IMG/VR virus record: IMGVR_UViG_3300023171_000017
Location: 1 to 53,931 of that record
Direction: 5' to 3' (one strand)
Source of the DNA: a virus
Length of the DNA: 53,931 nt
Shown: positions 1 through 53,931 of the stretch, one piece after another
How positions within the stretch are numbered: the first letter of the stretch is position 1
Layout: each line of letters starts with the position of its first letter
Position numbers and translations under genes: made by a program
Notes under the pieces: generated by a model
Told to the model about the DNA's origin: nothing
Databases searched by the model: none
What the model saw: only the letters and a program-made list of their open reading frames with translations

Positions 1-1
1 C

Positions 2-442
2 AAGACTTACCTGCGTACACCTTACTCATCTACTAACAACGTTGGTAACGGGTTCGATGAAAACACGCTAGAAGCTCTACCTACCGTAGAAGTGAAAGAA
101 GAAAGCAAGACCGAAGAAGTCGCATTCCAAATCACTAAGTCTACAGACGCTACACTGCCAGTTGGCAAAGAAAAGGTTATCCGCGCTGGTGTTAAGGGTG
201 TTCGAACAATTGTCTGGACAGTAACTTACACAAACGGCACTGAAACTGCACGAACAGTTAAGTCTGACGCGGTGACAACTCCTGCTGTTGACGAGCTAAT
301 CGCAGTTGGTTCATTCGTAGAACCACCAACTACACCACCAGTGATTCCTATCCCTGAAGATGGTGAAAGCGCAACTAGCTGGCTATCTAAGGTCATCAAG
401 TTGATCGTCGACTTGCTCTCAAAGTTCACTTTCAAGAAGTAA
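2..442 (+). CDS. G5-domain protein, C-terminal part (5' end outside window)
   Basis: The frame is open from base 2 with no start codon, so the gene begins before the window; the GTG at 92 is internal. About 146 residues are seen. The middle (FQITKSTDATLPVGKEKVI to AVDELIAVG) has the pattern of a G5 domain: a charged beta stretch, a TVTYTNGTE turn and a closing VDELIAVG. G5 domains bind polysaccharide or N-acetylglucosamine-type sugars and occur on cell-wall enzymes and surface proteins. A Pro-rich linker (EPPTTPPVIPIP) and an amphipathic C-terminal helix (WLSKVIKLIVDLLSKF) follow. Role inferred: cell-wall or surface binding by a lysin or virion-associated protein. The catalytic part, if any, is outside the window. 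Confidence 0.75.
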   Translation, partial: KTYLRTPYSSTNNVGNGFDENTLEALPTVEVKEESKTEEVAFQITKSTDATLPVGKEKVIRAGVKGVRTIVWTVTYTNGTETARTVKSDAVTTPAVDELIAVGSFVEPPTTPPVIPIPEDGESATSWLSKVIKLIVDLLSKFTFKK

Positions 443-453
443 AGTTGTATACT
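425..453 (+). promoter_or_regulatory. Leaderless-type promoter for the gene at 460
   Basis: TTCACT (425-430), 17-nt spacer, TATACT (448-453), then 6 nt to ATG 460. The transcript would start at or next to the start codon. It matches the geometry seen at many other starts in this window. Confidence 0.5.
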
Positions 454-459
454 GTCTCT

Positions 460-627
460 ATGACAGTAAAAGAAGCAGAAGAATACTATGAACCGCTGTC
501 AGCTACACAAGCCCAGCGGTTCAATCTTTTAGTTACCATCGGTATGAAACTAGGCAAACCTATTGAAGGTGCTTATGACTATGCGAAGATGATAATGGAG
601 AAAGGCAAAGAAGATGAGCGCGAATAA
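460..627 (+). CDS. Small hypothetical protein
   Basis: 55 residues beginning MTVKEAEEYYEPLS; an in-frame TTG at 445 is a weaker alternative start. ATG 460 is preferred because a TATACT -10 lies 6 nt upstream and there is no SD. The sequence is charged and helical with no recognised motif. It overlaps the next gene by 14 nt, which supports co-transcription. Function unknown. Confidence 0.7.
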   Translation: MTVKEAEEYYEPLSATQAQRFNLLVTIGMKLGKPIEGAYDYAKMIMEKGKEDERE

Positions 628-865
628 CTTTTATTTTGCACACCAGATAGACGATACTTGGTACGGTTGGGACTTGATGGCCGAAGCGTGGGGCGATCAC
701 GGTATCGACAACCCTGTGAAAGTCCACCTAGTACGAGCAGTCACCGCAAACTCAATACACGAGCTAGAGAACAAGCTAGACGAGCAAGGGTTATACTGCG
801 AATATGGTTTAACGACACAACCCTACCTACCTAAAGACGGTACACCGATAGAAGTCGTTATTTAA
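614..865 (+). CDS. Hypothetical protein, 83 aa
   Basis: Starts at ATG 614 inside the end of the upstream gene, typical translational coupling. The N-terminus is aromatic-rich (NNFYFAHQIDDTWYGWDLM) and the rest is a small mixed alpha/beta protein with no motif I recognise. Its last 8 nt overlap, in convergent orientation, a possible 29-residue ORF on the other strand. Confidence 0.7.
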   Translation: MSANNFYFAHQIDDTWYGWDLMAEAWGDHGIDNPVKVHLVRAVTANSIHELENKLDEQGLYCEYGLTTQPYLPKDGTPIEVVI

Positions 866-946
866 TAAAGTCTGTAATAGTAGTCTGACCCTCAAGAACG
901 GGCAGATTGCTCGGTTGCGGTATAGACTTATTCTTCTTTTTACTCA
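858..946 (-). CDS. Possible micro-protein with a PIP-box-like C-terminus
   Basis: 29 residues, MSKKKNK...GQTTITDFIK; an ATG at 956 would add three residues. A TAAAAT hexamer 7 nt before ATG 946 gives the leaderless layout seen elsewhere. The Lys-rich start, the Pro/Gln/Asn middle and the ending QTTITDFI (Q-x-x-I-x-x-F pattern) look like a tail with a short linear motif. The pattern resembles sliding-clamp PIP boxes, but bacterial clamps normally bind QLxLF, so the match is only suggestive. It fills a stretch (866-1069) otherwise without a gene. Low confidence. Confidence 0.35.
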
Positions 947-1069
947 TTATCTTCATTTTACCAGAAAGTAACAGAGGTGAACACCCTGTTGCTTATTCTA
1001 CATCGTTAAAAAGTGGACTTGACAGGCCGAATGCCCTATGATAAACACATAAATAGGAAAACATTCAAT

Positions 1070-1885
1070 ATGCAAAGTCAAGAGCGAACAGTGACAGTAG
1101 ACCTCGAAGTCTCACCGTTACTCGCATACAGCTATCCCCCAATGTGGCAAGCTAATACGTTCAATATCGTTCACAACCAAATCTTAATGAGCTTCTCATA
1201 CAAGTGGCTAGACGAAGACAAAGTACATCACGTTCAACTGCCAGATTTTAAGACTCGCTACAAAGCTGACAAGCACGACGACAAAGACGTGGCTATCGCG
1301 CTGCACAAGATCCTAGACGAAGCGGCTATCGTGGTAGGTCACAACCTCCGTGGTTTCGACATCAAGATGGCAAACACATACTTCATCAAGCACAAATTGG
1401 GCGCACCATCACCATACAAGACAGTTGATACGCTCGCGCAAGCAAGGCGTATTTTTAAATACCCGTCTAACCGACTCGATGAAATCAGCAAGTACCACGG
1501 GTACAGCGGTAAATCGGAAATCAAGGTTGGGGCATTGTGGTATGATTGTCTTGAGAAAAAGGATAAGCACAGTTGGAAGTTGTTGAAAGAATATAACGAC
1601 CAAGACGTTGCAATCACTGAACAAATCTATATTGACCAACGCGGCTTCGACCGAACTCACCCGAACATGGGTATCATTCTCAACCGTCAAGGTGTTTGTG
1701 CTCACTGTGGTACAAGCTCTGCAGCCTTCCAGTCACGAGGTACAGAACCTCGCGTGAACGGTATGATCCGTCGATACTGGTGTAACCCAGCTAAGGGTGG
1801 TTGTGGTGGTTGGAACAACCTACGATACGTTGAGGAAGAAGACCGCGTAGCTAAAGAGGACCGCCCTGACTTCGTCTCGGCTTAA
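1070..1885 (+). CDS. DnaQ-like DEDD 3'-5' exonuclease with C-terminal zinc ribbon
   Basis: 271 residues from ATG 1070; upstream in-frame starts at 1013 (GTG) and 1031 are less likely because the DxE motif follows directly after MQSQERTVTV. Exo I is VDLEVSP (D11, E13), Exo II GHNLRGFD (H91, D97) and Exo III EYNDQDVA (D179), the order expected of RNase H-fold exonucleases. From about residue 207 four cysteines (CAHC ... C-x6-C) form a likely zinc ribbon ending near GCGGWN. Such proteins trim 3' ends in replication or recombination; here it precedes RusA, which supports a recombination role. Family assignment is good, substrate is inferred. Confidence 0.8.
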   Translation: MQSQERTVTVDLEVSPLLAYSYPPMWQANTFNIVHNQILMSFSYKWLDEDKVHHVQLPDFKTRYKADKHDDKDVAIALHKILDEAAIVVGHNLRGFDIKMANTYFIKHKLGAPSPYKTVDTLAQARRIFKYPSNRLDEISKYHGYSGKSEIKVGALWYDCLEKKDKHSWKLLKEYNDQDVAITEQIYIDQRGFDRTHPNMGIILNRQGVCAHCGTSSAAFQSRGTEPRVNGMIRRYWCNPAKGGCGGWNNLRYVEEEDRVAKEDRPDFVSA

Positions 1886-1891
1886 AAAGAT

Positions 1892-2146
1892 ATGAAATAC
1901 ACACGATACGACAAAAACAAAATGGTGTTTTGGGTTTACGCTGACAAAGTAGTAATCGCAATGACACCGCTACAAACCACACGGTACGATATTTATACGA
2001 CCGCTAATAAACGTAACTTCTACACTTTCAAGAAGTCGCTTGTCGACATACTGAAAGACGAAGATAGCGAGCTGACTGTATACGACGTAATGGCTCTAGG
2101 TCAGAAAAGTCGTATACACAGCACAGCCGCAAGTAGGCCAGAATGA
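1892..2146 (+). CDS. Hypothetical protein, 84 aa
   Basis: Starts 6 nt after the exonuclease stop and overlaps the RusA gene by 4 nt (ATGA), so it lies in a coupled operon. The sequence (MKYTRYDKNKMVFWVYADK...) is basic with beta-strand character and a helical C-terminal half. No known motif. Its position between an exonuclease and a resolvase suggests an accessory role in DNA processing, by context only. Confidence 0.7.
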   Translation: MKYTRYDKNKMVFWVYADKVVIAMTPLQTTRYDIYTTANKRNFYTFKKSLVDILKDEDSELTVYDVMALGQKSRIHSTAASRPE

Positions 2147-2517
2147 CAATGCACGACTATATGTTCGAACTAAAAGGGCGCATACCGTCTAAGAAAAACT
2201 CGCGAATCACCCTGCGCAACGGTCGCACTATACCAAGTAAAGCGTATACCGAGTGGCACAAGATTGCCGAAGAACAGCTAATCGGTTTAGAAAACGAAGG
2301 TCTCGACGAACCATTATCCATAAGGTATGACTTCTACCTACCCGACAGACGCAGGACTGATCTATCTAACAAGATTGAATCCGTGAATGACCTGTTAGTA
2401 GATATTGGGTTTATAACAGATGACAACGCGAACATTCTTAGCACGTTGCACGTCTATTATAGAGGGGTAGATAAAGAAAACCCTCGATGTGAAATCGGGG
2501 TCTCTAGGCAGTCTTAG
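2143..2517 (+). CDS. rusA: RusA-like Holliday junction resolvase
   Basis: 124 residues; ATG 2143 overlaps the previous stop, a second ATG at 2149 is possible. The N-terminal G-x-x-P-S-K-K-N-S basic motif and the acidic block DLSNKIESVNDLLVDIGF followed by TDDNANI match RusA: the conserved Asp residues coordinate Mg2+ for symmetric cleavage of four-way junctions. Length fits the family (about 120 aa). It is expected to resolve replication or recombination intermediates before packaging. It converges with the leftward gene ending at 2504, overlapping by 14 nt. Confidence 0.88.
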   Translation: MTMHDYMFELKGRIPSKKNSRITLRNGRTIPSKAYTEWHKIAEEQLIGLENEGLDEPLSIRYDFYLPDRRRTDLSNKIESVNDLLVDIGFITDDNANILSTLHVYYRGVDKENPRCEIGVSRQS

Positions 2518-2965
2518 CTTCTTCTTTAGGTGTCGGGTATTGTATTCGCGCAATCTTTATTGCTTCTGCGAGTGACTTACCGTCATCGTTCATCAACGAT
2601 TGAACCAGTTCACCTCGTGCTTTTTGTAGCGGGGTGAGTTCTGGGTCTTTTGGTCGTTCTTTAGATACGCCACCAGTTCCCCAACCTTGCTTACAAACGG
2701 TCTCATCGCGAGTGTGCCAGTGACCACGTTCACATTGCCAGTCACCTTTCTTGCGACGGTTCATTTCTTCAACCTTTGCAGTTGGTGCGACCATAGTAAT
2801 TTCGCGTGCTTGTATTAGTGTACCGTCAATTTCGACGTAGTCGGGTTTAGACGGTGAGAGCAAGAGTGCTTCAACCTTTGCAGCGCGTTCGAGATCAAGA
2901 TAAAAAAGTGCACCGTTTCGGGTGATAACCACTTTTTGCTGTAATGATACTTCGTTTTCTTTCAT
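2504..2965 (-). CDS. Hypothetical protein with possible zinc-binding W-x-C-x3-H-W-H motif
   Basis: 153 residues. The N-terminal half is beta-rich (VVITRNGALFYLDLE). Residues near 97-112 read DWQCERGHWHTRDETVC, a Cys/His cluster that could bind zinc. A helical, charged C-terminus follows. The start ATG overlaps the stop of the winged-helix gene upstream (ATGA), indicating coupled translation. No family recognised. Confidence 0.7.
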   Translation of the reverse strand: MKENEVSLQQKVVITRNGALFYLDLERAAKVEALLLSPSKPDYVEIDGTLIQAREITMVAPTAKVEEMNRRKKGDWQCERGHWHTRDETVCKQGWGTGGVSKERPKDPELTPLQKARGELVQSLMNDDGKSLAEAIKIARIQYPTPKEEAKTA

Positions 2966-3528
2966 ATTTTTTCAACTCTAGACTTAGTATAATGCTTTTC
3001 AGCTGATTGGTAAATCTTTAACCAATGCTTTCGAAGACCCGAGGCAGACTGAACGATGTACTTCTCGCCCCAGAACGGTATGTTTGTGTAGATGTTTAAA
3101 ATACCAGCGATAGTTTCAACCGCTATGTTGTCTTTCTCGACCATGAGCTTGATTTGCTTGTAGTCGCTCGTGTTTGGTTTGACTTCTTTTGCACCACCAG
3201 GGGCTGTTTCGTTAATAACCTTGTATAGCATTTGCACTAAACGGGTGTATTTGTCATCGAGAGCGACAGCGGTAGTAGTCTGAGCGACCTTGCCGCTTTT
3301 TTCAACCATAGAAAAAGACTCACCATCAGTTGAGATGAGTCCTTCTTTAAGTAGGCGGTCAGTAATGATTTTCACTGTACCGTGTACGAAGCCAGATCGA
3401 GTGCTGATAGTACCAATTGTAGACTTTCCACTACTTGCTATAAGAAGTATAGCGAAACGTTCCTCAGCAATAAGGTTCTTGAACCTGCTGTCGCTGAAAA
3501 ACCAATCGTCTACTGTTACTTTACTCAT
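2962..3528 (-). CDS. Winged-helix DNA-binding protein, possible replisome organiser or regulator
   Basis: 188 residues starting at MSKVTVDDWFF; the upstream ATG at 3546 is rejected because a TACAAT -10 lies 6 nt before ATG 3528. Residues about 20-70 form a MarR/replication-initiator-like winged helix (IGTISTRSGFVHGTVKIITD, then a wing with EGLIS). The C-terminal part (SDYKQIKLMVEKDNIAVETI ... GLRKHWLKIY) resembles the helical tail of phage replisome organisers such as DnaD-like proteins. It heads a leftward pair with 2504-2965. Exact role unknown: replication initiation or regulation. Confidence 0.7.
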   Translation of the reverse strand: MSKVTVDDWFFSDSRFKNLIAEERFAILLIASSGKSTIGTISTRSGFVHGTVKIITDRLLKEGLISTDGESFSMVEKSGKVAQTTTAVALDDKYTRLVQMLYKVINETAPGGAKEVKPNTSDYKQIKLMVEKDNIAVETIAGILNIYTNIPFWGEKYIVQSASGLRKHWLKIYQSAEKHYTKSRVEKI

Positions 3529-3534
3529 GGCTTG

Positions 3535-3562
3535 ATTGTAGCACACGAGCCTCGGTTGGCAA
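3535..3562 (-). promoter_or_regulatory. Leaderless-type promoter for the winged-helix gene
   Basis: On the minus strand TTGCCA, 16-nt spacer, TACAAT (3540-3535), then 6 nt (AAGCC region) to ATG 3528. No SD is present. Confidence 0.5.
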
Positions 3563-3566
3563 TGGT

Positions 3567-3794
3567 TTAAATACCGATTGCGTTTTTGAGTGCTGGTCGG
3601 TCGAAACCGCGCACAATAGTGTCACCAATAACGGTCACAGGTACACCACTACCTACGTTAAGAGCTTCGAACTCCTTCATAGCAGCTTCGTCTTCGTCAA
3701 TCATTTTTGATTCGTAAGAGACCCCGAGAGAGTCGAGCCATTGCTTTTCTGTCTTGCAGAATGCGCACCACGCGGTGCTGTAGATTGTTACCAT
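3567..3794 (-). CDS. Glutaredoxin / NrdH-like thiol oxidoreductase
   Basis: 75 residues with the CAFC active site (C10, C13) after MVTIYSTAW, a central helix and the cis-Pro motif GVPVTVIG near residue 55, followed by GFDRPAL. This is the complete minimal glutaredoxin fold and length. Such phage proteins donate electrons to ribonucleotide reductase or other thiol enzymes; no reductase is seen in the window. It begins one base beyond the stop of the 3796-3981 gene, so the two are co-transcribed. Confidence 0.88.
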   Translation of the reverse strand: MVTIYSTAWCAFCKTEKQWLDSLGVSYESKMIDEDEAAMKEFEALNVGSGVPVTVIGDTIVRGFDRPALKNAIGI

Positions 3795-3795
3795 A

Positions 3796-3981
3796 TTATT
3801 CAGTTCCCAGAATGATGTTATCGTTTAGTGCAATTTCACCGAGCATGTGTACTTCTTCAGCAGTGACAACTCGTTCCCCTGCTTCACCCCAGAGTTCAGG
3901 GTCCATGATACGTGCGTATACGCTAGGGTTTACTTCAGGGTTGTACGCTCCGAAGTCTAGACCCCCAAGCTCACCAGTCAT
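3796..3981 (-). CDS. Hypothetical protein, 61 aa
   Basis: Start chosen at MTGELGGLDFG (ATG 3981), which overlaps the preceding TAA (TAATG); a longer form starting at 3990 would intrude into the upstream gene. The sequence is acidic with several Pro/Tyr residues (YNPEVNPSVYARIMDPELWG). Function unknown; it sits immediately before the glutaredoxin gene. Confidence 0.7.
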   Translation of the reverse strand: MTGELGGLDFGAYNPEVNPSVYARIMDPELWGEAGERVVTAEEVHMLGEIALNDNIILGTE

Positions 3982-4154
3982 TACTGGCAACCTTCACACA
4001 TCAGAGCGTCTGATGGGTCGATAGGGGCTGCAACACGACCTTGTGCTTTAGCTGTAGTGTCAGCTGTAGCTTGTGCGTTTGCCATAGCTGCGTCGATAGC
4101 GGCCAGTTTTTCTTCTAGTGTCATTGTGTCGTTGATGAGTGTTGTTGCGTTCAT
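3981..4154 (-). CDS. Small protein ending in a CxxC motif
   Basis: 57 residues, MNATTLINDTMTLEEKLAAI ... DALMCEGCQ. The body is an Ala/Thr-rich amphipathic helix and the extreme C-terminus is C-E-G-C-Q, a possible redox or metal site. A weak SD (CGGGG) lies upstream. It is first in the leftward set that ends with glutaredoxin, so a thiol-related role is plausible but unproven. Confidence 0.65.
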   Translation of the reverse strand: MNATTLINDTMTLEEKLAAIDAAMANAQATADTTAKAQGRVAAPIDPSDALMCEGCQ

Positions 4155-4284
4155 TTGTACCCCGTTTTAAGTGTAAATAATAAGCACCTCAGTTGAGGGC
4201 TTGGTTGATTCTCTACTTAGTATAACGGGATTTATCACGACACATTCCCAGCGGTTATTCAACGTAAAATACAATATAATTTCT

Positions 4285-4359
4285 TGGTACTCGCGCAGGG
4301 ACTCGAACCCCGATTGCTGGAGCCAAAATCCAGTGTCCTACCAGTTAGACGACATGAGT
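4285..4359 (-). tRNA. tRNA-Gln (TTG)
   Basis: Cloverleaf on the minus strand with encoded CCA (4285-4287). Anticodon stem CTGGA/TCCAG encloses loop TTTTGGC, anticodon TTG. T-loop TTCGAGT is canonical. One A-C mismatch in the acceptor stem. Confidence 0.9.
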
Positions 4360-4364
4360 ATACA

Positions 4365-4440
4365 TGGGGTGAAAGATGAGAATCGAACTCACATTATCGG
4401 CACCACAAGCCGACGTTCTAACCATTGAACTACGTTCACC
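4365..4440 (-). tRNA. tRNA-His (GTG)
   Basis: Encoded CCA, discriminator C73 and an extra G at -1, both His identity marks. Anticodon arm TCGGC-TTGTGGT-GCCGA gives GTG. T-loop TTCGATT. Confidence 0.93.
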
Positions 4441-4445
4441 ACGCT

Positions 4446-4510
4446 TGGCTCCGTACACGGGTTGCAACGCCTTGATGCAAACGTTATACACTTCAGACAC
4501 ATGTACGGAG
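4446..4510 (-). ncRNA. tRNA-like mini element (about 62 nt plus CCA), not a canonical tRNA
   Basis: On the minus strand CTCCGTAC (5' end at 4510) pairs perfectly with GTACGGAG, followed directly by an encoded CCA. The interior is only about 46 nt, too short for a full cloverleaf, with no TTCRANY T-loop; the matching region reads CGTTGCAACC. A weak arm CGTTT/AGGCG encloses GCATCAA. It lies between tRNA-His and tRNA-Ser with the usual array spacing. It may be a decayed tRNA, an arm-less tRNA or a tRNA mimic. Confidence 0.45.
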
Positions 4511-4512
4511 TT

Positions 4513-4596
4513 TGGCGGAAGATTGGATAATCGAAAACCATGCTTTCACACTCATCGCTTAGCGGGCGAGTCCAGTACCTTACTGGTTAATCTTCC
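4513..4596 (-). tRNA. tRNA-Ser (GCT), C33 variant
   Basis: Seven-pair acceptor GGAAGAT/ATCTTCC, G73, CCA and a long variable arm typical of Ser. Anticodon arm CTCGC-CCGCTAA-GCGAT gives GCT but places C at position 33, where U is nearly invariant. The T-stem has one T-T mismatch around loop TTCGATT. Confidence 0.75.
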
Positions 4597-4599
4597 ATG

Positions 4600-4685
<86 letters not shown>

Positions 4686-4691
4686 TAATTG

Positions 4692-4779
4692 TGGTCGGTC
4701 TAGCTAGATTTGAACTAGCACGAGTTTTTACGCTCCGCAGGGTTTAAGCCTGCTATGTCTACCATTTCATCATAGACCG
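4692..4779 (-). tRNA. tRNA-Leu (TAA)
   Basis: Class II, acceptor CGGTCTA/TAGACCG, A73, CCA. Anticodon arm GCAGG-CTTAAAC-CCTGC gives TAA; T-loop TTCAAAT. Confidence 0.94.
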
Positions 4780-4784
4780 TGATT

Positions 4785-4871
4785 TGGTGCCGAAGGTGGG
4801 ACTCGAACCCACAAACTCTTTCGAGCACTGGTTCCTAAGACCAGCGTGTCTACCAATTCCACCACTTCGGC
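4785..4871 (-). tRNA. tRNA-Leu (TAG)
   Basis: Class II, acceptor GCCGAAG/CTTCGGC, A73, CCA. Anticodon arm CTGGT-CTTAGGA-ACCAG gives TAG; T-loop TTCGAGT. Confidence 0.95.
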
Positions 4872-4876
4872 ATATT

Positions 4877-4961
4877 TGGTGTGCTTACTCAGACTCGAAC
4901 TGAGATGAGATTAACTCGGTAGCTTTTGAAACTACTGCGTATACCGTTCCGCCATAAGCAC
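4877..4961 (-). tRNA. tRNA-Leu (CAA)
   Basis: Class II, acceptor GTGCTTA/TAAGCAC, A73, CCA. Anticodon arm GTAGT-TTCAAAA-GCTAC gives CAA; T-loop TTCGAGT. Confidence 0.93.
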
Positions 4962-4966
4962 ATATT

Positions 4967-5041
4967 TGGAGAAACGTATCAGATTTGCACTGATGTAAAA
5001 CGGGTTTGCAATCCGTTGCGTAGCTGCTCCGCCAACGCTTC
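4967..5041 (-). tRNA. tRNA-Cys (GCA), variant T-loop
   Basis: Acceptor GAAGCGT/ACGTTTC with one G-T pair, CCA, and U73 as expected for Cys. Anticodon loop TTGCAAA gives GCA. The T-loop is TGCAAAT within stem ATCAG/CTGAT, so position 55 is G instead of the usual T. Confidence 0.8.
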
Positions 5042-5046
5042 ATATT

Positions 5047-5162
5047 TGGCACCCCCGCAAACCTTTAGGGTGAGCTAACAAATGCTTTTTATAACTAGTA
5101 TGTTGCACTTGCTTGCCTGCGTATCTACTCAGGTAATTAAGCTGAGCACTACAAACGGGGGT
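5047..5162 (-). ncRNA. Long tRNA-like element (113 nt plus CCA)
   Basis: On the minus strand ACCCCCG (5' end at 5162) pairs perfectly with CGGGGGT, then G73-like base and encoded CCA, exactly as in flanking tRNAs. The interior is about 98 nt with no TTCRANY loop or clear anticodon arm. Visible helices: CTCAG/CTGAG, an 8-pair GCAAGTGC/GCATTTGT helix with G-T pairs, and a terminal ACC-CTAAA-GGT hairpin where a T-arm would be. It is best described as a tRNA-like RNA of unknown class; a large insertion into a tRNA is another reading. Confidence 0.5.
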
Positions 5163-5167
5163 ATATT

Positions 5168-5238
5168 TGGTGAAGTAGGACGGAATCGAACCATCGCCTT
5201 TTGATTTACAGTCAATCGGGTGCCCTGCACACTACAAC
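5168..5238 (-). tRNA. tRNA-Tyr (GTA)
   Basis: Anticodon loop CTGTAAA gives GTA; T-loop TTCGATT; A73 and CCA. The acceptor GTTGTAG/CTACTTC has two T-T mismatches, and the molecule is short (68 nt without CCA), lacking the long variable arm usual for bacterial Tyr tRNA. Confidence 0.75.
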
Positions 5239-5243
5239 ATATT

Positions 5244-5317
5244 TGGTGGTTTCGGTAGGAATCGAACCTACGTCCCCAGTGCTTCAAACTGGTGCTAATC
5301 CCCTCAGCTACAAAACC
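5244..5317 (-). tRNA. tRNA-Phe (GAA)
   Basis: Acceptor GGTTTTG/CGAAACC, A73, CCA. Anticodon arm CCAGT-TTGAAGC-ACTGG gives GAA; T-loop TTCGATT. Confidence 0.94.
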
Positions 5318-5330
5318 TTGTAAATGTTCT

Positions 5331-5414
5331 TGATCGGAGAGCCAGGAGTTGAACCTGGGCATCGGGTCTATATTACTCTGCAGCCCGCAGCACTATCGTT
5401 ATGCCTACTCTCCG
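5331..5414 (-). ncRNA. Atypical tRNA with an enlarged (17-nt) anticodon loop and no encoded CCA
   Basis: Acceptor CGGAGAG/CTCTCCG (7 pairs), D-arm GGCA/TGCT and T-arm CCAGG-TTCAACT-CCTGG are all canonical. The anticodon stem CGGG/CCCG encloses 17 nt (CTGCAGAGTAATATAGA) instead of 7. If the first seven bases are read as the loop the anticodon would be GCA, with a 10-nt insertion after it. The 3' end is A-TCA, so CCA would have to be added. It is the only cloverleaf in the array without encoded CCA. Confidence 0.6.
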
Positions 5415-5417
5415 TTA

Positions 5418-5492
5418 TGGTCAGTCCAGTAGGATTTGAACCTACGGTCTCATGCTCCCAAAGCACGCGTGTTACCCCTACACTATAGACTG
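5418..5492 (-). tRNA. tRNA-Pro (TGG)
   Basis: Acceptor CAGTCTA/TGGACTG, A73, CCA. Anticodon arm CGTGC-TTTGGGA-GCATG gives TGG; T-loop TTCAAAT. Confidence 0.93.
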
Positions 5493-5497
5493 AAATT

Positions 5498-5572
5498 TGG
5501 CTCTAGATATTGGAATCGAACCAATCACCTTCTCCTTAACAGGGAGCTGCCCTACCGATGGGCCGATCTAGA
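5498..5572 (-). tRNA. tRNA-Asn (GTT)
   Basis: Acceptor TCTAGAT/ATCTAGA, G73, CCA. Anticodon stem CTCC/GGAG with loop CTGTTAA gives GTT; T-loop TTCGATT. Confidence 0.93.
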
Positions 5573-5579
5573 ATATATT

Positions 5580-5654
5580 TGGCGCGACCAGCGAGAATTG
5601 AACTCGCGACTATACCGTGACAGGGTACTGTGATAACCACTTCACCATGATCGC
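5580..5654 (-). tRNA. tRNA-Asp (GTC)
   Basis: Acceptor GCGATCA/TGGTCGC, G73 (Asp identity), CCA. Anticodon arm GTACC-CTGTCAC-GGTAT gives GTC; T-loop TTCAATT. Confidence 0.94.
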
Positions 5655-5659
5655 ATATT

Positions 5660-5742
5660 TGGCACACGTACACAGATTCGAACTGCTTAGCTTTCGCACT
5701 GGTTTTGGAGACCAGTTCCCATCGCCACTAGGGAGTACATGT
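5660..5742 (-). tRNA. tRNA-Trp (CCA) with an extended variable region
   Basis: Acceptor ACATGTA/TACGTGT, G73, CCA. Anticodon arm CTGGT-CTCCAAA-ACCAG gives CCA. The variable region is about 11 nt and contains a GC-GAAA-GC mini-hairpin, unlike the 5-nt loop usual for Trp. T-loop TTCGAAT. Confidence 0.88.
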
Positions 5743-5745
5743 ATA

Positions 5746-6128
5746 TTGGGTGCTGGGTTTTGTTGATTTGTTACCAGCGTCTCGGTCAAGGTTAGCCCGC
5801 ATAACGCGTGACTATCCTTGTCGAACCGATCAGACCTTTCATCGGTAGTCTGAATGAGCCTTATACTTGAGAATCGCTTATCTTTCTCGAGCAGGGTGCG
5901 CTGAACGCTCCATAGGTCGGCAGACCTGTCGTACAACCATATTCGGGGGAAGGGAGTGTATGCCCTAGCTTAATCTACCGCTCTTTGCAGTAGACCCCCT
6001 GTTTATATCTCGACCGCTCGCTACCCATCACAGTTTACAGTCCTACCAGATTTGGGGTCTGGGGGTGGGGTCACTTTTATGCCCCGTTCGCTGACTACTG
6101 TGCCTTAGCCTCGTCCGTCGGATAGTTT
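5746..6128 (-). ncRNA. Large structured non-coding RNA of unknown class inside the tRNA array
   Basis: This stretch of about 380 nt between tRNA-Trp and a terminator has no credible gene and is more GC-rich than its surroundings. On the minus strand it folds into many local helices: TCTACTGC/GCGGTAGA with loop AAAGA, CCAGA/TCTGG, AGGTC/GACCT, GAGAA/TTCTC, TCAGACT/GGTCTGA, a bulged CAAGG/CCTTG helix and a closing GCTGG/CCAGC. Large ornate phage RNAs (GOLLD, ROOL) are known to lie next to phage tRNAs, so location and size fit that group, but I cannot match a consensus. Boundaries are approximate. Confidence 0.5.
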
Positions 6129-6130
6129 GT

Positions 6131-6167
6131 TAAAGAAAAGACACCTACATTTGTGGTGCAGGTGTCT
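6131..6167 (-). terminator. Strong intrinsic terminator
   Basis: Minus strand stem AGACACCTGCA/TGTAGGTGTCT (one mismatch) followed by TTTTCTTT. A-rich flank on the other side makes it possibly bidirectional. Confidence 0.75.
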
Positions 6168-6286
6168 TCGTATGTTTGTTTTCTAAAATCTTCTTATGAA
6201 GAATACGACACGACACCTACACTAAATTGATCCGGGCAATTTGACCAGAGCTGAGATAGTAGTGAGTGACTATATAATGTCTTCAT
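6131..6286 (-). ncRNA. Candidate small RNA with its own promoter and terminator
   Basis: About 155 nt. A promoter TTGCAA (6322-6317), 18-nt spacer, TATAAT (6298-6293) reads leftward, and the transcript would end at the 6131-6167 hairpin. No ORF of meaningful length is inside. The segment GTGTAGGTGTC near 6218 repeats the 3' stem strand GTAGGTGTC, so an alternative pairing (attenuation) is possible. Confidence 0.45.
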
Positions 6287-6337
6287 AATTTCATTATACC
6301 ATAATAATAAATGGCATTGCAATCTTTTTTATAAATT

Positions 6338-6412
6338 TGGTCACCCATGGGAGAGTTGAACTCCCGTTGCATGATTGAAAATCATGTGTCCTAACCGTTA
6401 GACGAATGGGCG
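6338..6412 (-). tRNA. tRNA-Glu (TTC)
   Basis: Acceptor CGCCCAT/ATGGGTG, A73, CCA. Anticodon arm CATGA-TTTTCAA-TCATG gives TTC; T-loop TTCAACT. Confidence 0.94.
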
Positions 6413-6417
6413 ATATG

Positions 6418-6494
6418 TGGTGAAACCGATAGGGATCGAACCTATGACACCCTGATTAAGAGTCAGGTGCTCTAACCAGCTGAGCTACGGTTCC
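6418..6494 (-). tRNA. tRNA-Lys (CTT)
   Basis: Acceptor GGAACCG/CGGTTTC, A73, CCA. Anticodon arm CCTGA-CTCTTAA-TCAGG gives CTT; T-loop TTCGATC. Confidence 0.94.
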
Positions 6495-6591
6495 GTATCT
6501 TGAAAAGGTGCTACGAGAAGTTTCGGCTCATACGTCCATGCAATTCCTGCCTGGTTTGACCTCGTAATCATACTTGCTACCAATATGTATA
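6495..6591 (-). other. Structured spacer between tRNA-Lys and tRNA-Ala
   Basis: 97 nt without a recognisable tRNA. The minus strand has TACGAG/CTCGTA as an outer stem and CCAGGCA/TGCATGG (one mismatch) as an inner hairpin with loop GGAAT. No CCA or T-loop. It may be another degenerate tRNA-like element or simple spacer. Confidence 0.35.
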
Positions 6592-6667
6592 TGGTGGAGT
6601 TGCAGAGAATCGAACTCTGGTGAAGACGTTGCAAACGTCCCATAATAAACCGTTATATGACAACCCC
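6592..6667 (-). tRNA. tRNA-Ala (TGC)
   Basis: Acceptor GGGGTTG/CAACTCC (one G-T, but not at 3:70), A73, CCA. Anticodon loop TTTGCAA gives TGC; T-loop TTCGATT. Confidence 0.9.
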
Positions 6668-6672
6668 ATGTT

Positions 6673-6748
6673 TGGTAGTTCCCGCTGGAATCGAACCAGC
6701 ACCAGCTTCGTTAGAACCGAAGTGCCCTATCCGTTAGACCAGAGAACC
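6673..6748 (-). tRNA. tRNA-Arg (TCT)
   Basis: Acceptor GGTTCTC/GGGAACT, A73, CCA. Anticodon arm CTTCG-GTTCTAA-CGAAG gives TCT; T-loop TTCGATT. Its 5' end abuts the stop codon of the upstream gene with no gap. Confidence 0.93.
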
Positions 6749-6976
6749 TTATATTTCTGCTTTTAAGTATTTGTTAAGCAGTTCGTTCACTTGAGTAATG
6801 TGAATCATACCAGCTTGTTTCACAGCTATTTCACCAAAGTGTCTGCGTAGTACTTCGAAACCCTGTTCGAGTGCCCGTGTTTCTTCTTCAATGATGTCGC
6901 GAGTTAGGTCATGCACTAGACTTTCAGCTTGTCGTTTGACTAAGTTTGGGTCTGGGTCTTTGCGGTATGCTTCCAT
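6749..6976 (-). CDS. Small helical protein embedded in the tRNA array
   Basis: 75 residues, MEAYRKDPDPNLVKRQAESL..., predominantly alpha-helical and highly charged, no known motif. A TATAAT lies exactly 6 nt before the ATG with no SD, the leaderless layout. Its stop codon ends at base 6749 and tRNA-Arg begins at 6748, so mRNA and tRNA share one transcript and RNase P cleavage would cut right at the stop. Position inside the array hints at an RNA-related role, but nothing in the sequence shows it. Confidence 0.75.
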   Translation of the reverse strand: MEAYRKDPDPNLVKRQAESLVHDLTRDIIEEETRALEQGFEVLRRHFGEIAVKQAGMIHITQVNELLNKYLKAEI

Positions 6977-6992
6977 ACTCTTATTATACGTA

Positions 6993-7067
6993 TGGTGCGG
7001 GTATACAGAATCGAACTGTAATCCTCTGATTGGAAGTCAGACATAATAGCCGTTATACTATACCCGC
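6993..7067 (-). tRNA. tRNA-Gly (TCC)
   Basis: Acceptor GCGGGTA/TACCCGC, A73, CCA. Anticodon arm TCTGA-CTTCCAA-TCAGA gives TCC; T-loop TTCGATT. Confidence 0.94.
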
Positions 7068-7075
7068 ATCTGTTT

Positions 7076-7153
7076 TGGAGCCCCTCACGGAGTCGAACCG
7101 TTCTTCGTACCTACCACGGTACGCGTGCTAACCAACGTTACACTAATTGGGGC
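7076..7153 (-). tRNA. tRNA-Thr (GGT), expanded anticodon loop
   Basis: Acceptor GCCCCAA/GAGGGGC (last two pairs mismatched), U73, CCA. Anticodon stem CGTAC/GTACG encloses an 8-nt loop CGTGGTAG with anticodon GGT most likely. T-loop TTCGACT. Confidence 0.72.
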
Positions 7154-7156
7154 GTA

Positions 7157-7230
7157 TGGGGCCGCCACTCGGTACTGCCCCGAGGTCGATAGTTTACAAA
7201 ACTACTACTCTACTTTTGAGCTATGGCGGC
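7157..7230 (-). tRNA. tRNA-Thr (TGT) with non-canonical T-loop GGCAGTA
   Basis: Acceptor GCCGCCA/TGGCGGC, C73, CCA, normal D-arm. Anticodon arm GTAGT-TTTGTAA-ACTAT gives TGT. The T-stem CTCGG/CCGAG is perfect but the loop is GGCAGTA instead of TTCRANY. C73 is unusual for Thr, so charging identity is uncertain. Confidence 0.75.
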
Positions 7231-7236
7231 GAATTT

Positions 7237-7311
7237 TGGTAGCTCCTGATGGAATCGAACCATCATCTGTGCGTCCGAAGCGCACCGTTCTATCCGTTAT
7301 ACTAAAGAGCT
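7237..7311 (-). tRNA. tRNA-Arg (TCG)
   Basis: Acceptor AGCTCTT/AGGAGCT, A73, CCA. Anticodon arm GTGCG-CTTCGGA-CGCAC gives TCG; T-loop TTCGATT. Confidence 0.92.
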
Positions 7312-7423
7312 GTATGGTGCACGGGGGTAGCTTTAGGCTACCTCTATTCTAATAACGCTTCGGTGCACCTCTACGCTTTCGATTCTCGAGCCACGTTGCA
7401 ACGATGTGCTCTCCGTACAAATT
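7312..7423 (-). ncRNA. tRNA-like or structured element between tRNA-Arg and tRNA-fMet
   Basis: About 104 nt ending in encoded CCA (7317-7315). Two foldings compete: GTACGGA (5' end 7418) with CCCGTGC as a tRNA-type acceptor (six pairs), or an internal perfect 7-pair stem GGTGCAC/GTGCACC (7369-7363 with 7322-7316). A 3' hairpin GTAGC-CTAAA-GCTAC replaces the T-arm; the same CTAAA loop occurs in the 5047-5162 element. A bulged GAGCAC/GTGGCTC arm surrounds GTTGCAAC. No anticodon can be assigned. Confidence 0.4.
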
Positions 7424-7508
7424 TGGTTGCGGGGACGGGATTCGAACCCGTGTATCTTGCGACAAAGGGATATGAGCCCTCCGAGAATGACCACTTCTCA
7501 ACCCCGCT
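7424..7508 (-). tRNA. Initiator tRNA-fMet (CAT) with expanded variable arm
   Basis: AGCGGGG/CCCCGCA acceptor with an A1-A72 mismatch, three G-C pairs at the bottom of the anticodon stem (GAGGG/CCCTT) and loop CTCATAT: all initiator marks. T-loop TTCGAAT, A73, CCA. The variable region is about 13 nt and holds a TGTC-GCAA-GATA hairpin, far longer than in usual initiators. Confidence 0.88.
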
Positions 7509-7513
7509 ATATG

Positions 7514-7588
7514 TGGTCGTCCCTCTAAGATTCGAACTTAGGACCTTCGCCATGTAAGGGCGCTGCTCTACCGCTGAGCTAAGGGACG
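7514..7588 (-). tRNA. tRNA-Val (TAC)
   Basis: Acceptor CGTCCCT/AGGGACG, A73, CCA. Anticodon stem CGCC/GGCG with loop CTTACAT gives TAC; T-loop TTCGAAT. Confidence 0.93.
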
Positions 7589-7596
7589 TTATTGTT

Positions 7597-7670
7597 TGGT
7601 CGGTGTAGGTGGTTCTGCCCCACCGTTGACAGAATATAAGTCTGCGGTTCTACTATTGAACTATACACCA
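7597..7670 (-). tRNA. tRNA-Ile (TAT) with non-canonical T-loop GGCAGAA
   Basis: Acceptor TGGTGTA/TACACCG (first pair T-G), A73, CCA. Anticodon arm GCAGA-CTTATAT-TCTGT gives TAT, reading AUA. T-stem GGTGG/CCACC encloses GGCAGAA, the same TT-to-GG change as in tRNA-Thr(TGT). Confidence 0.78.
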
Positions 7671-7677
7671 TTATACT

Positions 7678-7754
7678 TGGTTGAACGAGTAGGGTTCGAA
7701 CCTACGATCTCCTGAATATCAGTCAAGTGCTTTAACCAGCTAAGCTATCGTTCA
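7678..7754 (-). tRNA. tRNA-Ile (GAT)
   Basis: Acceptor TGAACGA/TCGTTCA, A73, CCA. Anticodon arm CTTGA-CTGATAT-TCAGG gives GAT; T-loop TTCGAAC. Confidence 0.94.
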
Positions 7755-7761
7755 TTATTTT

Positions 7762-7836
7762 TGGTGGGCTCGGTTGGAATCGAACCAACGTGGTACAGAT
7801 TAAAAGTCTGCTGCTCAACCACTGAGCCACGAACCC
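7762..7836 (-). tRNA. tRNA-Lys (TTT), first of the array
   Basis: Acceptor GGGTTCG/CGAGCCC, A73, CCA. Anticodon stem CAGA/TCTG with loop CTTTTAA gives TTT; T-loop TTCGATT. Confidence 0.94.
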
Positions 7837-7841
7837 AAGAT

Positions 7842-7864
7842 ATAAAAAAAGAGCTATGTAGCTC
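7842..7864 (-). terminator. Intrinsic terminator after the 7892-8053 gene
   Basis: Minus strand GAGCTA/TAGCTC hairpin followed by TTTTTTTAT. It separates the small membrane-protein gene from the tRNA array; the array would then depend on read-through or a promoter not seen. Confidence 0.7.
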
Positions 7865-7891
7865 CAACTATGACTTGAGTTGTAAGCTAAC

Positions 7892-8053
7892 TTATTCCTT
7901 TTTCTTTTCACCCCGCTTTGTAAATGTACCCATAATGAACCCTGCTGCCACCGCTATAGCAATAATGCCGCCAGCAATAACTGTCGTCTCTTTGGTGCGC
8001 TTGACGTATTTACCTAGGTCAGCTGCTTCTTTTTGAATCTTTTGGGTATTCAT
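7892..8053 (-). CDS. Small single-pass membrane protein
   Basis: 53 residues from MNTQKIQKEAADLGKYV; longer in-frame starts are rejected because a TATAAT lies 7 nt before ATG 8053. One transmembrane helix (TVIAGGIIAIAVAAGFIMG, about residues 24-42) and a strongly basic C-terminus (TKRGEKKKE). The layout suggests N-out/C-in with positive-inside tail. Function unknown; the gene lies just upstream of the tRNA array and is closed by its own terminator. Confidence 0.72.
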   Translation of the reverse strand: MNTQKIQKEAADLGKYVKRTKETTVIAGGIIAIAVAAGFIMGTFTKRGEKKKE

Positions 8054-8060
8054 ATTATTC

Positions 8061-8088
8061 ATTATACACATATTAGTATATAATGCAA
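8061..8088 (-). promoter_or_regulatory. Leaderless-type promoter for 7892-8053
   Basis: Minus strand TTGCAT (8088-8083), 16-nt spacer, TATAAT (8066-8061), 7 nt to ATG. It overlaps a rightward TATAAT (8079-8084), so the two transcripts diverge from one short AT-rich region. Confidence 0.5.
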
Positions 8089-8219
8089 AATGCGCGGGGG
8101 CATAGCAACGGGTAGTGAGTGCACTATATCTGTTGGATTGTAAGACCAACCATAATTTACTGATTACAAAGCACTGCGCCAAATCAGTCATGTAGACCTC
8201 TTAGCGGGGGTCTATTTTT
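8079..8219 (+). ncRNA. Candidate structured small RNA with tRNA-like features, closed by a terminator
   Basis: A rightward TATAAT (8079-8084) precedes about 125 nt without an ORF, ending at the 8193-8219 terminator. The 5' GCGC pairs with GCGC near 8176-8180, followed by CCA. An arm GTTGG/CCAAC surrounds ATTGTAAGA (a GTA-containing loop), and ACTGATT/AATCAGT forms another stem. No T-loop is visible. It lies on the strand opposite to the tRNA array. No convincing -35, so expression is inferred. Confidence 0.45.
8193..8219 (+). terminator. Intrinsic terminator
   Basis: TAGACC/GGTCTA stem (8193-8198 with 8209-8214) and TTTTT. It closes the 8079 transcript before the next gene. Confidence 0.8.
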
Positions 8220-8244
8220 AGTGTATAGTAGCTGTTATAAAACT

Positions 8245-8448
8245 ATGACAAAATACTCAATATATGAAGTTGGTGAAAAAGCTAACAAAAATCGTGACTC
8301 ATTAGACTTCGAAAAGTGGTTAGAACGCACCCTAAAATACATAACTGAAAAGATCGACCCAGCGTTCAGTCGAGAAAAATTTGCAGAATGGTTAGAAGAA
8401 GACGACGAAAAGCCATTTATTTCTGGTAAAAATAGGTATTATTGGTAG
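8245..8448 (+). CDS. Hypothetical acidic protein, 67 aa
   Basis: Start set at MTKYSIYEVGEKANK (ATG 8245). A GTG at 8221 is in frame but would lie on a TATAGT (8224-8229) that can serve as the -10. The protein is helical and charged, ending EEDDEKPFISGKNRYYW. No family recognised. It lies directly before the Gp157/RecT set, though that set has its own -10. Confidence 0.65.
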   Translation: MTKYSIYEVGEKANKNRDSLDFEKWLERTLKYITEKIDPAFSREKFAEWLEEDDEKPFISGKNRYYW

Positions 8449-8480
8449 CAACGCCCGTAAATTCCTGCTATAATAAGGAT

Positions 8481-8912
8481 ATGAAAGATATTCAGAACGA
8501 AGCAGAAACAGGTGTACAAACTATCACAAACCTGCAGATGACACTCGCGCAAATCGAGAACGAACTGCAAACTAACCCAAAGTTCATCGAGTTCCTACGC
8601 GTCCAGGACGAGCTTAACGCTAAGCGTTCAGAGTTCGACTCGACAATGAAAGACTTGATGATTGAGCGGTTCAAAGACTCAGGTGAGAAGAAGCTAGAAG
8701 TTGGTAATGCAACATTCGCGCTGACACCACGTGAAGAACTGATAATCACAGACGAAGACAAAGTTGACGATGCCTTCGTTACGAAAGTTACCGTTAAGAA
8801 ACTTGATAAAGAGGCAGTGAAAGCTGTTCAAGTTCTTGAAGGTCGCCTCGTTGACGGAGTCGGTGTTCGACAATCATTCGCATACAAACTAACCATTAAG
8901 GATAACGAATAA
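8481..8912 (+). CDS. Gp157-like / recombination-associated coiled-coil protein
   Basis: 143 residues from ATG 8481; TATAAT (8469-8474) sits 6 nt upstream, arguing against the in-frame GTG at 8442. The N-terminal 75 residues are a coiled coil (QMTLAQIENELQTNPKF...), followed by a beta-rich domain with KKLEVGNATFALTPREEL and a C-terminal VKAVQVLEGRLVDGVGVRQ. This layout resembles phage Gp157-type proteins that are encoded next to RecT-family annealing proteins. RecT follows after 1 nt. Family placement is by context and architecture. Confidence 0.7.
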   Translation: MKDIQNEAETGVQTITNLQMTLAQIENELQTNPKFIEFLRVQDELNAKRSEFDSTMKDLMIERFKDSGEKKLEVGNATFALTPREELIITDEDKVDDAFVTKVTVKKLDKEAVKAVQVLEGRLVDGVGVRQSFAYKLTIKDNE

Positions 8913-8913
8913 A

Positions 8914-9588
8914 ATGGCAGTAAATCTACAAGCACTAAAAGAAAAGCTCATCGAGAGCAACCAAGACGCGAACAAGGTCAACAAGGCAATCGCATACCTT
9001 AGCGGTTCAAAAGTCGGCATGATCGTCAACAAACACACCAACCAAGAAATGTACTCACTCATTGTTAAGTACTTGAACGTCGGTACTAACCTAGATGGTG
9101 TAAACGTCATCTTGTCTGGTCAGAACATGGGTCTTGTAACGTACCAAGGGTACATGAACAAGGTGAAACAACTGCACCCAGACGTATTCTTCGACGTACA
9201 GCTCGTACGCGAGGGTGATACCTTTGAAGTCGGTAAGCGTTCTGGTCTTGTTGAATACAAGCACGAAATCGCGAACCCATTCGCAAGCTATGACGACAAG
9301 AAAATCAACGGTGCATACTGTGTCGTGAAGTTCGACAACAACGAGTCAATCGAGCTATTGAACGAACGCGACTACCTTGAAATGAAGGGTGCTTCAAAGA
9401 GCAGTTACACTTGGGACAAATGGCCATCAGAGTTTTGGCGAAAGTCTGTCATTAAGCGGGCATGTAAGGTATACTTCTCAGAAGAAGTCGCTTTGCTCGA
9501 AAAGGTTGATAACGAAGACCACGGCCTAGCTGATGACGATACTAGCACTGACGCACTCGACGCAATCGTAGCTGCAAAGAAAGGGTAA
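8914..9588 (+). CDS. recT: RecT-family single-strand annealing protein
   Basis: 224 residues. Features of RecT: a middle region with VTYQGYMNKVKQLHPDV, GAYCVVKFDNN and the diagnostic W-x-x-W-P-S-E-F-W-R-K-S-V-I-K-R-A block at about residues 168-185. The C-terminus is acidic. RecT anneals complementary ssDNA and promotes strand invasion in phage recombination with a partner 5'-3' exonuclease; the YqaJ nuclease at 10573 fits that role. ATG 8914 follows the Gp157-like stop by 1 nt. Confidence 0.88.
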   Translation: MAVNLQALKEKLIESNQDANKVNKAIAYLSGSKVGMIVNKHTNQEMYSLIVKYLNVGTNLDGVNVILSGQNMGLVTYQGYMNKVKQLHPDVFFDVQLVREGDTFEVGKRSGLVEYKHEIANPFASYDDKKINGAYCVVKFDNNESIELLNERDYLEMKGASKSSYTWDKWPSEFWRKSVIKRACKVYFSEEVALLEKVDNEDHGLADDDTSTDALDAIVAAKKG

Positions 9589-9590
9589 TT

Positions 9591-9995
9591 ATGGGGAACC
9601 TCACTGGACAAATCAAAGAAGATAAGAACGGTGGGGGGCTATGGCTGCTGGTCGACAAGATCGGCAGTTCACGAGCTGAGAACCTAATCGAAGAGCAACC
9701 GCTATCACGTGAAACTGGTAGCGTTGCTTGGGCAGTTTTACCCGAAGAAATTGAAGCAATTCGCGACGCTTGTAACGATTATCTACGCGACAAGGAAGTT
9801 GACAGCATCGACATAGTATGGTCTGTTGACGACGTGTTTAACGTGATGTATGATTACGAAGAGAAAGACGAGTATAGCGAAGACGATTACGAACTCGCTA
9901 GAGCAGTCTTACAATATGTAAAGAACCATCACGATGCTACTATAGGGGTCAACTGGGAGACACTCGAGTACGCTATCGACTACCTAAGAGGATAA
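9591..9995 (+). CDS. Hypothetical acidic protein, 134 aa
   Basis: Two nt after recT. Highly acidic (net negative, many D/E in YDYEEKDEYSEDDYELARA), with a beta-rich start (GLWLLVDKIGSS). No motif recognised. Its place between the annealing protein and the YqaJ nuclease suggests a recombination accessory or DNA mimic, by context only. Confidence 0.75.
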   Translation: MGNLTGQIKEDKNGGGLWLLVDKIGSSRAENLIEEQPLSRETGSVAWAVLPEEIEAIRDACNDYLRDKEVDSIDIVWSVDDVFNVMYDYEEKDEYSEDDYELARAVLQYVKNHHDATIGVNWETLEYAIDYLRG

Positions 9996-9996
9996 A

Positions 9997-10299
9997 GTGT
10001 TTGACGTTGAACAAGAGCAAAAACAAATCATAGACCGCTTGCACGATTCAGGTAAGTTTTATGACGCGCTTGTTAAAAAGAACGACAAATGGGAGAAGCG
10101 TTTTCTCTATGGTTCTTTCGTCTTTATGTTCCCATCGCTATTGATACCACTTGCACCCGTGAAGTTTATCGCACTCATCGCCCAGTTAGCTATGCTTGCT
10201 GGGTTCTTGATTACCTCAAAGCGGGGTATGAAAATAAGAAAAGAACGACTCGACATACTAGAATACGAGCACGATTATATAAGGCACATGTATGAGTAA
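9997..10299 (+). CDS. Two-pass membrane protein
   Basis: 100 residues, GTG start 1 nt after the previous stop. Two adjacent hydrophobic helices (FLYGSFVFMFPSLLIPLAPV and FIALIAQLAMLAGFLI, residues about 36-75) are followed by a basic segment and a short acidic tail. No family recognised. It overlaps the next ATG by 8 nt, consistent with coupled translation. Confidence 0.72.
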   Translation: MFDVEQEQKQIIDRLHDSGKFYDALVKKNDKWEKRFLYGSFVFMFPSLLIPLAPVKFIALIAQLAMLAGFLITSKRGMKIRKERLDILEYEHDYIRHMYE

Positions 10300-10576
10300 A
10301 AACCGAGTATTAGGTCACCTACGAATTTTTCAAAGCGTTCAAGCTGACTTGAACATGGCTAACCGATGGGATAAGCAAAGCTACGAGTACGAAGGCATTG
10401 ACCCGTTCAACCTTGAAGATGACGCATTCCCAATCACAGTGGGTCTTATCGAAGGATACGCGATAAACAAGCAAATAGAAACCGTTGACCAATTACTAAC
10501 GATTCTTACTCGACCTGACACGCAAAAGGTGTTGAAAGAGCTTAGAGAAACCCTAACGAAAGAACTTATTAAATGA
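10292..10576 (+). CDS. Hypothetical protein, 94 aa
   Basis: ATG 10292 lies within the end of the membrane-protein gene and the stop overlaps the YqaJ start by 4 nt. A soluble helical protein (SVQADLNMANRWDKQSYEYE ... TLTKELIK). No known domain. Part of the recombination operon by position. Confidence 0.72.
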   Translation: MSKNRVLGHLRIFQSVQADLNMANRWDKQSYEYEGIDPFNLEDDAFPITVGLIEGYAINKQIETVDQLLTILTRPDTQKVLKELRETLTKELIK

Positions 10577-11133
10577 TTACCTACCACGATAAAATTGAAC
10601 AGAACACGCCTGAATGGTTTGCTATTCGCGAAGACCACCCGCTCACAGGGTCAACTTCGTATGAGTTTCTACTAGCCCGTAACCCAGCAACGTATGTTCT
10701 TAAAGAGAGCAACTTCACTGGTAACAAATACACGGAACGTGGTCACGACTTAGAGCCTGTAGCAAGGAAGCTCCTGGACCGCGTGTACGACATTCAAACG
10801 CTCGAGACGGGTTTCGTTACCAATAGCGACTTCCCTTGGGCAGGCTGCTCTCCAGACGGGTACACAGACGTATATATGGTCGAGATCAAATGTTTTATGA
10901 AAGCACGACACTTATTGAACGCGGTTACGACTGACGCGAAGATTTTATCCCAAGTGCAGTGGAATATGATGATTATGGGTAAGACCAAGGCTTTACTCGT
11001 TTTCTTCTGTCCTGATAATACGCTCGAACCGTCTGAACAGCTTATAATTAAAGAGATAGACGCTAACCCGCACATCTGGGCTAATATGAAGAATAGGATC
11101 GAAGTTTATGGCGCAGCAAGAACTAATACTTGA
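10573..11133 (+). CDS. YqaJ-like (lambda-type) recombination exonuclease
   Basis: 186 residues. Opening QNTPEWFAIREDH, then the glutamate-bearing ERGHDLEPVARKLL, SPDGYTDVYMVEIKC (the D...E-x-K catalytic core) and a Gln at SQVQWNMMIMG are the hallmarks of the YqaJ / lambda exonuclease fold. It should resect 5' strands to give 3' ssDNA for RecT. It overlaps the next gene by 26 nt. Confidence 0.87.
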   Translation: MITYHDKIEQNTPEWFAIREDHPLTGSTSYEFLLARNPATYVLKESNFTGNKYTERGHDLEPVARKLLDRVYDIQTLETGFVTNSDFPWAGCSPDGYTDVYMVEIKCFMKARHLLNAVTTDAKILSQVQWNMMIMGKTKALLVFFCPDNTLEPSEQLIIKEIDANPHIWANMKNRIEVYGAARTNT

Positions 11134-11428
11134 GAAGATAGTTGAATCGTTATCGAACCCCAACCGAGCATATCTAGAAGAACAGGGTACGTGGGTTGGT
11201 AAACTTTATACCGACAAAGGGCTACCGCTTGATATATCAATCAGCGAATTGCGGAAGCGAAACACCCCTGAAGACGATATGTTCGTGATTATCGAGGGCG
11301 CGCTCACTTGGTTTGTACAGCACAAGCGAAACTCTGGTGCGACCGAGAAAGCGTTGAACCGTCAGCGTGAGCAGAACAACAAGATCATGGCAGCGTTTCT
11401 CGCTGGTAAAGAAACGGGTCTGTATTAG
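11108..11428 (+). CDS. Hypothetical protein, 106 aa
   Basis: Starts inside the YqaJ gene (MAQQELILEKIVESL) in another frame. Helical, charged protein with a central beta stretch (TWVGKLYTDKGLPLDISI). No family seen. Ends exactly at the GTG of the next gene. Confidence 0.7.
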   Translation: MAQQELILEKIVESLSNPNRAYLEEQGTWVGKLYTDKGLPLDISISELRKRNTPEDDMFVIIEGALTWFVQHKRNSGATEKALNRQREQNNKIMAAFLAGKETGLY

Positions 11429-11667
11429 TGTCTAGACTTGAGACTCTACACATGGACGGGCTGTTCAGCGACGAAGACATCGCGAACCGCTTCTACGTCA
11501 TTAGACAATGTAGCGACTGTCTTGCATTCACTAAATGGGACATACGCAACAAGAATACCTACAAGTGTGCAACCTGCGAGAGCGGCAATTTTGACTCGAA
11601 CCGACAGCACTCAATTCGCACCCACCATAACTTTATTGGTAAAAAGGGTCGAAAAAAGGTAAAATAG
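11428..11667 (+). CDS. Small zinc-finger protein
   Basis: 79 residues, GTG start overlapping the previous stop. CSDC and CATC pairs (about residues 28-31 and 47-50) form a four-Cys zinc ribbon, followed by a basic tail (HHNFIGKKGRKKVK). Likely nucleic-acid binding. The context is the phage nucleic-acid metabolism operon. Confidence 0.72.
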   Translation: MSRLETLHMDGLFSDEDIANRFYVIRQCSDCLAFTKWDIRNKNTYKCATCESGNFDSNRQHSIRTHHNFIGKKGRKKVK

Positions 11668-11671
11668 ACCT

Positions 11672-12247
11672 ATGAAACAGACTCTCAAAGAACTCGCTGA
11701 AGAAATTGAAGGTATGTCACTGCGCTACAAGGTGCAAACAGTACTACGACCTAAGACGTGGTCACGTATACATAAGTTTCGTCGTCAACGCATAACTCGC
11801 GGTTATAGCGACAAAGATATGTGGAGTAGCGGCACCCACTTGATGACACTCATCTCAGAGAGCTTGAAGTGGCACGAGAGCAAGGGTGTTAGCGACTTCG
11901 AATATATGTTTAAGATGTGGGTAGACGAAGGCAGCAACTTTGGTTACAAGAACCTCAAGCAGGTCTACACCGATATTGATAACTACCTAAAAGTTGATCG
12001 CGGTGACTGGGCTACTGGTCTTGCGGGTCAAATCGTGAACCTTGAAGACGCTTATATCACAGAGGGGGAAGAAGACACCTCACATATCACCGTTGAATGG
12101 CGTGAAGAGAAGACTGGTAAAAAGCTGACTGACGCTCGCGTTAAAAAGCTGATGCACGAACACCACGCTAAGGTAGAAAAGCTACACAGCAAAGCGGTGA
12201 ACGCTATGACTTTCTGGGCTCACCACGCTCGACAGTTCTGGGACTAA
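11672..12247 (+). CDS. Hypothetical phage protein, 191 aa
   Basis: All-helical looking, rich in Lys, Trp and His. Residues 15-60 include a basic RRQRITRGY stretch, and the C-terminus has HEHHAKVEKLHSKAVNAMTF. No catalytic motif that I recognise. SD is absent, and ATG 11672 follows the previous stop by 4 nt, so it is coupled. Confidence 0.75.
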   Translation: MKQTLKELAEEIEGMSLRYKVQTVLRPKTWSRIHKFRRQRITRGYSDKDMWSSGTHLMTLISESLKWHESKGVSDFEYMFKMWVDEGSNFGYKNLKQVYTDIDNYLKVDRGDWATGLAGQIVNLEDAYITEGEEDTSHITVEWREEKTGKKLTDARVKKLMHEHHAKVEKLHSKAVNAMTFWAHHARQFWD

Positions 12248-12248
12248 T

Positions 12249-12395
12249 ATGACTGAACGCGAATACGTTTACGAAGTAGGTCTTACCCCTGACGACAAAG
12301 CACGCTTGCAGCGTATACTAGGTGTTAGTACACTTAGTCTTGAAGATTATGAAAACGCTAAGAATGTTATTAACGATATAGAGGTTGAAGAGTGA
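12249..12395 (+). CDS. Small hypothetical protein, 48 aa
   Basis: MTEREYVYEVGLTPDDKARL ... NDIEVEE, an acidic helical peptide. It fits the gap exactly: ATG 12249 one nt after the previous stop, and TGA overlapping the GTG of the phosphoesterase by 4 nt. Function unknown. Confidence 0.65.
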   Translation: MTEREYVYEVGLTPDDKARLQRILGVSTLSLEDYENAKNVINDIEVEE

Positions 12396-13012
12396 AAGTT
12401 CTTGCAGTAGGTGACACACACCAAAAACAATGGATTCTAGATCAGGTTGAAAAAGTTGCTGAAAACTACGACAAAGTAGTTCTTTTAGGTGACTACCTCG
12501 ACAACTGGGGCTCTAGCGGGTTCGACCGACTCGATATGATTCTACGAGTACAGCGATTGGTGCAAACTCACCCTAATATCATCGCGCTCTGTGGTAACCA
12601 CGACCTCTGTTACTTCAACAAGAAGTATAGCGGTATGTATTCAGGTTGGGACCCTCAAGCTCAAATGATGTTTGACGCTGAACCTCAACTCACCGACTTT
12701 ATGCGAAAGCTACCAGAAACCTACGAAATTGACGGGGTCACTTATTCACACGCTGGTCTGACTGACGACTGGACACCTAACCGTCACCCACTCGCAGATG
12801 ATGGGCACATGTGGGTACGACCTGGGCAAGGCTACGTCTACAAACCAAACCAAGTGTTCGGTCACACCCCTAGCAAGACTTGTTGGGAAGTACAGCAAAA
12901 CGTATGGTGCGTTGACACATTCTCGCAATACCAAGACCTTACCCACTTCGGTGACTGTAGTGTTCTTGAAATAGTTGACGGTAAGACTTTTACCGTTACG
13001 AAACTCGCATAA
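12392..13012 (+). CDS. Calcineurin-like metallophosphoesterase
   Basis: 206 residues with GTG start. Full metallophosphoesterase signature: GDTH (residues 7-10), GDYLD (about 31-35), CGNHD (about 67-71), SHAG and FGHTP near the C-terminus, giving the two-metal active site. Such enzymes hydrolyse phosphomonoesters or diesters, including protein or nucleotide substrates. The neighbours downstream are an RNA ligase and Pnkp, so end-processing of nucleic acid is a fair inference, but a protein phosphatase role is equally possible. Confidence 0.88.
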   Translation: MKVLAVGDTHQKQWILDQVEKVAENYDKVVLLGDYLDNWGSSGFDRLDMILRVQRLVQTHPNIIALCGNHDLCYFNKKYSGMYSGWDPQAQMMFDAEPQLTDFMRKLPETYEIDGVTYSHAGLTDDWTPNRHPLADDGHMWVRPGQGYVYKPNQVFGHTPSKTCWEVQQNVWCVDTFSQYQDLTHFGDCSVLEIVDGKTFTVTKLA

Positions 13013-13019
13013 ATAGCTA

Positions 13020-13049
13020 TTGATTTAGTTGCGGCTTCTGACTTATAAT
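13020..13049 (+). promoter_or_regulatory. Promoter upstream of 13073
   Basis: TTGATT (13020-13025), 18-nt spacer, TATAAT (13044-13049). The mRNA would have a short leader with SD AAAGGGG about 8 nt before ATG. Confidence 0.55.
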
Positions 13050-13072
13050 TAGTCCTGTAAAGGGGCTATAAG

Positions 13073-13279
13073 ATGTACAAAGCAAAAACAAAGTTCAAGA
13101 GCAAGTCACATAATGCACGAGTAGTTAAAGAGGGCGAAGTGTTCGAATTAGACGCTATTTATCACAGTCCTTTCGATATTGGTCGTTCAAAGGTTGAGCT
13201 TACAAGCACAGAGCGACCGTTCTTCTTGTCTATCACGCACAATGAGTTCAACGAGTTTTTCGAAGAAGTTGACTTATAG
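13073..13279 (+). CDS. Small beta-rich hypothetical protein
   Basis: 68 residues (MYKAKTKFKSKSHNARVVKE...), basic N-terminus and acidic C-terminus, likely a small beta-barrel. Has its own promoter and SD. Not recognised. It precedes the RNA-repair pair. Confidence 0.72.
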   Translation: MYKAKTKFKSKSHNARVVKEGEVFELDAIYHSPFDIGRSKVELTSTERPFFLSITHNEFNEFFEEVDL

Positions 13280-13297
13280 GGCATTGATGTCCATACT
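13269..13297 (+). promoter_or_regulatory. Leaderless-type promoter for RNA ligase
   Basis: TTGACT (13269-13274), 17-nt spacer, CATACT (13292-13297), 6 nt to ATG 13304. It lies over the end of the upstream gene. Confidence 0.6.
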
Positions 13298-13303
13298 ATA
13301 AGT

Positions 13304-14215
13304 ATGGCTATATACAGATCGTATCCAAAAATCTACCGAATGAGCGTAGAAGAGACAAAGGGCATCCTTGACGGTGTCGTTAGCGTCTCTGAAAAGCTAG
13401 ACGGTGCTAACTTCACTGCCTTTTTCCACGAAGGTGAAGTTAGGTGTGGTACAAAAAGCAGAATGCTACCTATCGGTGAGAACTTTAGGGGCGGTCAAGA
13501 GATTATTAGAAACAACCCAAAGGTAGTCGAGTTCTTAACAGCGAACCCAGACATTATCTTTTATGGTGAGTTGCTTGTGCGACACACTATTAAATACGAC
13601 CCGCGATACTACGGTAAGGTTTATCTGTTTGACGTGTACAACAGCGCAACCGACACCAACTGGACGCAAGAAGAAGTACGAAACCTGGCTCAAGAGCTAG
13701 ACCTAGAAACCCCTAACCACTATGGTACGGGTAAGTTCACCTTCGATGAGATCAAAGAGTTTGCTTCACGAACCGACCGTGGCGTTATGAACGAAGGTGT
13801 CGTCATCAAAAGCGACACATACCGAAACCAATTCGGTGACATTACCTATGCGAAGTACGTCAACGACAAGTTTAAGGAAGTGAATAACGAACTCTTTGGT
13901 AACTACAGCAAGAGTGACCCCGTATATCACGAGCTTAGAATTACATCTAACTATGTAACACTTGCTCGAGTTGAGAAAATCATCAAGAAATTCGAATCAC
14001 TAGAAAGCCGCAAAGCTGTAATCTCAGACACCCCTCGTATTATCGGTATGACGCAACACGACATCATCACTGAAGAAGCGTGGGAAATATTCAGGTCAGC
14101 CCCTGCGATTGATAACAAAAAACTCGCGAAATTACTATCAAACAGAATCAGAACAGTCTTTCACGACATACTAGACAACGACGTGAGCGTTGCTTATAGT
14201 AGTACTGACGCATAA
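13304..14215 (+). CDS. RNA ligase of the Rnl2 type
   Basis: 303 residues. Motif I is SEKLDGAN with the adenylated Lys at residue 31; motif III lies in IIFYGELLVRH and the YLFDVY strand, motif IV is NEGVVIKS and motif V AKYVNDKFKE. These are the nucleotidyl-transferase motifs of ATP-dependent RNA ligases of the T4 Rnl2/DraRnl group. They seal 3'-OH/5'-phosphate ends in RNA. The Pnkp gene 18 nt downstream would generate exactly those ends from cleaved tRNA. The C-terminal 100 residues are helical. Leaderless start as described. Confidence 0.87.
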   Translation: MAIYRSYPKIYRMSVEETKGILDGVVSVSEKLDGANFTAFFHEGEVRCGTKSRMLPIGENFRGGQEIIRNNPKVVEFLTANPDIIFYGELLVRHTIKYDPRYYGKVYLFDVYNSATDTNWTQEEVRNLAQELDLETPNHYGTGKFTFDEIKEFASRTDRGVMNEGVVIKSDTYRNQFGDITYAKYVNDKFKEVNNELFGNYSKSDPVYHELRITSNYVTLARVEKIIKKFESLESRKAVISDTPRIIGMTQHDIITEEAWEIFRSAPAIDNKKLAKLLSNRIRTVFHDILDNDVSVAYSSTDA

Positions 14216-14233
14216 AAACATAAAAGGACAAAG

Positions 14234-15166
14234 ATGAAAAAACCTATTCTACGCATGATGGTCGGTCTACCTGGCTCAGGTAAGAGCACAGCAGCTACCG
14301 AGCTGACAGACAATAGTACCCCCGAAGAAACGTGGGTGCAGGTTGAAAAAGACATTATTCGCAAAGACAGCAAGCTGTTCGAAGGCGGTGAATACAACCA
14401 CAAACGCGGTGATGAAGCTATCGTTATTCGAGAGCGCAACCGTCTTATTCGTGACGCACTACGAGCTGGCAACAGTGTAGTCGTTTCAGACACAAACCTC
14501 GACCCTAAGCACCGTGGGCAACTTCGAATGCTGGCTACCGAGACTGACGTTGACTTTGAAGTTGATGACAGCTTCTTAGATGTACCAGTTGATGAATGTA
14601 TCAAGCGTGATGAAGACCGCGAGAAGAGCATCGGCAAAGACGTTATCTTAGATATGTATTACAAGTACGTTCACCCAGGCTTTCACCAACGACGTTCTGA
14701 CTGGAAAGACAAACTACCACGTGCGTTCTTGTGCGACATTGATGGTACGCTGGCTCACAACCTCACTGGTCGTAGCTGGTACGATCTTGAGCAAGTTAAG
14801 AATGACACACCGAACTACGCATTAACACACATCTTCGACGCTATCGACCTGTTTCGTGATGACTTTTCACGTAAGCACACGAAGTACACACACATCATTC
14901 TATTGAGTGGTCGTAAAGAGGGTGCTCGAGCGGCAACCGAAGCATGGTTAGACCAATGGTCAATACCGTATGATGAACTCATTATGCGTGCAGACAATGA
15001 CGACCGACAGGACTCTATCACAAAGAAAGAGCTGTACGAGCAACACATCAAAGACAAATACAATGTACTTGCAGTGTTTGACGACCGCCCACAGGTGGTT
15101 GATATGTGGCGACGTGACCTTGGTTTGATGGTATTTCAGGCTGCAGACCACGACTTGAAGTTTTAG
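14234..15166 (+). CDS. pnkp: Polynucleotide kinase / 3'-phosphatase (T4 Pnkp-like)
   Basis: 310 residues in two domains. N-terminal kinase: P-loop GLPGSGKST (11-19) and a DTNLDPKHRGQ catalytic segment near 86-96. C-terminal HAD phosphatase: CDIDGT with D168 and D170, LLSGRKEG near residue 220 and FDDRPQVVDMWR near 290. This is the T4 Pnkp order: 5'-OH kinase then 3'-phosphatase. It heals the 2',3'-cyclic-phosphate/5'-OH breaks made by anticodon nucleases for sealing by the adjacent ligase. SD AAAGGA is 7 nt before ATG. Confidence 0.92.
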   Translation: MKKPILRMMVGLPGSGKSTAATELTDNSTPEETWVQVEKDIIRKDSKLFEGGEYNHKRGDEAIVIRERNRLIRDALRAGNSVVVSDTNLDPKHRGQLRMLATETDVDFEVDDSFLDVPVDECIKRDEDREKSIGKDVILDMYYKYVHPGFHQRRSDWKDKLPRAFLCDIDGTLAHNLTGRSWYDLEQVKNDTPNYALTHIFDAIDLFRDDFSRKHTKYTHIILLSGRKEGARAATEAWLDQWSIPYDELIMRADNDDRQDSITKKELYEQHIKDKYNVLAVFDDRPQVVDMWRRDLGLMVFQAADHDLKF

Positions 15167-15189
15167 GGATTGATAGGTAGTATAGGGAT

Positions 15190-15369
15190 ATGAATAAAAA
15201 GGAACTACTAGCGAAGGCAAAGCTCGCGAACGCTCTGATTGAAGATAAGGAGTCTCGGGTTATTCTGAGTCTCTTTATCGACAATCTGAAGCTCGATATT
15301 GAAAAAGAGAAGCCGACTTTAGGGTTCAAGGCTGGTAAGGACAAAGATGATGCAGACGGAGAAACTTGA
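15190..15369 (+). CDS. Small helical protein, 59 aa
   Basis: MNKKELLAKAKLANALIEDK ... DADGET, a Lys/Leu-rich amphipathic helix protein. TATAGGG upstream and a 23-nt overlap with the next gene. No motif recognised. Confidence 0.65.
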   Translation: MNKKELLAKAKLANALIEDKESRVILSLFIDNLKLDIEKEKPTLGFKAGKDKDDADGET

Positions 15370-15628
15370 ACCACTACACCGACTTGCAGAAGAAATCATG
15401 CGTGATGACGCTGCAGGTAAACTTCCGTTACACTATACACACGACGATATTATCGCTGTGACCGTAGTGTTTTCTCACGTTATGGGTGCACGTTTCGTGC
15501 AGTACCTAGAGAAAGAGAAGATAGGTTTGGGTGCAAGCAGGAAGCTCACGAAGGGCCTAGGGGCCAAGATAAGTGACACTGTGATGTATGCAACTGATAT
15601 AGACGTAAAAATAAAAGAGGTAGTATGA
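15347..15628 (+). CDS. Hypothetical protein, 93 aa
   Basis: Two adjacent ATGs (15347, 15350). Helical protein with a histidine pair (LHYTHDDIIAVTVVFSHV) and a basic stretch near the C-terminus. No domain recognised. Overlaps genes on both sides (23 nt and 4 nt). Confidence 0.7.
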   Translation: MMQTEKLEPLHRLAEEIMRDDAAGKLPLHYTHDDIIAVTVVFSHVMGARFVQYLEKEKIGLGASRKLTKGLGAKISDTVMYATDIDVKIKEVV

Positions 15629-15759
15629 ACAAGAACGAACCAGAAGACAAAGGCGGAGCACTAATCGTAGGTACAGCCGCAGCAATTGTTATTGCGTGTA
15701 TTGTAGCTGTTGTAATCGCGTTAGCGGTAGCGGCAATTAAGTGGATCCTGGGTCTTTAA
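15625..15759 (+). CDS. Small single-pass membrane protein, 44 aa
   Basis: MNKNEPEDKGGA followed by one long hydrophobic helix (residues about 13-41, Ala/Val/Ile-rich) and a KWILGL end. ATG overlaps the previous TGA (ATGA). Holin- or toxin-like size, but nothing else indicates this. Confidence 0.65.
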   Translation: MNKNEPEDKGGALIVGTAAAIVIACIVAVVIALAVAAIKWILGL

Positions 15760-15860
15760 CAGAGGTACTTTGGTCTGCACAATTGGGTAGCCAGAACCCC
15801 AAATCCGTGTATAATAAGAAGAGTAATAACTATGTAAAGGGCGAAAGCCGAAGGAATAAA

Positions 15861-16247
15861 ATGGCAGACTTAAATACCGTCACCATCACTGGACGTCTTA
15901 CCAAAGACCCAGAACTAAAATCAACAACAACAGGCAAGAACGTAGTAAGTTTCTCTGTAGCAGTAAATGGCTACAAAGAGGGCGACACTAGCTTTATCGA
16001 CGTTACCGCGTGGGAAAAGACTGCCGAATTAGTTGCTAACCACTTCAGCAAGGGTTCACGAATCCTACTGCAAGGTCAGTTACAGCAACGAACATGGGAC
16101 AAAGATGGTCAAAAGCACAGTAAGATCGAGATTAACGCTCGTGAAATCGTGTTCATCGACCCAAAGAAGCAAGATAGTGGAAGTCAAGATGTAGTTATCG
16201 ACGACATCGAGGACAAACCTATCGACCTATCTGCGATCCCTTTCTAA
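15861..16247 (+). CDS. ssb: Single-stranded DNA-binding protein
   Basis: 128 residues. OB-fold pattern of bacterial SSB: LNTVTITGRLTKDPELK, VVSFSVAVN, SFIDVTAWEKTAELVA, KGSRILLQGQLQ and KIEINAREIVFID. The C-terminus IDLSAIPF is the conserved tip that recruits SSB partners. Start is ATG 15861 with SD AAGGA; the ORF's upstream extension is leader. A TATAAT at 15810-15815 lies about 45 nt before the ATG, and the leader holds a GGGC-GAAA-GCC hairpin. SSB coats ssDNA in replication and recombination with RecT. Confidence 0.95.
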   Translation: MADLNTVTITGRLTKDPELKSTTTGKNVVSFSVAVNGYKEGDTSFIDVTAWEKTAELVANHFSKGSRILLQGQLQQRTWDKDGQKHSKIEINAREIVFIDPKKQDSGSQDVVIDDIEDKPIDLSAIPF

Positions 16248-16269
16248 TAAACATCGAAACAAAAAAGAA

Positions 16270-16294
16270 AACCCACTCTCGCAGGTGGGTTTTT
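16270..16294. terminator. Bidirectional terminator
   Basis: AACCCAC/GTGGGTT stem with A-tract on one side and T-tract on the other, between convergent ssb (+) and 16295-16510 (-). Confidence 0.85.
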
Positions 16295-16510
16295 CTATCT
16301 CATTAAGCTAACGAAGCTGAGTTTAACGTATCTACGACCGTGCTTCTTCGCGATGACCTTACCACGCTCGTCAATCGCATCTAAAATAGGTTGAGCGCGT
16401 TCATACGCTTCTTCACGAGTAATTTGACCCGTATTATAAAGACGCTTAATTTCGTCTATTTGGGTTATATTCGCTTCAGCATAATCGCTTACGTTCTTCG
16501 TATCTGTCAT
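16295..16510 (-). CDS. Small hypothetical protein, 71 aa
   Basis: MTDTKNVSDYAEANITQIDE... helical with a basic C-terminus (KKHGRRYVKLSFVSLMR). The repeated pattern IKRLYNTGQITREEAYERAQ suggests a short helix-turn-helix or SHOCT-like helical unit. Leaderless-type promoter upstream. Function unknown. Confidence 0.7.
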   Translation of the reverse strand: MTDTKNVSDYAEANITQIDEIKRLYNTGQITREEAYERAQPILDAIDERGKVIAKKHGRRYVKLSFVSLMR

Positions 16511-16517
16511 ATAAATT

Positions 16518-16546
16518 ATAATATCATTTATCTAAGTTTACGTCAA
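16518..16546 (-). promoter_or_regulatory. Leaderless-type promoter for 16295-16510
   Basis: Minus strand TTGACG (16546-16541), 17-nt spacer, TATTAT (16523-16518), 7 nt to ATG 16510. Confidence 0.6.
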
Positions 16547-16781
16547 GGTCTGAACTGACAATAAACATGTGACGCGCGAGCTTGTGGTGATATTTGAACT
16601 CGAACCAGTTGCTTTTTTGCTTGTGCATAATCTGTGCAACCGTTTCTTCATTGTAATAACCCACGTCTAACGTGTTGATTTGCGCTGGTTGCGCTGGTCT
16701 TAATACACCGTCGATAGTTATAACACTACCCCCCGTGTCACTGACCAGTACCCTCGGGTACAGTGACGCTTGATCTACCAT
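16524..16781 (-). CDS. Hypothetical protein, 85 aa
   Basis: MVDQASLYPRVLVSDTGGSV... then a His-rich helical half (HKQKSNWFEFKYHHKLARHM). TATAAT sits 6 nt before the ATG. No family recognised. The promoter of the downstream gene lies at its C-terminal end. Confidence 0.7.
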   Translation of the reverse strand: MVDQASLYPRVLVSDTGGSVITIDGVLRPAQPAQINTLDVGYYNEETVAQIMHKQKSNWFEFKYHHKLARHMFIVSSDLDVNLDK

Positions 16782-16839
16782 AACTTCATTATAGCTATTT
16801 TTGAGCTTTCGTAAATAACATTCGTGCCCAATCTTCGTG

Positions 16840-16963
16840 TATAATGATACATAGCGGACCAGTCGGTCAGTACCTTTTTCACTTAGTAATTCATATAATT
16901 TATATACAGGAGTAATACAGGCGAACTCCCTACCACCGTGAAAACGAGAGGTAAGCCTACATT
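16840..16963 (+). promoter_or_regulatory. Promoter and structured 5' leader of the lysin cassette
   Basis: TATAAT (16840-16845) precedes about 110 nt of leader. It holds a GACC-AGTC-GGTC hairpin (16857-16868) and a longer element AGGC(16919)...TACC(16931)...GGTA(16950)...GCCT(16955). A second TATAAT at 16894-16899 could give a shorter leader. Leaders of cell-wall hydrolases often carry riboswitches (for example ydaO), but I cannot match a consensus. Minus-strand TATAAT at 16793-16788 makes the region divergent. Confidence 0.5.
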
Positions 16964-17212
16964 ATGAGTATCAAACAATTAGTGTTGTTTGGTGGTGTTG
17001 GCATCGTGGTAATTTTGATTATCGCAGCTTTCATCACCGTTTTACCTGATCGCAAGGATACAGCACCAACTGTCACAATTGAACAGTTGGACAACCAATT
17101 AAAGACCATTCAGTCAGACAACGATTCTGGCTTAATTTCACTTCAGGAGAAGCAAGAAACTCTTGCTACCCTTGAAACTGAGCGTCAAACGCTCGAAGCG
17201 AGACTTAGATGA
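16964..17212 (+). CDS. Membrane-anchored coiled-coil protein of the lysis cassette
   Basis: 82 residues: one N-terminal transmembrane helix (LVLFGGVGIVVILIIAAFI, about 6-24) then a heptad-rich coiled coil (IEQLDNQLKTIQSDNDSGLI...) to the C-terminus. It overlaps the CHAP gene by 4 nt. An anchor-plus-coil protein beside an endolysin resembles an i-spanin or lysin chaperone; that role is inferred. Confidence 0.72.
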   Translation: MSIKQLVLFGGVGIVVILIIAAFITVLPDRKDTAPTVTIEQLDNQLKTIQSDNDSGLISLQEKQETLATLETERQTLEARLR

Positions 17213-17787
17213 TAGTCGAGTTTGCTGTTGCTTCATTGATGTCGCTACAAGGTATACCTGCGTTACCTAACCCGCAACTAGAACAACAGCGAGTTCAACA
17301 AACAATGATGGTCGAAATGACCAAACAAATCGCAGAAGAAAAAGCAGAACGAGAAAAGATCGCGACACAGCGAACTACCCTCGAAGCACAAATTAAGGCA
17401 GCAGATGATGCTGTAGCTAACCTCAAGAGCTTCTTTGTTGAGCCTGGACGCGACTCACCGAACAAAGGTGGTAACAGTTACGCTTGGGGTCAATGTACGT
17501 GGTACGCGCGCTCTCAACGACCTGATATAGGTAGTTTCTGGGGTAACGCTAACCGTTGGACATCTTCAGCACGAGCAGAAGGCTATGAAATCGGTAAAGA
17601 ACCTAAGATCGGGGCAATTGGCGTAAGTTACGCTGGTTGGGCTGGTCACGTGTTTATCGTTGAAAGTATGTCTCGTGATAAAACAGAGATGACTATTAGC
17701 GAAATGAACTACGCTGGCGGTATCGGTAAGGTGAACATTCGCACAATCTCAGCGAGTGGTTACGACTTCATCTACAGCCTAAAGTAA
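17209..17787 (+). CDS. CHAP-domain peptidoglycan hydrolase (endolysin)
   Basis: 192 residues. A hydrophobic N-terminus (residues 3-20) may be a signal or anchor, then a coiled coil (22-72). The CHAP domain (about 85-192) has YAWGQCTWYA with catalytic C96 and WAGHVFIVE with H147. CHAP enzymes are Cys/His amidases or endopeptidases that cut peptidoglycan. The coiled coil matches that of the neighbouring anchored protein, so they may pair. Confidence 0.87.
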   Translation: MIVEFAVASLMSLQGIPALPNPQLEQQRVQQTMMVEMTKQIAEEKAEREKIATQRTTLEAQIKAADDAVANLKSFFVEPGRDSPNKGGNSYAWGQCTWYARSQRPDIGSFWGNANRWTSSARAEGYEIGKEPKIGAIGVSYAGWAGHVFIVESMSRDKTEMTISEMNYAGGIGKVNIRTISASGYDFIYSLK

Positions 17788-17838
17788 AACTGTGCTAAAA
17801 TCAGTTCATATATGACATAGGTATAGGGGAGGACGATT

Positions 17839-18063
17839 ATGGTCGGCAAGCGCAAGCGAATTAGGGATACAATCCGAAATGCTCAGAAGCACGGAAAACA
17901 CATCAACCCGAAGGAGCTCGCGTCTTGCACGGGTAAGATACGTCACTCCTCATACGAAGCTGCAAAAGAGTTTAATAAAGAGAAGGGCGACGCAGTAAAA
18001 GCATACAAATGCAACTTCTGCCCCTTCTATCACGTCGGTCGCGCACCGAAGAAAAAGGCATAA
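17839..18063 (+). CDS. Small basic zinc-finger-like protein
   Basis: 74 residues, very basic. C-terminal CNFC...FYHVG (C-x2-C plus His) and an earlier SCTGKIRHSSYEAAKEF fit a common phage zinc-ribbon type with four ligands C-H...C-C-H. Strong SD GGGGAGGA. Overlaps the next ATG. Likely nucleic-acid binding. Confidence 0.72.
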   Translation: MVGKRKRIRDTIRNAQKHGKHINPKELASCTGKIRHSSYEAAKEFNKEKGDAVKAYKCNFCPFYHVGRAPKKKA

Positions 18064-18359
18064 TGTCACTACTATTCATCATTCTTGGGCCATTGTTCGT
18101 ATGGCGTGCAGTTCACATGATTCAAGAAGAGTCAGGCCCTGGGGCTATCTTCGACCGATTCAGAGCATGGGCAGCTAGAAATACCTCTGACGAACCAGGG
18201 CACTTCTTCGACGGTCTAACCTGCTTCAAATGTTGCAGTATCTGGATAGCTGGGATATACTCGCTGTTCTTGGGACCGAACATTCTCGAGTGGTTAGCAC
18301 TCACGTTCGCAATATCAGCGGTCGCGATATTCATCAACATACTGTTCACACGAAAATAA
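18063..18359 (+). CDS. DUF1360-like membrane protein
   Basis: 98 residues from MSLLFIILGPLFVWRAV. Two or three transmembrane segments (residues about 1-17, 58-75, 78-95) and the motif GLTCFKCCSIWIAGIYS, typical of DUF1360 proteins of phages and bacteria. Function of the family is unknown. The stop codon is inside the terminator stem. Confidence 0.75.
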   Translation: MSLLFIILGPLFVWRAVHMIQEESGPGAIFDRFRAWAARNTSDEPGHFFDGLTCFKCCSIWIAGIYSLFLGPNILEWLALTFAISAVAIFINILFTRK

Positions 18360-18384
18360 CCCCGACAAGGGGTTATTCTTTTAT
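18355..18384 (+). terminator. Intrinsic terminator
   Basis: AATAACCCC/GGGGTTATT (9 pairs, loop GACAA) then CTTTTATT. Confidence 0.9.
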
Positions 18385-18431
18385 TAGGTGTATAATGACT
18401 TATAGGAACACATAACAGAGGGATTACCAGT

Positions 18432-18521
18432 ATGAGCGAATTAGACGATGTCATCGAAGAACAAGCTGAAAAAGAACTCTTCGAACTAATCAAGAAGATC
18501 AATACAAAAGAATCTGAATAA
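18432..18521 (+). CDS. Micro-protein, 29 aa
   Basis: MSELDDVIEEQAEKELFELI..., a single acidic amphipathic helix. It has its own TATAAT (18391-18396) and SD AGAGGG after the terminator, and its stop abuts the end of the convergent gene. Function unknown. Confidence 0.6.
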   Translation: MSELDDVIEEQAEKELFELIKKINTKESE

Positions 18522-18896
18522 TTACAGAATCGTTTTGTTCGTGTAAAAGTCTTTTAAGTAAGGTATCTGTTCACGGATCGCTCTAATAGATAGACCCCCT
18601 AGCTCACGCTCAAGTGGCTTGACCCTCGGGTGACGCAGTGACTTCTCGACTAGCAATGAATACTGGTCGATACCATCGAGAACATCTAGGTTTCGTGGTA
18701 GTTCACGCGCAACAAACTGAATAGTATGCAATGACGGTACGGGTACCGCCATTGTTTCTTTATGTATCAAATTGTGGGCTGCGACACCAAGTTTATGAGC
18801 AATCATGCTCGGGTTCTCTCTAATCTCTAGAGACGCAGGGTGACCTTCCCAGAAACCCCGCGTGTGTGCTGTGTGGTGTTCGTTAAACCGTATCAT
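18522..18896 (-). CDS. Hypothetical His-rich protein, 124 aa
   Basis: Start at MIRFNEHHTAHTRGFW (ATG 18896): the SD AAGGAG lies 10 nt before it, closer starts at 18905 or 18920 fit less well. Residues 5-50 are rich in His and aromatic residues and are followed by a helical C-terminus. No known domain. Overlaps the upstream phosphoesterase gene by 14 nt; last gene of the leftward late operon. Confidence 0.72.
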   Translation of the reverse strand: MIRFNEHHTAHTRGFWEGHPASLEIRENPSMIAHKLGVAAHNLIHKETMAVPVPSLHTIQFVARELPRNLDVLDGIDQYSLLVEKSLRHPRVKPLERELGGLSIRAIREQIPYLKDFYTNKTIL

Positions 18897-19914
18897 TCCC
18901 GTCATACTCCTTACCATCATAATACGCTTTTCCGTCTCTGAATAGAATATGGTCTACTTGATATTGCCCGTCACCGTAGTCGCGAACGTGTGTCATTCCT
19001 TGCTGCCAGTTCTCTTGGTAGTGTACTGGTAGATTGTTGTCATCTACTGCACTGTGAAAGCCTGGAACCTCTCCAGTGGTGCGGCAGAGGGCACCTGCAA
19101 CGTATGCACCAAGCACTTTACCTCGTCGGTCTGTGCGGTGGAATGATTCAGCTCTGTGAGCGTGACCTTGCATAACGTTTCGGTCTGGATTTTCTTTAGA
19201 CAGTTTTTGTGCAGTAGAACCACTAGCTGAAGACATAGTACCGTGCATAAATGCGAAATCATCAGCGTATTCGAATGCGGCTGCACCGTAACCACCTACC
19301 CAATCAACACCCACGTGCTGTAGGTTCGCGAGGTAAGGGTATGTCATTACTGGGTATTCATCGCTAGAGCCAGCTTGTCGAACACCGTACATCTGTGGCA
19401 TATTCTTCAGCGTGTAGTTCTTCAGACGCACGTTGTGGTTTGAGTCTACCTCTGTAATCTTAGCGTGAGGGTTATCTGAGCGAAGACCAGCGTAGAAGTC
19501 GTGGATTCGTTGCAGCGAAGGTCCTAAAGTCCTGTGGAAGTGGTCTGAATCGGGGTTGAATCGAGATAGAGCCGCGAAGTCAACTGAGTCGCCAAGGTTA
19601 ACGATATGGTCTGGCTGTAAATCTCTGCAGATAAACCTAGCTAGTTTCATAGCTCGCTCATCGTGGATAGGTAAAAGCTCACCGCTATCAAGTCTTCGAT
19701 AGTCGATTTGGCTGTCACCCATTGCTACGATTGAAGTGAACGGTCGGTCTACACCTTTTCGTCTACTTGGTGTTATGCGGGCTGCGACAGCTGGTGAAAA
19801 TGGTTCACGGTCATCTATGTACTCATACGACTGCAGGGTTGTGTGATCCCATTCGTTCGTTTCGCGGTTAAATGCCGCTGATTCCCATTCTTTTGATAGT
19901 CGCTTCTCGCTCAT
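18883..19914 (-). CDS. Metallophosphoesterase, 343 aa
   Basis: Contains a divergent but complete calcineurin-like set: AMGDSQID, VNLGDSVDF, EVDSNHNVRL (Asn/His of the GNHD box), FMHGT and QGHAHRAE. A unique N-terminus and a C-terminal extension (GKEYDGNDTV) flank the domain. SD AGGGG. It lies at the end of the virion/lysis operon, unlike the smaller phosphoesterase at 12392. Substrate unknown. Confidence 0.85.
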   Translation of the reverse strand: MSEKRLSKEWESAAFNRETNEWDHTTLQSYEYIDDREPFSPAVAARITPSRRKGVDRPFTSIVAMGDSQIDYRRLDSGELLPIHDERAMKLARFICRDLQPDHIVNLGDSVDFAALSRFNPDSDHFHRTLGPSLQRIHDFYAGLRSDNPHAKITEVDSNHNVRLKNYTLKNMPQMYGVRQAGSSDEYPVMTYPYLANLQHVGVDWVGGYGAAAFEYADDFAFMHGTMSSASGSTAQKLSKENPDRNVMQGHAHRAESFHRTDRRGKVLGAYVAGALCRTTGEVPGFHSAVDDNNLPVHYQENWQQGMTHVRDYGDGQYQVDHILFRDGKAYYDGKEYDGNDTV

Positions 19915-19944
19915 TGGTGTACCCCTGTTGTATGTTTATTTTGT

Positions 19945-20025
19945 GCTCAGATGAAACAACAGCCGTACGCTTTGTACGACTGCTGTTCGAATTGAATGAT
20001 CGAAGCGGGGGTTTCGCCCGCTATT
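19945..20025 (-). other. Two tandem hairpins in the intergenic region
   Basis: The 113 nt between 19914 and 20028 hold CGTAC/GTACG with flanking complementarity, then AGCGGG/CCCGCT with a five- to seven-nt loop. Neither is followed by a clean T-run on the minus strand. They may be mRNA processing or weak termination signals. Confidence 0.4.
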
Positions 20026-20027
20026 CA

Positions 20028-20195
20028 TTATAGTTGCTTGTTACCTGTGAAGTAAGTGTGTGCACCTACCAAGATACCGACGACTGGTGCGACCCAACCG
20101 AACTGACCGCCACCTGGGATTAGCCAGAGTACGACTGCTACGATTAGACCCGCTACGAGTCCTACTAATGCTGCTTTTACTAATAGTCCTAACAT
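20028..20195 (-). CDS. Small two-pass membrane protein (holin-like)
   Basis: 55 residues. Two hydrophobic helices (LVGLVAGLIVAVVLWLI and FGWVAPVVGILVGAHTYF) joined by GGGQ, with a short polar end (GNKQL). SD AAGGAGA. The size, two-helix topology and position next to a second two-helix gene suggest a holin or antiholin; this is inference. Confidence 0.68.
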   Translation of the reverse strand: MLGLLVKAALVGLVAGLIVAVVLWLIPGGGQFGWVAPVVGILVGAHTYFTGNKQL

Positions 20196-20216
20196 TTTAC
20201 TGATAGTCTCCTTTTC

Positions 20217-20465
20217 TTATAGACCTTTTCCGGCCTTTTGTGCTTCATCTACTGCAATGTCTGTTGCTGCTTTGTTAGCTGCGTCAATAGCAGGGCTAAC
20301 GTTGAATGCGGCTAGTGCACCCGCAACCGCTACTTCAGCTGACCAGAGAGTTACTTCTAGGTCACCGATGATACCGATTGACAATAGGTATGCAATTACA
20401 GGTGTACCCACTGCTGTGAGAATGTAGATTGCAACGCGTAGTTGATATGGAATGTTCAATGTCAT
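20217..20465 (-). CDS. Phage holin-like membrane protein
   Basis: 82 residues. Two transmembrane segments (VAIYILTAVGTPVIAYLLS and VTLWSAEVAVAGALAAF, about 11-50) then a polar Ala/Lys-rich tail (DEAQKAGKGL). This is the common small holin layout of phages of Gram-positive hosts. SD AAAAGGA. Directly upstream of the smaller two-pass gene. Confidence 0.7.
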   Translation of the reverse strand: MTLNIPYQLRVAIYILTAVGTPVIAYLLSIGIIGDLEVTLWSAEVAVAGALAAFNVSPAIDAANKAATDIAVDEAQKAGKGL

Positions 20466-20481
20466 ATTACGTCCTTTTTAT

Positions 20482-21252
20482 TTAAAATAACCCGTTTACA
20501 AACTTTAGAATGCTACTGATTACGCCAGTGTCTTCTTCAGCTGGGGGAGTAGTCGTGTTGTTTGTGGTGTTATTCGTAGTTGAGTTGTTTGTTACAGGTG
20601 CGGGAGTGGTTGTGCGAGATGTATTGTTATTTGTGACAGGGGCTGGGGTAGAGGTTGTTGTGTCAACACCAGTACCAGATTCAAGCAGGTCGATTTTCTT
20701 CTGTAGGTCTTCGATTTGTCGCTTTACGTCTTCTGGTTTCACTACCGCTTCTTGTACTGTGAACGTGACTGTTCGGTTTCGCTCACAGCTGTCACGCCAT
20801 AGAATTACGTCGGTGTAACATACGTCGAAGTTGAGATAACAATCGCGTGGTAGACCATCGAATTGTGTCACGTCAGGGATAACAATCGCGTTGTCACGAG
20901 GTGGGTTTGAACCTTGTGGCCGTGTTGCAGGGATAGAGTCAAGCTGAATTTCTCGTGCGTCTCGACCGTTAGTCGCTTCACAGATGATTGTACGAATGCT
21001 CGTACCTGTTGCGTTATAATGTTTTACCGAACCGCTCTGGAAGACGAGAGTGTCACCAGGATTGTATACAGGCTTATCACCATCGTACATTTTTACGTCA
21101 GTAAGCTCAATTTTCCAGTCTGTCAGCACGTCGATGGGCTTGACTGATAGGTAGAATAGTCCACCGAGGATCACAGCTACGAACGCTATGTTTAGTAGTA
21201 CAAGTGGTCGGTGAGTTATCCAGTTCCACCAGCCGATTAGTTTTAGTCTCAT
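20482..21252 (-). CDS. Membrane-anchored protein with Thr/Asn-rich stalk
   Basis: 256 residues. One N-terminal transmembrane helix (LVLLNIAFVAVILGGLFYLS, about 18-37), a beta-rich ectodomain with four Cys (residues 85-165), a coiled coil (VKRQIEDLQKKIDLLES), then low-complexity repeats with TTTPAPVTNN twice and an amphipathic end SILKFVNGLF. It looks like a surface-exposed anchored protein. Starts within the stop of the upstream gene (TAATG). Role in lysis, exclusion or virion is unclear. Confidence 0.72.
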   Translation of the reverse strand: MRLKLIGWWNWITHRPLVLLNIAFVAVILGGLFYLSVKPIDVLTDWKIELTDVKMYDGDKPVYNPGDTLVFQSGSVKHYNATGTSIRTIICEATNGRDAREIQLDSIPATRPQGSNPPRDNAIVIPDVTQFDGLPRDCYLNFDVCYTDVILWRDSCERNRTVTFTVQEAVVKPEDVKRQIEDLQKKIDLLESGTGVDTTTSTPAPVTNNNTSRTTTPAPVTNNSTTNNTTNNTTTPPAEEDTGVISSILKFVNGLF

Positions 21253-21461
21253 TATAATGTTCCCTTTGCTAAGAAATATATTCCTGCAGCTACTATCGCG
21301 GCCAGCACCACCGTAATAATCCGATTGTTTAATAGTGACGCGAGGGTGATACCACTTTTATTAGCATCAACAAACTGCTTCACTTCCGTGAGCTGTGGAA
21401 TAATAATCTTGTCTTGATTAAACTCAAGCTCGCTGATACGGTCTGTGTTACTTTTTGTCAT
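21252..21461 (-). CDS. Small C-terminal membrane-anchored protein
   Basis: 69 residues: soluble coiled-coil-like N-half (DRISELEFNQDKIIIPQLTE) and a C-terminal transmembrane helix (RIITVVLAAIVAAGIYFLA). Tail-anchored layout. Overlaps the next gene by 1 nt. Confidence 0.7.
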   Translation of the reverse strand: MTKSNTDRISELEFNQDKIIIPQLTEVKQFVDANKSGITLASLLNNRIITVVLAAIVAAGIYFLAKGTL

Positions 21462-21566
21462 TTAATTTACCCCAGCAGTGCTGGTTCTCGCTTTTTCCTA
21501 CTAAAATGGTGCCACTCTTATGTTTGTGTTTGTTCACTCATTATTATAGCGGGAGGTCGGATATAG

Positions 21567-22712
21567 CTAGGCTAGGTGGTCGAGGTGGTGAGAGGGGTTG
21601 TACCAACCATCTGTCTTCAGATCGTGAAGCCGAGAAAGGTAAGCGTCGAACTGTAAAGCGACTGGCTCCAGAGCAAATCGTTCTTGAGCGCGTTTACGAA
21701 TAACACGACGTTGCGCGGTTGTAAAGTTTTCAGCCCTACGTACAGCTTCTAAGAAGTCACCGAATGTATTGCAACGGTAACCGTCTACACCTTGCAGAAC
21801 AGTTTGGGCAAAGATACCGAAGTTTGTAGTGATAACAGGGGTACCAGATAAGAGAGATTCAACGTGGACGTTGCCGCCTGGCTCAAGGTAAGTTGTAGGC
21901 ATAAGCACAGCGTCAGCACGACTCATCAAGCGTCCGCGTTCTTTGACACCGATTGTACCGATGTACTCACCATAACCAGTAAACTCTTGCCCTTCGTTAA
22001 GCTGACCAGCGATAATAAGACGCTTTTCGAGCTTTTCTGCGACCTGTTGAGCGATGTTGTAACCCTTGCGGTCAATCAAACGACCGATGTAGAGAAGATA
22101 ATTACCTTTTTTGTCACCACGCTTCGTAGAGAATGGGAATTGTTCTTTAGGGTGGTAGGGTGGAATCACCGCATCGTAGAACTTTCCGTCGTCATCGTGG
22201 TGTTCACCGTACACATAGTGTTGGTGAGTGATTGATTCAAACACCTTGTATGGTGAATAAACACCCGTATACCCGATAAATAGTTCAGGGGCGATCAGAT
22301 TAGGTAGCGCGTCAGTCACTTGTTTCTGGCAGTAACCAGCTAAAACACCGAACAGAACGTCTTCGTCTGGGTGTTCTTGAATATAATCTTGCAAGAAAGT
22401 GATGGTTCGCTTGTTGTAAAGCTGCCAGTGAGCATCAGAAGGCTCCCACGTCAGGTTGTACATCGTCTTTTTGTACGCGAGCGGGTCACCGAAGAACTTT
22501 TCTTGTTCTTTTTTCGTGATAATCGGGACGTGTTTGTGCCCATCTTCGATAATATCGCATTCTTCACCACCCAAAGTAATGACTTTATAGCCTATGCGAG
22601 CCATCATAATAGCAAAATTGCGCACCTTAGATTGGTACGCGTCGCTGGAGTATTCTGTGGTCAGGTGGGTGTGTGGTAGTCCTGCGACTACGATAGTGAA
22701 TTTATCGCTCAT
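21567..22712 (-). CDS. GT-B family glycosyltransferase (family 4-like)
   Basis: 381 residues, two Rossmann halves. The C-terminal half has YIGRLIDRKGYNIAQQVAEK, LIIAGQ, GVKERGRLMSRADAVLMPT and EPGGNVHVESLLSGTPVITT, the sugar-nucleotide-binding E-x7-E region of GT4 enzymes. It probably transfers a sugar from an activated donor, either to phage DNA, virion protein or host surface. It lies between tail and lysis genes, hinting at virion or surface modification. A TATAAT lies 8 nt before the ATG. Confidence 0.85.
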   Translation of the reverse strand: MSDKFTIVVAGLPHTHLTTEYSSDAYQSKVRNFAIMMARIGYKVITLGGEECDIIEDGHKHVPIITKKEQEKFFGDPLAYKKTMYNLTWEPSDAHWQLYNKRTITFLQDYIQEHPDEDVLFGVLAGYCQKQVTDALPNLIAPELFIGYTGVYSPYKVFESITHQHYVYGEHHDDDGKFYDAVIPPYHPKEQFPFSTKRGDKKGNYLLYIGRLIDRKGYNIAQQVAEKLEKRLIIAGQLNEGQEFTGYGEYIGTIGVKERGRLMSRADAVLMPTTYLEPGGNVHVESLLSGTPVITTNFGIFAQTVLQGVDGYRCNTFGDFLEAVRRAENFTTAQRRVIRKRAQERFALEPVALQFDAYLSRLHDLKTDGWYNPSHHLDHLA

Positions 22713-22746
22713 ATATACTTATTATAATACAGGAAGACCAGTTATG

Positions 22747-23115
22747 CTATTTCGAGCGTGGAATGCGTCCAGCGCGTTCTCCTGAGCTGGCAGGGGCTTT
22801 ATTTCGTTGCATTAGTATACCTTTTCTACGGTTGCATCGTATGTGGGCCAGTGCGAGGTTCGAGTATGAGGAAGTACCACCTCTTGCGAGTGGCTTGATG
22901 TGGTCGACTGAGTACATACCCGTCATAGGTGTCTTGCAGAGATAGCAAAGACGTTTCTGTTCGATTAGCTTCTTGCGTCGCCATGTTTTGAAAGCAGCTG
23001 TAAGTTTCTTGCGCTCGAATGCGGCTCGTCTTGCTTTTATCTGAGACGGGGTGAGCATACCGATGTCACGCTTTTTGCGTTGCACCCATTTAGAGCCAAC
23101 CTTTACCCAGACCAC
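22747..23115 (-). CDS. HNH endonuclease
   Basis: 122 residues, GTG start. Strongly basic N-terminal half. HNH core: C57-x2-C60, SVDHIKPLARGG (D71, H72), SNLALAHIRCN (N86, H91, C94), with Cys-Cys/Cys zinc site. It may be a homing nuclease inserted between tail genes or a packaging-associated HNH; the tight spacing (1 nt after the distal tail gene) fits an established operon member. Confidence 0.87.
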   Translation of the reverse strand: MVWVKVGSKWVQRKKRDIGMLTPSQIKARRAAFERKKLTAAFKTWRRKKLIEQKRLCYLCKTPMTGMYSVDHIKPLARGGTSSYSNLALAHIRCNRRKGILMQRNKAPASSGERAGRIPRSK

Positions 23116-23116
23116 T

Positions 23117-23497
23117 TTAAATCCAAGCGGCTTTTGAAACAGGTACGAGTTGAATCTGAAACTCTTCGAGACGACAGATGGTTACTGCATCAAGGGTTAC
23201 GTCCGCTGCGTAGAACTTTGCAGTCTTCATTGTACGGGTTGCGTTGTCGAAGAACGTCACGTTGAAGTACGGTACGTTTACCGCGTTGAGCAGTTGTTGC
23301 GCTCGTTCAAGTGTCGTTACTGTGATAGTCACGTTCACGTTAGGGAAGATACCGATGAAGTTAGCGACAATGTCACCACTCATATTTCGGTATGCGTCTG
23401 ACCAGAGCTTAGCGTATTGAATCTGCCATGCTTTGATCTCTGCGGTTCCTACCACTACACCGTTAATGGTGATTGGTTGGTCTGGTATGTTAGACAT
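23117..23497 (-). CDS. Minor tail / distal tail protein
   Basis: 126 residues. Opens with DQPITINGVVVGTAEIKAWQ and continues as a beta-rich small protein; this 'ITINGVVV' opening and the place right after the tape measure match small distal-tail (DUF6711-like) proteins of siphoviruses. Overlaps the tape-measure stop by 8 nt; SD AGGAG. Confidence 0.65.
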   Translation of the reverse strand: MSNIPDQPITINGVVVGTAEIKAWQIQYAKLWSDAYRNMSGDIVANFIGIFPNVNVTITVTTLERAQQLLNAVNVPYFNVTFFDNATRTMKTAKFYAADVTLDAVTICRLEEFQIQLVPVSKAAWI

Positions 23498-26400
23498 AAA
23501 TTTGGTTTACTCCTGTCACCATTGTACGGTCGTTAATTGAATTGCTGATTGCACCACCAACTTTGTTACCGTCTAGGTAAACGTTGATGACTGTAGGACC
23601 ATCGCTGCCCTTTGACTGACCGTTTAGCTTAGAAGCAAGTTCGTCGATCCAACCAGTGTTGTTCTCGAGTGGCATTACGGCTTCACGTCCGTCTTCACCG
23701 AACATAGCGAGTGTCGCTTGGTCAACCACGCCACCGCGAGCAAGTCGTGGGATAGATGGGAAGTTTGGTGAAAGACCACCGATACCTGGAATGTTGTCAG
23801 GCACCTTGATCTTGTTGATTGATTTGATGACACCGTTAATTGCGTCAATGATACCGTTGAAGACACCCTTAATCACACCAAGCACACCGCTGAATACGTT
23901 TGTAATAGTGTTCTTTAGGTTGGTGAATACTTGACCGATAGCGGCACTCAATTGGTTGAACGCGTTAGAGATAGGTGCAATAACGTTGTTGTAGATCCAG
24001 TTGAAGATTGGTGACATCACGCTGACGATTCGGCTGAAGATGCCGCTCGCTACGCTTACGATACCGTTCCATAGACCTGAGAATGCACCTGCGACAGGGT
24101 CGATAATCTTTGTCTTAATCCAGTTGAAGAACGGTGCTAAGAATGCCATCACTGAGTTGAACCCGTTGGTAACACCCGTAACGATACCCTGCCATAGACC
24201 AACAAAGAAGTTAGCGACTGGCGTGATTACGTTTACGAATACCCAGTTTGCGAAGATACTGATTACTTGAGTGATGAGTGACCAAGCAAGAATGAATGCG
24301 TCTGAGATGCCCATCCACAAGTTACCAAAGAACTGACCGAGTGGGGTGATAACGTTCGTCATAACCCAAGCAGGGACTGCCATTAGTGTGTTGAAGATAG
24401 TTGCTACAACCGCGACAATCAAGACTACGATTGAAGCGAAGATTTGCGGGATAGGACCGAATGCACCGTTAAGCGCTAGCATAAATACGTCACCGATTTG
24501 TTGACCGAGCGTAGTGAAGAAGTTCACGATACCTGTGAAGACACCAGTGAACCACTTAGACACAGCTTCCCAGTTGAAGATAAGCGCGATGATTGCTGTT
24601 AGCGCAAGACCGATTGCAAGACCGATTGGCCCAAATAGTTTAGCGACGTTCGCACCGATTGTCAGCACAGCTCGCAAGATACCAGGCAGTGCTCGCAGAA
24701 TGATTGGACCGATAGTCACGAATGCTCTACCGATAGCAGGCAAGATACCGTTGAATGCGGCAGCGATTCTAGGGCCCATAGTCGCGAATAGCTGAGCAAT
24801 CATACCAGGGAGGCTTCTGAGTGCTGTCATTGCGAGACCAGGGAGAGTTTTGAAGAACCCGATGAACTTAGAACCGAATGTTGCTAGACCAGCAATAATC
24901 TTGTCCCATGTTGCAGGTGCAAACATCTTGATAAGTTGAAGAATACCAGCGATGACCGCTGCAGGGATAATTAAGAAGTCCCACCAGTTCGCTTTAGGGG
25001 TAAGACCTTCAAGACCCTTGAGCATTGAGCTTAGTTGGTCTTTGAGCTTGTTGAAGTCAGGGAGTTTAGGAGGTGTGATACCAAGGTCACCAAGACCACC
25101 ACCACCGCCACCCGCACCAGCGTCGGCTGCTGTAGGGCTGTTGATGACGTTCATCTTGTCGAATGCGGCAAGTTGCTTAGTAGCTTTCTTGGCTGCGTCA
25201 CCAGCACCACCGAGGGCACCAGTCACGTCGTTAATACCACCAGTAGTATCTTCAGTTGAAACCGCGATACTGTCGAAGATGTCTGAGAGACCCGCGATTG
25301 GTGAGGTTGAAACCTTTTGACCGAATAGACCGCTGATTACTGCGATAAGTGCAACGATACCAGCGATAACGATAACGATTCTACCCGCTGTAGAAGCGAG
25401 CGCGAGAGCGAATACCTGTACCGCTTTAGCTGCCGCTAGAACGACTGGGGTAAGCGCAAGACCGACACCGATGAAGATTGCTGTGAGCGTGATAGCTTGC
25501 GTCAGGTTAGGGCCCAAGAAGTTAGCGATTGAAGTCGCCATCTGGATAAGGAAGTTGATTGTGAATAGGATTGCTCGTGCGAGGTTCAAGAATAGCTGTG
25601 TAGCTATGATGAGTGCAGGTGCGATACCTTGACCGAGCACCTGTAGCAACGTCTGGAAGTTAGCGAGAAGGTCGATGAATAGGCTCTTGTTTTGTTGAAC
25701 GAACTGAACGACAAGACCGAACATAACCGCAAGTGCTTGTTGTACTTCTTTAGATGAAGCGACCAACGCTGCGAAGAGACCGACGATAAGACCAGTGCCG
25801 TAACCAATTTCACCAATCAAGTTACCAATGAACGGAATACGTGAGATAAGGTCTGAAGCAAATGCCAAGAACAAACCGCTCATAATAGCGATAACTTGTG
25901 GGTATTGGTTTAGAAGTGTCAGCAGGTTACCAACTGCGGTACCGATAGCTTCAAACACCTTAACGGTGATAGGGTTTTCTACGAATGAAAGAATGCTCGT
26001 AAGTAGTACTTTAAGTCGAGCGTATAGACCTTCTGTTGCCGCGATCATACCCTTTTGGGTAACGGTAACACCGAAGAACGCCATACCGACACGCTTCAAG
26101 TTGTCTTGCAAGTTGTTCATAATACCAGCGAATGTAGAAGACTGCTTAATCGCACCTTCGAAGGCGGTACCACCTGCTTTAGTCAGGTTGTTCAATGCTT
26201 TGACGATAACTTCAGATGTTACTGAACCATCACCGAATGCGCCACGAACTTCACCTGCGCTCTTGCCCATTGCTTCACCGATTGCTGAGATGAACCCAGG
26301 GAGTGAGTTTTGAATCTGCAAGAAGTCAGTACCAGTAGCTTTACCAGCACCGAAGATTTGAGAGAGCACGTAGTAGAAACGGTCTAGTTGGTCAGATGAA

Positions 26401-27371
26401 GCACCAAATGCACCACCAATGTCTGAGACACGTTGAATAACACCGAACGCTTGTTGACCGCTAAGACCTACTGATACGAGCTTTTGTTCGTATGCGATAA
26501 GACTAGAGGTGTCGTATGGTGTTGCGTTTGCGTATGTGAAGAGGTTGTAGATTGCTTCACCAGCTGCTTCAGTACTCTTTAGCAGGCTTTCAAGACCGAG
26601 TTGCGCAGACTCGATAAGTGAAACAGTTTTCAGGATAGGGATTGTTGAGAAAGCCGCGACTGCAGCTGCGATACCAAGACCCATACGGCTAATGTCGCCA
26701 GTTGACTTGCGTACGCTGTTACCGAAGTCAAGAACGCTCTTGCTTTGTTGCGAGAAGTCTTGCTTGTGAATCTTGTCTAGTGCTGACTTTGTACCATCGA
26801 GTGCCGCGCTCAGACGAGAAGTAGACTTCTCTGATTCTGTTGACGCTTCGTCGATTTGCTTGATACCAGCCGCAAGGGTAGGTGCAACGCTTGCAAGCCC
26901 ACCGAATTGTTGCCCGAGGTCTGTACCCATTGAGCGACCAGCTTTTTCAAGAGCGGCACGTTGAGTGTCAGCCCAGGTTGCAGTGATTGCGCCAGCAGTA
27001 GCGGCATCTGCACCAGTTCGCATAAGAGTTTGTCGGTAAGTGTCAGCGGTTCGGTTCAGCGTTTTGTATTGCTGATCCATCTTTTGCAGTTCGTTTGCTA
27101 GTTGCGATTGTTGTTTCGCGTAGGCAGCGACGTTCTGCACGTTGAAGGCGTTTTGAGTGCCCTTTTGAACGTTGTTAAGGCCTTTGTTGATTGCTTCGAG
27201 GTTCTTAGCGAACGTCGCAGTGAGTGCATCAGCAGAGCCCTTAAAAGCGTTCGTTAATGCGCGGTCGACACTCTTACCAGTTTGCTCTGCTTGCTTTTGT
27301 ACAGATGCCAATTCAGACTTGAGCTTGCTCGCGTCACCAGTTAGAAGATATTTGATTTCTCGGTCGTTCAT
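23490..27371 (-). CDS. Tail tape measure protein
   Basis: 1293 residues. N-terminal coiled coil (to about 215), then the tape-measure core with LDFGNSVRKSTGDISRMGLG and LQIQNSLPGFISAIGEAMG. A long hydrophobic and Gly-rich middle follows, with three or more degenerate W-repeats (NWVFVNVITPVANFFVGLWQ, NWIKTKIIDPVAGAFSGLWN). The C-terminus ARGGVVDQATLAMFGEDGRE...VMPLE is a typical tape-measure ending. It sets tail length; about 190 nm if 0.15 nm per residue holds. Its ATG overlaps the chaperone stop (ATGA). Confidence 0.95.
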   Translation of the reverse strand: MNDREIKYLLTGDASKLKSELASVQKQAEQTGKSVDRALTNAFKGSADALTATFAKNLEAINKGLNNVQKGTQNAFNVQNVAAYAKQQSQLANELQKMDQQYKTLNRTADTYRQTLMRTGADAATAGAITATWADTQRAALEKAGRSMGTDLGQQFGGLASVAPTLAAGIKQIDEASTESEKSTSRLSAALDGTKSALDKIHKQDFSQQSKSVLDFGNSVRKSTGDISRMGLGIAAAVAAFSTIPILKTVSLIESAQLGLESLLKSTEAAGEAIYNLFTYANATPYDTSSLIAYEQKLVSVGLSGQQAFGVIQRVSDIGGAFGASSDQLDRFYYVLSQIFGAGKATGTDFLQIQNSLPGFISAIGEAMGKSAGEVRGAFGDGSVTSEVIVKALNNLTKAGGTAFEGAIKQSSTFAGIMNNLQDNLKRVGMAFFGVTVTQKGMIAATEGLYARLKVLLTSILSFVENPITVKVFEAIGTAVGNLLTLLNQYPQVIAIMSGLFLAFASDLISRIPFIGNLIGEIGYGTGLIVGLFAALVASSKEVQQALAVMFGLVVQFVQQNKSLFIDLLANFQTLLQVLGQGIAPALIIATQLFLNLARAILFTINFLIQMATSIANFLGPNLTQAITLTAIFIGVGLALTPVVLAAAKAVQVFALALASTAGRIVIVIAGIVALIAVISGLFGQKVSTSPIAGLSDIFDSIAVSTEDTTGGINDVTGALGGAGDAAKKATKQLAAFDKMNVINSPTAADAGAGGGGGGLGDLGITPPKLPDFNKLKDQLSSMLKGLEGLTPKANWWDFLIIPAAVIAGILQLIKMFAPATWDKIIAGLATFGSKFIGFFKTLPGLAMTALRSLPGMIAQLFATMGPRIAAAFNGILPAIGRAFVTIGPIILRALPGILRAVLTIGANVAKLFGPIGLAIGLALTAIIALIFNWEAVSKWFTGVFTGIVNFFTTLGQQIGDVFMLALNGAFGPIPQIFASIVVLIVAVVATIFNTLMAVPAWVMTNVITPLGQFFGNLWMGISDAFILAWSLITQVISIFANWVFVNVITPVANFFVGLWQGIVTGVTNGFNSVMAFLAPFFNWIKTKIIDPVAGAFSGLWNGIVSVASGIFSRIVSVMSPIFNWIYNNVIAPISNAFNQLSAAIGQVFTNLKNTITNVFSGVLGVIKGVFNGIIDAINGVIKSINKIKVPDNIPGIGGLSPNFPSIPRLARGGVVDQATLAMFGEDGREAVMPLENNTGWIDELASKLNGQSKGSDGPTVINVYLDGNKVGGAISNSINDRTMVTGVNQIYV

Positions 27372-27685
27372 ATTTCGATCAGTTTTTTGTATTCGTCGAT
27401 TAGTTTCTTGATTGATTCACCCTTTTTAGAGTGAGGTGCTGCGGCAATCTGTACGTGGTTGATGTACTCGACTGCTTTCTGCTGATGAGCTGTCTTGATT
27501 AGCAAGTTGACATCTCGAGCAGGCATCTGTTCAACGTCCTCGAGCTTATATTGCGGATAATAGTAACAGACCAGCGCATAAGTTCGTCGGTTACTGTTAC
27601 TATCATCATCGCTTTGGGGGTTTTTGTTTTTGACTGAACCACCGTTTGCACTGATTGATACAGGTGCTTTAGGTGCGGTAGCCAT
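27368..27685 (-). CDS. Tail assembly chaperone, second (T-like) part
   Basis: 105 residues. The segment YYPQYKLEDVEQMPARDVNLLIKTAHQQ and IAAAPHSKKGE is typical of the second tail assembly chaperone of actinophages and Gram-positive phages. It is normally fused to the first part by a -1 frameshift. Here it is in the SAME frame as the upstream gene, separated only by TAA-AAA before the ATG. No SD is visible. It binds the tape measure during tail assembly. Confidence 0.82.
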   Translation of the reverse strand: MATAPKAPVSISANGGSVKNKNPQSDDDSNSNRRTYALVCYYYPQYKLEDVEQMPARDVNLLIKTAHQQKAVEYINHVQIAAAPHSKKGESIKKLIDEYKKLIEI

Positions 27686-27688
27686 TTT

Positions 27689-27997
27689 TTATTGTGCTGA
27701 AAGTTCTTTTTCAGTCATTTTGTTAAAGGCTTGTAGAACATTGATTGGTGAAGCGTCGAGTGCTTCTTCAATTGATGTCTTGTGGTCTACTGGGCTGATA
27801 AGGCTGTACACGAATTGTTGCATCTTCTCTGAGACTGCTTGTTTTTCTTCGTCTGTGCTTGCGCCTTCTAGTTCTTTTTGGATAGCTTGGTTAGCTTTCA
27901 ATTCAGACACCAATGGTCGTCGAAAATCGTATACTTTACCGTCGATCTCGAATGCGAACGATTTGCTGATATTGTCTGATAGATTGTACTGTGACAT
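27689..27997 (-). CDS. Tail assembly chaperone, first (G-like) part
   Basis: 102 residues, acidic and helical (SELKANQAIQKELEGASTDE...), immediately upstream of the tape-measure chaperone partner. SD AAAGGAGA is strong. It ends ...SAQ-TAA; the following in-frame AAA-ATG begins the second chaperone, so the fused product would need stop readthrough rather than frameshifting, or the two are made separately. Confidence 0.82.
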   Translation of the reverse strand: MSQYNLSDNISKSFAFEIDGKVYDFRRPLVSELKANQAIQKELEGASTDEEKQAVSEKMQQFVYSLISPVDHKTSIEEALDASPINVLQAFNKMTEKELSAQ

Positions 27998-28052
27998 CTT
28001 GTGTTAGTCTCCTTTGGACTTATTTGTATTTCACCTCTAATTATATAGATTT

Positions 28053-28094
28053 GATAAAAACAGCACCCCCGATAGCGCAATGCCATCGAGGGTG
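28053..28094 (-). terminator. Intrinsic terminator after the major tail protein
   Basis: Minus strand CACCC-TCGAT... / ATCG-GGGGTG hairpin (28094-28064) then CTGTTTTTAT. It would reduce expression of the chaperone-tape measure operon relative to the tail tube, as is common. Confidence 0.8.
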
Positions 28095-28119
28095 AGTGTT
28101 CGATTGTCGATAACTAAGA

Positions 28120-28620
28120 TTAGCTGTCGACGGTAGTGTCGCCACCACCAAGAATCTGTGCAACTGCTTCGCCTTGGCCAGGTTGACCTGTGAATGCTAC
28201 AGTAATTGTAAGCAATGCACCGTCTTGCATGTCGATTGAGCTTAGTGTTGCCACTGCGCTGTTGATTCGAACTGCGAGGTTACCAGTACAGTCAAGGATG
28301 TCGAGGTCGTTCGCGATGTCTTCTTCAGAACATGCAGCAGGAACGATGTCGATAGCACCATCAGCGTTAGTAACTTCTTGACCTGTTGAGAGAATCTCAC
28401 CGTTGGCTTTGAAGTATTGTGGAAGTACGGCTGCAACTGCTGAAGGGGTTAGCCCACGTAGTTGAAGCTCTACAGATGCTTTAATACCTGTAGTAATGGT
28501 TGATGTACGACCGTCAATTGTTGTGTAATCGTTAGATGTCACGTCAAAAGATGGGCTGTAATCCATAACGTCGGTAATGGTTGTCGCACCAAATCGTACA
28601 GTGAAAGGACCTTTAAACAT
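28120..28620 (-). CDS. Major tail tube protein
   Basis: 166 residues, beta-rich and Thr/Ser/Ala-rich (FTVRFGATTITDVMDYSPSF...), ending in a flexible LGGGDTTVDS tail. Position between connectors and chaperones and isolated by a terminator fit the tail tube gene. SD AAGGAAA. Confidence 0.82.
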   Translation of the reverse strand: MFKGPFTVRFGATTITDVMDYSPSFDVTSNDYTTIDGRTSTITTGIKASVELQLRGLTPSAVAAVLPQYFKANGEILSTGQEVTNADGAIDIVPAACSEEDIANDLDILDCTGNLAVRINSAVATLSSIDMQDGALLTITVAFTGQPGQGEAVAQILGGGDTTVDS

Positions 28621-28637
28621 ATTTTTGTGTTTCCTTA

Positions 28638-29069
28638 TTAACTTTCTATATTTGGCGCGCTATTAGGCGCTCTGTATAATTGAACATTTACAGTGAGCAA
28701 GCCAGTTTGTAGTTCTTCTGTATCAATATCTTGACTTGAAGCAAACTGTGCAGTTGACACGTAATCGACATCAAAACCTTCGAGGTAGAAGCAATCTTTA
28801 GCGTTCAATCGTTCTTCGAGGTTGAATAGGTTTCTATCAACGTCTTTGTTCGATGTGTTACGGTATTGTACCTGTATTAGGTACTGCTTCACCACTTCTC
28901 CAGTGATGAGTCTTCGCACTATCTGACCACCGTTGGTCGTGACGACGTAGCTATCTGCTCGGGCTTTGAGCGGTATTCGGTTGATAAAGATATTATTACC
29001 GAATGCGCCATACCCTTCGATTTCTAGCCATTGTACAAATGAATCTGATACGGTTACTGGGTCTGTCAT
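28638..29069 (-). CDS. Tail terminator / head-tail connector protein
   Basis: 143 residues. Order after the gp10-like protein and before the tube, and the sequence with IFINRIPLKARADSYVVTTN and LEERLNAKDCFYLEGF, match minor capsid/tail terminator proteins that cap the tube. ATG overlaps the previous stop. Confidence 0.75.
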   Translation of the reverse strand: MTDPVTVSDSFVQWLEIEGYGAFGNNIFINRIPLKARADSYVVTTNGGQIVRRLITGEVVKQYLIQVQYRNTSNKDVDRNLFNLEERLNAKDCFYLEGFDVDYVSTAQFASSQDIDTEELQTGLLTVNVQLYRAPNSAPNIES

Positions 29070-29431
29070 ATCGCGTCCATCATTGTTATGTCTAGTATAA
29101 TCATAGCTTCGTCACCTCGTGCCACCTTGTTGATAGCGTTCTTCGCAAAGTCTTTACCCGTACCAGGAGTTGTGTACCTGTGGATCGGGGTTCCGTCTGA
29201 TGCGACACCTTCTTCTTGGTCACCTGCGTATGGTTCTGACCACTCAACTGAAACTTGGCGTTGGCCAGCTCGTGTTGGGTGTGCAGAGTCACGTAGGGCA
29301 CCAGTCTTCTTTGGCGTATTCGGTTCAGCTGTTCGTATGACCGCTTCTGCGATCTGCACGAGGGCTACCCCGAAGTGGTTGTCGATACTATCACCGATAA
29401 CCTGCGCGTTGATGTTTTTCACTAGCGGCAT
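29066..29431 (-). CDS. HK97 gp10-like head-tail joining protein
   Basis: 121 residues. EAVIRTAEPNTPKKTGALRDS is the signature of the gp10-like family, with WSEPYAGDQEEG and GTGKDFAKNAINKV downstream. It helps join head and tail. Starts 1 nt from the upstream gene's stop. Confidence 0.85.
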   Translation of the reverse strand: MPLVKNINAQVIGDSIDNHFGVALVQIAEAVIRTAEPNTPKKTGALRDSAHPTRAGQRQVSVEWSEPYAGDQEEGVASDGTPIHRYTTPGTGKDFAKNAINKVARGDEAMIILDITMMDAI

Positions 29432-29432
29432 A

Positions 29433-29819
29433 TTATGATTCCTCTGGTTCTGGTAGGTCTGCGAGAGCGTGAACTTTGTTCAAGAAGCAGTGCACATTGT
29501 CTACGTTGTTAGCGAGTAACTTTCGTTGCCCCACTACGACGCTACCAATGCGGTACCATGCGTCAGATTCGTCACCACCGAACATGTTAGCGACTATGTA
29601 CATACCTTCGAGACGGTAGGCGTTCGCGAGAACGATTGGGTCTTTCGGGTTTAGGTACACATGAGCGTCGGCTGCATGTTCTTCTGCGCTTGCTGTTTGT
29701 GAGTATGAGCCACCGAGGTGAAACAATGATTTAACCGTTTGGTTTAAAACGACGGTCTTGTCATTGTACCCATCTGCATCAACAAGGATCAATTTGACTT
29801 TATCTTTATAGCTTATCAT
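29433..29819 (-). CDS. Minor capsid / head-tail connector protein
   Basis: 128 residues (MISYKDKVKLILVDADGYND...), beta-rich, with DPIVLANAYRLEGMYIVANM. Overlaps the upstream adaptor by 4 nt. By synteny this is the stopper-type connector (gp9-like). No single diagnostic motif. Confidence 0.7.
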   Translation of the reverse strand: MISYKDKVKLILVDADGYNDKTVVLNQTVKSLFHLGGSYSQTASAEEHAADAHVYLNPKDPIVLANAYRLEGMYIVANMFGGDESDAWYRIGSVVVGQRKLLANNVDNVHCFLNKVHALADLPEPEES

Positions 29820-30592
29820 CGTACAGGTACCCTATTACGTTTAGCCCCTTTAGGACCAGCGTATAGAGCAACTGTTGCTACATGATCGCTACTGCTAATT
29901 GGGGTTACTGGTTTGTCAGTCTTTGACCAACTGTGACCGTCAACAGATTCAGAAGTGATGTTGCCCATCGCTGCTGAGTTGTTTGAGTCTAGTCGGTAGT
30001 CAACCATATCTGCAATGAGATATTGGATTGCTGGGTCTGACATCACGTCGTGGTAATCTGCGTCGATTGCAAGGGCAAACTTTATCTGCTTCGGGTGACC
30101 ATCTGCAAAGAGTGTCGTGAAGGTTGCGATAACTGTAGGGTCGTAAGACCACCCTGGAACGTCGATTTCGATCCACTTGCCCCAACCGTTACCGTTGTAC
30201 TGAGGGACAGCACCGTGTAGGTCGTCGAGAGTAATGAAACTTTCGTCGTCTAGTACGAGTACTAACTTTGCTCGGTACGCAGTGTCAAAAGGCTGTACGA
30301 GTGCGAATTTGTCTTTGAGCTCAAGCGGAAACACCATCAGGTCACCAATTGGTTCGTCAGCAGGCAATAAATTGTCGATGACGTTTTGGGGAACTGGTAG
30401 TGTTTGACCGAAGGAGTACCCGTTGTAATGGGTCTTTCCAAGCTCACTGTAAATGTTCGTTTGCGGTGTCAGAGAGTAACCTAGAGCAGACTCAAGCTCA
30501 ACGATTGCACGAGCGATTGCTGCGAGAACCATATTTTCGTCTTCGTCAGATACAGTGTTGCCCGTTAGCTGTTCGTACTGTTCTATAGTCAC
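29816..30592 (-). CDS. Head-tail adaptor (gp6-like connector)
   Basis: 258 residues with GTG start. N-terminus EQYEQLTGNTVSDEDENMVL-type helix pair followed by ALGYSL matches gp6-like adaptors that attach under the portal; the remaining 200 residues are beta-rich and longer than usual. SD AAAAGG. First gene after the capsid. Confidence 0.75.
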   Translation of the reverse strand: MTIEQYEQLTGNTVSDEDENMVLAAIARAIVELESALGYSLTPQTNIYSELGKTHYNGYSFGQTLPVPQNVIDNLLPADEPIGDLMVFPLELKDKFALVQPFDTAYRAKLVLVLDDESFITLDDLHGAVPQYNGNGWGKWIEIDVPGWSYDPTVIATFTTLFADGHPKQIKFALAIDADYHDVMSDPAIQYLIADMVDYRLDSNNSAAMGNITSESVDGHSWSKTDKPVTPISSSDHVATVALYAGPKGAKRNRVPVR

Positions 30593-30630
30593 TCTCTTAT
30601 ACCTTTTTTTATTTTCTTTTTATCTTGGGT

Positions 30631-30653
30631 GCCCCCGCCCATAAGACGGGAGC
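30631..30653 (-). other. Hairpin between capsid and adaptor genes
   Basis: GCTCCCG/CGGGGGC seven-pair hairpin on the minus strand after the capsid stop, with no T-run. May stabilise the abundant capsid mRNA 3' end or act as a weak terminator. Confidence 0.45.
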
Positions 30654-30667
30654 TTTGCAACTATATC

Positions 30668-32953
30668 TTAGCTTTCTGAGCTAGAGATTGAAGCTACGAG
30701 TTCTGGTTCTGTTACAACACCACCACGGAAGAATGATCCACGGATCACAACTTCGTTGCGTTGGAATGCTGAACGAACTTCACCGTTCACTTCGTAAGAT
30801 GCACGACCGTCTACGTCGTATGAGAGACCACCAGATGTTCGTCCTGTGAATGCGCTCATGTCTGCGTAGAAGATTGGGTCAGTAACAACAACTGCTACAC
30901 CGTGTACTAGGAAAGTACGAGTGTCACCTGCGTTTAGCGTAGGTAGGAGGTCGCTAGGGACTGTTACGAAAGATGTACCGAATACTGAACCAGCGTTCAA
31001 TTCAGCAACAAGACCGAAGTTTTGTTCTGTGATTGCTGATCGTAGGATTGCAGCCTTAGTCTTGTTTGATAGGATCAACTTACCAACAGTTGTGCTGTCA
31101 GCAGCTTCAGCTACGGCTTCTGCTAGGTCAGCAGTGCTTCCTGAGAACTCAACAGTTTGACCTGTTGCGTTAACAGCTTGTTGTAGACGAGCGATAACAA
31201 GTTGGGCACGCTTTTTGTCGTAGTCGTTTGTGAATTGCTTAGCAATGTCACGCATGATGTCAACAGCAGCGAACTTAATTGTTGCAAGTGCTACAGCAGT
31301 AACGTAAGCAAGTTCTTCTAGTTCGTCGTCGTGTGGAGCGAATGTTGGTTCACCGTAAGGCTTCAATAGTTCGTCGTCGTCGATTGGACCAGGAGTCAAA
31401 CCACCTGAGTAACCAGTTGATACGTTTTGCATGTCAACTGTAGTACCACGTGATAGCCATGCGAACTTGATCGCGTCAGTTTCACGCCAGTCAGTTGCTT
31501 CAAGTAGTGCAGAGTAGCTGTTTAGCTTACCTTGTACTTCTGAAAGAACTTCAGGACCGATAACTAGGTTACCGAGGTCTTCTAGCTTGATTGAGTTTTC
31601 TACTTTACCAGCTTCTACAAGTGCGTCGTAGTTAACCTTGTTGATAGCACGCAATTCGTTGTATGCTTCTACGTTTAGGTCACGTGTTGATGCAATAGCA
31701 AGAGCAAGTTGGTTCTTGATTGTAGCGTTCTTGCTTACAGGAGCTTCTTCAACGAACTCAGTTTCTTCAACTTGAGCGTCAAGAGCGTTCTTCACAGCAG
31801 CGTCAATCATAGCTTGTGCTTCTTCTTTTGTCATTTCAATTTCCTTTTTATTTTCTGTTTTTTCTTCAACAACTTCTTCAGTCGCTTCCACCTCTTCGGT
31901 TTCAGTTTCTTCAGCTTCGTTGTCAACTGTTTCGCTTGCTTCGTTGTCGCTTACATCAACCTTGATGGTGATTTCTGCGTCATCGTCTTTAGCGAGTTCG
32001 GCTTCCCATCGAGCTTCTCGAGCTTGACGTTCTGCCTTTTCCTCTTCTGTTTCGATGTATTCGCTAGTGCGAGTGGTAGTGACCGTTTCGATCCATGTAC
32101 CGTTCTCAGCTTTTTCGCGAGTAGTTTCTTCAACAGTTTCGGCTTCAACTTCAGGAGTTTCTTCTTTAGCTTCAGCTACTTTTTCAGCAACTTCTTCTTC
32201 AGCTTCTACTTCTTCGGCTTCTTTTGCGGCTTCGATTTCTTCAGCAACGACTTCAGTATCTTCTTCAGGTACTTCAACCACTTCTGGGACTTCGACAACC
32301 TTTGTGTCTGTATCTTCGACTTCTGTAGGGGCTTCGTTGAGTTTAACTTCAACAAATTCTTCAGTAGCTTCAGAAATTTTTGTTTCTTTTGCCATGTTTT
32401 CCTCTTTAGGTGCGATTACTAATTTTTCCTCTAGTCCGTCGACTTTGAGACCCTCAGCTTTCGCTTTTTCTAAGGAATTGTGGACAGTTTCGTTAAACGA
32501 GTTAACGTGTGCGTTATAGTTGTTAGGAGTAACTACTTGACTTAACCCGCAAAGCTCAGCGTTATTGTAGATGCCAGTATCAGGATCAAGGCGACCGAGA
32601 GTTTCAATACTAAAGCTATTTGAGAAACCACCAACCAATAGGTCGTACGCGACTTTCGCGTATGCGTTTTCTTTAATAGCATAAATAATCTTCTCAACAA
32701 TAACTTTGTTGCCAGATTTCTTAACACCAACAGTTTTTCCGATAAGGCTTCTCAATGTGTCATCGTGATCGGCAGTAAGCTGGTTACCGTAATCTTCGAG
32801 GCTCATTGAATCAATGTCGTATCGTGTGCCGTTGCGTTGCGTAGAATCGTCAGTGATAATTAGTCCGTTCGGGAATGATACAACGCCATCTCCCTCATCC
32901 GTGAAACCACCTACTTCGGCAGTAACAACGTAACTATTTATACTTTTTTCCAC
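30668..32953 (-). CDS. Prohead protease-scaffold-major capsid fusion protein
   Basis: 761 residues in three parts. (1) Residues 1-180: HK97-type prohead serine protease, with H63 in TADHDDTLRSLIGK and a Ser cluster (FSNSFSIE, 110-117). (2) 187-390: extremely acidic E/V/T-rich coiled coil, scaffold/delta-like. (3) about 395-761: HK97-fold capsid (LNVEAYNELRAINK, APHDDELEELAYVTA, GRASYEVNGEVRSAFQRNE). GTG start with AAGGAA. Two internal ATGs have strong SDs: M187 (ATG 32395, AGAGGA) and M374 (ATG 31834, AAAGGA). So scaffold-capsid and capsid-only (388 aa) products are likely made from the same frame. The protease would cut the scaffold during maturation. Confidence 0.9.
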   Translation of the reverse strand: MEKSINSYVVTAEVGGFTDEGDGVVSFPNGLIITDDSTQRNGTRYDIDSMSLEDYGNQLTADHDDTLRSLIGKTVGVKKSGNKVIVEKIIYAIKENAYAKVAYDLLVGGFSNSFSIETLGRLDPDTGIYNNAELCGLSQVVTPNNYNAHVNSFNETVHNSLEKAKAEGLKVDGLEEKLVIAPKEENMAKETKISEATEEFVEVKLNEAPTEVEDTDTKVVEVPEVVEVPEEDTEVVAEEIEAAKEAEEVEAEEEVAEKVAEAKEETPEVEAETVEETTREKAENGTWIETVTTTRTSEYIETEEEKAERQAREARWEAELAKDDDAEITIKVDVSDNEASETVDNEAEETETEEVEATEEVVEEKTENKKEIEMTKEEAQAMIDAAVKNALDAQVEETEFVEEAPVSKNATIKNQLALAIASTRDLNVEAYNELRAINKVNYDALVEAGKVENSIKLEDLGNLVIGPEVLSEVQGKLNSYSALLEATDWRETDAIKFAWLSRGTTVDMQNVSTGYSGGLTPGPIDDDELLKPYGEPTFAPHDDELEELAYVTAVALATIKFAAVDIMRDIAKQFTNDYDKKRAQLVIARLQQAVNATGQTVEFSGSTADLAEAVAEAADSTTVGKLILSNKTKAAILRSAITEQNFGLVAELNAGSVFGTSFVTVPSDLLPTLNAGDTRTFLVHGVAVVVTDPIFYADMSAFTGRTSGGLSYDVDGRASYEVNGEVRSAFQRNEVVIRGSFFRGGVVTEPELVASISSSES
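31835..31850 (-). promoter_or_regulatory. Internal ribosome-binding site for the capsid start (M374)
   Basis: AAAAAGGAAATTGAA directly precedes ATG 31834 inside the fusion gene; spacing of about 8 nt is optimal. Confidence 0.6.
32396..32407 (-). promoter_or_regulatory. Internal ribosome-binding site for the scaffold start (M187)
   Basis: AAAGAGGAAAAC directly precedes ATG 32395 inside the fusion gene. Confidence 0.6.
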
Positions 32954-33062
32954 GTTTCTATTCCTTTTTTGTTTTAAGGGACGTTTTTTGTGTAAAACTT
33001 TTGTTTGTTTCGTTCGAAGACCATTCGCAGTGTCTGTGCATGACCTCTATACGTTCTTCTTC

Positions 33063-33091
33063 TTGTATTATACATATTATTGTTTTATGAT
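33063..33091 (+). promoter_or_regulatory. Leaderless-type promoter for the rightward block
   Basis: TTGTAT (33063-33068), 17-nt spacer, TATGAT (33086-33091), 7 nt to ATG 33099. A second TATTAT (33075-33080) is 6 nt before an in-frame ATG at 33087. Confidence 0.6.
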
Positions 33092-33098
33092 AGTTTCA

Positions 33099-33275
33099 AT
33101 GAGTGAATTAGACCGACAACTAGCTATCTTCAATGAAAAGATGCCCGATAACCCCGACCAAGTGGTGAAAGCGTGCAGTGTTATTAAGCATGAATGCGAC
33201 GATGGTGAAACGTATTGGTTTTTAACAGATGACGACCAGATCATCAAGGTCACTACTAGAGAAAGCGAAAGATGA
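33099..33275 (+). CDS. Small hypothetical protein, 58 aa
   Basis: MSELDRQLAIFNEKMPDNPD..., acidic with a C-terminal beta hairpin (TYWFLTDDDQIIKVTT). Starts at 33099 by the leaderless promoter; 33087 adds MIVS. First of eight rightward genes inserted between portal and capsid. Overlaps the next ATG. Confidence 0.68.
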   Translation: MSELDRQLAIFNEKMPDNPDQVVKACSVIKHECDDGETYWFLTDDDQIIKVTTRESER

Positions 33276-33727
33276 CCCATTCTGAGTTAGAAAAGGTTAT
33301 TATACAAGGTATCTTTACGCTTGGCAATCATATTCTCAACTCACCAGACCGCTTACACATGCGTTTAGAGATGGTAGACGACAATCGAGTGCTACTCAAC
33401 CCCAACGTCTTGCTATATATAGATAAGAACGGTATCTATAACAACTTTCAGCAGAACCAGTATGAAATGCGACCGACTGCGTTCGCAACCCTTATGACAC
33501 CTATCTGCGACATCACTGTAAGTCAGGGTGAGGTATACTCTATCAGCTTCAAACACGTTCACGACGTAGGTGTTTTCCCACAAGCTATTGATATTGAAGA
33601 GATTCTTGCAGAAGTTGACCGCACCGCTTTCTCAGATGAAGCGTTCAACACCCCTCGTGTAGTGCGTTTGTCACGACAACGACTCGACCCGCGCTATTCA
33701 CGTTCAAAAATACGTTCGTTGATATAA
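33272..33727 (+). CDS. Hypothetical protein, 151 aa
   Basis: Soluble mixed alpha/beta protein with NRVLLNPNVLLYIDKNGIYN and a basic C-terminal tail (RLSRQRLDPRYSRSKIRSLI). No domain recognised. Overlaps the upstream stop by 4 nt. Confidence 0.72.
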   Translation: MTHSELEKVIIQGIFTLGNHILNSPDRLHMRLEMVDDNRVLLNPNVLLYIDKNGIYNNFQQNQYEMRPTAFATLMTPICDITVSQGEVYSISFKHVHDVGVFPQAIDIEEILAEVDRTAFSDEAFNTPRVVRLSRQRLDPRYSRSKIRSLI

Positions 33728-33762
33728 AACCTATTGCGTTTTCTTCATAATCGTTGTACTAT
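33726..33762 (+). promoter_or_regulatory. Box promoter: AAAACCTATTG-type, leaderless
   Basis: AAAACCTATTG (33726-33736) overlaps the -35 TTGCGT (33734-33739); 17-nt spacer; TACTAT (33757-33762); 6 nt to ATG 33769. Confidence 0.7.
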
Positions 33763-33768
33763 ATGTAT

Positions 33769-34134
33769 ATGATCGACACTAAGCAAGCAATTAAAGACGC
33801 GAAACGTAGCGAATACTTCGGTAGAAGCAAGCAAACGCTGTTAATGAAGGCGAGCTTTAAGTTTGAATACTCAATTAAGCACTTGCTTAACTTTTTACCC
33901 CAGTGGCGACACAATAAAGTCGAGCGAACACTTACTCACCTCTTTGAAGTAGGTGAACGTGTTAACACTTACCACGGTGCGGGTACGGTGATTAAAAGCT
34001 ACAAGTCTATAGCGTCAAATGGTGAAGACGGGTTCGTTTCGGTAGACGTTCGATACGATACTGCACCAGCAGACGCAACGAGCTACCCTGATGTAGGTCA
34101 CTATAACCAGATATTTCTAGAGAGGGAAGTGTAA
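33769..34134 (+). CDS. Hypothetical protein, 121 aa
   Basis: Start at MIDTKQAIKDAKRS (33769), fixed by the -10 exactly 6 nt upstream; earlier in-frame starts lie on the promoter. N-terminal half helical and basic; C-terminal half has a small SH3-like beta motif (GERVNTYHGAGTVIKSYKSI ... DVRYD). Function unknown. Confidence 0.72.
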   Translation: MIDTKQAIKDAKRSEYFGRSKQTLLMKASFKFEYSIKHLLNFLPQWRHNKVERTLTHLFEVGERVNTYHGAGTVIKSYKSIASNGEDGFVSVDVRYDTAPADATSYPDVGHYNQIFLEREV

Positions 34135-34307
34135 TGTATACCGAAGAAGACTATGCAACAGTTGAAGCGATGACTATCTTTGGTGGGTCATTCGTTGTTG
34201 CACTCGCCCACGCGTGTCGACAAGCTGACGCGACCAACCTAGCGAAGATCAAACAAACGTGGCCAGAATACTGGGCTGAATACACCGAAATGAGTAAGAA
34301 CCTATGA
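34134..34307 (+). CDS. Small hypothetical protein, 57 aa
   Basis: MYTEEDYATVEAMTIFGGSF ... YTEMSKNL, helical with Trp/Tyr near the end. SD GAGGGA; ATG overlaps the previous TAA and the TGA overlaps the next ATG. Not recognised. Confidence 0.68.
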   Translation: MYTEEDYATVEAMTIFGGSFVVALAHACRQADATNLAKIKQTWPEYWAEYTEMSKNL

Positions 34308-34531
34308 CCGCTGTTAGTGTTAACCCCGAGATAGACGCTCGCGTACAAGCTATCAAGCACGCTGCGACCGATAAGTTTCACAATGACCACGATGACGGTG
34401 ACTTAGCTATATATGATGTCATTGAAGAAATGAGCAAGATTATTAAAGAGCAGTATGAAAACGCTGAGTCTATTCAAGCTGAGCTAGACGACGTTTACTA
34501 CCAACAATCAATGAACCTAGGAGAGCAATAA
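34304..34531 (+). CDS. Small helical protein, 75 aa
   Basis: MTAVSVNPEIDARVQAIKHA..., acidic coiled-coil-like C-terminal half (EEMSKIIKEQYENAESIQAE). Coupled to both neighbours by overlaps. Unknown function. Confidence 0.7.
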   Translation: MTAVSVNPEIDARVQAIKHAATDKFHNDHDDGDLAIYDVIEEMSKIIKEQYENAESIQAELDDVYYQQSMNLGEQ

Positions 34532-34893
34532 TGAACGACGCTGAAATGTTTAGCAATAACTTTGGTAAGTGGTGCGAAGCACACGGTGTTGTGCTGGGCG
34601 ACCACGCAAACGGCAAGTTCGACGCTAAGATAGATTTGAACGAGTTGAAAATCGCGATTATGCGCTTTGCAGATGAGCAAGCTGATAATGCGGTTGATAC
34701 TGCACAGAACGATTTATTGTTCGACCTAGATGAGATTGAGAACAAACCTTGGCGCGTTTTCAGACAGCTCGGTGCAATTATGCCCGATTATAAGGATAGT
34801 TACCTACGCTACGAGCATTTTTATATGCACGGTGGTAGTAACGATGTAATGAAGTTGATTGAAGACTTCGAGAAGGATCACCCAATAGTATGA
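34531..34893 (+). CDS. Hypothetical protein, 120 aa
   Basis: Acidic helical protein (FSNNFGKWCEAHGVVLGDHA ... MKLIEDFEKDHPIV). No motif. Overlapping start and stop codons with neighbours (TAATG, ATGA). Confidence 0.72.
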   Translation: MNDAEMFSNNFGKWCEAHGVVLGDHANGKFDAKIDLNELKIAIMRFADEQADNAVDTAQNDLLFDLDEIENKPWRVFRQLGAIMPDYKDSYLRYEHFYMHGGSNDVMKLIEDFEKDHPIV

Positions 34894-35120
34894 GTTTAGA
34901 ATTTGACAAAGACGAAATTAAAATCACCGCTTTCATCAAGAGCACTGATAATGTATTCAACGAGCATAATGTTTTCGGTGTGGTTGACGCTCGTGCAAGC
35001 ATTGCAGAACTAATGCTTGACGCTCGTATCGAGTCTGCGATGAAGTACGGTAAGCTCGAGTTCGAAGAAGCTGAAAAGCTGGTGCTCGCTGAATTAGAAG
35101 AGTCTAAACGCGAGATATGA
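34890..35120 (+). CDS. Small hypothetical protein, 76 aa
   Basis: MSLEFDKDEIKITAFIKSTD... a beta-strand start and a helical charged C-terminus (FEEAEKLVLAELEESKREI). No motif. Overlaps neighbours by 4 nt each. Confidence 0.7.
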   Translation: MSLEFDKDEIKITAFIKSTDNVFNEHNVFGVVDARASIAELMLDARIESAMKYGKLEFEEAEKLVLAELEESKREI

Positions 35121-35578
35121 TCTACAAGAAACAACGCGAAGAACTACGCAAAGGTCTCATTCAGGCTAAGCTAGTTCACGGGAAGCGTTGTTTGATTGAG
35201 TGTGTCTGCGGTCGCGATGAGCTAATGTGGCAGATTGACGAATACACTGAGCTTGTTACTGCTGAACGGGTGCGGTTCGCAGAGGTGAAAGCTGATACCT
35301 ACGGCAAGATACTTGAGCGTATGGGCGCTAACAAATGCGAAACCTGCAAAGACTACATGGCAGATAGCGATGAAGTCTACTGTAACGCTTGTGATAATAT
35401 CATTCACCTAAAGTGTGCTGGGTACAGTCAATCAGGTGGGTATTATGACGATGACGGTGGTACGGTTCTTTGTGTCGACTGCAAGAAGAAAGAAGACGAG
35501 CGACAAGAAAACGAGCCCATCGAAATGGACCCGTGGGGTAGCAGAGAAAGCATCTTTGACGATAGCTTACCCTTCTAG
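35117..35578 (+). CDS. PHD-finger-like zinc protein with an SSB-type C-terminal tip
   Basis: 153 residues. The cysteines and histidine follow C-x2-C-x11-C-x2-C-x4-H-x2-C-x18-C-x2-C (C74, C77, C89, C92, H97, C100, C119, C122), the C4HC3 order and spacing of PHD fingers. The N-terminal 70 residues are helical and basic with CVC. The last residues, IFDDSLPF, match the acidic D-D-x-[IL]-P-F tip of bacterial SSB, which docks repair and replication proteins. So the protein may both bind a zinc-finger ligand and mimic the SSB tail. It converges with the portal gene, overlapping by 4 nt. Confidence 0.78.
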   Translation: MIYKKQREELRKGLIQAKLVHGKRCLIECVCGRDELMWQIDEYTELVTAERVRFAEVKADTYGKILERMGANKCETCKDYMADSDEVYCNACDNIIHLKCAGYSQSGGYYDDDGGTVLCVDCKKKEDERQENEPIEMDPWGSRESIFDDSLPF

Positions 35579-37245
35579 TTCTTGACAGCGATTTTCTGTT
35601 TTGAGTAACGCTTGGTTACTTCTTTGAGTGCGGCTTCTGTGTCATCGAATAATACGGTGAGCAGTTTAACGTAACCGTTCTCAAACTTACCAAAGATGTC
35701 GGTAGTACCAGATACTGCACCGTCTTTAGCTTCAATACCGTTAAGGGTAATGAGTGTAGTGTCGTCCTTTACCGCTGAGTTAATCATAGCGGTAGGGTTA
35801 TCTTCGTGTGCGAACTCGATTTCGAGGTCAGGTAAGAACTGACGAATAGGGACTTTGTTCACTGTGATTTCTACGAGGTCATCATCAGCCAGCTCGTTGA
35901 GGTTGTAAGCGACTTCTTTAGTGCCGTTTTCTTCAACGTCTTCGTCGTCTCGGTTTGGTCCACCAGTGGTGTCGCCATCGTTGCCGTCGTCAGCTGTTGT
36001 TTCTTCTGGCTTACCAAGGTCGGTAACTTCGATTTCGCCTCGAGCGAACTTTGAAGCCACGTCTGCACCATAACCAGCATCAGTTAGTGCCTTCATTACA
36101 TCGAACTCAGCTTGTCGTACTTCGACTGCAGCCTTAGCAGCGTCTTGGTCAGATTCAAGTGGGTTATCTAGAGCCATTTCGTAGTGGGTCTTTTCCCACT
36201 CGTCTTTGTAGTGTGTTCGGTAGTCGAGGTTCAATGCGTCGATGATAGTTTCGATCTGAGGCATAATCGCGTTTTCTGTGAAGTCGTCTTTTTGTGTACG
36301 AGAAACTTCGCGACCAGTACCAGATTCTTCCATACCCATGAGTGTCTTAGACACGCCACCGATAGCGAATAGGTTGTCGAGGTGAATCTTGTTAATGTCA
36401 CCAAGTGCAGCCTTGTCGAGGTCTTGTTGCATGTCGACCCAGTCAACAGTACCGCTACCGTTACCGAAGATTGGTTCACCCTTGTTGTGGTTCTGAAGAC
36501 GTGAAACGAAGTTCGCAAAGTCTTCTTCTTCTAGTTCGATTGAAGTAGAGATGATACCAGGAGTGTTAAGGTTACCCTGAATAGCCTGTCGAGCATAGTC
36601 AGAGGCTTGCTTCATTGTAAACTGAGCATCGCGAGCCGCGTCTGCCATTGAGAAGTGTCCGCCACTATTGAACGGGTCCATGAGCGAGATAGGGATAATC
36701 ATGTCCTTGTGAATATCGCGGGTCTTACCGTTACGAGATTCAATGTAGCCACCAAGTTCACCAGTTTCGCTGTTAATTACTTTACGGATATTGTACGGGT
36801 TCAAAAGTGAGAACGACTGTACTGCACCTAGGTGTCCGTCAGCGTATACGCGTCGAGCTGCGTATAGGTAGAAAACTCCTTCGAGGTCGAGGTACGTTGA
36901 GATGTTGTACCAGAATACTCGTTCAGAGAAGTTCTTTGATTCACGGATAAGAGGAAGGTAAGGGTGAACTACCGCAGTCTTGTCGTGGTTTGCTGATTCA
37001 AGGACTCGCTTAGAAGCGTTAGTGTAGATGTTTCGTTTACCGATAACTGCTGTGCGGTTTGCACGTCGAGTAATAACAGCGTATCCGAAGTCGCTGTACA
37101 TATCCTTATCTGTAATCGTAGTTGCAGACCAAGAAGGAGACATAGTTCTCCCGCCATTCCGAAGAAAGTCTGTCGATAAATTGTTCTTTGTCTTTGCTAC
37201 GGCCGTTGCATTGGCTCTTGAAAGACTATCAAGATTTTTATTCAC
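35575..37245 (-). CDS. HK97-type portal protein
   Basis: 556 residues, GTG start. Core region (about 60-390) with LLNPYNIRKVIN, GLVPISLMDPFNSGG-like segment (IIPISLMDPFNS), SIELEEEDFANFVSRLQ and IHLDNLFAIGGVSKTLMGME matches HK97-family portals. The C-terminus adds an acidic linker (TTADDGNDGDTTGGPNRDDE) and about 110 residues of extra domain containing IRQFLPDLEIEFAHEDNPTA. It forms the dodecameric DNA channel at the capsid vertex. Upstream TATAAT at 37284-37279. Confidence 0.9.
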   Translation of the reverse strand: MNKNLDSLSRANATAVAKTKNNLSTDFLRNGGRTMSPSWSATTITDKDMYSDFGYAVITRRANRTAVIGKRNIYTNASKRVLESANHDKTAVVHPYLPLIRESKNFSERVFWYNISTYLDLEGVFYLYAARRVYADGHLGAVQSFSLLNPYNIRKVINSETGELGGYIESRNGKTRDIHKDMIIPISLMDPFNSGGHFSMADAARDAQFTMKQASDYARQAIQGNLNTPGIISTSIELEEEDFANFVSRLQNHNKGEPIFGNGSGTVDWVDMQQDLDKAALGDINKIHLDNLFAIGGVSKTLMGMEESGTGREVSRTQKDDFTENAIMPQIETIIDALNLDYRTHYKDEWEKTHYEMALDNPLESDQDAAKAAVEVRQAEFDVMKALTDAGYGADVASKFARGEIEVTDLGKPEETTADDGNDGDTTGGPNRDDEDVEENGTKEVAYNLNELADDDLVEITVNKVPIRQFLPDLEIEFAHEDNPTAMINSAVKDDTTLITLNGIEAKDGAVSGTTDIFGKFENGYVKLLTVLFDDTEAALKEVTKRYSKQKIAVKN

Positions 37246-37320
37246 GCGTTGTTTTACCTAATTGTTTATTCTATTTTGATTATACATAGAAGTGAAATAT
37301 CACAGGCTCGAGAGAGGTAA

Positions 37321-37349
37321 AGAAAAACACCGCATGGTAGCGCGGTGTT
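37321..37349 (-). terminator. Intrinsic terminator of the candidate sRNA
   Basis: AACACCGC/GCGGTGTT eight-pair stem (37349-37342 with 37333-37326) then TTTTTCTTT on the minus strand. Confidence 0.85.
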
Positions 37350-37446
37350 CTCGATAAGGAGGGTGTATAAGTCGGTGAGTATCGCCCATGATGCCTTTGA
37401 TACACACCTATAGGGGGTATAAAGTGTTATTTATCAGTTAACACAG
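37321..37446 (-). ncRNA. Candidate small RNA carrying an anti-SD-like sequence
   Basis: A perfect promoter (TTGACT-17-TATAAT, minus) drives a transcript of about 125 nt that ends in the 37321-37349 terminator, before the portal gene's own -10. Longest internal ORF is about 29 codons and runs through the terminator, so it is probably not coding. The RNA contains CACCCTCCTTATC, where CCTCCTT is the same as the 16S rRNA anti-SD and could pair with SDs. Function unknown. Confidence 0.6.
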
Positions 37447-37452
37447 CTCACT

Positions 37453-37481
37453 ATTATAGGGGTGGGGTATATCAAAGTCAA
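37453..37481 (-). promoter_or_regulatory. Promoter of the candidate sRNA
   Basis: TTGACT (37481-37476), 17-nt spacer, TATAAT (37458-37453). Its -35 is 3 nt from the -35 of the divergent promoter for 37520. Confidence 0.7.
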
Positions 37482-37484
37482 CGT

Positions 37485-37513
37485 TTGCGACCCAGACGAG
37501 GCACCTGTATAGT
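37485..37513 (+). promoter_or_regulatory. Leaderless-type promoter for 37520
   Basis: TTGCGA (37485-37490), 17-nt spacer, TATAGT (37508-37513), 6 nt to ATG 37520. Confidence 0.65.
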
Positions 37514-37519
37514 AAGTTT

Positions 37520-37780
37520 ATGAGCTATTCAAAAAATGATGACGACTTCTATCTGACCGTAGGTCAGCTCCGACGCGTCCTAGAAAATCTACCTGACGAT
37601 ACCAAGGTCTACTACCAACGTATTGAAGACGCGTACTTCGAAAAACACGGGTGGAAGCCAGACCTACTGGTACCCGACGACTCAAAGCACATCTACCCAG
37701 ACATACCAGACAACGAGTATATCCGAACGTTCTGCGCGTTTCACTATGACGGTAGACTTTGCTTGACAGCGCACTACTAA
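37520..37780 (+). CDS. Hypothetical protein, 86 aa
   Basis: LTVGQLRRVLENLPDDTKVYYQRIED at the N-terminus is a pattern seen in many small phage proteins (a 'regulate steps by probability' helix-loop). The C-terminal half is aromatic and acidic. Single-gene unit: own leaderless promoter and own terminator (37799-37835). Function unknown. Confidence 0.75.
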   Translation: MSYSKNDDDFYLTVGQLRRVLENLPDDTKVYYQRIEDAYFEKHGWKPDLLVPDDSKHIYPDIPDNEYIRTFCAFHYDGRLCLTAHY

Positions 37781-37798
37781 CGTAATAGAATATGAATG

Positions 37799-37835
37799 AC
37801 CACCCTCTTACTTTCCAGTTCAGGGGTGGTTTTTT
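37799..37835 (+). terminator. Intrinsic terminator
   Basis: ACCACCC/GGGTGGT stem (37799-37805 with 37824-37830) then TTTTTT. Confidence 0.8.
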
Positions 37836-37852
37836 GTTGTCCTAGAGTTGAC

Positions 37853-37889
37853 AAAACCTATTGTATTTTTACTAAAAGTGCAATATACT
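37853..37889 (+). promoter_or_regulatory. Box promoter: AAAACCTATTG-type, leaderless
   Basis: AAAACCTATTG (37853-37863), -35 TTGTAT (37861-37866), 17-nt spacer, TATACT (37884-37889), 6 nt to ATG 37896. The clearest member of this promoter family. Confidence 0.75.
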
Positions 37890-37895
37890 TATTCT

Positions 37896-38147
37896 ATGAG
37901 CAAACCAGTGAAACAATACAACGCGGTCACGATGAAGAACGGTGTCACACGACAGGTTCCAACTCAATACCACAAACCAAGCGGTAAGAAGAAGACCGTC
38001 TCTATGACGTTACCTATCGCACTTACCGAGGTGGTAGAAAATCTCGCGAACATCGACTTTAACGATAACAAGAGCAATGCGTACGAGACGCTACTATTAG
38101 AAGCTCTAGAAAGCAGGGGTTTAAATGTACAGCAAATCAATGAATAG
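37896..38147 (+). CDS. Small DNA-binding protein, ribbon-helix-helix-like
   Basis: 83 residues from MSKPVKQYNAVTM. Residues about 30-75 (KKKTVSMTLPIALTEVVENL ... LLEALESRG) read as a beta strand plus two helices, the MetJ/Arc layout. Basic N-terminal arm. Likely a transcription regulator, first gene of a rightward set with two further HTH proteins. Leaderless start. Confidence 0.7.
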   Translation: MSKPVKQYNAVTMKNGVTRQVPTQYHKPSGKKKTVSMTLPIALTEVVENLANIDFNDNKSNAYETLLLEALESRGLNVQQINE

Positions 38148-38583
38148 AGCAGCTGAGTGTCGTAAGCTGATGCCAAAGCTGTTCAAGGTAGAGCACGAGC
38201 TTATCGGTAATCAAATCAAACGTGATGTAGCTATCTTCAAAGACTTCGCTACAGGTGGGTACACGTACGAGTCACTGGGTCAGAAGTATAACAAGCTACG
38301 CGGTTCACGTATCTCACAGATCGTGAAGAAGGTCGAGTATCAAATTAAGAACCCGAACCAACCCGACCCGCAAATCACTGACCAAACCCTATGGCGACGC
38401 AACCGAAACATCTACGAAAAGTGGTGTACTGGTGAATATAGTATCTACGACCTATCTACGAAGTACAACCTCACCGAAGCGCGTATCAATCAAATCATCA
38501 AAGATGTCACCCGCAACGAAGAACTCCGACGCGCCAGAGAGGACTTCAACGAACCACTCATAAGCGAGATGGTCAAACGATAA
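38125..38583 (+). CDS. Protein with two tandem helix-turn-helix repeats
   Basis: 152 residues. Two related units: YTYESLGQKYNKLRGSRISQ and YSIYDLSTKYNLTEARINQI, each a helix, turn and recognition helix ending S/NQI(V/I)K. The repeats look like sigma-70 region 4 or Mor-type HTHs. ATG 38125 (SD AGGGG) overlaps the upstream gene by 23 nt. Probably a phage transcription factor. Confidence 0.72.
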   Translation: MYSKSMNRAAECRKLMPKLFKVEHELIGNQIKRDVAIFKDFATGGYTYESLGQKYNKLRGSRISQIVKKVEYQIKNPNQPDPQITDQTLWRRNRNIYEKWCTGEYSIYDLSTKYNLTEARINQIIKDVTRNEELRRAREDFNEPLISEMVKR

Positions 38584-38738
38584 TGCGTAGCATTCGATGT
38601 TTCTTCGGTATGCACAAGCTAGTTCCGATCACTGAACCCGAAACGGTTCACGAGAACAAATGGGTGGGGTATGAAGAAGCAATCGTAATATGCTCGCGTT
38701 GCGGGTTACTCGCTAATGCAAGAAAGGAGCTAGACTGA
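38583..38738 (+). CDS. Small zinc-knuckle-like protein, 51 aa
   Basis: MRSIRCFFGMHKLVPITEPE ... VICSRCGLLANARKELD. A C-S-R-C knuckle near residue 37 plus an upstream Cys/His could bind zinc. ATG and stop overlap neighbours by one base or more. Function unknown. Confidence 0.65.
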   Translation: MRSIRCFFGMHKLVPITEPETVHENKWVGYEEAIVICSRCGLLANARKELD

Positions 38739-38881
38739 TGAGTCAAAAAATGTATAACGCTATGGTCATCTGGGCATTCGTGCTTATGACAATTATAACT
38801 TGCGCATTCGCGTACACAATAATCGACACCGCTAACCAAATAGACGCGTACCACCAAAAGTACGACGAGTACGAGAACTAA
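38738..38881 (+). CDS. Small single-pass membrane protein, 47 aa
   Basis: MSQKMYNAMV, then one transmembrane helix (IWAFVLMTIITCAFAYTII) and a charged C-terminus (YHQKYDEYEN). ATG overlaps the previous TGA; SD AAAGGAG. Unknown role. Confidence 0.65.
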   Translation: MSQKMYNAMVIWAFVLMTIITCAFAYTIIDTANQIDAYHQKYDEYEN

Positions 38882-38882
38882 T

Positions 38883-39170
38883 ATGGGTATGTACCGCGAC
38901 CTGTATGAAGAGAACGGGTATATCGAACTGATACCTCTCGTTCACAAGGCTATGGAGAACGGTAACTACGGTAATTATATGACCAGTATGCGTAACGTCG
39001 TGATGTTTCTCGGTTACGCACAGGGCTGGGACACACTTAAAGCAACGAGCGAACAGTGGGGTCTACACCCAAGCACCATATCGAAAATCTTTACTCGGCT
39101 TGCCGAGCGCACCCTCCAATACGAAGATCAAATACTCGCAGGTGACGAGACGCTGGATATACTGGTATGA
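38883..39170 (+). CDS. HTH protein, paralogue A
   Basis: 95 residues. Central region (NYMTSMRNVVMFLGYAQGWD, then GLHPSTISKIFTRLAERTLQ) has the form helix-helix-HTH. It is clearly related to the next gene. Likely DNA-binding regulator. Overlaps the next ATG by 4 nt. Confidence 0.72.
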   Translation: MGMYRDLYEENGYIELIPLVHKAMENGNYGNYMTSMRNVVMFLGYAQGWDTLKATSEQWGLHPSTISKIFTRLAERTLQYEDQILAGDETLDILV

Positions 39171-39499
39171 TGCCAACCGTTAATTTCAATGAATGGGTAT
39201 ACCTTGGTGACTTGTCACCCGCACGACGCGATAGCGTCCAACGCTGCCGAAACGTCCAAAATCTAGTCCGACTCGCAGAAGAACGTGGGTACTACAAGAA
39301 CTACGACTCAACCAAGCGCAACCTCATCATCTTTCACGCGTATTGCACGGGGTTGATAGAGTACGCTCGCATCGCAGAAGTCACACACCTCAGCACTTCT
39401 TCAGTTGGTAGCATACTAAATCGTGTCATAATAAATACATTAGGCAATGAAGGCAAAATAATAATGAAGCGCGCAAAGAAAGGTAGCATACTGATATGA
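39167..39499 (+). CDS. HTH protein, paralogue B
   Basis: 110 residues. NYDSTKRNLIIFHAYCTGLI and HLSTSSVGSILNRVIINTLG align with paralogue A over the HTH region; the C-terminus is basic (KRAKKGSIL). Tandem duplication with divergence. Overlaps the next ATG by 4 nt. Confidence 0.72.
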   Translation: MMPTVNFNEWVYLGDLSPARRDSVQRCRNVQNLVRLAEERGYYKNYDSTKRNLIIFHAYCTGLIEYARIAEVTHLSTSSVGSILNRVIINTLGNEGKIIMKRAKKGSILI

Positions 39500-39852
39500 G
39501 TTTCGCATCGAACCAGTCTCGCATTCGTGTCGGTGGTGGTGTAACGCGTGGTAAAATCGTCGTTGGTGGTGGTATCAAACGCGGTGGCTTCACGATGTAC
39601 GGTGGTAGATCACGACGAAAGAACTCCAATACTCCTACTTATCCTACCCGTAGAAAATCCAACTCGGCAGTGTCGGGGGTGAGTAACGTCACAGCATTCT
39701 TATTCTTAATGACCTTCTTTTTTGTCATACTCACACTCGCGATAGGGTGGATCGCAATACTTATCGCGTTCGCAGCACCCGTCATTGTCGTACTAGGCTT
39801 CTTGGGTCTGTTTTGCTTACCTTTTGTCGGGCTCACTCGTCAGAGAAATTAG
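39496..39852 (+). CDS. Two-pass membrane protein with Gly/Arg-rich N-terminus
   Basis: 118 residues. Residues 1-60 are Gly/Arg-rich and basic (RIRVGGGVTRGKIVVGGG), followed by two strongly hydrophobic helices (about 64-85 and 88-110) and TRQRN end. The basic cytosolic tail could contact nucleic acid or lipid heads. Not recognised. Last of the rightward set; a terminator follows. Confidence 0.7.
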   Translation: MSFASNQSRIRVGGGVTRGKIVVGGGIKRGGFTMYGGRSRRKNSNTPTYPTRRKSNSAVSGVSNVTAFLFLMTFFFVILTLAIGWIAILIAFAAPVIVVLGFLGLFCLPFVGLTRQRN

Positions 39853-39901
39853 AAAAAAAATTACGAGGGGGGTTGCTACGGCCTCACGTAAACAAAAAGA
39901 T

Positions 39902-39922
39902 GAACGGGTTTTTGGCCCGTTC
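39902..39922. terminator. Terminator between convergent genes
   Basis: GAACGGG/CCCGTTC stem; minus side continues ATCTTTTTG, plus side ACCTTATTT. Serves both 39496-39852 and 39941-40264. Confidence 0.75.
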
Positions 39923-39940
39923 ACCTTATTTATATTGTGC

Positions 39941-40264
39941 TTACTTGCTTAGTGGGATAAAGTAGTAAACAGATTTTTTACTATTAGTTAGTTCTAAAAT
40001 GTTTTTTACCTTGTGTGCTAGTAGTTCCTTGCCGTATACAATCTGCATAGTGGTTGTAACTACCTTGTCGCCCTCGGTGTAGCGTATCACGTGTTGGCGG
40101 TTTACTTTTTTACCCGCTTCGTCCCGTACGCTTGACGCTTTACCCTCTACACTTTTGACAATCTGCTTGCGATAATCTTGGGCAACTTGTAACTTGTGCT
40201 TAGGTACTGTAACTTTTGCTTTAGTTGTTTTTGCTTTAGTGGTTGTAGCTTTAGTGCTTACCAT
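39941..40264 (-). CDS. Small basic protein, paralogue 1
   Basis: 107 residues from MVSTKATTTKAKTTKAKVTV. Shares KAKVTVP-x-HKL, IVKS(V)-x-GKA(S/T)S-x-RDEAGKK-x-NRQHVI and YGKELLAH with the protein at 40719-41021 over the whole length. Lys/Thr-rich arm then a compact beta-rich body. Possibly nucleic-acid binding. Leader of about 60 nt with GAGG before ATG; box promoter upstream. Confidence 0.75.
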   Translation of the reverse strand: MVSTKATTTKAKTTKAKVTVPKHKLQVAQDYRKQIVKSVEGKASSVRDEAGKKVNRQHVIRYTEGDKVVTTTMQIVYGKELLAHKVKNILELTNSKKSVYYFIPLSK

Positions 40265-40328
40265 AATGTTATACCTCAGACGCTTATAATTATAATTGTA
40301 GTAGTCGCGTCCCTCTCTACTGTTTATA

Positions 40329-40365
40329 AGTATACTACAGATGATGATAAAAGTCAATAGGTTTT
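40329..40365 (-). promoter_or_regulatory. Box promoter: AAAACCTATTG-type
   Basis: Minus strand AAAACCTATTG (40365-40355), -35 TTGACT, 17-nt spacer, TATACT (40334-40329). Gives a leader of about 57 nt to ATG 40264. Confidence 0.7.
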
Positions 40366-40369
40366 ATCA

Positions 40370-40718
40370 ATAATCTTTACGGATTTATGGCGATGGTATA
40401 GCACGTCCTCACAACACAGGACGAGGATACGGGCGGAATGTTTTCACGTGAAACTGCCACGGCCTCTCGCCTCCCTGCTCGGTCCCCCAGGCCGCCTTTC
40501 TTTTCTTTCGCCTTACCTAAGATTCATTTGCCAGCCTTAGCCGCCATGCGGGCGCCCCACTACCGAATAGCCTGTAGCGGATTACATTTGTCTGGCTTAG
40601 CCCAGCAGCGGTGTGATCGCGTCCTCTGTATGCAGGACTAATAGCTGTCAGACCTCACCAGATCCCCTGCCTGAGCTTGGAGTAGCGTGACCCACCAATC
40701 ACGCTATCCTATGCCTAA
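40370..40718. other. GC-rich structured non-coding region with a parS-like palindrome
   Basis: About 350 nt without a credible gene, markedly richer in GC than its neighbours. It contains GTCCT/AGGAC (40406-40423) and TAGCGTGA/TCACGCTA (near 40684-40709) hairpins, GC-rich inverted segments around GGCCT/AGGCC, and a segment AGCCTGTAGCGGATTACATTTGT that matches AGCCTGTGGTGATTTGCATTTGT near 41205 at 18 of 23 positions. It may encode structured RNA or be a DNA site (maintenance, replication). Confidence 0.45.
40440..40455. promoter_or_regulatory. parS-like palindrome
   Basis: GTTTTCACGTGAAACT matches the bacterial ParB site TGTTTCACGTGAAACA at 13 of 16 positions, with 13 consecutive bases (TTTCACGTGAAAC) identical. 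No ParA/ParB gene is in the window. Confidence 0.4.
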
Positions 40719-41021
40719 CTAAGCAACTGGTACGAAGTAATAGACACTGCCCTTGCGGTTCGTAAGCTCTAAGATGTCCTTGCTAGTGTGTGCAAGTAAC
40801 TCTTTCCCGTAGATGATTTGTAGGGTAGCTGTAACGACTTTGTCGCCTTCGAGGTAAGTGATAACGTGTTGACGGTTAATCTTCTTGCCTGCTTCGTCAC
40901 GTAAGCTGGTAGCCTTACCTGTTACTGACTTGACGATGTTCTTGCGAAATGTTTTAGCCACTTCGAGTTTGTGGGCTGGTACTGTTACCTTAGCCTTAAC
41001 TGGTGCTTTGGTTGCTGTCAT
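40719..41021 (-). CDS. Small basic protein, paralogue 2
   Basis: 100 residues (MTATKAPVKAKVTVPAHKLE...). Homologous to 39941-40264 along its length; both end in a YYF(I/V)P motif. SD AAGGAGA 8 nt before ATG, leader of about 45 nt, box promoter upstream. Nucleic-acid binding is a guess from the basic arm. Confidence 0.75.
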   Translation of the reverse strand: MTATKAPVKAKVTVPAHKLEVAKTFRKNIVKSVTGKATSLRDEAGKKINRQHVITYLEGDKVVTATLQIIYGKELLAHTSKDILELTNRKGSVYYFVPVA

Positions 41022-41070
41022 AATATCTCCTTGTGATTATGATTATATGGGTATCTCTACCACTGTAAGT

Positions 41071-41107
41071 ATTATCTCATAGGCGACGATAAAATACAAT
41101 AGGTTTT
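41071..41107 (-). promoter_or_regulatory. Box promoter: AAAACCTATTG-type
   Basis: Minus strand AAAACCTATTG (41107-41097), TTGTAT, 17-nt spacer, GATAAT (41076-41071). Confidence 0.7.
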
Positions 41108-41645
41108 TGGCACATCAGGATTCCACTGGATACCGTCCGGATCGGCAGTAAAGCCGTAGAACTGGGGAGTATGCCACCTGGAGTGAGGCTTTGGCAAGTA
41201 GCCTGTGGTGATTTGCATTTGTTCGCCCTTGTTTCGTGGCTGTATAGTGCAGCAGCCTACCCGTGCTGGAAGAAGCCAGGTTCTTGTGGATTCTAGGAGC
41301 TCTGAGATAACGCGGTTCTGGGAGGCCTGGGTTAGCTGGATACCTAAAACTTCAGTATTCGGGGGGTATGCTGAAATCTGCTGGTTTTAATCCAGGTAGT
41401 ACAGGATTCGTAAGTCTGGCTTCGGATGGTGTAGCTGCCAGGAGGTCGTTGGCAATCCAGAGCTTCAATTCACGGATTTGGGCTGGTCGTTGGCAAAAAA
41501 CGCGTTCAATTCGGCAAAAACAAGCCATGATTGGCAAAAAGGGGGGCGGATTCCTACTCCAAGAGTGTTCAGAAAAGTTGGAGATTGTGGCTTGCGTTCC
41601 GCCCTTTCCGTTGTTCTTGTCCTGCTTTGGCTATCTAGGTCTGGG
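41108..41645. other. Long non-coding region with iteron-like repeats
   Basis: About 540 nt, no SD-led ORF and no family match in any frame. It holds repeated short words (TCCAG, GGATTC, TTTGGCAA), the AGCCTGT...CATTTGT segment shared with 40.5 kb, and the four phased GGCAA repeats at 41444-41540. A degenerate box promoter at its right end would transcribe it leftward into 40719-41021. Candidate origin, centromere-like or RNA region. Confidence 0.45.
41444..41540. repeat. Iteron-like phased repeats (GGCAA/GGCAAAAA)
   Basis: GGCAA begins at 41451, 41492, 41513 and 41533, spacings of 41, 21 and 20 nt, near multiples of two helical turns. The first two share GGTCGTTGGCAA; the last three continue as GGCAAAAA with in-phase A-tracts, which bend DNA. 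Confidence 0.6.
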
Positions 41646-41682
41646 ATTAGGTGCGTTTTCGTGATAAAACACAATACTTTTT
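41646..41682 (-). promoter_or_regulatory. Degenerate box promoter
   Basis: Minus strand AAAAAGTATTG (41682-41672), TTGTGT, 17-nt spacer, CCTAAT (41651-41646). The TTTTATC after the -35 also matches other members. The -10 is weak. Confidence 0.4.
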
Positions 41683-41767
41683 CCTCTTGGCTTTCTTCAC
41701 GCAATTCTTTATAAAGCCTTTAGTATACGGTCTTATACTCTCTATATAGCAATCAGACACAGGAGAA

Positions 41768-41794
41768 GGGTTATTGGCGAGATTTTTTTCGTTT
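41768..41794. repeat. GCCGAGGTTTTTTCG repeat, copy 1
   Basis: GGGTTATTGGCGAGATTTTT variant of an element also found at 42049-42075 and 42843-42862; positioned just upstream of the promoter of 41854. Confidence 0.45.
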
Positions 41795-41853
41795 CGGTTG
41801 AGGCGTGTGCGTTCTTTACAATAAGCGTCCTACACGTCATAATAATGGGTAAG

Positions 41854-42039
41854 ATGGAGATACTTGAATACCCCCTAGAGGACTACGCAGTAACGAAAGA
41901 TGGGCGCGTGTGGTCCTTTCGATCGGAGCGTTGGCTATCGGAGTTTATGGTTAATGGGCGTAGGGCGGTAACGATGACCGTTGAAGGCAAACGCTATACT
42001 AGGCTCGTTGATGTACTTATACGTTCTATACACGAATAG
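41854..42039 (+). CDS. NUMOD4-like small protein
   Basis: 61 residues from MEILEYPLEDYAVTKDGRVW; an ATG at 41845 directly touches the CATAAT -10 so 41854 is preferred (TTTACA-18-CATAAT upstream). YAVTKDGRVWS and KRYTRLVDVLI resemble NUMOD4 modules that bind DNA at the N-terminus of HNH homing nucleases, but the nuclease part is absent. It could be a stand-alone module or a remnant. Confidence 0.65.
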   Translation: MEILEYPLEDYAVTKDGRVWSFRSERWLSEFMVNGRRAVTMTVEGKRYTRLVDVLIRSIHE

Positions 42040-42048
42040 CACACAAAA

Positions 42049-42075
42049 GGGTTCTTTGCCGAGGTTTTTTCGCCT
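42049..42075. repeat. GCCGAGGTTTTTTCG repeat, copy 2
   Basis: GGGTTCTTTGCCGAGGTTTT then TTCGCCT, between the convergent ends of 41854-42039 and 42074-42511. Confidence 0.5.
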
Positions 42076-42511
42076 ATGCGTAAATGTATAGACCGTTGCG
42101 ACTAAGCAGTTCGCCTCGACTAAACTCAAGTACCTTTGCGATGTCTGCGTCCGTAAGCATAGCTTGTTCAGCAGGTAGACCGAATGCCGCTGTATCTCTC
42201 ATTCTCATACGACTGTATTGAAGAATTAGCTTGTGGTAGAGGGCGTGGTTGATACGGTGATATACAGTTACTTCCTTAATATCGTAGTACCTGAACCTTA
42301 CTGTTTGCCCTGTACGTTTCACAACTTGGTGAATATAGACGTTTGCCGCTTTTTCTACGTCAACGTGAGGTCCCGCTTTTACGAGTTCAAGAGCTTTGCG
42401 ACCGCCCTTTTTTACACCCATATAAACGCCTACTCGACTTGGTTTGTTCTTCTCTCCTGGTATGAAGCTCATAGCAGTATCAGTAACTTGTCCTAAATAA
42501 TTGGTTTTCAT
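42074..42511 (-). CDS. Hypothetical protein, 145 aa
   Basis: Start at MKTNYLGQVTDTAMSF (SD AAGGGAA); the longer ORF runs into the leader. Basic beta-rich N-half (SRVGVYMGVKKGGRKALELV), then helical with HRINHALYHKLILQYSRMRM. No known domain. Leader of about 50 nt from the box promoter. Same orientation and promoter type as the two basic paralogues, so co-regulated. Confidence 0.72.
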   Translation of the reverse strand: MKTNYLGQVTDTAMSFIPGEKNKPSRVGVYMGVKKGGRKALELVKAGPHVDVEKAANVYIHQVVKRTGQTVRFRYYDIKEVTVYHRINHALYHKLILQYSRMRMRDTAAFGLPAEQAMLTDADIAKVLEFSRGELLSRNGLYIYA

Positions 42512-42569
42512 TGTAACAGTTCCCTTGATTATGATTATTATACGTTTACTGTTTTGTTCGTATGCTACT

Positions 42570-42606
42570 ATTATACAATAAGGATAGACTAAATACAATA
42601 GGTTTT
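42570..42606 (-). promoter_or_regulatory. Box promoter: AAAACCTATTG-type
   Basis: Minus strand AAAACCTATTG (42606-42596), TTGTAT, 17-nt spacer, TATAAT (42575-42570). Confidence 0.72.
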
Positions 42607-42699
42607 TTCTACTCTAGGAGACCGTGGATTGTTACTCTTCACAGGCAGCAGCGGGGTAAAAAGCCGTGATTTGAGTAAGCCTGGTGTTTGATTTGGGTG
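42607..42699. other. Intergenic stretch between divergent promoters
   Basis: About 90 nt between the leftward box promoter and the rightward TTTACA promoter. Contains AGGCAGCAGCGGGG, similar to CCAGCAGCGG at 40.6 kb. No gene seen. Confidence 0.4.
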
Positions 42700-42728
42700 T
42701 TTACAATACCTTAGCCTTGTTGTATAAT
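42700..42728 (+). promoter_or_regulatory. Strong promoter of the right operon
   Basis: TTTACA (42700-42705), 17-nt spacer, TATAAT (42723-42728). Drives the leader RNA and the 43-49.6 kb operon. Confidence 0.7.
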
Positions 42729-42734
42729 GTATAT

Positions 42735-42820
42735 AAGCGATAGCTGTAGAGTTCACTCGTAACTTGAGTGCTACAGGTCATTGCGGCAGTTGATAGTACT
42801 CCCTTTATGGGGGTTCTTTT
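42735..42820 (+). ncRNA. Leader RNA with attenuator-like terminator
   Basis: About 85 nt from the expected start to a terminator. A two-part hairpin CTGTAG(42744)-CACTC/GAGTG-CTACAG(42776) is followed by a linker and the ACTCCC/GGGGGT terminator. The operon's first gene begins about 150 nt further on, so the element may be a riboswitch-like attenuator or a stand-alone sRNA. Confidence 0.5.
42798..42820 (+). terminator. Terminator / attenuator in the operon leader
   Basis: ACTCCC/GGGGGT stem, loop TTTAT, then TCTTTT. Confidence 0.65.
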
Positions 42821-42842
42821 AATTGCAAGGCAAGAACAGATG

Positions 42843-42862
42843 TTGCCGAGGTTTTTCAGCCT
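42843..42862. repeat. GCCGAGGTTTTT repeat, copy 3
   Basis: TTGCCGAGGTTTTTCAGCCT, 17 of 20 bases like copy 2, inside the operon leader after the attenuator. Confidence 0.5.
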
Positions 42863-42915
42863 GTCTCCAGCGAGTCGAGATTGCGACGTGGGGCGGTGAA
42901 AGTGCCTCCTTATAT

Positions 42916-42936
42916 ACATTTGTTTTAGCCTGCCCC
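42916..42936 (+). repeat. CATTTGT-N5-CCTGCCCC motif, copy 1
   Basis: Non-coding copy, 37 nt before the first operon gene. Matches copy 2 (49019) at 19 of 21 positions. Confidence 0.65.
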
Positions 42937-42972
42937 CAAATCATAATAATTATTACTCAAAGGAGAGCGATA

Positions 42973-43197
42973 ATGGCAAACACACCACACGACAACGTTG
43001 GCGAAGTATTGGTCCTCAAAGACTTTTCGACACCTGACGTTGCCTTTTCACTAAACGCAACCGTTGCTAGCGATGGCTCGGTTGTACTGTATGACTACAA
43101 GCGTACGGGCTCAAACCACGATAGCAAAATCATTGTTATCAACGAGGACGAGTTCGAGCAACTTGCTTCATACATGGGCTATATCAAAGAGGTATAG
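42973..43197 (+). CDS. Hypothetical protein, 74 aa
   Basis: Start at MANTPHDNVGEVLVLKDF with SD AAAGGAGA; the upstream ORF extension is leader. Small beta-rich domain (VLKDFSTPDVAFSLNATVAS) ending YMGYIKEV. First gene of the right operon. Unknown function. Confidence 0.75.
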   Translation: MANTPHDNVGEVLVLKDFSTPDVAFSLNATVASDGSVVLYDYKRTGSNHDSKIIVINEDEFEQLASYMGYIKEV

Positions 43198-43198
43198 C

Positions 43199-43561
43199 AT
43201 GGCCGAGTTTACACCAAACAAGTTTGAGCCGATCAAGGGCGTTCACCGCATTGAAAAAGTGGACTACCGACGATGGGCTCTCGATAAGAACCTACAGATT
43301 TTAGGGCGACAAAACTATGTTCTTGCAGATTTGGTACAGGCACTCAAAGACTACAAACAACCTTGGAAAGAGAATGCACGGCAGTCGATGACTTACCCAC
43401 TCAAAATGGATAAGCATATTACCGTATACCTCTTAGACAATGGTGTTGATGCCTTTGTATTGCTTGTAGACGATATGCAAGGCAGTTCATATAATCGCAA
43501 TCAATTCGAGGTTACAGGAGAGCAACAGATAGTTGTTTTCTTGGTATCGGAGAACGCATAA
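43199..43561 (+). CDS. Hypothetical protein, 120 aa
   Basis: MAEFTPNKFEPIKGVHRIEK..., beta-rich with VYLLDNGVDAFVLLVDDMQG. Starts one nt after the previous stop and overlaps the next ATG. Not recognised. Confidence 0.75.
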   Translation: MAEFTPNKFEPIKGVHRIEKVDYRRWALDKNLQILGRQNYVLADLVQALKDYKQPWKENARQSMTYPLKMDKHITVYLLDNGVDAFVLLVDDMQGSSYNRNQFEVTGEQQIVVFLVSENA

Positions 43562-44040
43562 TGAATAACAGTTTACGCCTTGAGCAAATGGTCAGCGAAA
43601 TAACGAAGAAAGGGAACGTTCGAGCAACTTTGCAACGGCGAACCAGTTCAAACGTATTCGCTGAGGACAAGTTTATATACTCATACGGTCATCACTATAT
43701 ACTAGGAACCCTTATAGGTAGTACCTGGCTGGTGAACACCGAACGGTATTCGACATCGACAGGACGACATCTTAGCTACTTGCGTTCAGCACTTAGCAAG
43801 AATGGCGTTACGAGCGATAAAATCATATACACGCCTATCGACACCAACTCATTAGAGCCTGCAGCGATTATTCGCAACGGTATTCGATTGTTGGAAACAG
43901 CTTCAATGGAAGTCGCAAGACAACTTGAGAAGACTCGTAAAGGCAGTGGTAACAACCTGCGACTTATTCGTGAACTACAGGAGATCGAGCAGTCGCAACG
44001 TCGCCTAGTGGTTCTAGGTGAGATGAGAGGAGGTCAGTAA
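43561..44040 (+). CDS. Hypothetical protein, 159 aa
   Basis: Basic protein: beta-rich first half (NVFAEDKFIYSYGHHYILGT), long helical C-terminal half with RLIRELQEIEQSQRRLVVLG. Coupled to its neighbours. No motif recognised. Confidence 0.75.
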   Translation: MNNSLRLEQMVSEITKKGNVRATLQRRTSSNVFAEDKFIYSYGHHYILGTLIGSTWLVNTERYSTSTGRHLSYLRSALSKNGVTSDKIIYTPIDTNSLEPAAIIRNGIRLLETASMEVARQLEKTRKGSGNNLRLIRELQEIEQSQRRLVVLGEMRGGQ

Positions 44041-44736
44041 ATGGCAAACCAAAGTTCTGCCACAGTGAGCATCAGTGCCCACCCAAAGATAGCCAAAGAG
44101 CTTTTTGCATACATCGAGGCAGTTCAGAGTGATAGTGAATATAACATTATCAACGAGGACGCTTTAGCTGAGATTGACTACAAAGAGTTCGACGGCGAAG
44201 AATACGTCAGCGTTGGTGGGTGGGCCACTGGTCGCTGGGCCTATTCAAACAACCTACAAAGTTACTTTGCGGGAAGGTTAGTTAAAGAAAGCTGGCGTGA
44301 CGGTGAAGGTAAGAATGCCCACATCACGTTCGGTAAGTTAGTTGCGGCAATTAAAAAGCACGATGGCGACTTCGAGATTGAATATCAAGACGAAGAAGGC
44401 GGTGCAGGGTTCATCGACATCGGCACTCTCTCTATTAACAAGGAGAATGTAGACAATGACGAACCATACATCGACAGCCACACCGAGGACTACAACGTAA
44501 CTAATATGATGGAAGTATTCGGGTATGACGAGTGGGAAGCAATCGACATAATGTATGGCGATGAAGTTTCAACCGCTTGGTCAGATTACAAGGACGCGAA
44601 CGGTGCTATTGAAATAGCGGACGATTTCGTGTCTGAGTACAGTTCAGATATATATGACGGCAACTTTGACGCTACAGAAGTAGTCCTCGAAGAAAACCGT
44701 AAAGCAAAAGAGGGTGAGGCGATCAAAACGCCTTAG
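44041..44736 (+). CDS. Hypothetical acidic protein, 231 aa
   Basis: Starts directly after the preceding stop. Very acidic, with aromatic VGGWATGRWAYSNNLQSYFA and DEWEAIDIMYGDEV stretches; mixed alpha/beta. The acidity and size would fit a DNA mimic or inhibitor, but this is only a thought. No family recognised. Confidence 0.75.
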   Translation: MANQSSATVSISAHPKIAKELFAYIEAVQSDSEYNIINEDALAEIDYKEFDGEEYVSVGGWATGRWAYSNNLQSYFAGRLVKESWRDGEGKNAHITFGKLVAAIKKHDGDFEIEYQDEEGGAGFIDIGTLSINKENVDNDEPYIDSHTEDYNVTNMMEVFGYDEWEAIDIMYGDEVSTAWSDYKDANGAIEIADDFVSEYSSDIYDGNFDATEVVLEENRKAKEGEAIKTP

Positions 44737-44790
44737 CCCAGTTACATACGTTCAACTTTATTTTAATTCTCTTGAAAGGAGAAACACACT

Positions 44791-45057
44791 ATGAACAATT
44801 ATTCAAACGGACAAAAAGTAATCGTAATCGCACCAGAAGGCTACATCTTCGCAGGTATTCTTGCCGATGCTATGCTACCAGGGCACCTTCGCATTGAACA
44901 GTACAAGCAAATTGTTGGCTGGGACAGCGACAAGGGAGTCGGTGCAGTTGCAAACGGTACAGTTGAAGCCCAACTTACTGAAGGTTCAGAATGGATTGAG
45001 CTCCCTGAGTTCAGCTACCGTGTCGTCATTGACGCCACCAAAATGAAAGGTCTGTAA
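44791..45057 (+). CDS. Small beta-rich protein, 88 aa
   Basis: MNNYSNGQKVIVIAPEGYIF..., likely SH3/KOW-like barrel. Strong SD GAAAGGAGA after a 54-nt gap. Overlaps the next ATG. Unknown function. Confidence 0.75.
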   Translation: MNNYSNGQKVIVIAPEGYIFAGILADAMLPGHLRIEQYKQIVGWDSDKGVGAVANGTVEAQLTEGSEWIELPEFSYRVVIDATKMKGL

Positions 45058-45305
45058 TGATTGGATACGGCGCTCACAAAGAAATCAAAGAGGAAATGAC
45101 GTATATGCTTCCTCGGGTGAGACTCGAAGGACCAGCTAAGACGAGCATTGACAAAGGGCACTATATTCGCCCAACTTATACTAAATCTGGTAAAGCTCCG
45201 TTCTCACAGAGTATCAATGAAGCCTTTATTCGTAAGGGTTTGATGGAGATACGAGTTCGGCTGAACTTTGCAACTGATAAAGACTTTAAAGGAGTTAAAT
45301 CATAA
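45057..45305 (+). CDS. Small basic protein, 82 aa
   Basis: MIGYGAHKEIKEEMTYMLPR..., basic, with GHYIRPTYTKSGKAPFSQSI. Ends overlapping the MoxR ATG (TAATG). Unknown; could be a MoxR-system partner by position. Confidence 0.72.
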   Translation: MIGYGAHKEIKEEMTYMLPRVRLEGPAKTSIDKGHYIRPTYTKSGKAPFSQSINEAFIRKGLMEIRVRLNFATDKDFKGVKS

Positions 45306-46195
45306 TGAGCAAAACATCACTAATTGAAAAGATGCTGGACCGTATCAAAGAGCAACCTCGTATTGCCTTAGCAATCGAAGGTCAAGCAGGTATGGGCAAA
45401 TCAGCAATCGTTGAGAGCTGGGCAAACGAGAATGATATTCCCGTTGTCAAGCTACTCGCAAGCACACTGAGCGAGGAAGACATCGCAGGTGTAATCGTAG
45501 CCGACCACGAAAGTCATACAGGTGAGTACTACTCCCTTGGCCTTCTTGACAAGGTTGTAAAAGAACGTACAGTATTGTTCCTAGATGAGCTTAATACCTC
45601 TGTAAAGGAAACAGCAGATGCTTTGCTGACACTTATTGAGTCACGGCACTTACCAGATGGTACAAAGCTCCACCCTGAAACAATCATCGTGGCAGCAATG
45701 AACCCTGCGATTGCCTACGGTAACTATGAACTATCTCCTGCAATGCGTAACCGTTTTGCGTGGGTACGTTGGACACAAGACGCTAAAGAATGGTGGACGA
45801 ACTTTGGTGTTGATGTGCCTGAAGACGATGACGTTCGAGTTATGGTTGACAAGCTAATCAACGAGGACGGTTTGGTATTCACAGACGACAAGGGCTTCAC
45901 AGAAGAAACCAACGTCTTTACTACTCCTCGATCTTTGACTCGGCTCTTGCAATTCGCAACATCAGTGCAGGACGTTAAATTGTTCTCACCAAGTTTCATC
46001 GGTAAGGACGCAGTTGCACTTATTGATGCCTACAAAGAAGTAGACGTTGATATTCGCGGCAATAGTTTCTTTAGTCGTGAAAAAGCTGAACCAAAGGCTA
46101 AGCAAACGGGTGAGAAGGGCGCGACTGGTACTAACGGTATTCAAGTCAGCAGCCTACACGCTCGATTAAGCAAACGTATCGAAGAACGGGAATAA
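45305..46195 (+). CDS. MoxR-type AAA+ ATPase
   Basis: 296 residues. Walker A GQAGMGKS (26-33), Walker B TVLFLDELN (about 93-101), sensor region IIVAAMNPA and Arg fingers near SPAMRNRFAWVRW identify a MoxR-family AAA+. These remodel partner proteins and are typically encoded with a VWA protein, as here (next gene, 1 nt away). The C-terminal part (residues about 250-296) is basic and low-complexity. It probably loads metal or remodels a substrate together with the VWA/zincin protein. Confidence 0.88.
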   Translation: MSKTSLIEKMLDRIKEQPRIALAIEGQAGMGKSAIVESWANENDIPVVKLLASTLSEEDIAGVIVADHESHTGEYYSLGLLDKVVKERTVLFLDELNTSVKETADALLTLIESRHLPDGTKLHPETIIVAAMNPAIAYGNYELSPAMRNRFAWVRWTQDAKEWWTNFGVDVPEDDDVRVMVDKLINEDGLVFTDDKGFTEETNVFTTPRSLTRLLQFATSVQDVKLFSPSFIGKDAVALIDAYKEVDVDIRGNSFFSREKAEPKAKQTGEKGATGTNGIQVSSLHARLSKRIEERE

Positions 46196-46196
46196 T

Positions 46197-47399
46197 ATGA
46201 AAATCTATGACGACCAGGACAAGCTAGACGCACTCGTGAAATCCTTGAAGCGTCATGGCTATACTTCATACGGTGTTGCCCTACAGCAACTCGGTACTCG
46301 ATGGACAGATGAAAAGGGCGTAATCGGTTTTACCAACCCGCAAGGAATAGTAATTAACGGCACTCTTAACATCAACGAGCAATCGTTGGTTGCCCGTCAC
46401 GAAGTATTGCACACGCTCCTTCGCCACCTAGACGACAAAATCTGGGGTGACGGACGTGATGACCACGAAATTCGGAACATGGCTGGTGACTTAGAGTTGT
46501 CCCACTACTACGATGAGGTTGACAGCCGACACTTTAATATCGGTGGTCCTCTAGCAGGTGGTTTGAACGTGCAACGACGTGCCCACAATAAGTACTACGG
46601 CAAAGACGCCATTGAAATCTATGACGACTTAATCAAGAACGGCAAGGCAAAAGGTCAACCGCTTGGTGATTGTATTCAAGGAGATGGCAAAGGTCAAAGT
46701 AGTGGGGCGAGCGCAGGAGACCTTGACGACAAGAAGAAGCAGGATACATCTGTTTCGCCTAGTCCCCAGCCAGGCGGTATGAGCGATAAAGTTAAGAAGG
46801 ACTTACTGAAGAAAATCAAAGTCGAGCGACAGGAACGATACGAGCAAGCAGACATTCAAAAAGGTTTGCGGGACGAGGTCGATATTGACGCTGAACTTGA
46901 ATTGTTCTACTCCCTTAACCGTTACTTCATCAAAGAGCAACAGTTGAGCCGAAACAAAAGCTATGCACGACCAAACAAGAAATACCAAGGCGCTATCGTC
47001 AAGAAGGGCCGACGTAAGACTCGCAGCCCAGGTAAAACTTTAGTTGTTTATATTGACCGTTCGGGAAGTATGAGCGATGAAAAGACTGGTAAAGCCGAGC
47101 GTATTCTTGCGAACACCGTCAAAAGGCTTAACCACGTTACGGTGATTACCAAATACTTTAGCGATGAGGTATCCCTTAGCGGTAACATTGGTGGTGGTAC
47201 TAACTACTCGGCCGTGATTGATGATATTAACATTAACAAGTATCGGGACGTGGCAATTGTAACCGACAACGACAACGACGGGCGAATGAATGTCGCTGAT
47301 GTCGATGCCGTATGGATCGTTTCAGTTGAGCCAGGTTACGGCACTCGTATTGCTAACCGTTTCAATGCAACAATGCTTGTGGAAACGGAAATACGATAA
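46197..47399 (+). CDS. VWA-domain protein with N-terminal zincin-like metallopeptidase
   Basis: 400 residues. N-terminal domain contains VARHEVLHTLLRH with H68-E-x-x-H72, the zinc protease motif of the DUF2201-like family. A low-complexity linker follows (about 165-205). The C-terminal VWA-like domain has VVYIDRSGSMSD near residue 285 (the D-x-S-x-S MIDAS) and GGGTNYSAVIDD. Paired with the MoxR ATPase upstream. Such pairs are proposed as chaperone/protease modules in stress and conflict systems; the substrate here is unknown. Confidence 0.87.
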   Translation: MKIYDDQDKLDALVKSLKRHGYTSYGVALQQLGTRWTDEKGVIGFTNPQGIVINGTLNINEQSLVARHEVLHTLLRHLDDKIWGDGRDDHEIRNMAGDLELSHYYDEVDSRHFNIGGPLAGGLNVQRRAHNKYYGKDAIEIYDDLIKNGKAKGQPLGDCIQGDGKGQSSGASAGDLDDKKKQDTSVSPSPQPGGMSDKVKKDLLKKIKVERQERYEQADIQKGLRDEVDIDAELELFYSLNRYFIKEQQLSRNKSYARPNKKYQGAIVKKGRRKTRSPGKTLVVYIDRSGSMSDEKTGKAERILANTVKRLNHVTVITKYFSDEVSLSGNIGGGTNYSAVIDDININKYRDVAIVTDNDNDGRMNVADVDAVWIVSVEPGYGTRIANRFNATMLVETEIR

Positions 47400-47635
47400 T
47401 GGTGATACTCGATAGGAAATGGAAACACGACCTGTTTCAATTAGGGGCTTTTATTTTAATAGCAACTATTCTGCATAAGGCTGTCGGTGATGACTTGGTT
47501 ATGTACCTAGTATCACTGGCATACCTTATCGGGTTCGGTGTATCAAACTTTCACGAGGGCGAGATGCGAGCAGACGTTCGCAACGAACTTCGTAAGAGGA
47601 TAGCTGAGAAAGAGGCTAATAATGACAAAGGCTAA
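47399..47635 (+). CDS. Two-pass membrane protein, 78 aa
   Basis: Two hydrophobic segments (LFQLGAFILIATILHKAV and LVMYLVSLAYLIGFGV, about 12-50) and a basic/charged C-terminal helix. Overlaps both neighbours. Unknown role; adjacent to the MoxR-VWA pair. Confidence 0.72.
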   Translation: MVILDRKWKHDLFQLGAFILIATILHKAVGDDLVMYLVSLAYLIGFGVSNFHEGEMRADVRNELRKRIAEKEANNDKG

Positions 47636-47921
47636 AGTGAACCTACCAGATTGGGGTAACTACGTTGCTCCTCAAGTCAAAGACGGTGTACCTATCACTC
47701 GGGAGCACTATACGTTCGATGAGCGTGTAATGCTTATGATGAAGGATAGACACCCAGACCGCAGTGATGCCCTTATCCGATCTTCGGTGAGCATACTGTA
47801 TTCGTTAAGCGGTTGGTCGCCCTCAGACGGTGAACCAAGCGAGTATACGGAGAACTATATAACTAACCTGCTTGTGATGAGCATAGTAGAAGAGGAGCGA
47901 CAAAATGGTCAAGACGATTGA
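47622..47921 (+). CDS. Hypothetical protein, 99 aa
   Basis: MTKAKVNLPDWGNYVAPQVK... helical, with DRHPDRSDALIRSSVSILYS. No motif. Overlaps neighbours by 14 and 17 nt. Confidence 0.72.
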   Translation: MTKAKVNLPDWGNYVAPQVKDGVPITREHYTFDERVMLMMKDRHPDRSDALIRSSVSILYSLSGWSPSDGEPSEYTENYITNLLVMSIVEEERQNGQDD

Positions 47922-48408
47922 ACTCGATGACGATTTAGCCGAGTTTTTCAAGACGACAGCTGAACTGCTTAACACGCAGGACAACCGACACACTGACACG
48001 CCTATCTTTCGTATATACGATGAGATAAAAGTTGAAAAGCGTGATGGCTGTGGGGACCACACTGAGCGTCTGACCTACGAGGGCGCAGAAGAACATTATT
48101 GTCATACCTGTACGGATATTTTAGAAGAGAGCGATTTCGACTACGATAAGCTGCCCCAGCTAGGTGAAGAAGGCTGTTATTGCGACGGTCTTGAAGATGC
48201 CCACTGGACGTATGACATCGACCTTCTACCCGCGGCTAGTACCTACGACGGGGTAGCGTTCCTGACCGAGAAGGAAGCTCAAGAGTACCTAGACGACAAC
48301 CACTACCACTTCGGTAAGGGCGCGGTCGTATACGCTGAGTCAGCCTTTCGCAACTACGAACTGAAAACAATTATAAAAGGCATCAAAGCTATAGGAGCAC
48401 AACTGTAA
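47905..48408 (+). CDS. Cys-rich acidic protein, 167 aa
   Basis: Acidic. Cysteines at CGDHTERL, HYCHTCTDIL and GCYCDG (about residues 48-95) may form a zinc site with neighbouring His. The C-terminal TEKEAQEYLDDNHYHFGKGA is common in small phage proteins. Function unknown. Confidence 0.72.
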   Translation: MVKTIELDDDLAEFFKTTAELLNTQDNRHTDTPIFRIYDEIKVEKRDGCGDHTERLTYEGAEEHYCHTCTDILEESDFDYDKLPQLGEEGCYCDGLEDAHWTYDIDLLPAASTYDGVAFLTEKEAQEYLDDNHYHFGKGAVVYAESAFRNYELKTIIKGIKAIGAQL

Positions 48409-48692
48409 TGGCAATTTTTGAAAGAACACCCAAGAACATAGGCTACCTTACGGTTACTTATGACGAGCTAATGTCGTACAGCAGGATACCTGAATTGGTT
48501 TGCGATAATTGCAACAACCTGTTGAAACACGATGAGCTTGCCGTGGTGATACCAGTATTGAACAGTGCTTATTGCCCAACCTGTACACCTGATTATATGG
48601 AGAGTGTGAAAGACTACCCAGAAGACAGGCAGATCAGGGCAAGGCGAGAAGAGTTCTGGTGCAACTTTTACGGTATCGAGGCAACAGTATGA
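48408..48692 (+). CDS. Small zinc-ribbon protein, 94 aa
   Basis: CDNCNNLLKHDE and YCPTCTPDY (two C-x2-C pairs, about residues 33-36 and 57-60) make a zinc ribbon. Charged helical tail. Coupled by overlaps to both neighbours. Likely nucleic-acid or protein binding. Confidence 0.75.
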   Translation: MAIFERTPKNIGYLTVTYDELMSYSRIPELVCDNCNNLLKHDELAVVIPVLNSAYCPTCTPDYMESVKDYPEDRQIRARREEFWCNFYGIEATV

Positions 48693-48871
48693 ACAAAGCA
48701 CCTAAAGAAATAACACTGGCTAAGTTAGATGTTCTCGTAATGCCTAACGGTGAGATACTGTGTGCAGGCAAAACTATCGGTTGGGTTACAAGCGAGCCTG
48801 AGCTAGGTGAACATCTAAGTGATTTCAAGAATGGTATCACGGGACAACCGATTGCAAAGGAGAACGTATGA
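48689..48871 (+). CDS. Hypothetical protein, 60 aa
   Basis: Start MNKAPKEITLAKLDVLVMPN at the ATGA overlap; the longer ORF start at 48659 is rejected. Small beta hairpin protein (VLVMPNGEILCAGKTIGWVT). Unknown. Confidence 0.7.
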   Translation: MNKAPKEITLAKLDVLVMPNGEILCAGKTIGWVTSEPELGEHLSDFKNGITGQPIAKENV

Positions 48872-49008
48872 GTTTCTTTGAAGACTATGTGCAGGACGGG
48901 TTATGTTGCATGACTTGCGGCACGTTGATTGACGGTGATGAGCCTGGGTACCCACGGTCCTGCTGTGATGGCCTTGCCGATGACGAGGACGAAGATGAGT
49001 CTGCGTGA
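48868..49008 (+). CDS. Cys-rich micro-protein, 46 aa
   Basis: MSFFEDYVQDGLCCMTCGTL ... SCCDGLADDEDEDESA. CC-x-x-C and a CC pair in 20 residues form a likely zinc knuckle, with a run of acidic residues at the end. ATG and TGA each overlap the neighbouring genes. Confidence 0.65.
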   Translation: MSFFEDYVQDGLCCMTCGTLIDGDEPGYPRSCCDGLADDEDEDESA

Positions 49009-49237
49009 GGCGGTGAAAACATTTGTTCGAGCCTGCCCCGCTCCAAGGATTCGTTCGCATCGGGTCATCGTCCATCGTAGAAAAGGTCGTGGGCGAGTGA
49101 AAAGCAAGTACGATATTATGTATGGTACAAAAGGCAAGTGGGCATTGCTGTGCGGTCAATGGGTTACGGGCGATATGAACGTAACGACAGACGATAGAAA
49201 AGTAACGTGTATGAAATGTTTAAGGAGAATGCGATGA
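48995..49237 (+). CDS. Basic zinc-finger protein, 80 aa
   Basis: Start MSLREAVKTFVRACPAPRIR (ATG 48995, within the previous gene's end). Basic middle (RVIVHRRKGRGRVKSKY) and C-terminal VTCMKCLRRMR. Cys at 15 and the final CMKC pair could bind zinc with His. A copy of the CATTTGT-N5-CCTGCCCC motif lies inside its 5' coding region (49020-49039). Confidence 0.72.
   Translation: MSLREAVKTFVRACPAPRIRSHRVIVHRRKGRGRVKSKYDIMYGTKGKWALLCGQWVTGDMNVTTDDRKVTCMKCLRRMR
49019..49039 (+). repeat. CATTTGT-N5-CCTGCCCC motif, copy 2
   Basis: Within the coding region of 48995-49237, where it is read T-F-V-R-A-C-P. Matches copy 1 at 19 of 21 positions. Confidence 0.65.
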
Positions 49238-49401
49238 GCGTGAGTTTACGAGAAGTCCTTGAAGGGGCTGAGTACGATATAAACACCTACAATGACGCTA
49301 TCTGGCTTTTGTCGAAGCGAAGTGAGTTTGAAGATTTACTCGAAGAGGCAGAAGAAACAGTTGAACGTATTGGTGAAGAACGTGAGAGGGATTTCGAATG
49401 A
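49234..49401 (+). CDS. Small acidic helical protein, 55 aa
   Basis: MSVSLREVLEGAEYDINTYN..., helical and Glu-rich (LLEEAEETVERIGEERERD). SD AAGGAGA. Its SLREVLEG start recalls SLREAVK of the upstream gene. Unknown. Confidence 0.7.
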   Translation: MSVSLREVLEGAEYDINTYNDAIWLLSKRSEFEDLLEEAEETVERIGEERERDFE

Positions 49402-49583
49402 TCGACAGGATAACCTACAGAATTACGGACGAAACACCTGCACATATCAGGTTCAGCTTATGGGTGAACGGTGGTTTAGTATGCAGCCCTGGTGGTATTT
49501 GCTTGCGAGTCGATGAATTTGCCCCTTTTATTGAAAAGTTAGGGGCTATAAGCGACTCTGAGTGGTACAATAGCTTAGATTAG
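49398..49583 (+). CDS. Small hypothetical protein, 61 aa
   Basis: MIDRITYRITDETPAHIRFS..., beta-rich first half and helical end. Overlaps the previous stop (ATGA). Last gene of the right operon before the next box promoter. Confidence 0.7.
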   Translation: MIDRITYRITDETPAHIRFSLWVNGGLVCSPGGICLRVDEFAPFIEKLGAISDSEWYNSLD

Positions 49584-49585
49584 AT

Positions 49586-49622
49586 AAAAGGTATTGTATT
49601 TTATCTTGAAAGGTGCTATGAT
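49586..49622 (+). promoter_or_regulatory. Box promoter variant (AAAAGGTATTG), leaderless
   Basis: AAAAGGTATTG (49586-49596), -35 TTGTAT (49594-49599), 17-nt spacer, TATGAT (49617-49622), 6 nt to ATG 49629. Confidence 0.7.
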
Positions 49623-49628
49623 AGTAGT

Positions 49629-49859
49629 ATGAGTAAGCAAATTATAGTCAAATACATACCAACGGGCACTTTTATGAGTGTCGGTCGTGTCTTTTGGTTA
49701 GAGTGTCAGCACGAAAACTATGAAGAAGACGGGCAACGTTTGTATTGTGATGATTGCGATAAGATGGGCTACCGATACGAAGAAACTGAATACGAGGGTA
49801 CTGATGATGACGGGAACGTTGAGACCAGTACTCACACGTTAATTGAATGGTTTGAATAA
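49629..49859 (+). CDS. Small zinc-site protein, 76 aa
   Basis: Beta-rich, with CQHENYEEDGQRLYCDDCDK (C-x-H...C-x2-C, about residues 26-44) as a likely zinc site, and an acidic C-terminus. Leaderless start precisely 6 nt after the -10. Precedes the FtsK-like ATPase. Confidence 0.72.
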   Translation: MSKQIIVKYIPTGTFMSVGRVFWLECQHENYEEDGQRLYCDDCDKMGYRYEETEYEGTDDDGNVETSTHTLIEWFE

Positions 49860-49877
49860 CCAGAAAGGAGATATGTT

Positions 49878-50594
49878 ATGAGTAACAAGGCAAGCACACT
49901 GTTCGATGATTTAATGGTTGAACGATACACGAAGAACCCTGAAAAAAGTCGGGTTAGCGTAGGCTACACAGAAACAGGTCAAGAAGTTAACTTCGGCTTA
50001 AAGCAGATGGGTAACACACTTATCAGTGGTATTAGTCGTGCAGGTAAGACACAAATGGCATTGCACCTACTGGAATCAGTCACAAAGTTCGCTGATGTCG
50101 CTGTTTATTCGGTTAAACCCTCTGACTTTTTTATGTTTAGAAACGATATTATGATTGTTGACGATAGCAACACTATGAGCAAGTTAATTCGACGTACAGT
50201 CGGGGAGCTTGAGCGTCGTGCAGACCGAGTGCGTAAAGCAAGCGAGAAGGCGGGTGAGGTTGTTGAATGTACCGAGAAACCGATGATTATAATGATTGAC
50301 GAGTTCGCGGCATACAGTCGCACGATGGACGAGGCAACTGAGATAGCTCTTGAGAAAATTGCAGGTATTGGTATGGGGTTGAATGTATATCTTTATATTA
50401 GCTGTTTGCTACCTAGCAAGAAAATCTTAGGTGATATTCGGGACCAGTTTATTACGAGTATTTCGTTTAGACACCGTGACCGATACGGCAGTCAAGCAGC
50501 GATAGGCACAAGTGAAGCAACCCGATTAGAGTTGCGGCACTGTATCGTGCAGAACGTGATTTCGACCTTTATGGTTACAAGTCTTAAAAAGTAA
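49878..50594 (+). CDS. FtsK/HerA-like DNA-translocase-type ATPase
   Basis: 238 residues. Walker A GISRAGKTQ (51-59), strand VAVYSVKPSDF, Walker B KPMIIMIDEF (about 133-142), then an Arg-finger region and QFITSISFRHRDRYGSQAAIG typical of FtsK/SpoIIIE-type motors. It lacks the membrane and gamma domains, like the compact versions in plasmids and phages that move or load DNA. SD GAAAGGAGA. Terminator follows. Role in DNA transfer, segregation or replication is inferred. Confidence 0.82.
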   Translation: MSNKASTLFDDLMVERYTKNPEKSRVSVGYTETGQEVNFGLKQMGNTLISGISRAGKTQMALHLLESVTKFADVAVYSVKPSDFFMFRNDIMIVDDSNTMSKLIRRTVGELERRADRVRKASEKAGEVVECTEKPMIIMIDEFAAYSRTMDEATEIALEKIAGIGMGLNVYLYISCLLPSKKILGDIRDQFITSISFRHRDRYGSQAAIGTSEATRLELRHCIVQNVISTFMVTSLKK

Positions 50595-50602
50595 AAAGAA
50601 CA

Positions 50603-50632
50603 AGCTAGAGAGCAATCTCTGGCTTTCTTTTT
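50603..50632 (+). terminator. Intrinsic terminator after the FtsK-like gene
   Basis: AGCTAGAG/CTCTGGCT eight-pair stem then TTCTTTTT. Confidence 0.85.
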
Positions 50633-50924
50633 ACCTTCACGATCAGCCTGTGTTCTTTGGATTAAAACCCCGCTGCGTCCTGTAGCCTGCGACCGCCCCA
50701 CACACTCGCACGTTACGCTACGGTAATACAGTACCATCTGATGAATCCACGAATAGTTGTATAGCCTGATGTTTGAAAAATACTTGACTTATGATACTGG
50801 ATTTGTTTGAGAATGTGTGAAAAACGAGTACACACTTTTTCTACACACTTTTTTTTGACGAAACCTTCGCATCTCCAATAAATCCACGATCAACTCCAAC
50901 TGGGTAATGAAGCCGTGACCTCTG
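50633..50924. other. Non-coding region with short direct repeats
   Basis: About 290 nt with no supported gene. TACACACTTTTT is repeated at 50829-50840 and 50842-50853 (13-nt period) next to a T-tract, and TAGCCTG occurs at 50682 and 50764. Possible protein-binding or origin-like site. Confidence 0.4.
50829..50853. repeat. Tandem TACACACTTTTT repeats
   Basis: Two identical 12-mers separated by one base, followed by further T residues. Confidence 0.55.
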
Positions 50925-50953
50925 TTGACGCGGTACGTGCCCTGTAGTATAAT
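50925..50953 (+). promoter_or_regulatory. Leaderless-type promoter for 50961
   Basis: TTGACG (50925-50930), 17-nt spacer, TATAAT (50948-50953), 7 nt (AGGGTAA) to ATG 50961. Confidence 0.68.
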
Positions 50954-50960
50954 AGGGTAA

Positions 50961-51125
50961 ATGTTTGATTTTGCTATACAGCTACCACCGATTGAAAAGG
51001 TACTCGGGTGCCCTTGGGGGAGAGCGGTCTGGCGGCACGGGCACACTACGGGTCGTTTCGTTCGACACGGCAGGTTGCAGTATGTACAAAGGCACAATCG
51101 AAAACACTTGGTGGTGATGGGCTGA
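50961..51125 (+). CDS. Small basic protein, 54 aa
   Basis: MFDFAIQLPPIEKVLGCPWG ... KHLVVMG, rich in Arg and His. Its opening resembles that of the next protein (MFDYIIELPA), suggesting tandem duplication or a shared N-terminal motif. TGA overlaps the next ATG. Function unknown. Confidence 0.66.
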   Translation: MFDFAIQLPPIEKVLGCPWGRAVWRHGHTTGRFVRHGRLQYVQRHNRKHLVVMG

Positions 51126-51319
51126 TGTTCGACTATATTATCGAGCTACCAGCGCGGCATATCGTACTGAAGAACAAGTTTTATCAGGCTCAGTTACCAG
51201 CGAAACCCGATATAGGGCAGTTCAAGTTCTTCAAGCTAGAGCGGTATCTTTTCAGGCGTAGTCGCACGGGGTGTTACCTCCTTGTGAACGATAACCCAGA
51301 AGTGGCGGCAATAGGATAA
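51125..51319 (+). CDS. Small basic protein, 64 aa
   Basis: Start MFDYIIELPARHIVLKNKFY at the TGATG overlap; the longer ORF start at 51008 lies in the upstream gene. Beta-rich and basic (FKFFKLERYLFRRSRTGCYL). Overlaps the next ATG. Not recognised. Confidence 0.68.
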   Translation: MFDYIIELPARHIVLKNKFYQAQLPAKPDIGQFKFFKLERYLFRRSRTGCYLLVNDNPEVAAIG

Positions 51320-51924
51320 TGACTCAAGAAGAGATGTACGAAATTATGCAAAAGCATTTGTCTAGCCCTGCCCCCTGGCGGCAGAAACTTTCTGGTTCTT
51401 GGGACGGTTTTCGCAAAGCTAATCACTATACTGGACCAGTAAAGAACGACATCTTTCTTCGACCACCTGTTGAACATGACAACCCGTTTGTTTTTGAGAT
51501 GAAGAAACCCGCGAAAGTTGATCGCGGGAAGAAAAATAACATTGAACACATGATTAAGGGAAGAATGGGTCAGTTGAAACATTCGAGAAGCGCCTATACA
51601 ATCACGACGCTCGACAGCGGAGAAGTCGAGATGGTAGACCACACTGGGGGGTTAATACATTCGTTTGACCTTGCCCGCCACAAGTCAATCTCAGTTTCTA
51701 CACCATATCCCCCTCAATGGGACACAACGTGGCACCACGGTGAAGCTGAGCTGAGAGCTAACACTACATTCGAGATTGAAACCGAAGACATAATATCACT
51801 TTCTGGTGAACGTCACACGGTTATGAAGGGATTGAAACGCAGCGATAGTTACTTTGATGACTTTGCGAAATCACGACTTGCGCAGGGTGGAATTATGCAC
51901 ATTGATGAGAACCTCGACTGGTAA
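51319..51924 (+). CDS. Hypothetical protein, 201 aa
   Basis: N-terminal helical part with HLSSPAPWRQKL (its DNA contains motif copy 3), basic middle (KKPAKVDRGKKNNIEHMIKG), beta-rich C-half with GEVEMVDHTGGLIHSFDLAR. No family recognised. Last gene of the rightward run; converges on the leftward structural genes. Confidence 0.75.
   Translation: MTQEEMYEIMQKHLSSPAPWRQKLSGSWDGFRKANHYTGPVKNDIFLRPPVEHDNPFVFEMKKPAKVDRGKKNNIEHMIKGRMGQLKHSRSAYTITTLDSGEVEMVDHTGGLIHSFDLARHKSISVSTPYPPQWDTTWHHGEAELRANTTFEIETEDIISLSGERHTVMKGLKRSDSYFDDFAKSRLAQGGIMHIDENLDW
51354..51374 (+). repeat. CATTTGT-N5-CCTGCCCC motif, copy 3
   Basis: In the 5' coding region of 51319-51924, read in a different frame from copy 2 (H-L-S-S-P-A-P), so the conservation is at nucleotide level. 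Confidence 0.65.
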
Positions 51925-51981
51925 CCATCTTTGATCGTAAAATGCAGCCAGCGAGCTCCTGTACAGTCATAGGGGCTTTAT

Positions 51982-53640
51982 TTATGTGCTGAGTGAAGCA
52001 ATCTGGCTACCCGTGATCGCAGCAGCGTCTGCTAATGTAACGTGAGCAAGACCGACTACGTCGTCGACAGGTACGCCATAGAGAACGTCATCAGGTTCAG
52101 GGACAATCATTGTACCAACTTTGTCGTCATTGTCGTAGACCACCCCAGCACGAACGTCTGTTACGGCTATATCTGAGTCGACATCTGATAGCGGTGGTAA
52201 AACCTCGACATCTTGGTAATTGTTATTCGAAAGATAACGCCAGACGAGATGAGCGTCATCTGCTACTAGATATGGCACTGCGATTGCGGCTGCATAAGCT
52301 GTATTCGTGATGGTCGTAGTTTGATTCGCTTTACCAATAGTGACATCACCAACAAATTGAGTTGTACAGTAAATCGCAGGGGATCCAGATGTACCGCTCG
52401 TAGAAATCTCAGGGCCTTCAACGACAAGGTTTGAGCCGTTGTTGTTAAGTTGAATACCTACACCAAGAAAGTTTGTTGATGCGCTAACTCCAGCGTAGAC
52501 GCTACCGCCCACCCATACCTGAACACCGCCAGCTGAGCTACCACCCGCGCTAATACCGCCAGCGTTTGGGCCACCACGAACGTCACCAGTTACAGTAATA
52601 TAGCTGATACCTGTGAACGTGTTAATGGTGTTGAAGCTAATACCACTAGCACCCGAGCCACCCGTGAGTTGGTTAGCTTGTACATCACCGTTGACAGTAA
52701 TTCTACCACCAACGCTGCTTCCTAGGATACCTACTGCACCACTCGAGTTGGACGTACCACCGCTTACGTTGCCGTTGACGGTAATATCGAAGTTGAAACC
52801 GTTAAGTGTTATACCAGTTGCGCTACCGCTCGAGGTGTTACCGCCAGAAACATTGCCGTTGATGATGAGTTGGATTGCACCCGTAATACTCAGACTTGGT
52901 GAGCTACCTGGCCCGATATTACCATTGACTGTGATAACACCAGCGGTTGTGCGTGCACCGCTAAACCCTGTGCCAGCACCAACTATACCGACGATAGAGC
53001 CAGTATTTATTGTGACTGGTTTTACATAAGGGACTAGGGTGGTACCCCCCGAAATGCTTAGGCCTGCAGATATTAGAGGCACCGTTATAGTCATCTCGCT
53101 GTCACCTGTTGAAACGAGTGCCTGACCAAATGCCGTACCGTTACCTTGGATGGCTGTAGTGAGGTTGATGTCTAGGGTGGCTGTTGATGCGTTTAGCAGT
53201 ACCGCTGGTTCAAGACCTGTCGCGTTGTTGTCTGCTTGCCAGCTTGTACCAGTAAATGAAATAGAACCTGTAGCAGCGGCTAAAATGTTGATTGCAGCCA
53301 GTGCAGTTGTCCCAGTGTGCGAACCGATTGAGACAAGACCCGTATTGATAGTAGAACCAGTCGCACTATAAGAACCATCAATTTCTAATAGACAGGTACC
53401 CGTAGCTGTTGTGTTAAGAATCATTGAGATTGAGCAAGTGATAGTTCGAGGGGTTGAGCCAGTTAATACGAACTTACCGTTACCCGTGTTAGATAGACTT
53501 TGCACCGCGACATTCTGGTCGATAGTAACAACGTGGCCAGCGACCACTTGAGCAACGTCATTTACGCCTGGTAAGACACCACCACTCCATGTTGAAGTGC
53601 TAGACCAGTTACCAGTTGCTTGAGATGCAATAGTTGCCAT
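51982..53640 (-). CDS. G8-like beta-repeat phage appendage / tail protein
   Basis: 552 residues. The start (NWSSTSTWSGGVLPGVNDVA, then GHVVTIDQNVAVQSLS) has the W...W-G-G-x-x-P...D...G-x-x-V-T-I-D form of G8-like domains. The centre is a long beta-helix-like repeat with recurring ITVNGNVSGG units. The C-terminal 60 residues (VRAGVVYDNDDKVGTMIVPE ... ITGSQIASLS) are shared with the neighbour upstream. Predicted receptor-binding or tail-appendage protein; the leftward direction matches the other virion genes. Confidence 0.78.
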   Translation of the reverse strand: MATIASQATGNWSSTSTWSGGVLPGVNDVAQVVAGHVVTIDQNVAVQSLSNTGNGKFVLTGSTPRTITCSISMILNTTATGTCLLEIDGSYSATGSTINTGLVSIGSHTGTTALAAINILAAATGSISFTGTSWQADNNATGLEPAVLLNASTATLDINLTTAIQGNGTAFGQALVSTGDSEMTITVPLISAGLSISGGTTLVPYVKPVTINTGSIVGIVGAGTGFSGARTTAGVITVNGNIGPGSSPSLSITGAIQLIINGNVSGGNTSSGSATGITLNGFNFDITVNGNVSGGTSNSSGAVGILGSSVGGRITVNGDVQANQLTGGSGASGISFNTINTFTGISYITVTGDVRGGPNAGGISAGGSSAGGVQVWVGGSVYAGVSASTNFLGVGIQLNNNGSNLVVEGPEISTSGTSGSPAIYCTTQFVGDVTIGKANQTTTITNTAYAAAIAVPYLVADDAHLVWRYLSNNNYQDVEVLPPLSDVDSDIAVTDVRAGVVYDNDDKVGTMIVPEPDDVLYGVPVDDVVGLAHVTLADAAAITGSQIASLST

Positions 53641-53645
53641 TTATA

Positions 53646-53924
53646 TTACTCGCTTAATGTGGCTATTTGACCACCCGTTATATTTGCTAGGTCGTTGTTA
53701 TCTGCTAATGCAGTACCCACGCTTGTATCATCGTATGTCACGCCAGCTCGTACAGAATGTGGCATTGGCATCTTTAGATCGCCTGTGTTGTCACCGATTG
53801 CATAAGTCGCACCTTCTCGAACATTCGCTGTAGTTGGCCCCGCACCGTGTTCGGTGAGATGTAGTAGCGAACCATCTACGTGACGCTGAGTGATTTCGTA
53901 AGTGTTCCCTGATGTCATAATCAT
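53646..53924 (-). CDS. Short appendage protein with shared C-terminal module (5' end may lie outside)
   Basis: 92 residues from ATG 53924 (a second ATG at 53918); the frame stays open to the window edge, so the gene may start further right. Contains DGSLLHLTEHGAGPTTANVR and the module VRAGVTYDDTSVGTALADNN...ITGGQIATLSE that closes the 51982-53640 protein too. Likely part of the same virion structure or a chaperone/trimerisation partner. Confidence 0.68.
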   Translation of the reverse strand: MIMTSGNTYEITQRHVDGSLLHLTEHGAGPTTANVREGATYAIGDNTGDLKMPMPHSVRAGVTYDDTSVGTALADNNDLANITGGQIATLSE

Positions 53925-53931
53925 CTGTCCC

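Follow-up and report, generated by a model that had tools for sequence, protein, structure and literature searches.

Antitermination sites of the nut and put types in lambdoid phages are oriented with transcription and are located in leaders. The stoperators of Cluster A mycobacteriophages (L5, Bxb1, TipsytheTRex) are short, asymmetric, non-palindromic sequences that occur many times per genome in one orientation with respect to transcription, mostly away from promoters (PMC9283540, PMC6550527); in the L5 type, a monomeric protein that has two DNA-binding domains recognises them (PMC9283540). The Start Associated Sequences (SAS) of Cluster K mycobacteriophages are also short asymmetric repeats in one orientation and are conserved across related phages; their usual position is 3-7 bp upstream of a start codon, and they show a partial match to the ribosome binding site (PMC3203893). 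Dispersed, asymmetric phage sites in a single orientation are a known class; the sequence and the phage lineage described here appear to be undescribed.

The DNA that was analysed, referred to here as the window, is a virus record of 53,931 bases that encodes a portal protein, a tape measure protein, SSB, RecT and a polynucleotide kinase/RNA ligase, together with 22 tRNAs predicted by ARAGORN. Its source is an uncultured tailed phage with a genome of approximately 84 kb. The window was compared to the IMG/VR relatives G001 (83,905 bases), G002 (86,053 bases, reversed), G003 (84,056 bases, with contig ends that overlap by 127 bases) and G004 (15,879 bases), and to a sixth contig, a further relative of 16,544 bases. 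In the long alignment blocks shown, DNA identity to the window was approximately 72-96% for G001, G003 and G004 and, outside variable stretches, approximately 99% for G002. Wider relatives were sought via the conserved proteins used, which returned the same phages and one 16.5-kb contig, and nothing further. No portal relatives were found among named phages, and bacterial genomes searched with one neighbouring protein family yielded no relatives. The tRNA genes form a minus-strand cluster at 4285-7836 (at least 22 genes), in which ARAGORN and Rfam disagreed on a few extra tRNA-like genes; many of the spacers carry CATATTTGG on the plus strand, corresponding to the CCA-encoding 3' ends, followed by AATATG.

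Scanning of the window with CATTTGT-N5-CCTGCCCC located exactly three copies, all on the plus strand, at 42917-42936, 49020-49039 and 51355-51374, which confirmed the three copies reported in the initial annotation at coordinates one base lower. The exact pattern was absent from 100 dinucleotide shuffles. Since the gap pattern had been chosen after the data were seen, all 15-base patterns split into 5-10 bases, a gap of 0-10 and the remaining bases (66 splits) were also counted if they occurred at least three times on the plus strand. Outside the tRNA cluster (4.6-7.8 kb) the CATTTGT-N5 pattern was the sole triple, and none of 20 shuffles contained one; chance recurrence, which had been regarded as essentially excluded, is indeed unlikely even with free choice of the gap. 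In IMG/VR the exact pattern was found in 37 stretches, of which the contigs that were not relatives held one match each, as chance predicts.

These three copies belong to a family of eight asymmetric sites in one orientation within one 11-kb block, as follows.

Site A, 40525-40544, plus strand: non-coding, CATTTGCCAGCCTTAGCCGC; matrix scans and alignment of five genomes
Site B, 40585-40604, plus strand: non-coding, CATTTGTCTGGCTTAGCCCA; recovered with a matrix built from D, E and F
Site C, 41216-41235, plus strand: non-coding, CATTTGTTCGCCCTTGTTTC; alignment and matrix scans
Site D, 42917-42936, plus strand: exact copy 1, in a leader
Site X, 46747-46766, plus strand: inside gene 46197-47399, CATCTGTTTCGCCTAGTCCC, peptide TSVSPSP
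Site E, 49020-49039, plus strand: exact copy 2, 25 nt into gene 48995-49237, peptide TFVRACP
Site F, 51355-51374, plus strand: exact copy 3, 36 nt into gene 51319-51924, peptide HLSSPAP
Site F2, 51658-51677, plus strand: inside gene 51319-51924, CATTCGTTTGACCTTGCCCG, peptide HSFDLAR

The family was defined by reciprocal matrix scans. When the matrix was trained only on the non-coding copies A to D from four genomes, the next-ranked matches in the window were 51658, 49020, 46747 and 51355, all on the plus strand, after which the scores dropped. All four scored above 16, a threshold at which shuffles of the window gave 0.13 matches; by our own arithmetic, the probability that four of four held-out matches would fall on the plus strand in an 11-kb span, if placed anywhere on either strand, is approximately 1e-4. 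A matrix trained on D, E and F alone ranked 51658, 40585, 46747 and 41216 next, again all on the plus strand and in the same block. Site F2 was therefore the best non-training match of the D/E/F matrix and fifth overall with the A-D matrix, site X was a next-ranked match for both, and site A, the weakest member, was absent from the window list of the D/E/F matrix. The combined matrix identified eight sites in the window, all on the plus strand and within 40525-51677, with a clear gap in score thereafter. The same matrix found eight plus-strand sites in G003, eight in G001 with one extra minus-strand match at 31108, and nine sites in G002, in which the region of site E is doubled. The contig ends of G002 carry two diverged copies (83% and 93%) of this region, which reflect either a true duplication or the assembly of two strains into one contig:

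G002, reversed, duplicated E region: 83533-84535 and 1-995; 85119-86050 and 983-1914

The family consensus is approximately WWACATTTGTTYNGSCYTTGCCCC, an asymmetric sequence of about 20 nt with an A/T-rich lead and with information concentrated at CAT, GT, CC around +11/12 and GCCC at +15 to +18. Its direct-repeat character was weak (P = 0.05, 0.23 corrected). The best dyad alignment scored below zero, and the sites were not assigned to the Mor/C binding sites of phage Mu, since no inverted repeat was present. Isolated CATTTGT sequences had also been noted in the non-coding regions near 40583 and 41214 and in an element at 5047-5162. The first two are real plus-strand members of the wider family (40585 and 41216); the third was rejected, as its CATTTGT occurs only on the minus strand (5084) and the longer motif is unmatched there. 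The suggestion that all copies lie close to the 5' end of a gene or of a leader did not hold for the family as a whole, since 46747 and 51658 are hundreds of nucleotides inside their genes.

Alignments showed that the relatives carry the sites at corresponding places. Site A reads CATTTGC in the window and CATTTGT or CATTCGT in the relatives, and is also present in the sixth contig. Site B is the same in every relative, even in G004, where the bases that precede CATTTGT have changed. Site D is identical in all five genomes that cover the position, in contrast to the preceding stretch, which is altered in all relatives but the near-identical G002. Site X is present in three relatives, site F is identical in all relatives that cover the position, and the 18-base core of F2 is identical in three. 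The four gene-borne sites are all on the sense strand, in two reading frames and with four different peptides; the TFVRACP and HLSSPAP translations given previously, in different frames, were correct. At site E, eight of the 24 positions are changed in the G001 sequence (CATTTGTTTGGCCTTGCCGC, also coding and read MTFVWPCRAP) relative to the window, with changes in amino acids. Even so, the matrix score is higher in G001 (25.5) than in the window (20.4), a result that was equalled in none of 20,000 sets of eight substitutions drawn at random. This test covers one event, as F and F2 are unchanged and give nothing to test. Conservation at the nucleotide level regardless of frame was thereby supported, and because the sites encode four peptides in two frames and E keeps its score through eight substitutions, an origin of the copies in one recent duplication of coding DNA was excluded.

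The same data bear on whether D, E and F are alike by accident, through chance and coding constraint. Chance alone is expected to give spaced 15-mers of this kind in two copies, though not in three. In addition, F and F2 hardly vary, and conservation around them is ordinary for the two genomes compared, including at synonymous sites around F. Nevertheless, such an accident is very improbable given that this was the only non-tRNA triple among the 66 patterns, that reciprocal matrices located further sites on the same strand, and that E keeps its score through substitutions.

When compared to the described systems, the sites share with SAS their asymmetry, single orientation and conservation across related phages, but not their position: D is approximately 36 bp upstream of the start codon of the first gene in the plus-strand series, E and F begin 25 and 36 nt into their genes, and X and F2 lie deep inside genes. 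Unlike SAS, the sites carry no ribosome binding site. The likeness to stoperators is that of many asymmetric, non-palindromic sites in one orientation and mostly distant from promoters, here eight, all on the plus strand and on the sense strand when in genes. Stoperators are 13 bp and are present in 20-30 copies genome-wide, whereas the present sites are looser, about 20 nt in length and confined as eight copies to one 11-kb block; the sequence also differs, and where stoperators are bound by the immunity repressor, with a block of elongation, the present sites have a candidate binder.

The single-orientation sites lie in a block that holds one plus-strand gene series, and the leader of this series contains site D:

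Promoter, predicted, sigma-70-like, 42700-42728, plus strand: TTTACA-17-TATAAT, consensus match 11/12, upstream of the D leader
Structured leader RNA with site D, 42730-42980, plus strand

This leader folded far better than shuffled sequences (z = -4.6). The D motif closes the structure, with CATTTGTTTTAGCC paired to GGCAAGAACAGATG (42829-42842), and an inner stem is formed by 42852-42871 and 42888-42901. In the alignment fold of four relatives 96% of cells were paired, compared to 40-49% when slid, and the inner stem had three pairs with two-sided changes. The closing helix at D barely varies; it has no two-sided changes and hence no covariation. Pairing of D was significant in the window and G003, and weaker in G001 and G004. 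Sequences resembling TTGCCGAGGTTTTTTCGCC occur three times on the plus strand of the non-coding control region (41774, 42056 and 42843), the third as part of the folded leader.

These results raise the possibility, which we regard as only slightly less probable than the reading that we prefer, that the sites act in the plus-strand transcript, either as nut/put-like antitermination sites or as sites for an RNA-binding protein, with 42730-42980 as a regulated, structured copy in which the site would be masked in a stem. The strict plus orientation, the sense-strand location of all four gene copies, the strength of the leader fold and the full-length pairing of the D motif to a conserved arm further upstream are consistent with such a signal. 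In addition, the second half of the motif, TTTTAGCCTGCCCC, resembles TTTTTCAGCCTGTCTCC in the leader, and from reading the sequence GGGGCGGTGAAA could pair with either. Like nut and put sites, the copies are oriented with transcription and one is in a folded leader; unlike them, there are eight copies and these lack a common boxA/boxB or put-like fold. Only D folded significantly or had a reproducible local partner, and the set was therefore not placed among nut/put sites. At the other sites no RNA partner or unusual fold was reproducible, the sole isolated match (F2 in G003) being unshared, so that the shared feature is the linear, oriented sequence. An RNA-level role is further weakened by the absence of two-sided changes in the D closing helix, by the location of A to C beside minus-strand genes with no clear plus-strand promoter upstream, and by the Rfam search, in which no covariance model matched the leader or the other sites up to an E-value of 5, so that membership of a known structured regulatory RNA family was also rejected. 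No N- or Q-like protein was identified.

The lack of dyad symmetry and the confinement to one transcription block favour a DNA-binding regulator, with an RNA-level signal a close second. A candidate is encoded 2 kb upstream of the sites:

Mor-like protein with two homologous HTH repeats, 38125-38583, plus strand: Pfam Mor 8e-11, in two stretches

Its internal repeat scored higher than 1000 of 1000 shuffles, and it was the sole HTH-type regulator among the first 25 Pfam families listed in each scan of the main ORFs of the window. The structural model had a pLDDT of 77 and gave no significant fold match. The putative recognition segments stay close between clades in which the protein is approximately 66% identical overall, and sites B and D likewise stay close between these clades. 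The Mor-like protein is inferred from sequence to be the most plausible binder found. By analogy with the two-domain L5-type repressor (PMC9283540), two HTH units in a single chain could allow recognition of an asymmetric site. The match to the Pfam Mor family links the protein to the Mor/C activators of phage Mu, but Mu Mor is reported to bind inverted repeats as a dimer (PMC4390567); here, two HTH repeats are in one chain and the sites have no inverted repeats.

The reading that we tentatively prefer is that the eight sites may be stoperator-like DNA sites at which a phage regulator controls the plus-strand unit at 40-52 kb. A phage-encoded, sequence-specific regulator would bind them as DNA and would control transcription along the unit that starts at approximately 42.7 kb. 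It would act near initiation through the sites of the leader and of the non-coding DNA upstream, and on elongation through those inside genes, as with the Cluster A stoperators. Reciprocal held-out discovery of sites that are all on one strand in one block, their confinement to the block of a single plus-strand gene series, their retention at the same places in relatives with a rise in the E score through eight substitutions, the coding copies in two frames and four peptides with no common RNA fold except at D, and the tandem-HTH protein all argue for this reading. Several observations are against it. The families listed for the window included neither an integrase nor an immunity repressor, so that a role in lysogeny is unsupported; the inverted repeats reported for Mu Mor (PMC4390567) have no counterpart in a motif with no dyad and a weak direct repeat. 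Sites A to C adjoin minus-strand genes, which they may serve instead. At D the motif forms part of a conserved RNA stem, for which DNA binding alone would have no need, and G001 carries the extra match at 31108. As regards the three roles proposed initially, a regulator site is best supported, an RNA-binding signal is possible, with RNA pairing seen at the 42917 copy only, and a recombination boundary found no support.

The minus-strand genes next to sites A to C (39944-40267 and 40722-41021) encode tandem paralogous small basic proteins, approximately 73% identical, of unassigned family and with no recognisable fold. They are side by side in all relatives, and sites A to C are upstream. Near site A, at 40442-40453, there is a palindrome, TTTCACGTGAAA, that is close to bacterial parS. 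In the relatives it occurs only at this place, once or twice (G001 36700 and 36723, G003 7880 and 7902, G004 11637), being doubled in G001, G003 and the sixth contig. As no ParA or partition-type ParB was found, a host ParB may be the target of TTTCACGTGAAA.

It is unlikely that the eight sites are oriented replication, partition or packaging sites used by a phage DNA-handling protein, with the parS-like sequence at 40442 marking a centromere-like region. The restriction of TTTCACGTGAAA to this position in all relatives, approximately 90 bases or less from site A, and an FtsK/SpoIIIE-like family (phrog_1358) encoded in the window are compatible with such a function, but membership of a parABS system was rejected because there was no AAA_31 match and because the only ParB_N match was a weak one that fell below the cut-off and lay at another locus, in an ORF next to an HNH-like gene. 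Furthermore, GC skew has no turn at the region, the spacing is too wide and uneven for iterons, and the sites are not genome-wide, unlike translocation-orienting sequences.

A second repeated family, AAACCTATTGTATTTTATC, is present on both strands upstream of several gene starts (33727, 37854 and 49587 on the plus strand; 40364, 41106, 41681 and 42605 on the minus strand) and also in the relatives. From its sequence it looks like a shared promoter or operator family, as at several copies TTGTAT is located approximately 17 bases before a TATAAT-like box. The eight sites themselves might each start a plus-strand transcript, as promoter elements recognised by a phage-directed RNA polymerase or sigma factor; their one orientation, the A/T-rich bases just before the motif and the copies both before and inside genes would allow this. 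Such a role is also improbable, since the nearest good promoter match is sigma-70-like and approximately 190 bp upstream of D, the AAACCTATTGTATTTTATC family is already upstream of several genes, and the matrix has no second conserved box at a fixed spacing.

The stoperator-like reading has an extended form, which on the sequence evidence we consider improbable, in which the sites would constitute a new oriented code: a 20-nt word read as DNA by a single-chain tandem-HTH regulator, masked in one leader RNA, and tuning elongation across the block. The site set gives a defined 20-nt target together with a candidate binder, and shows that phage coding sequence can carry a second, frame-independent signal. 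Stoperator-type control, in which asymmetric sites within genes and between them affect elongation, is best documented in mycobacteriophages, and a conserved, oriented, partly intragenic set in unrelated environmental phages would show that it is more widely used.
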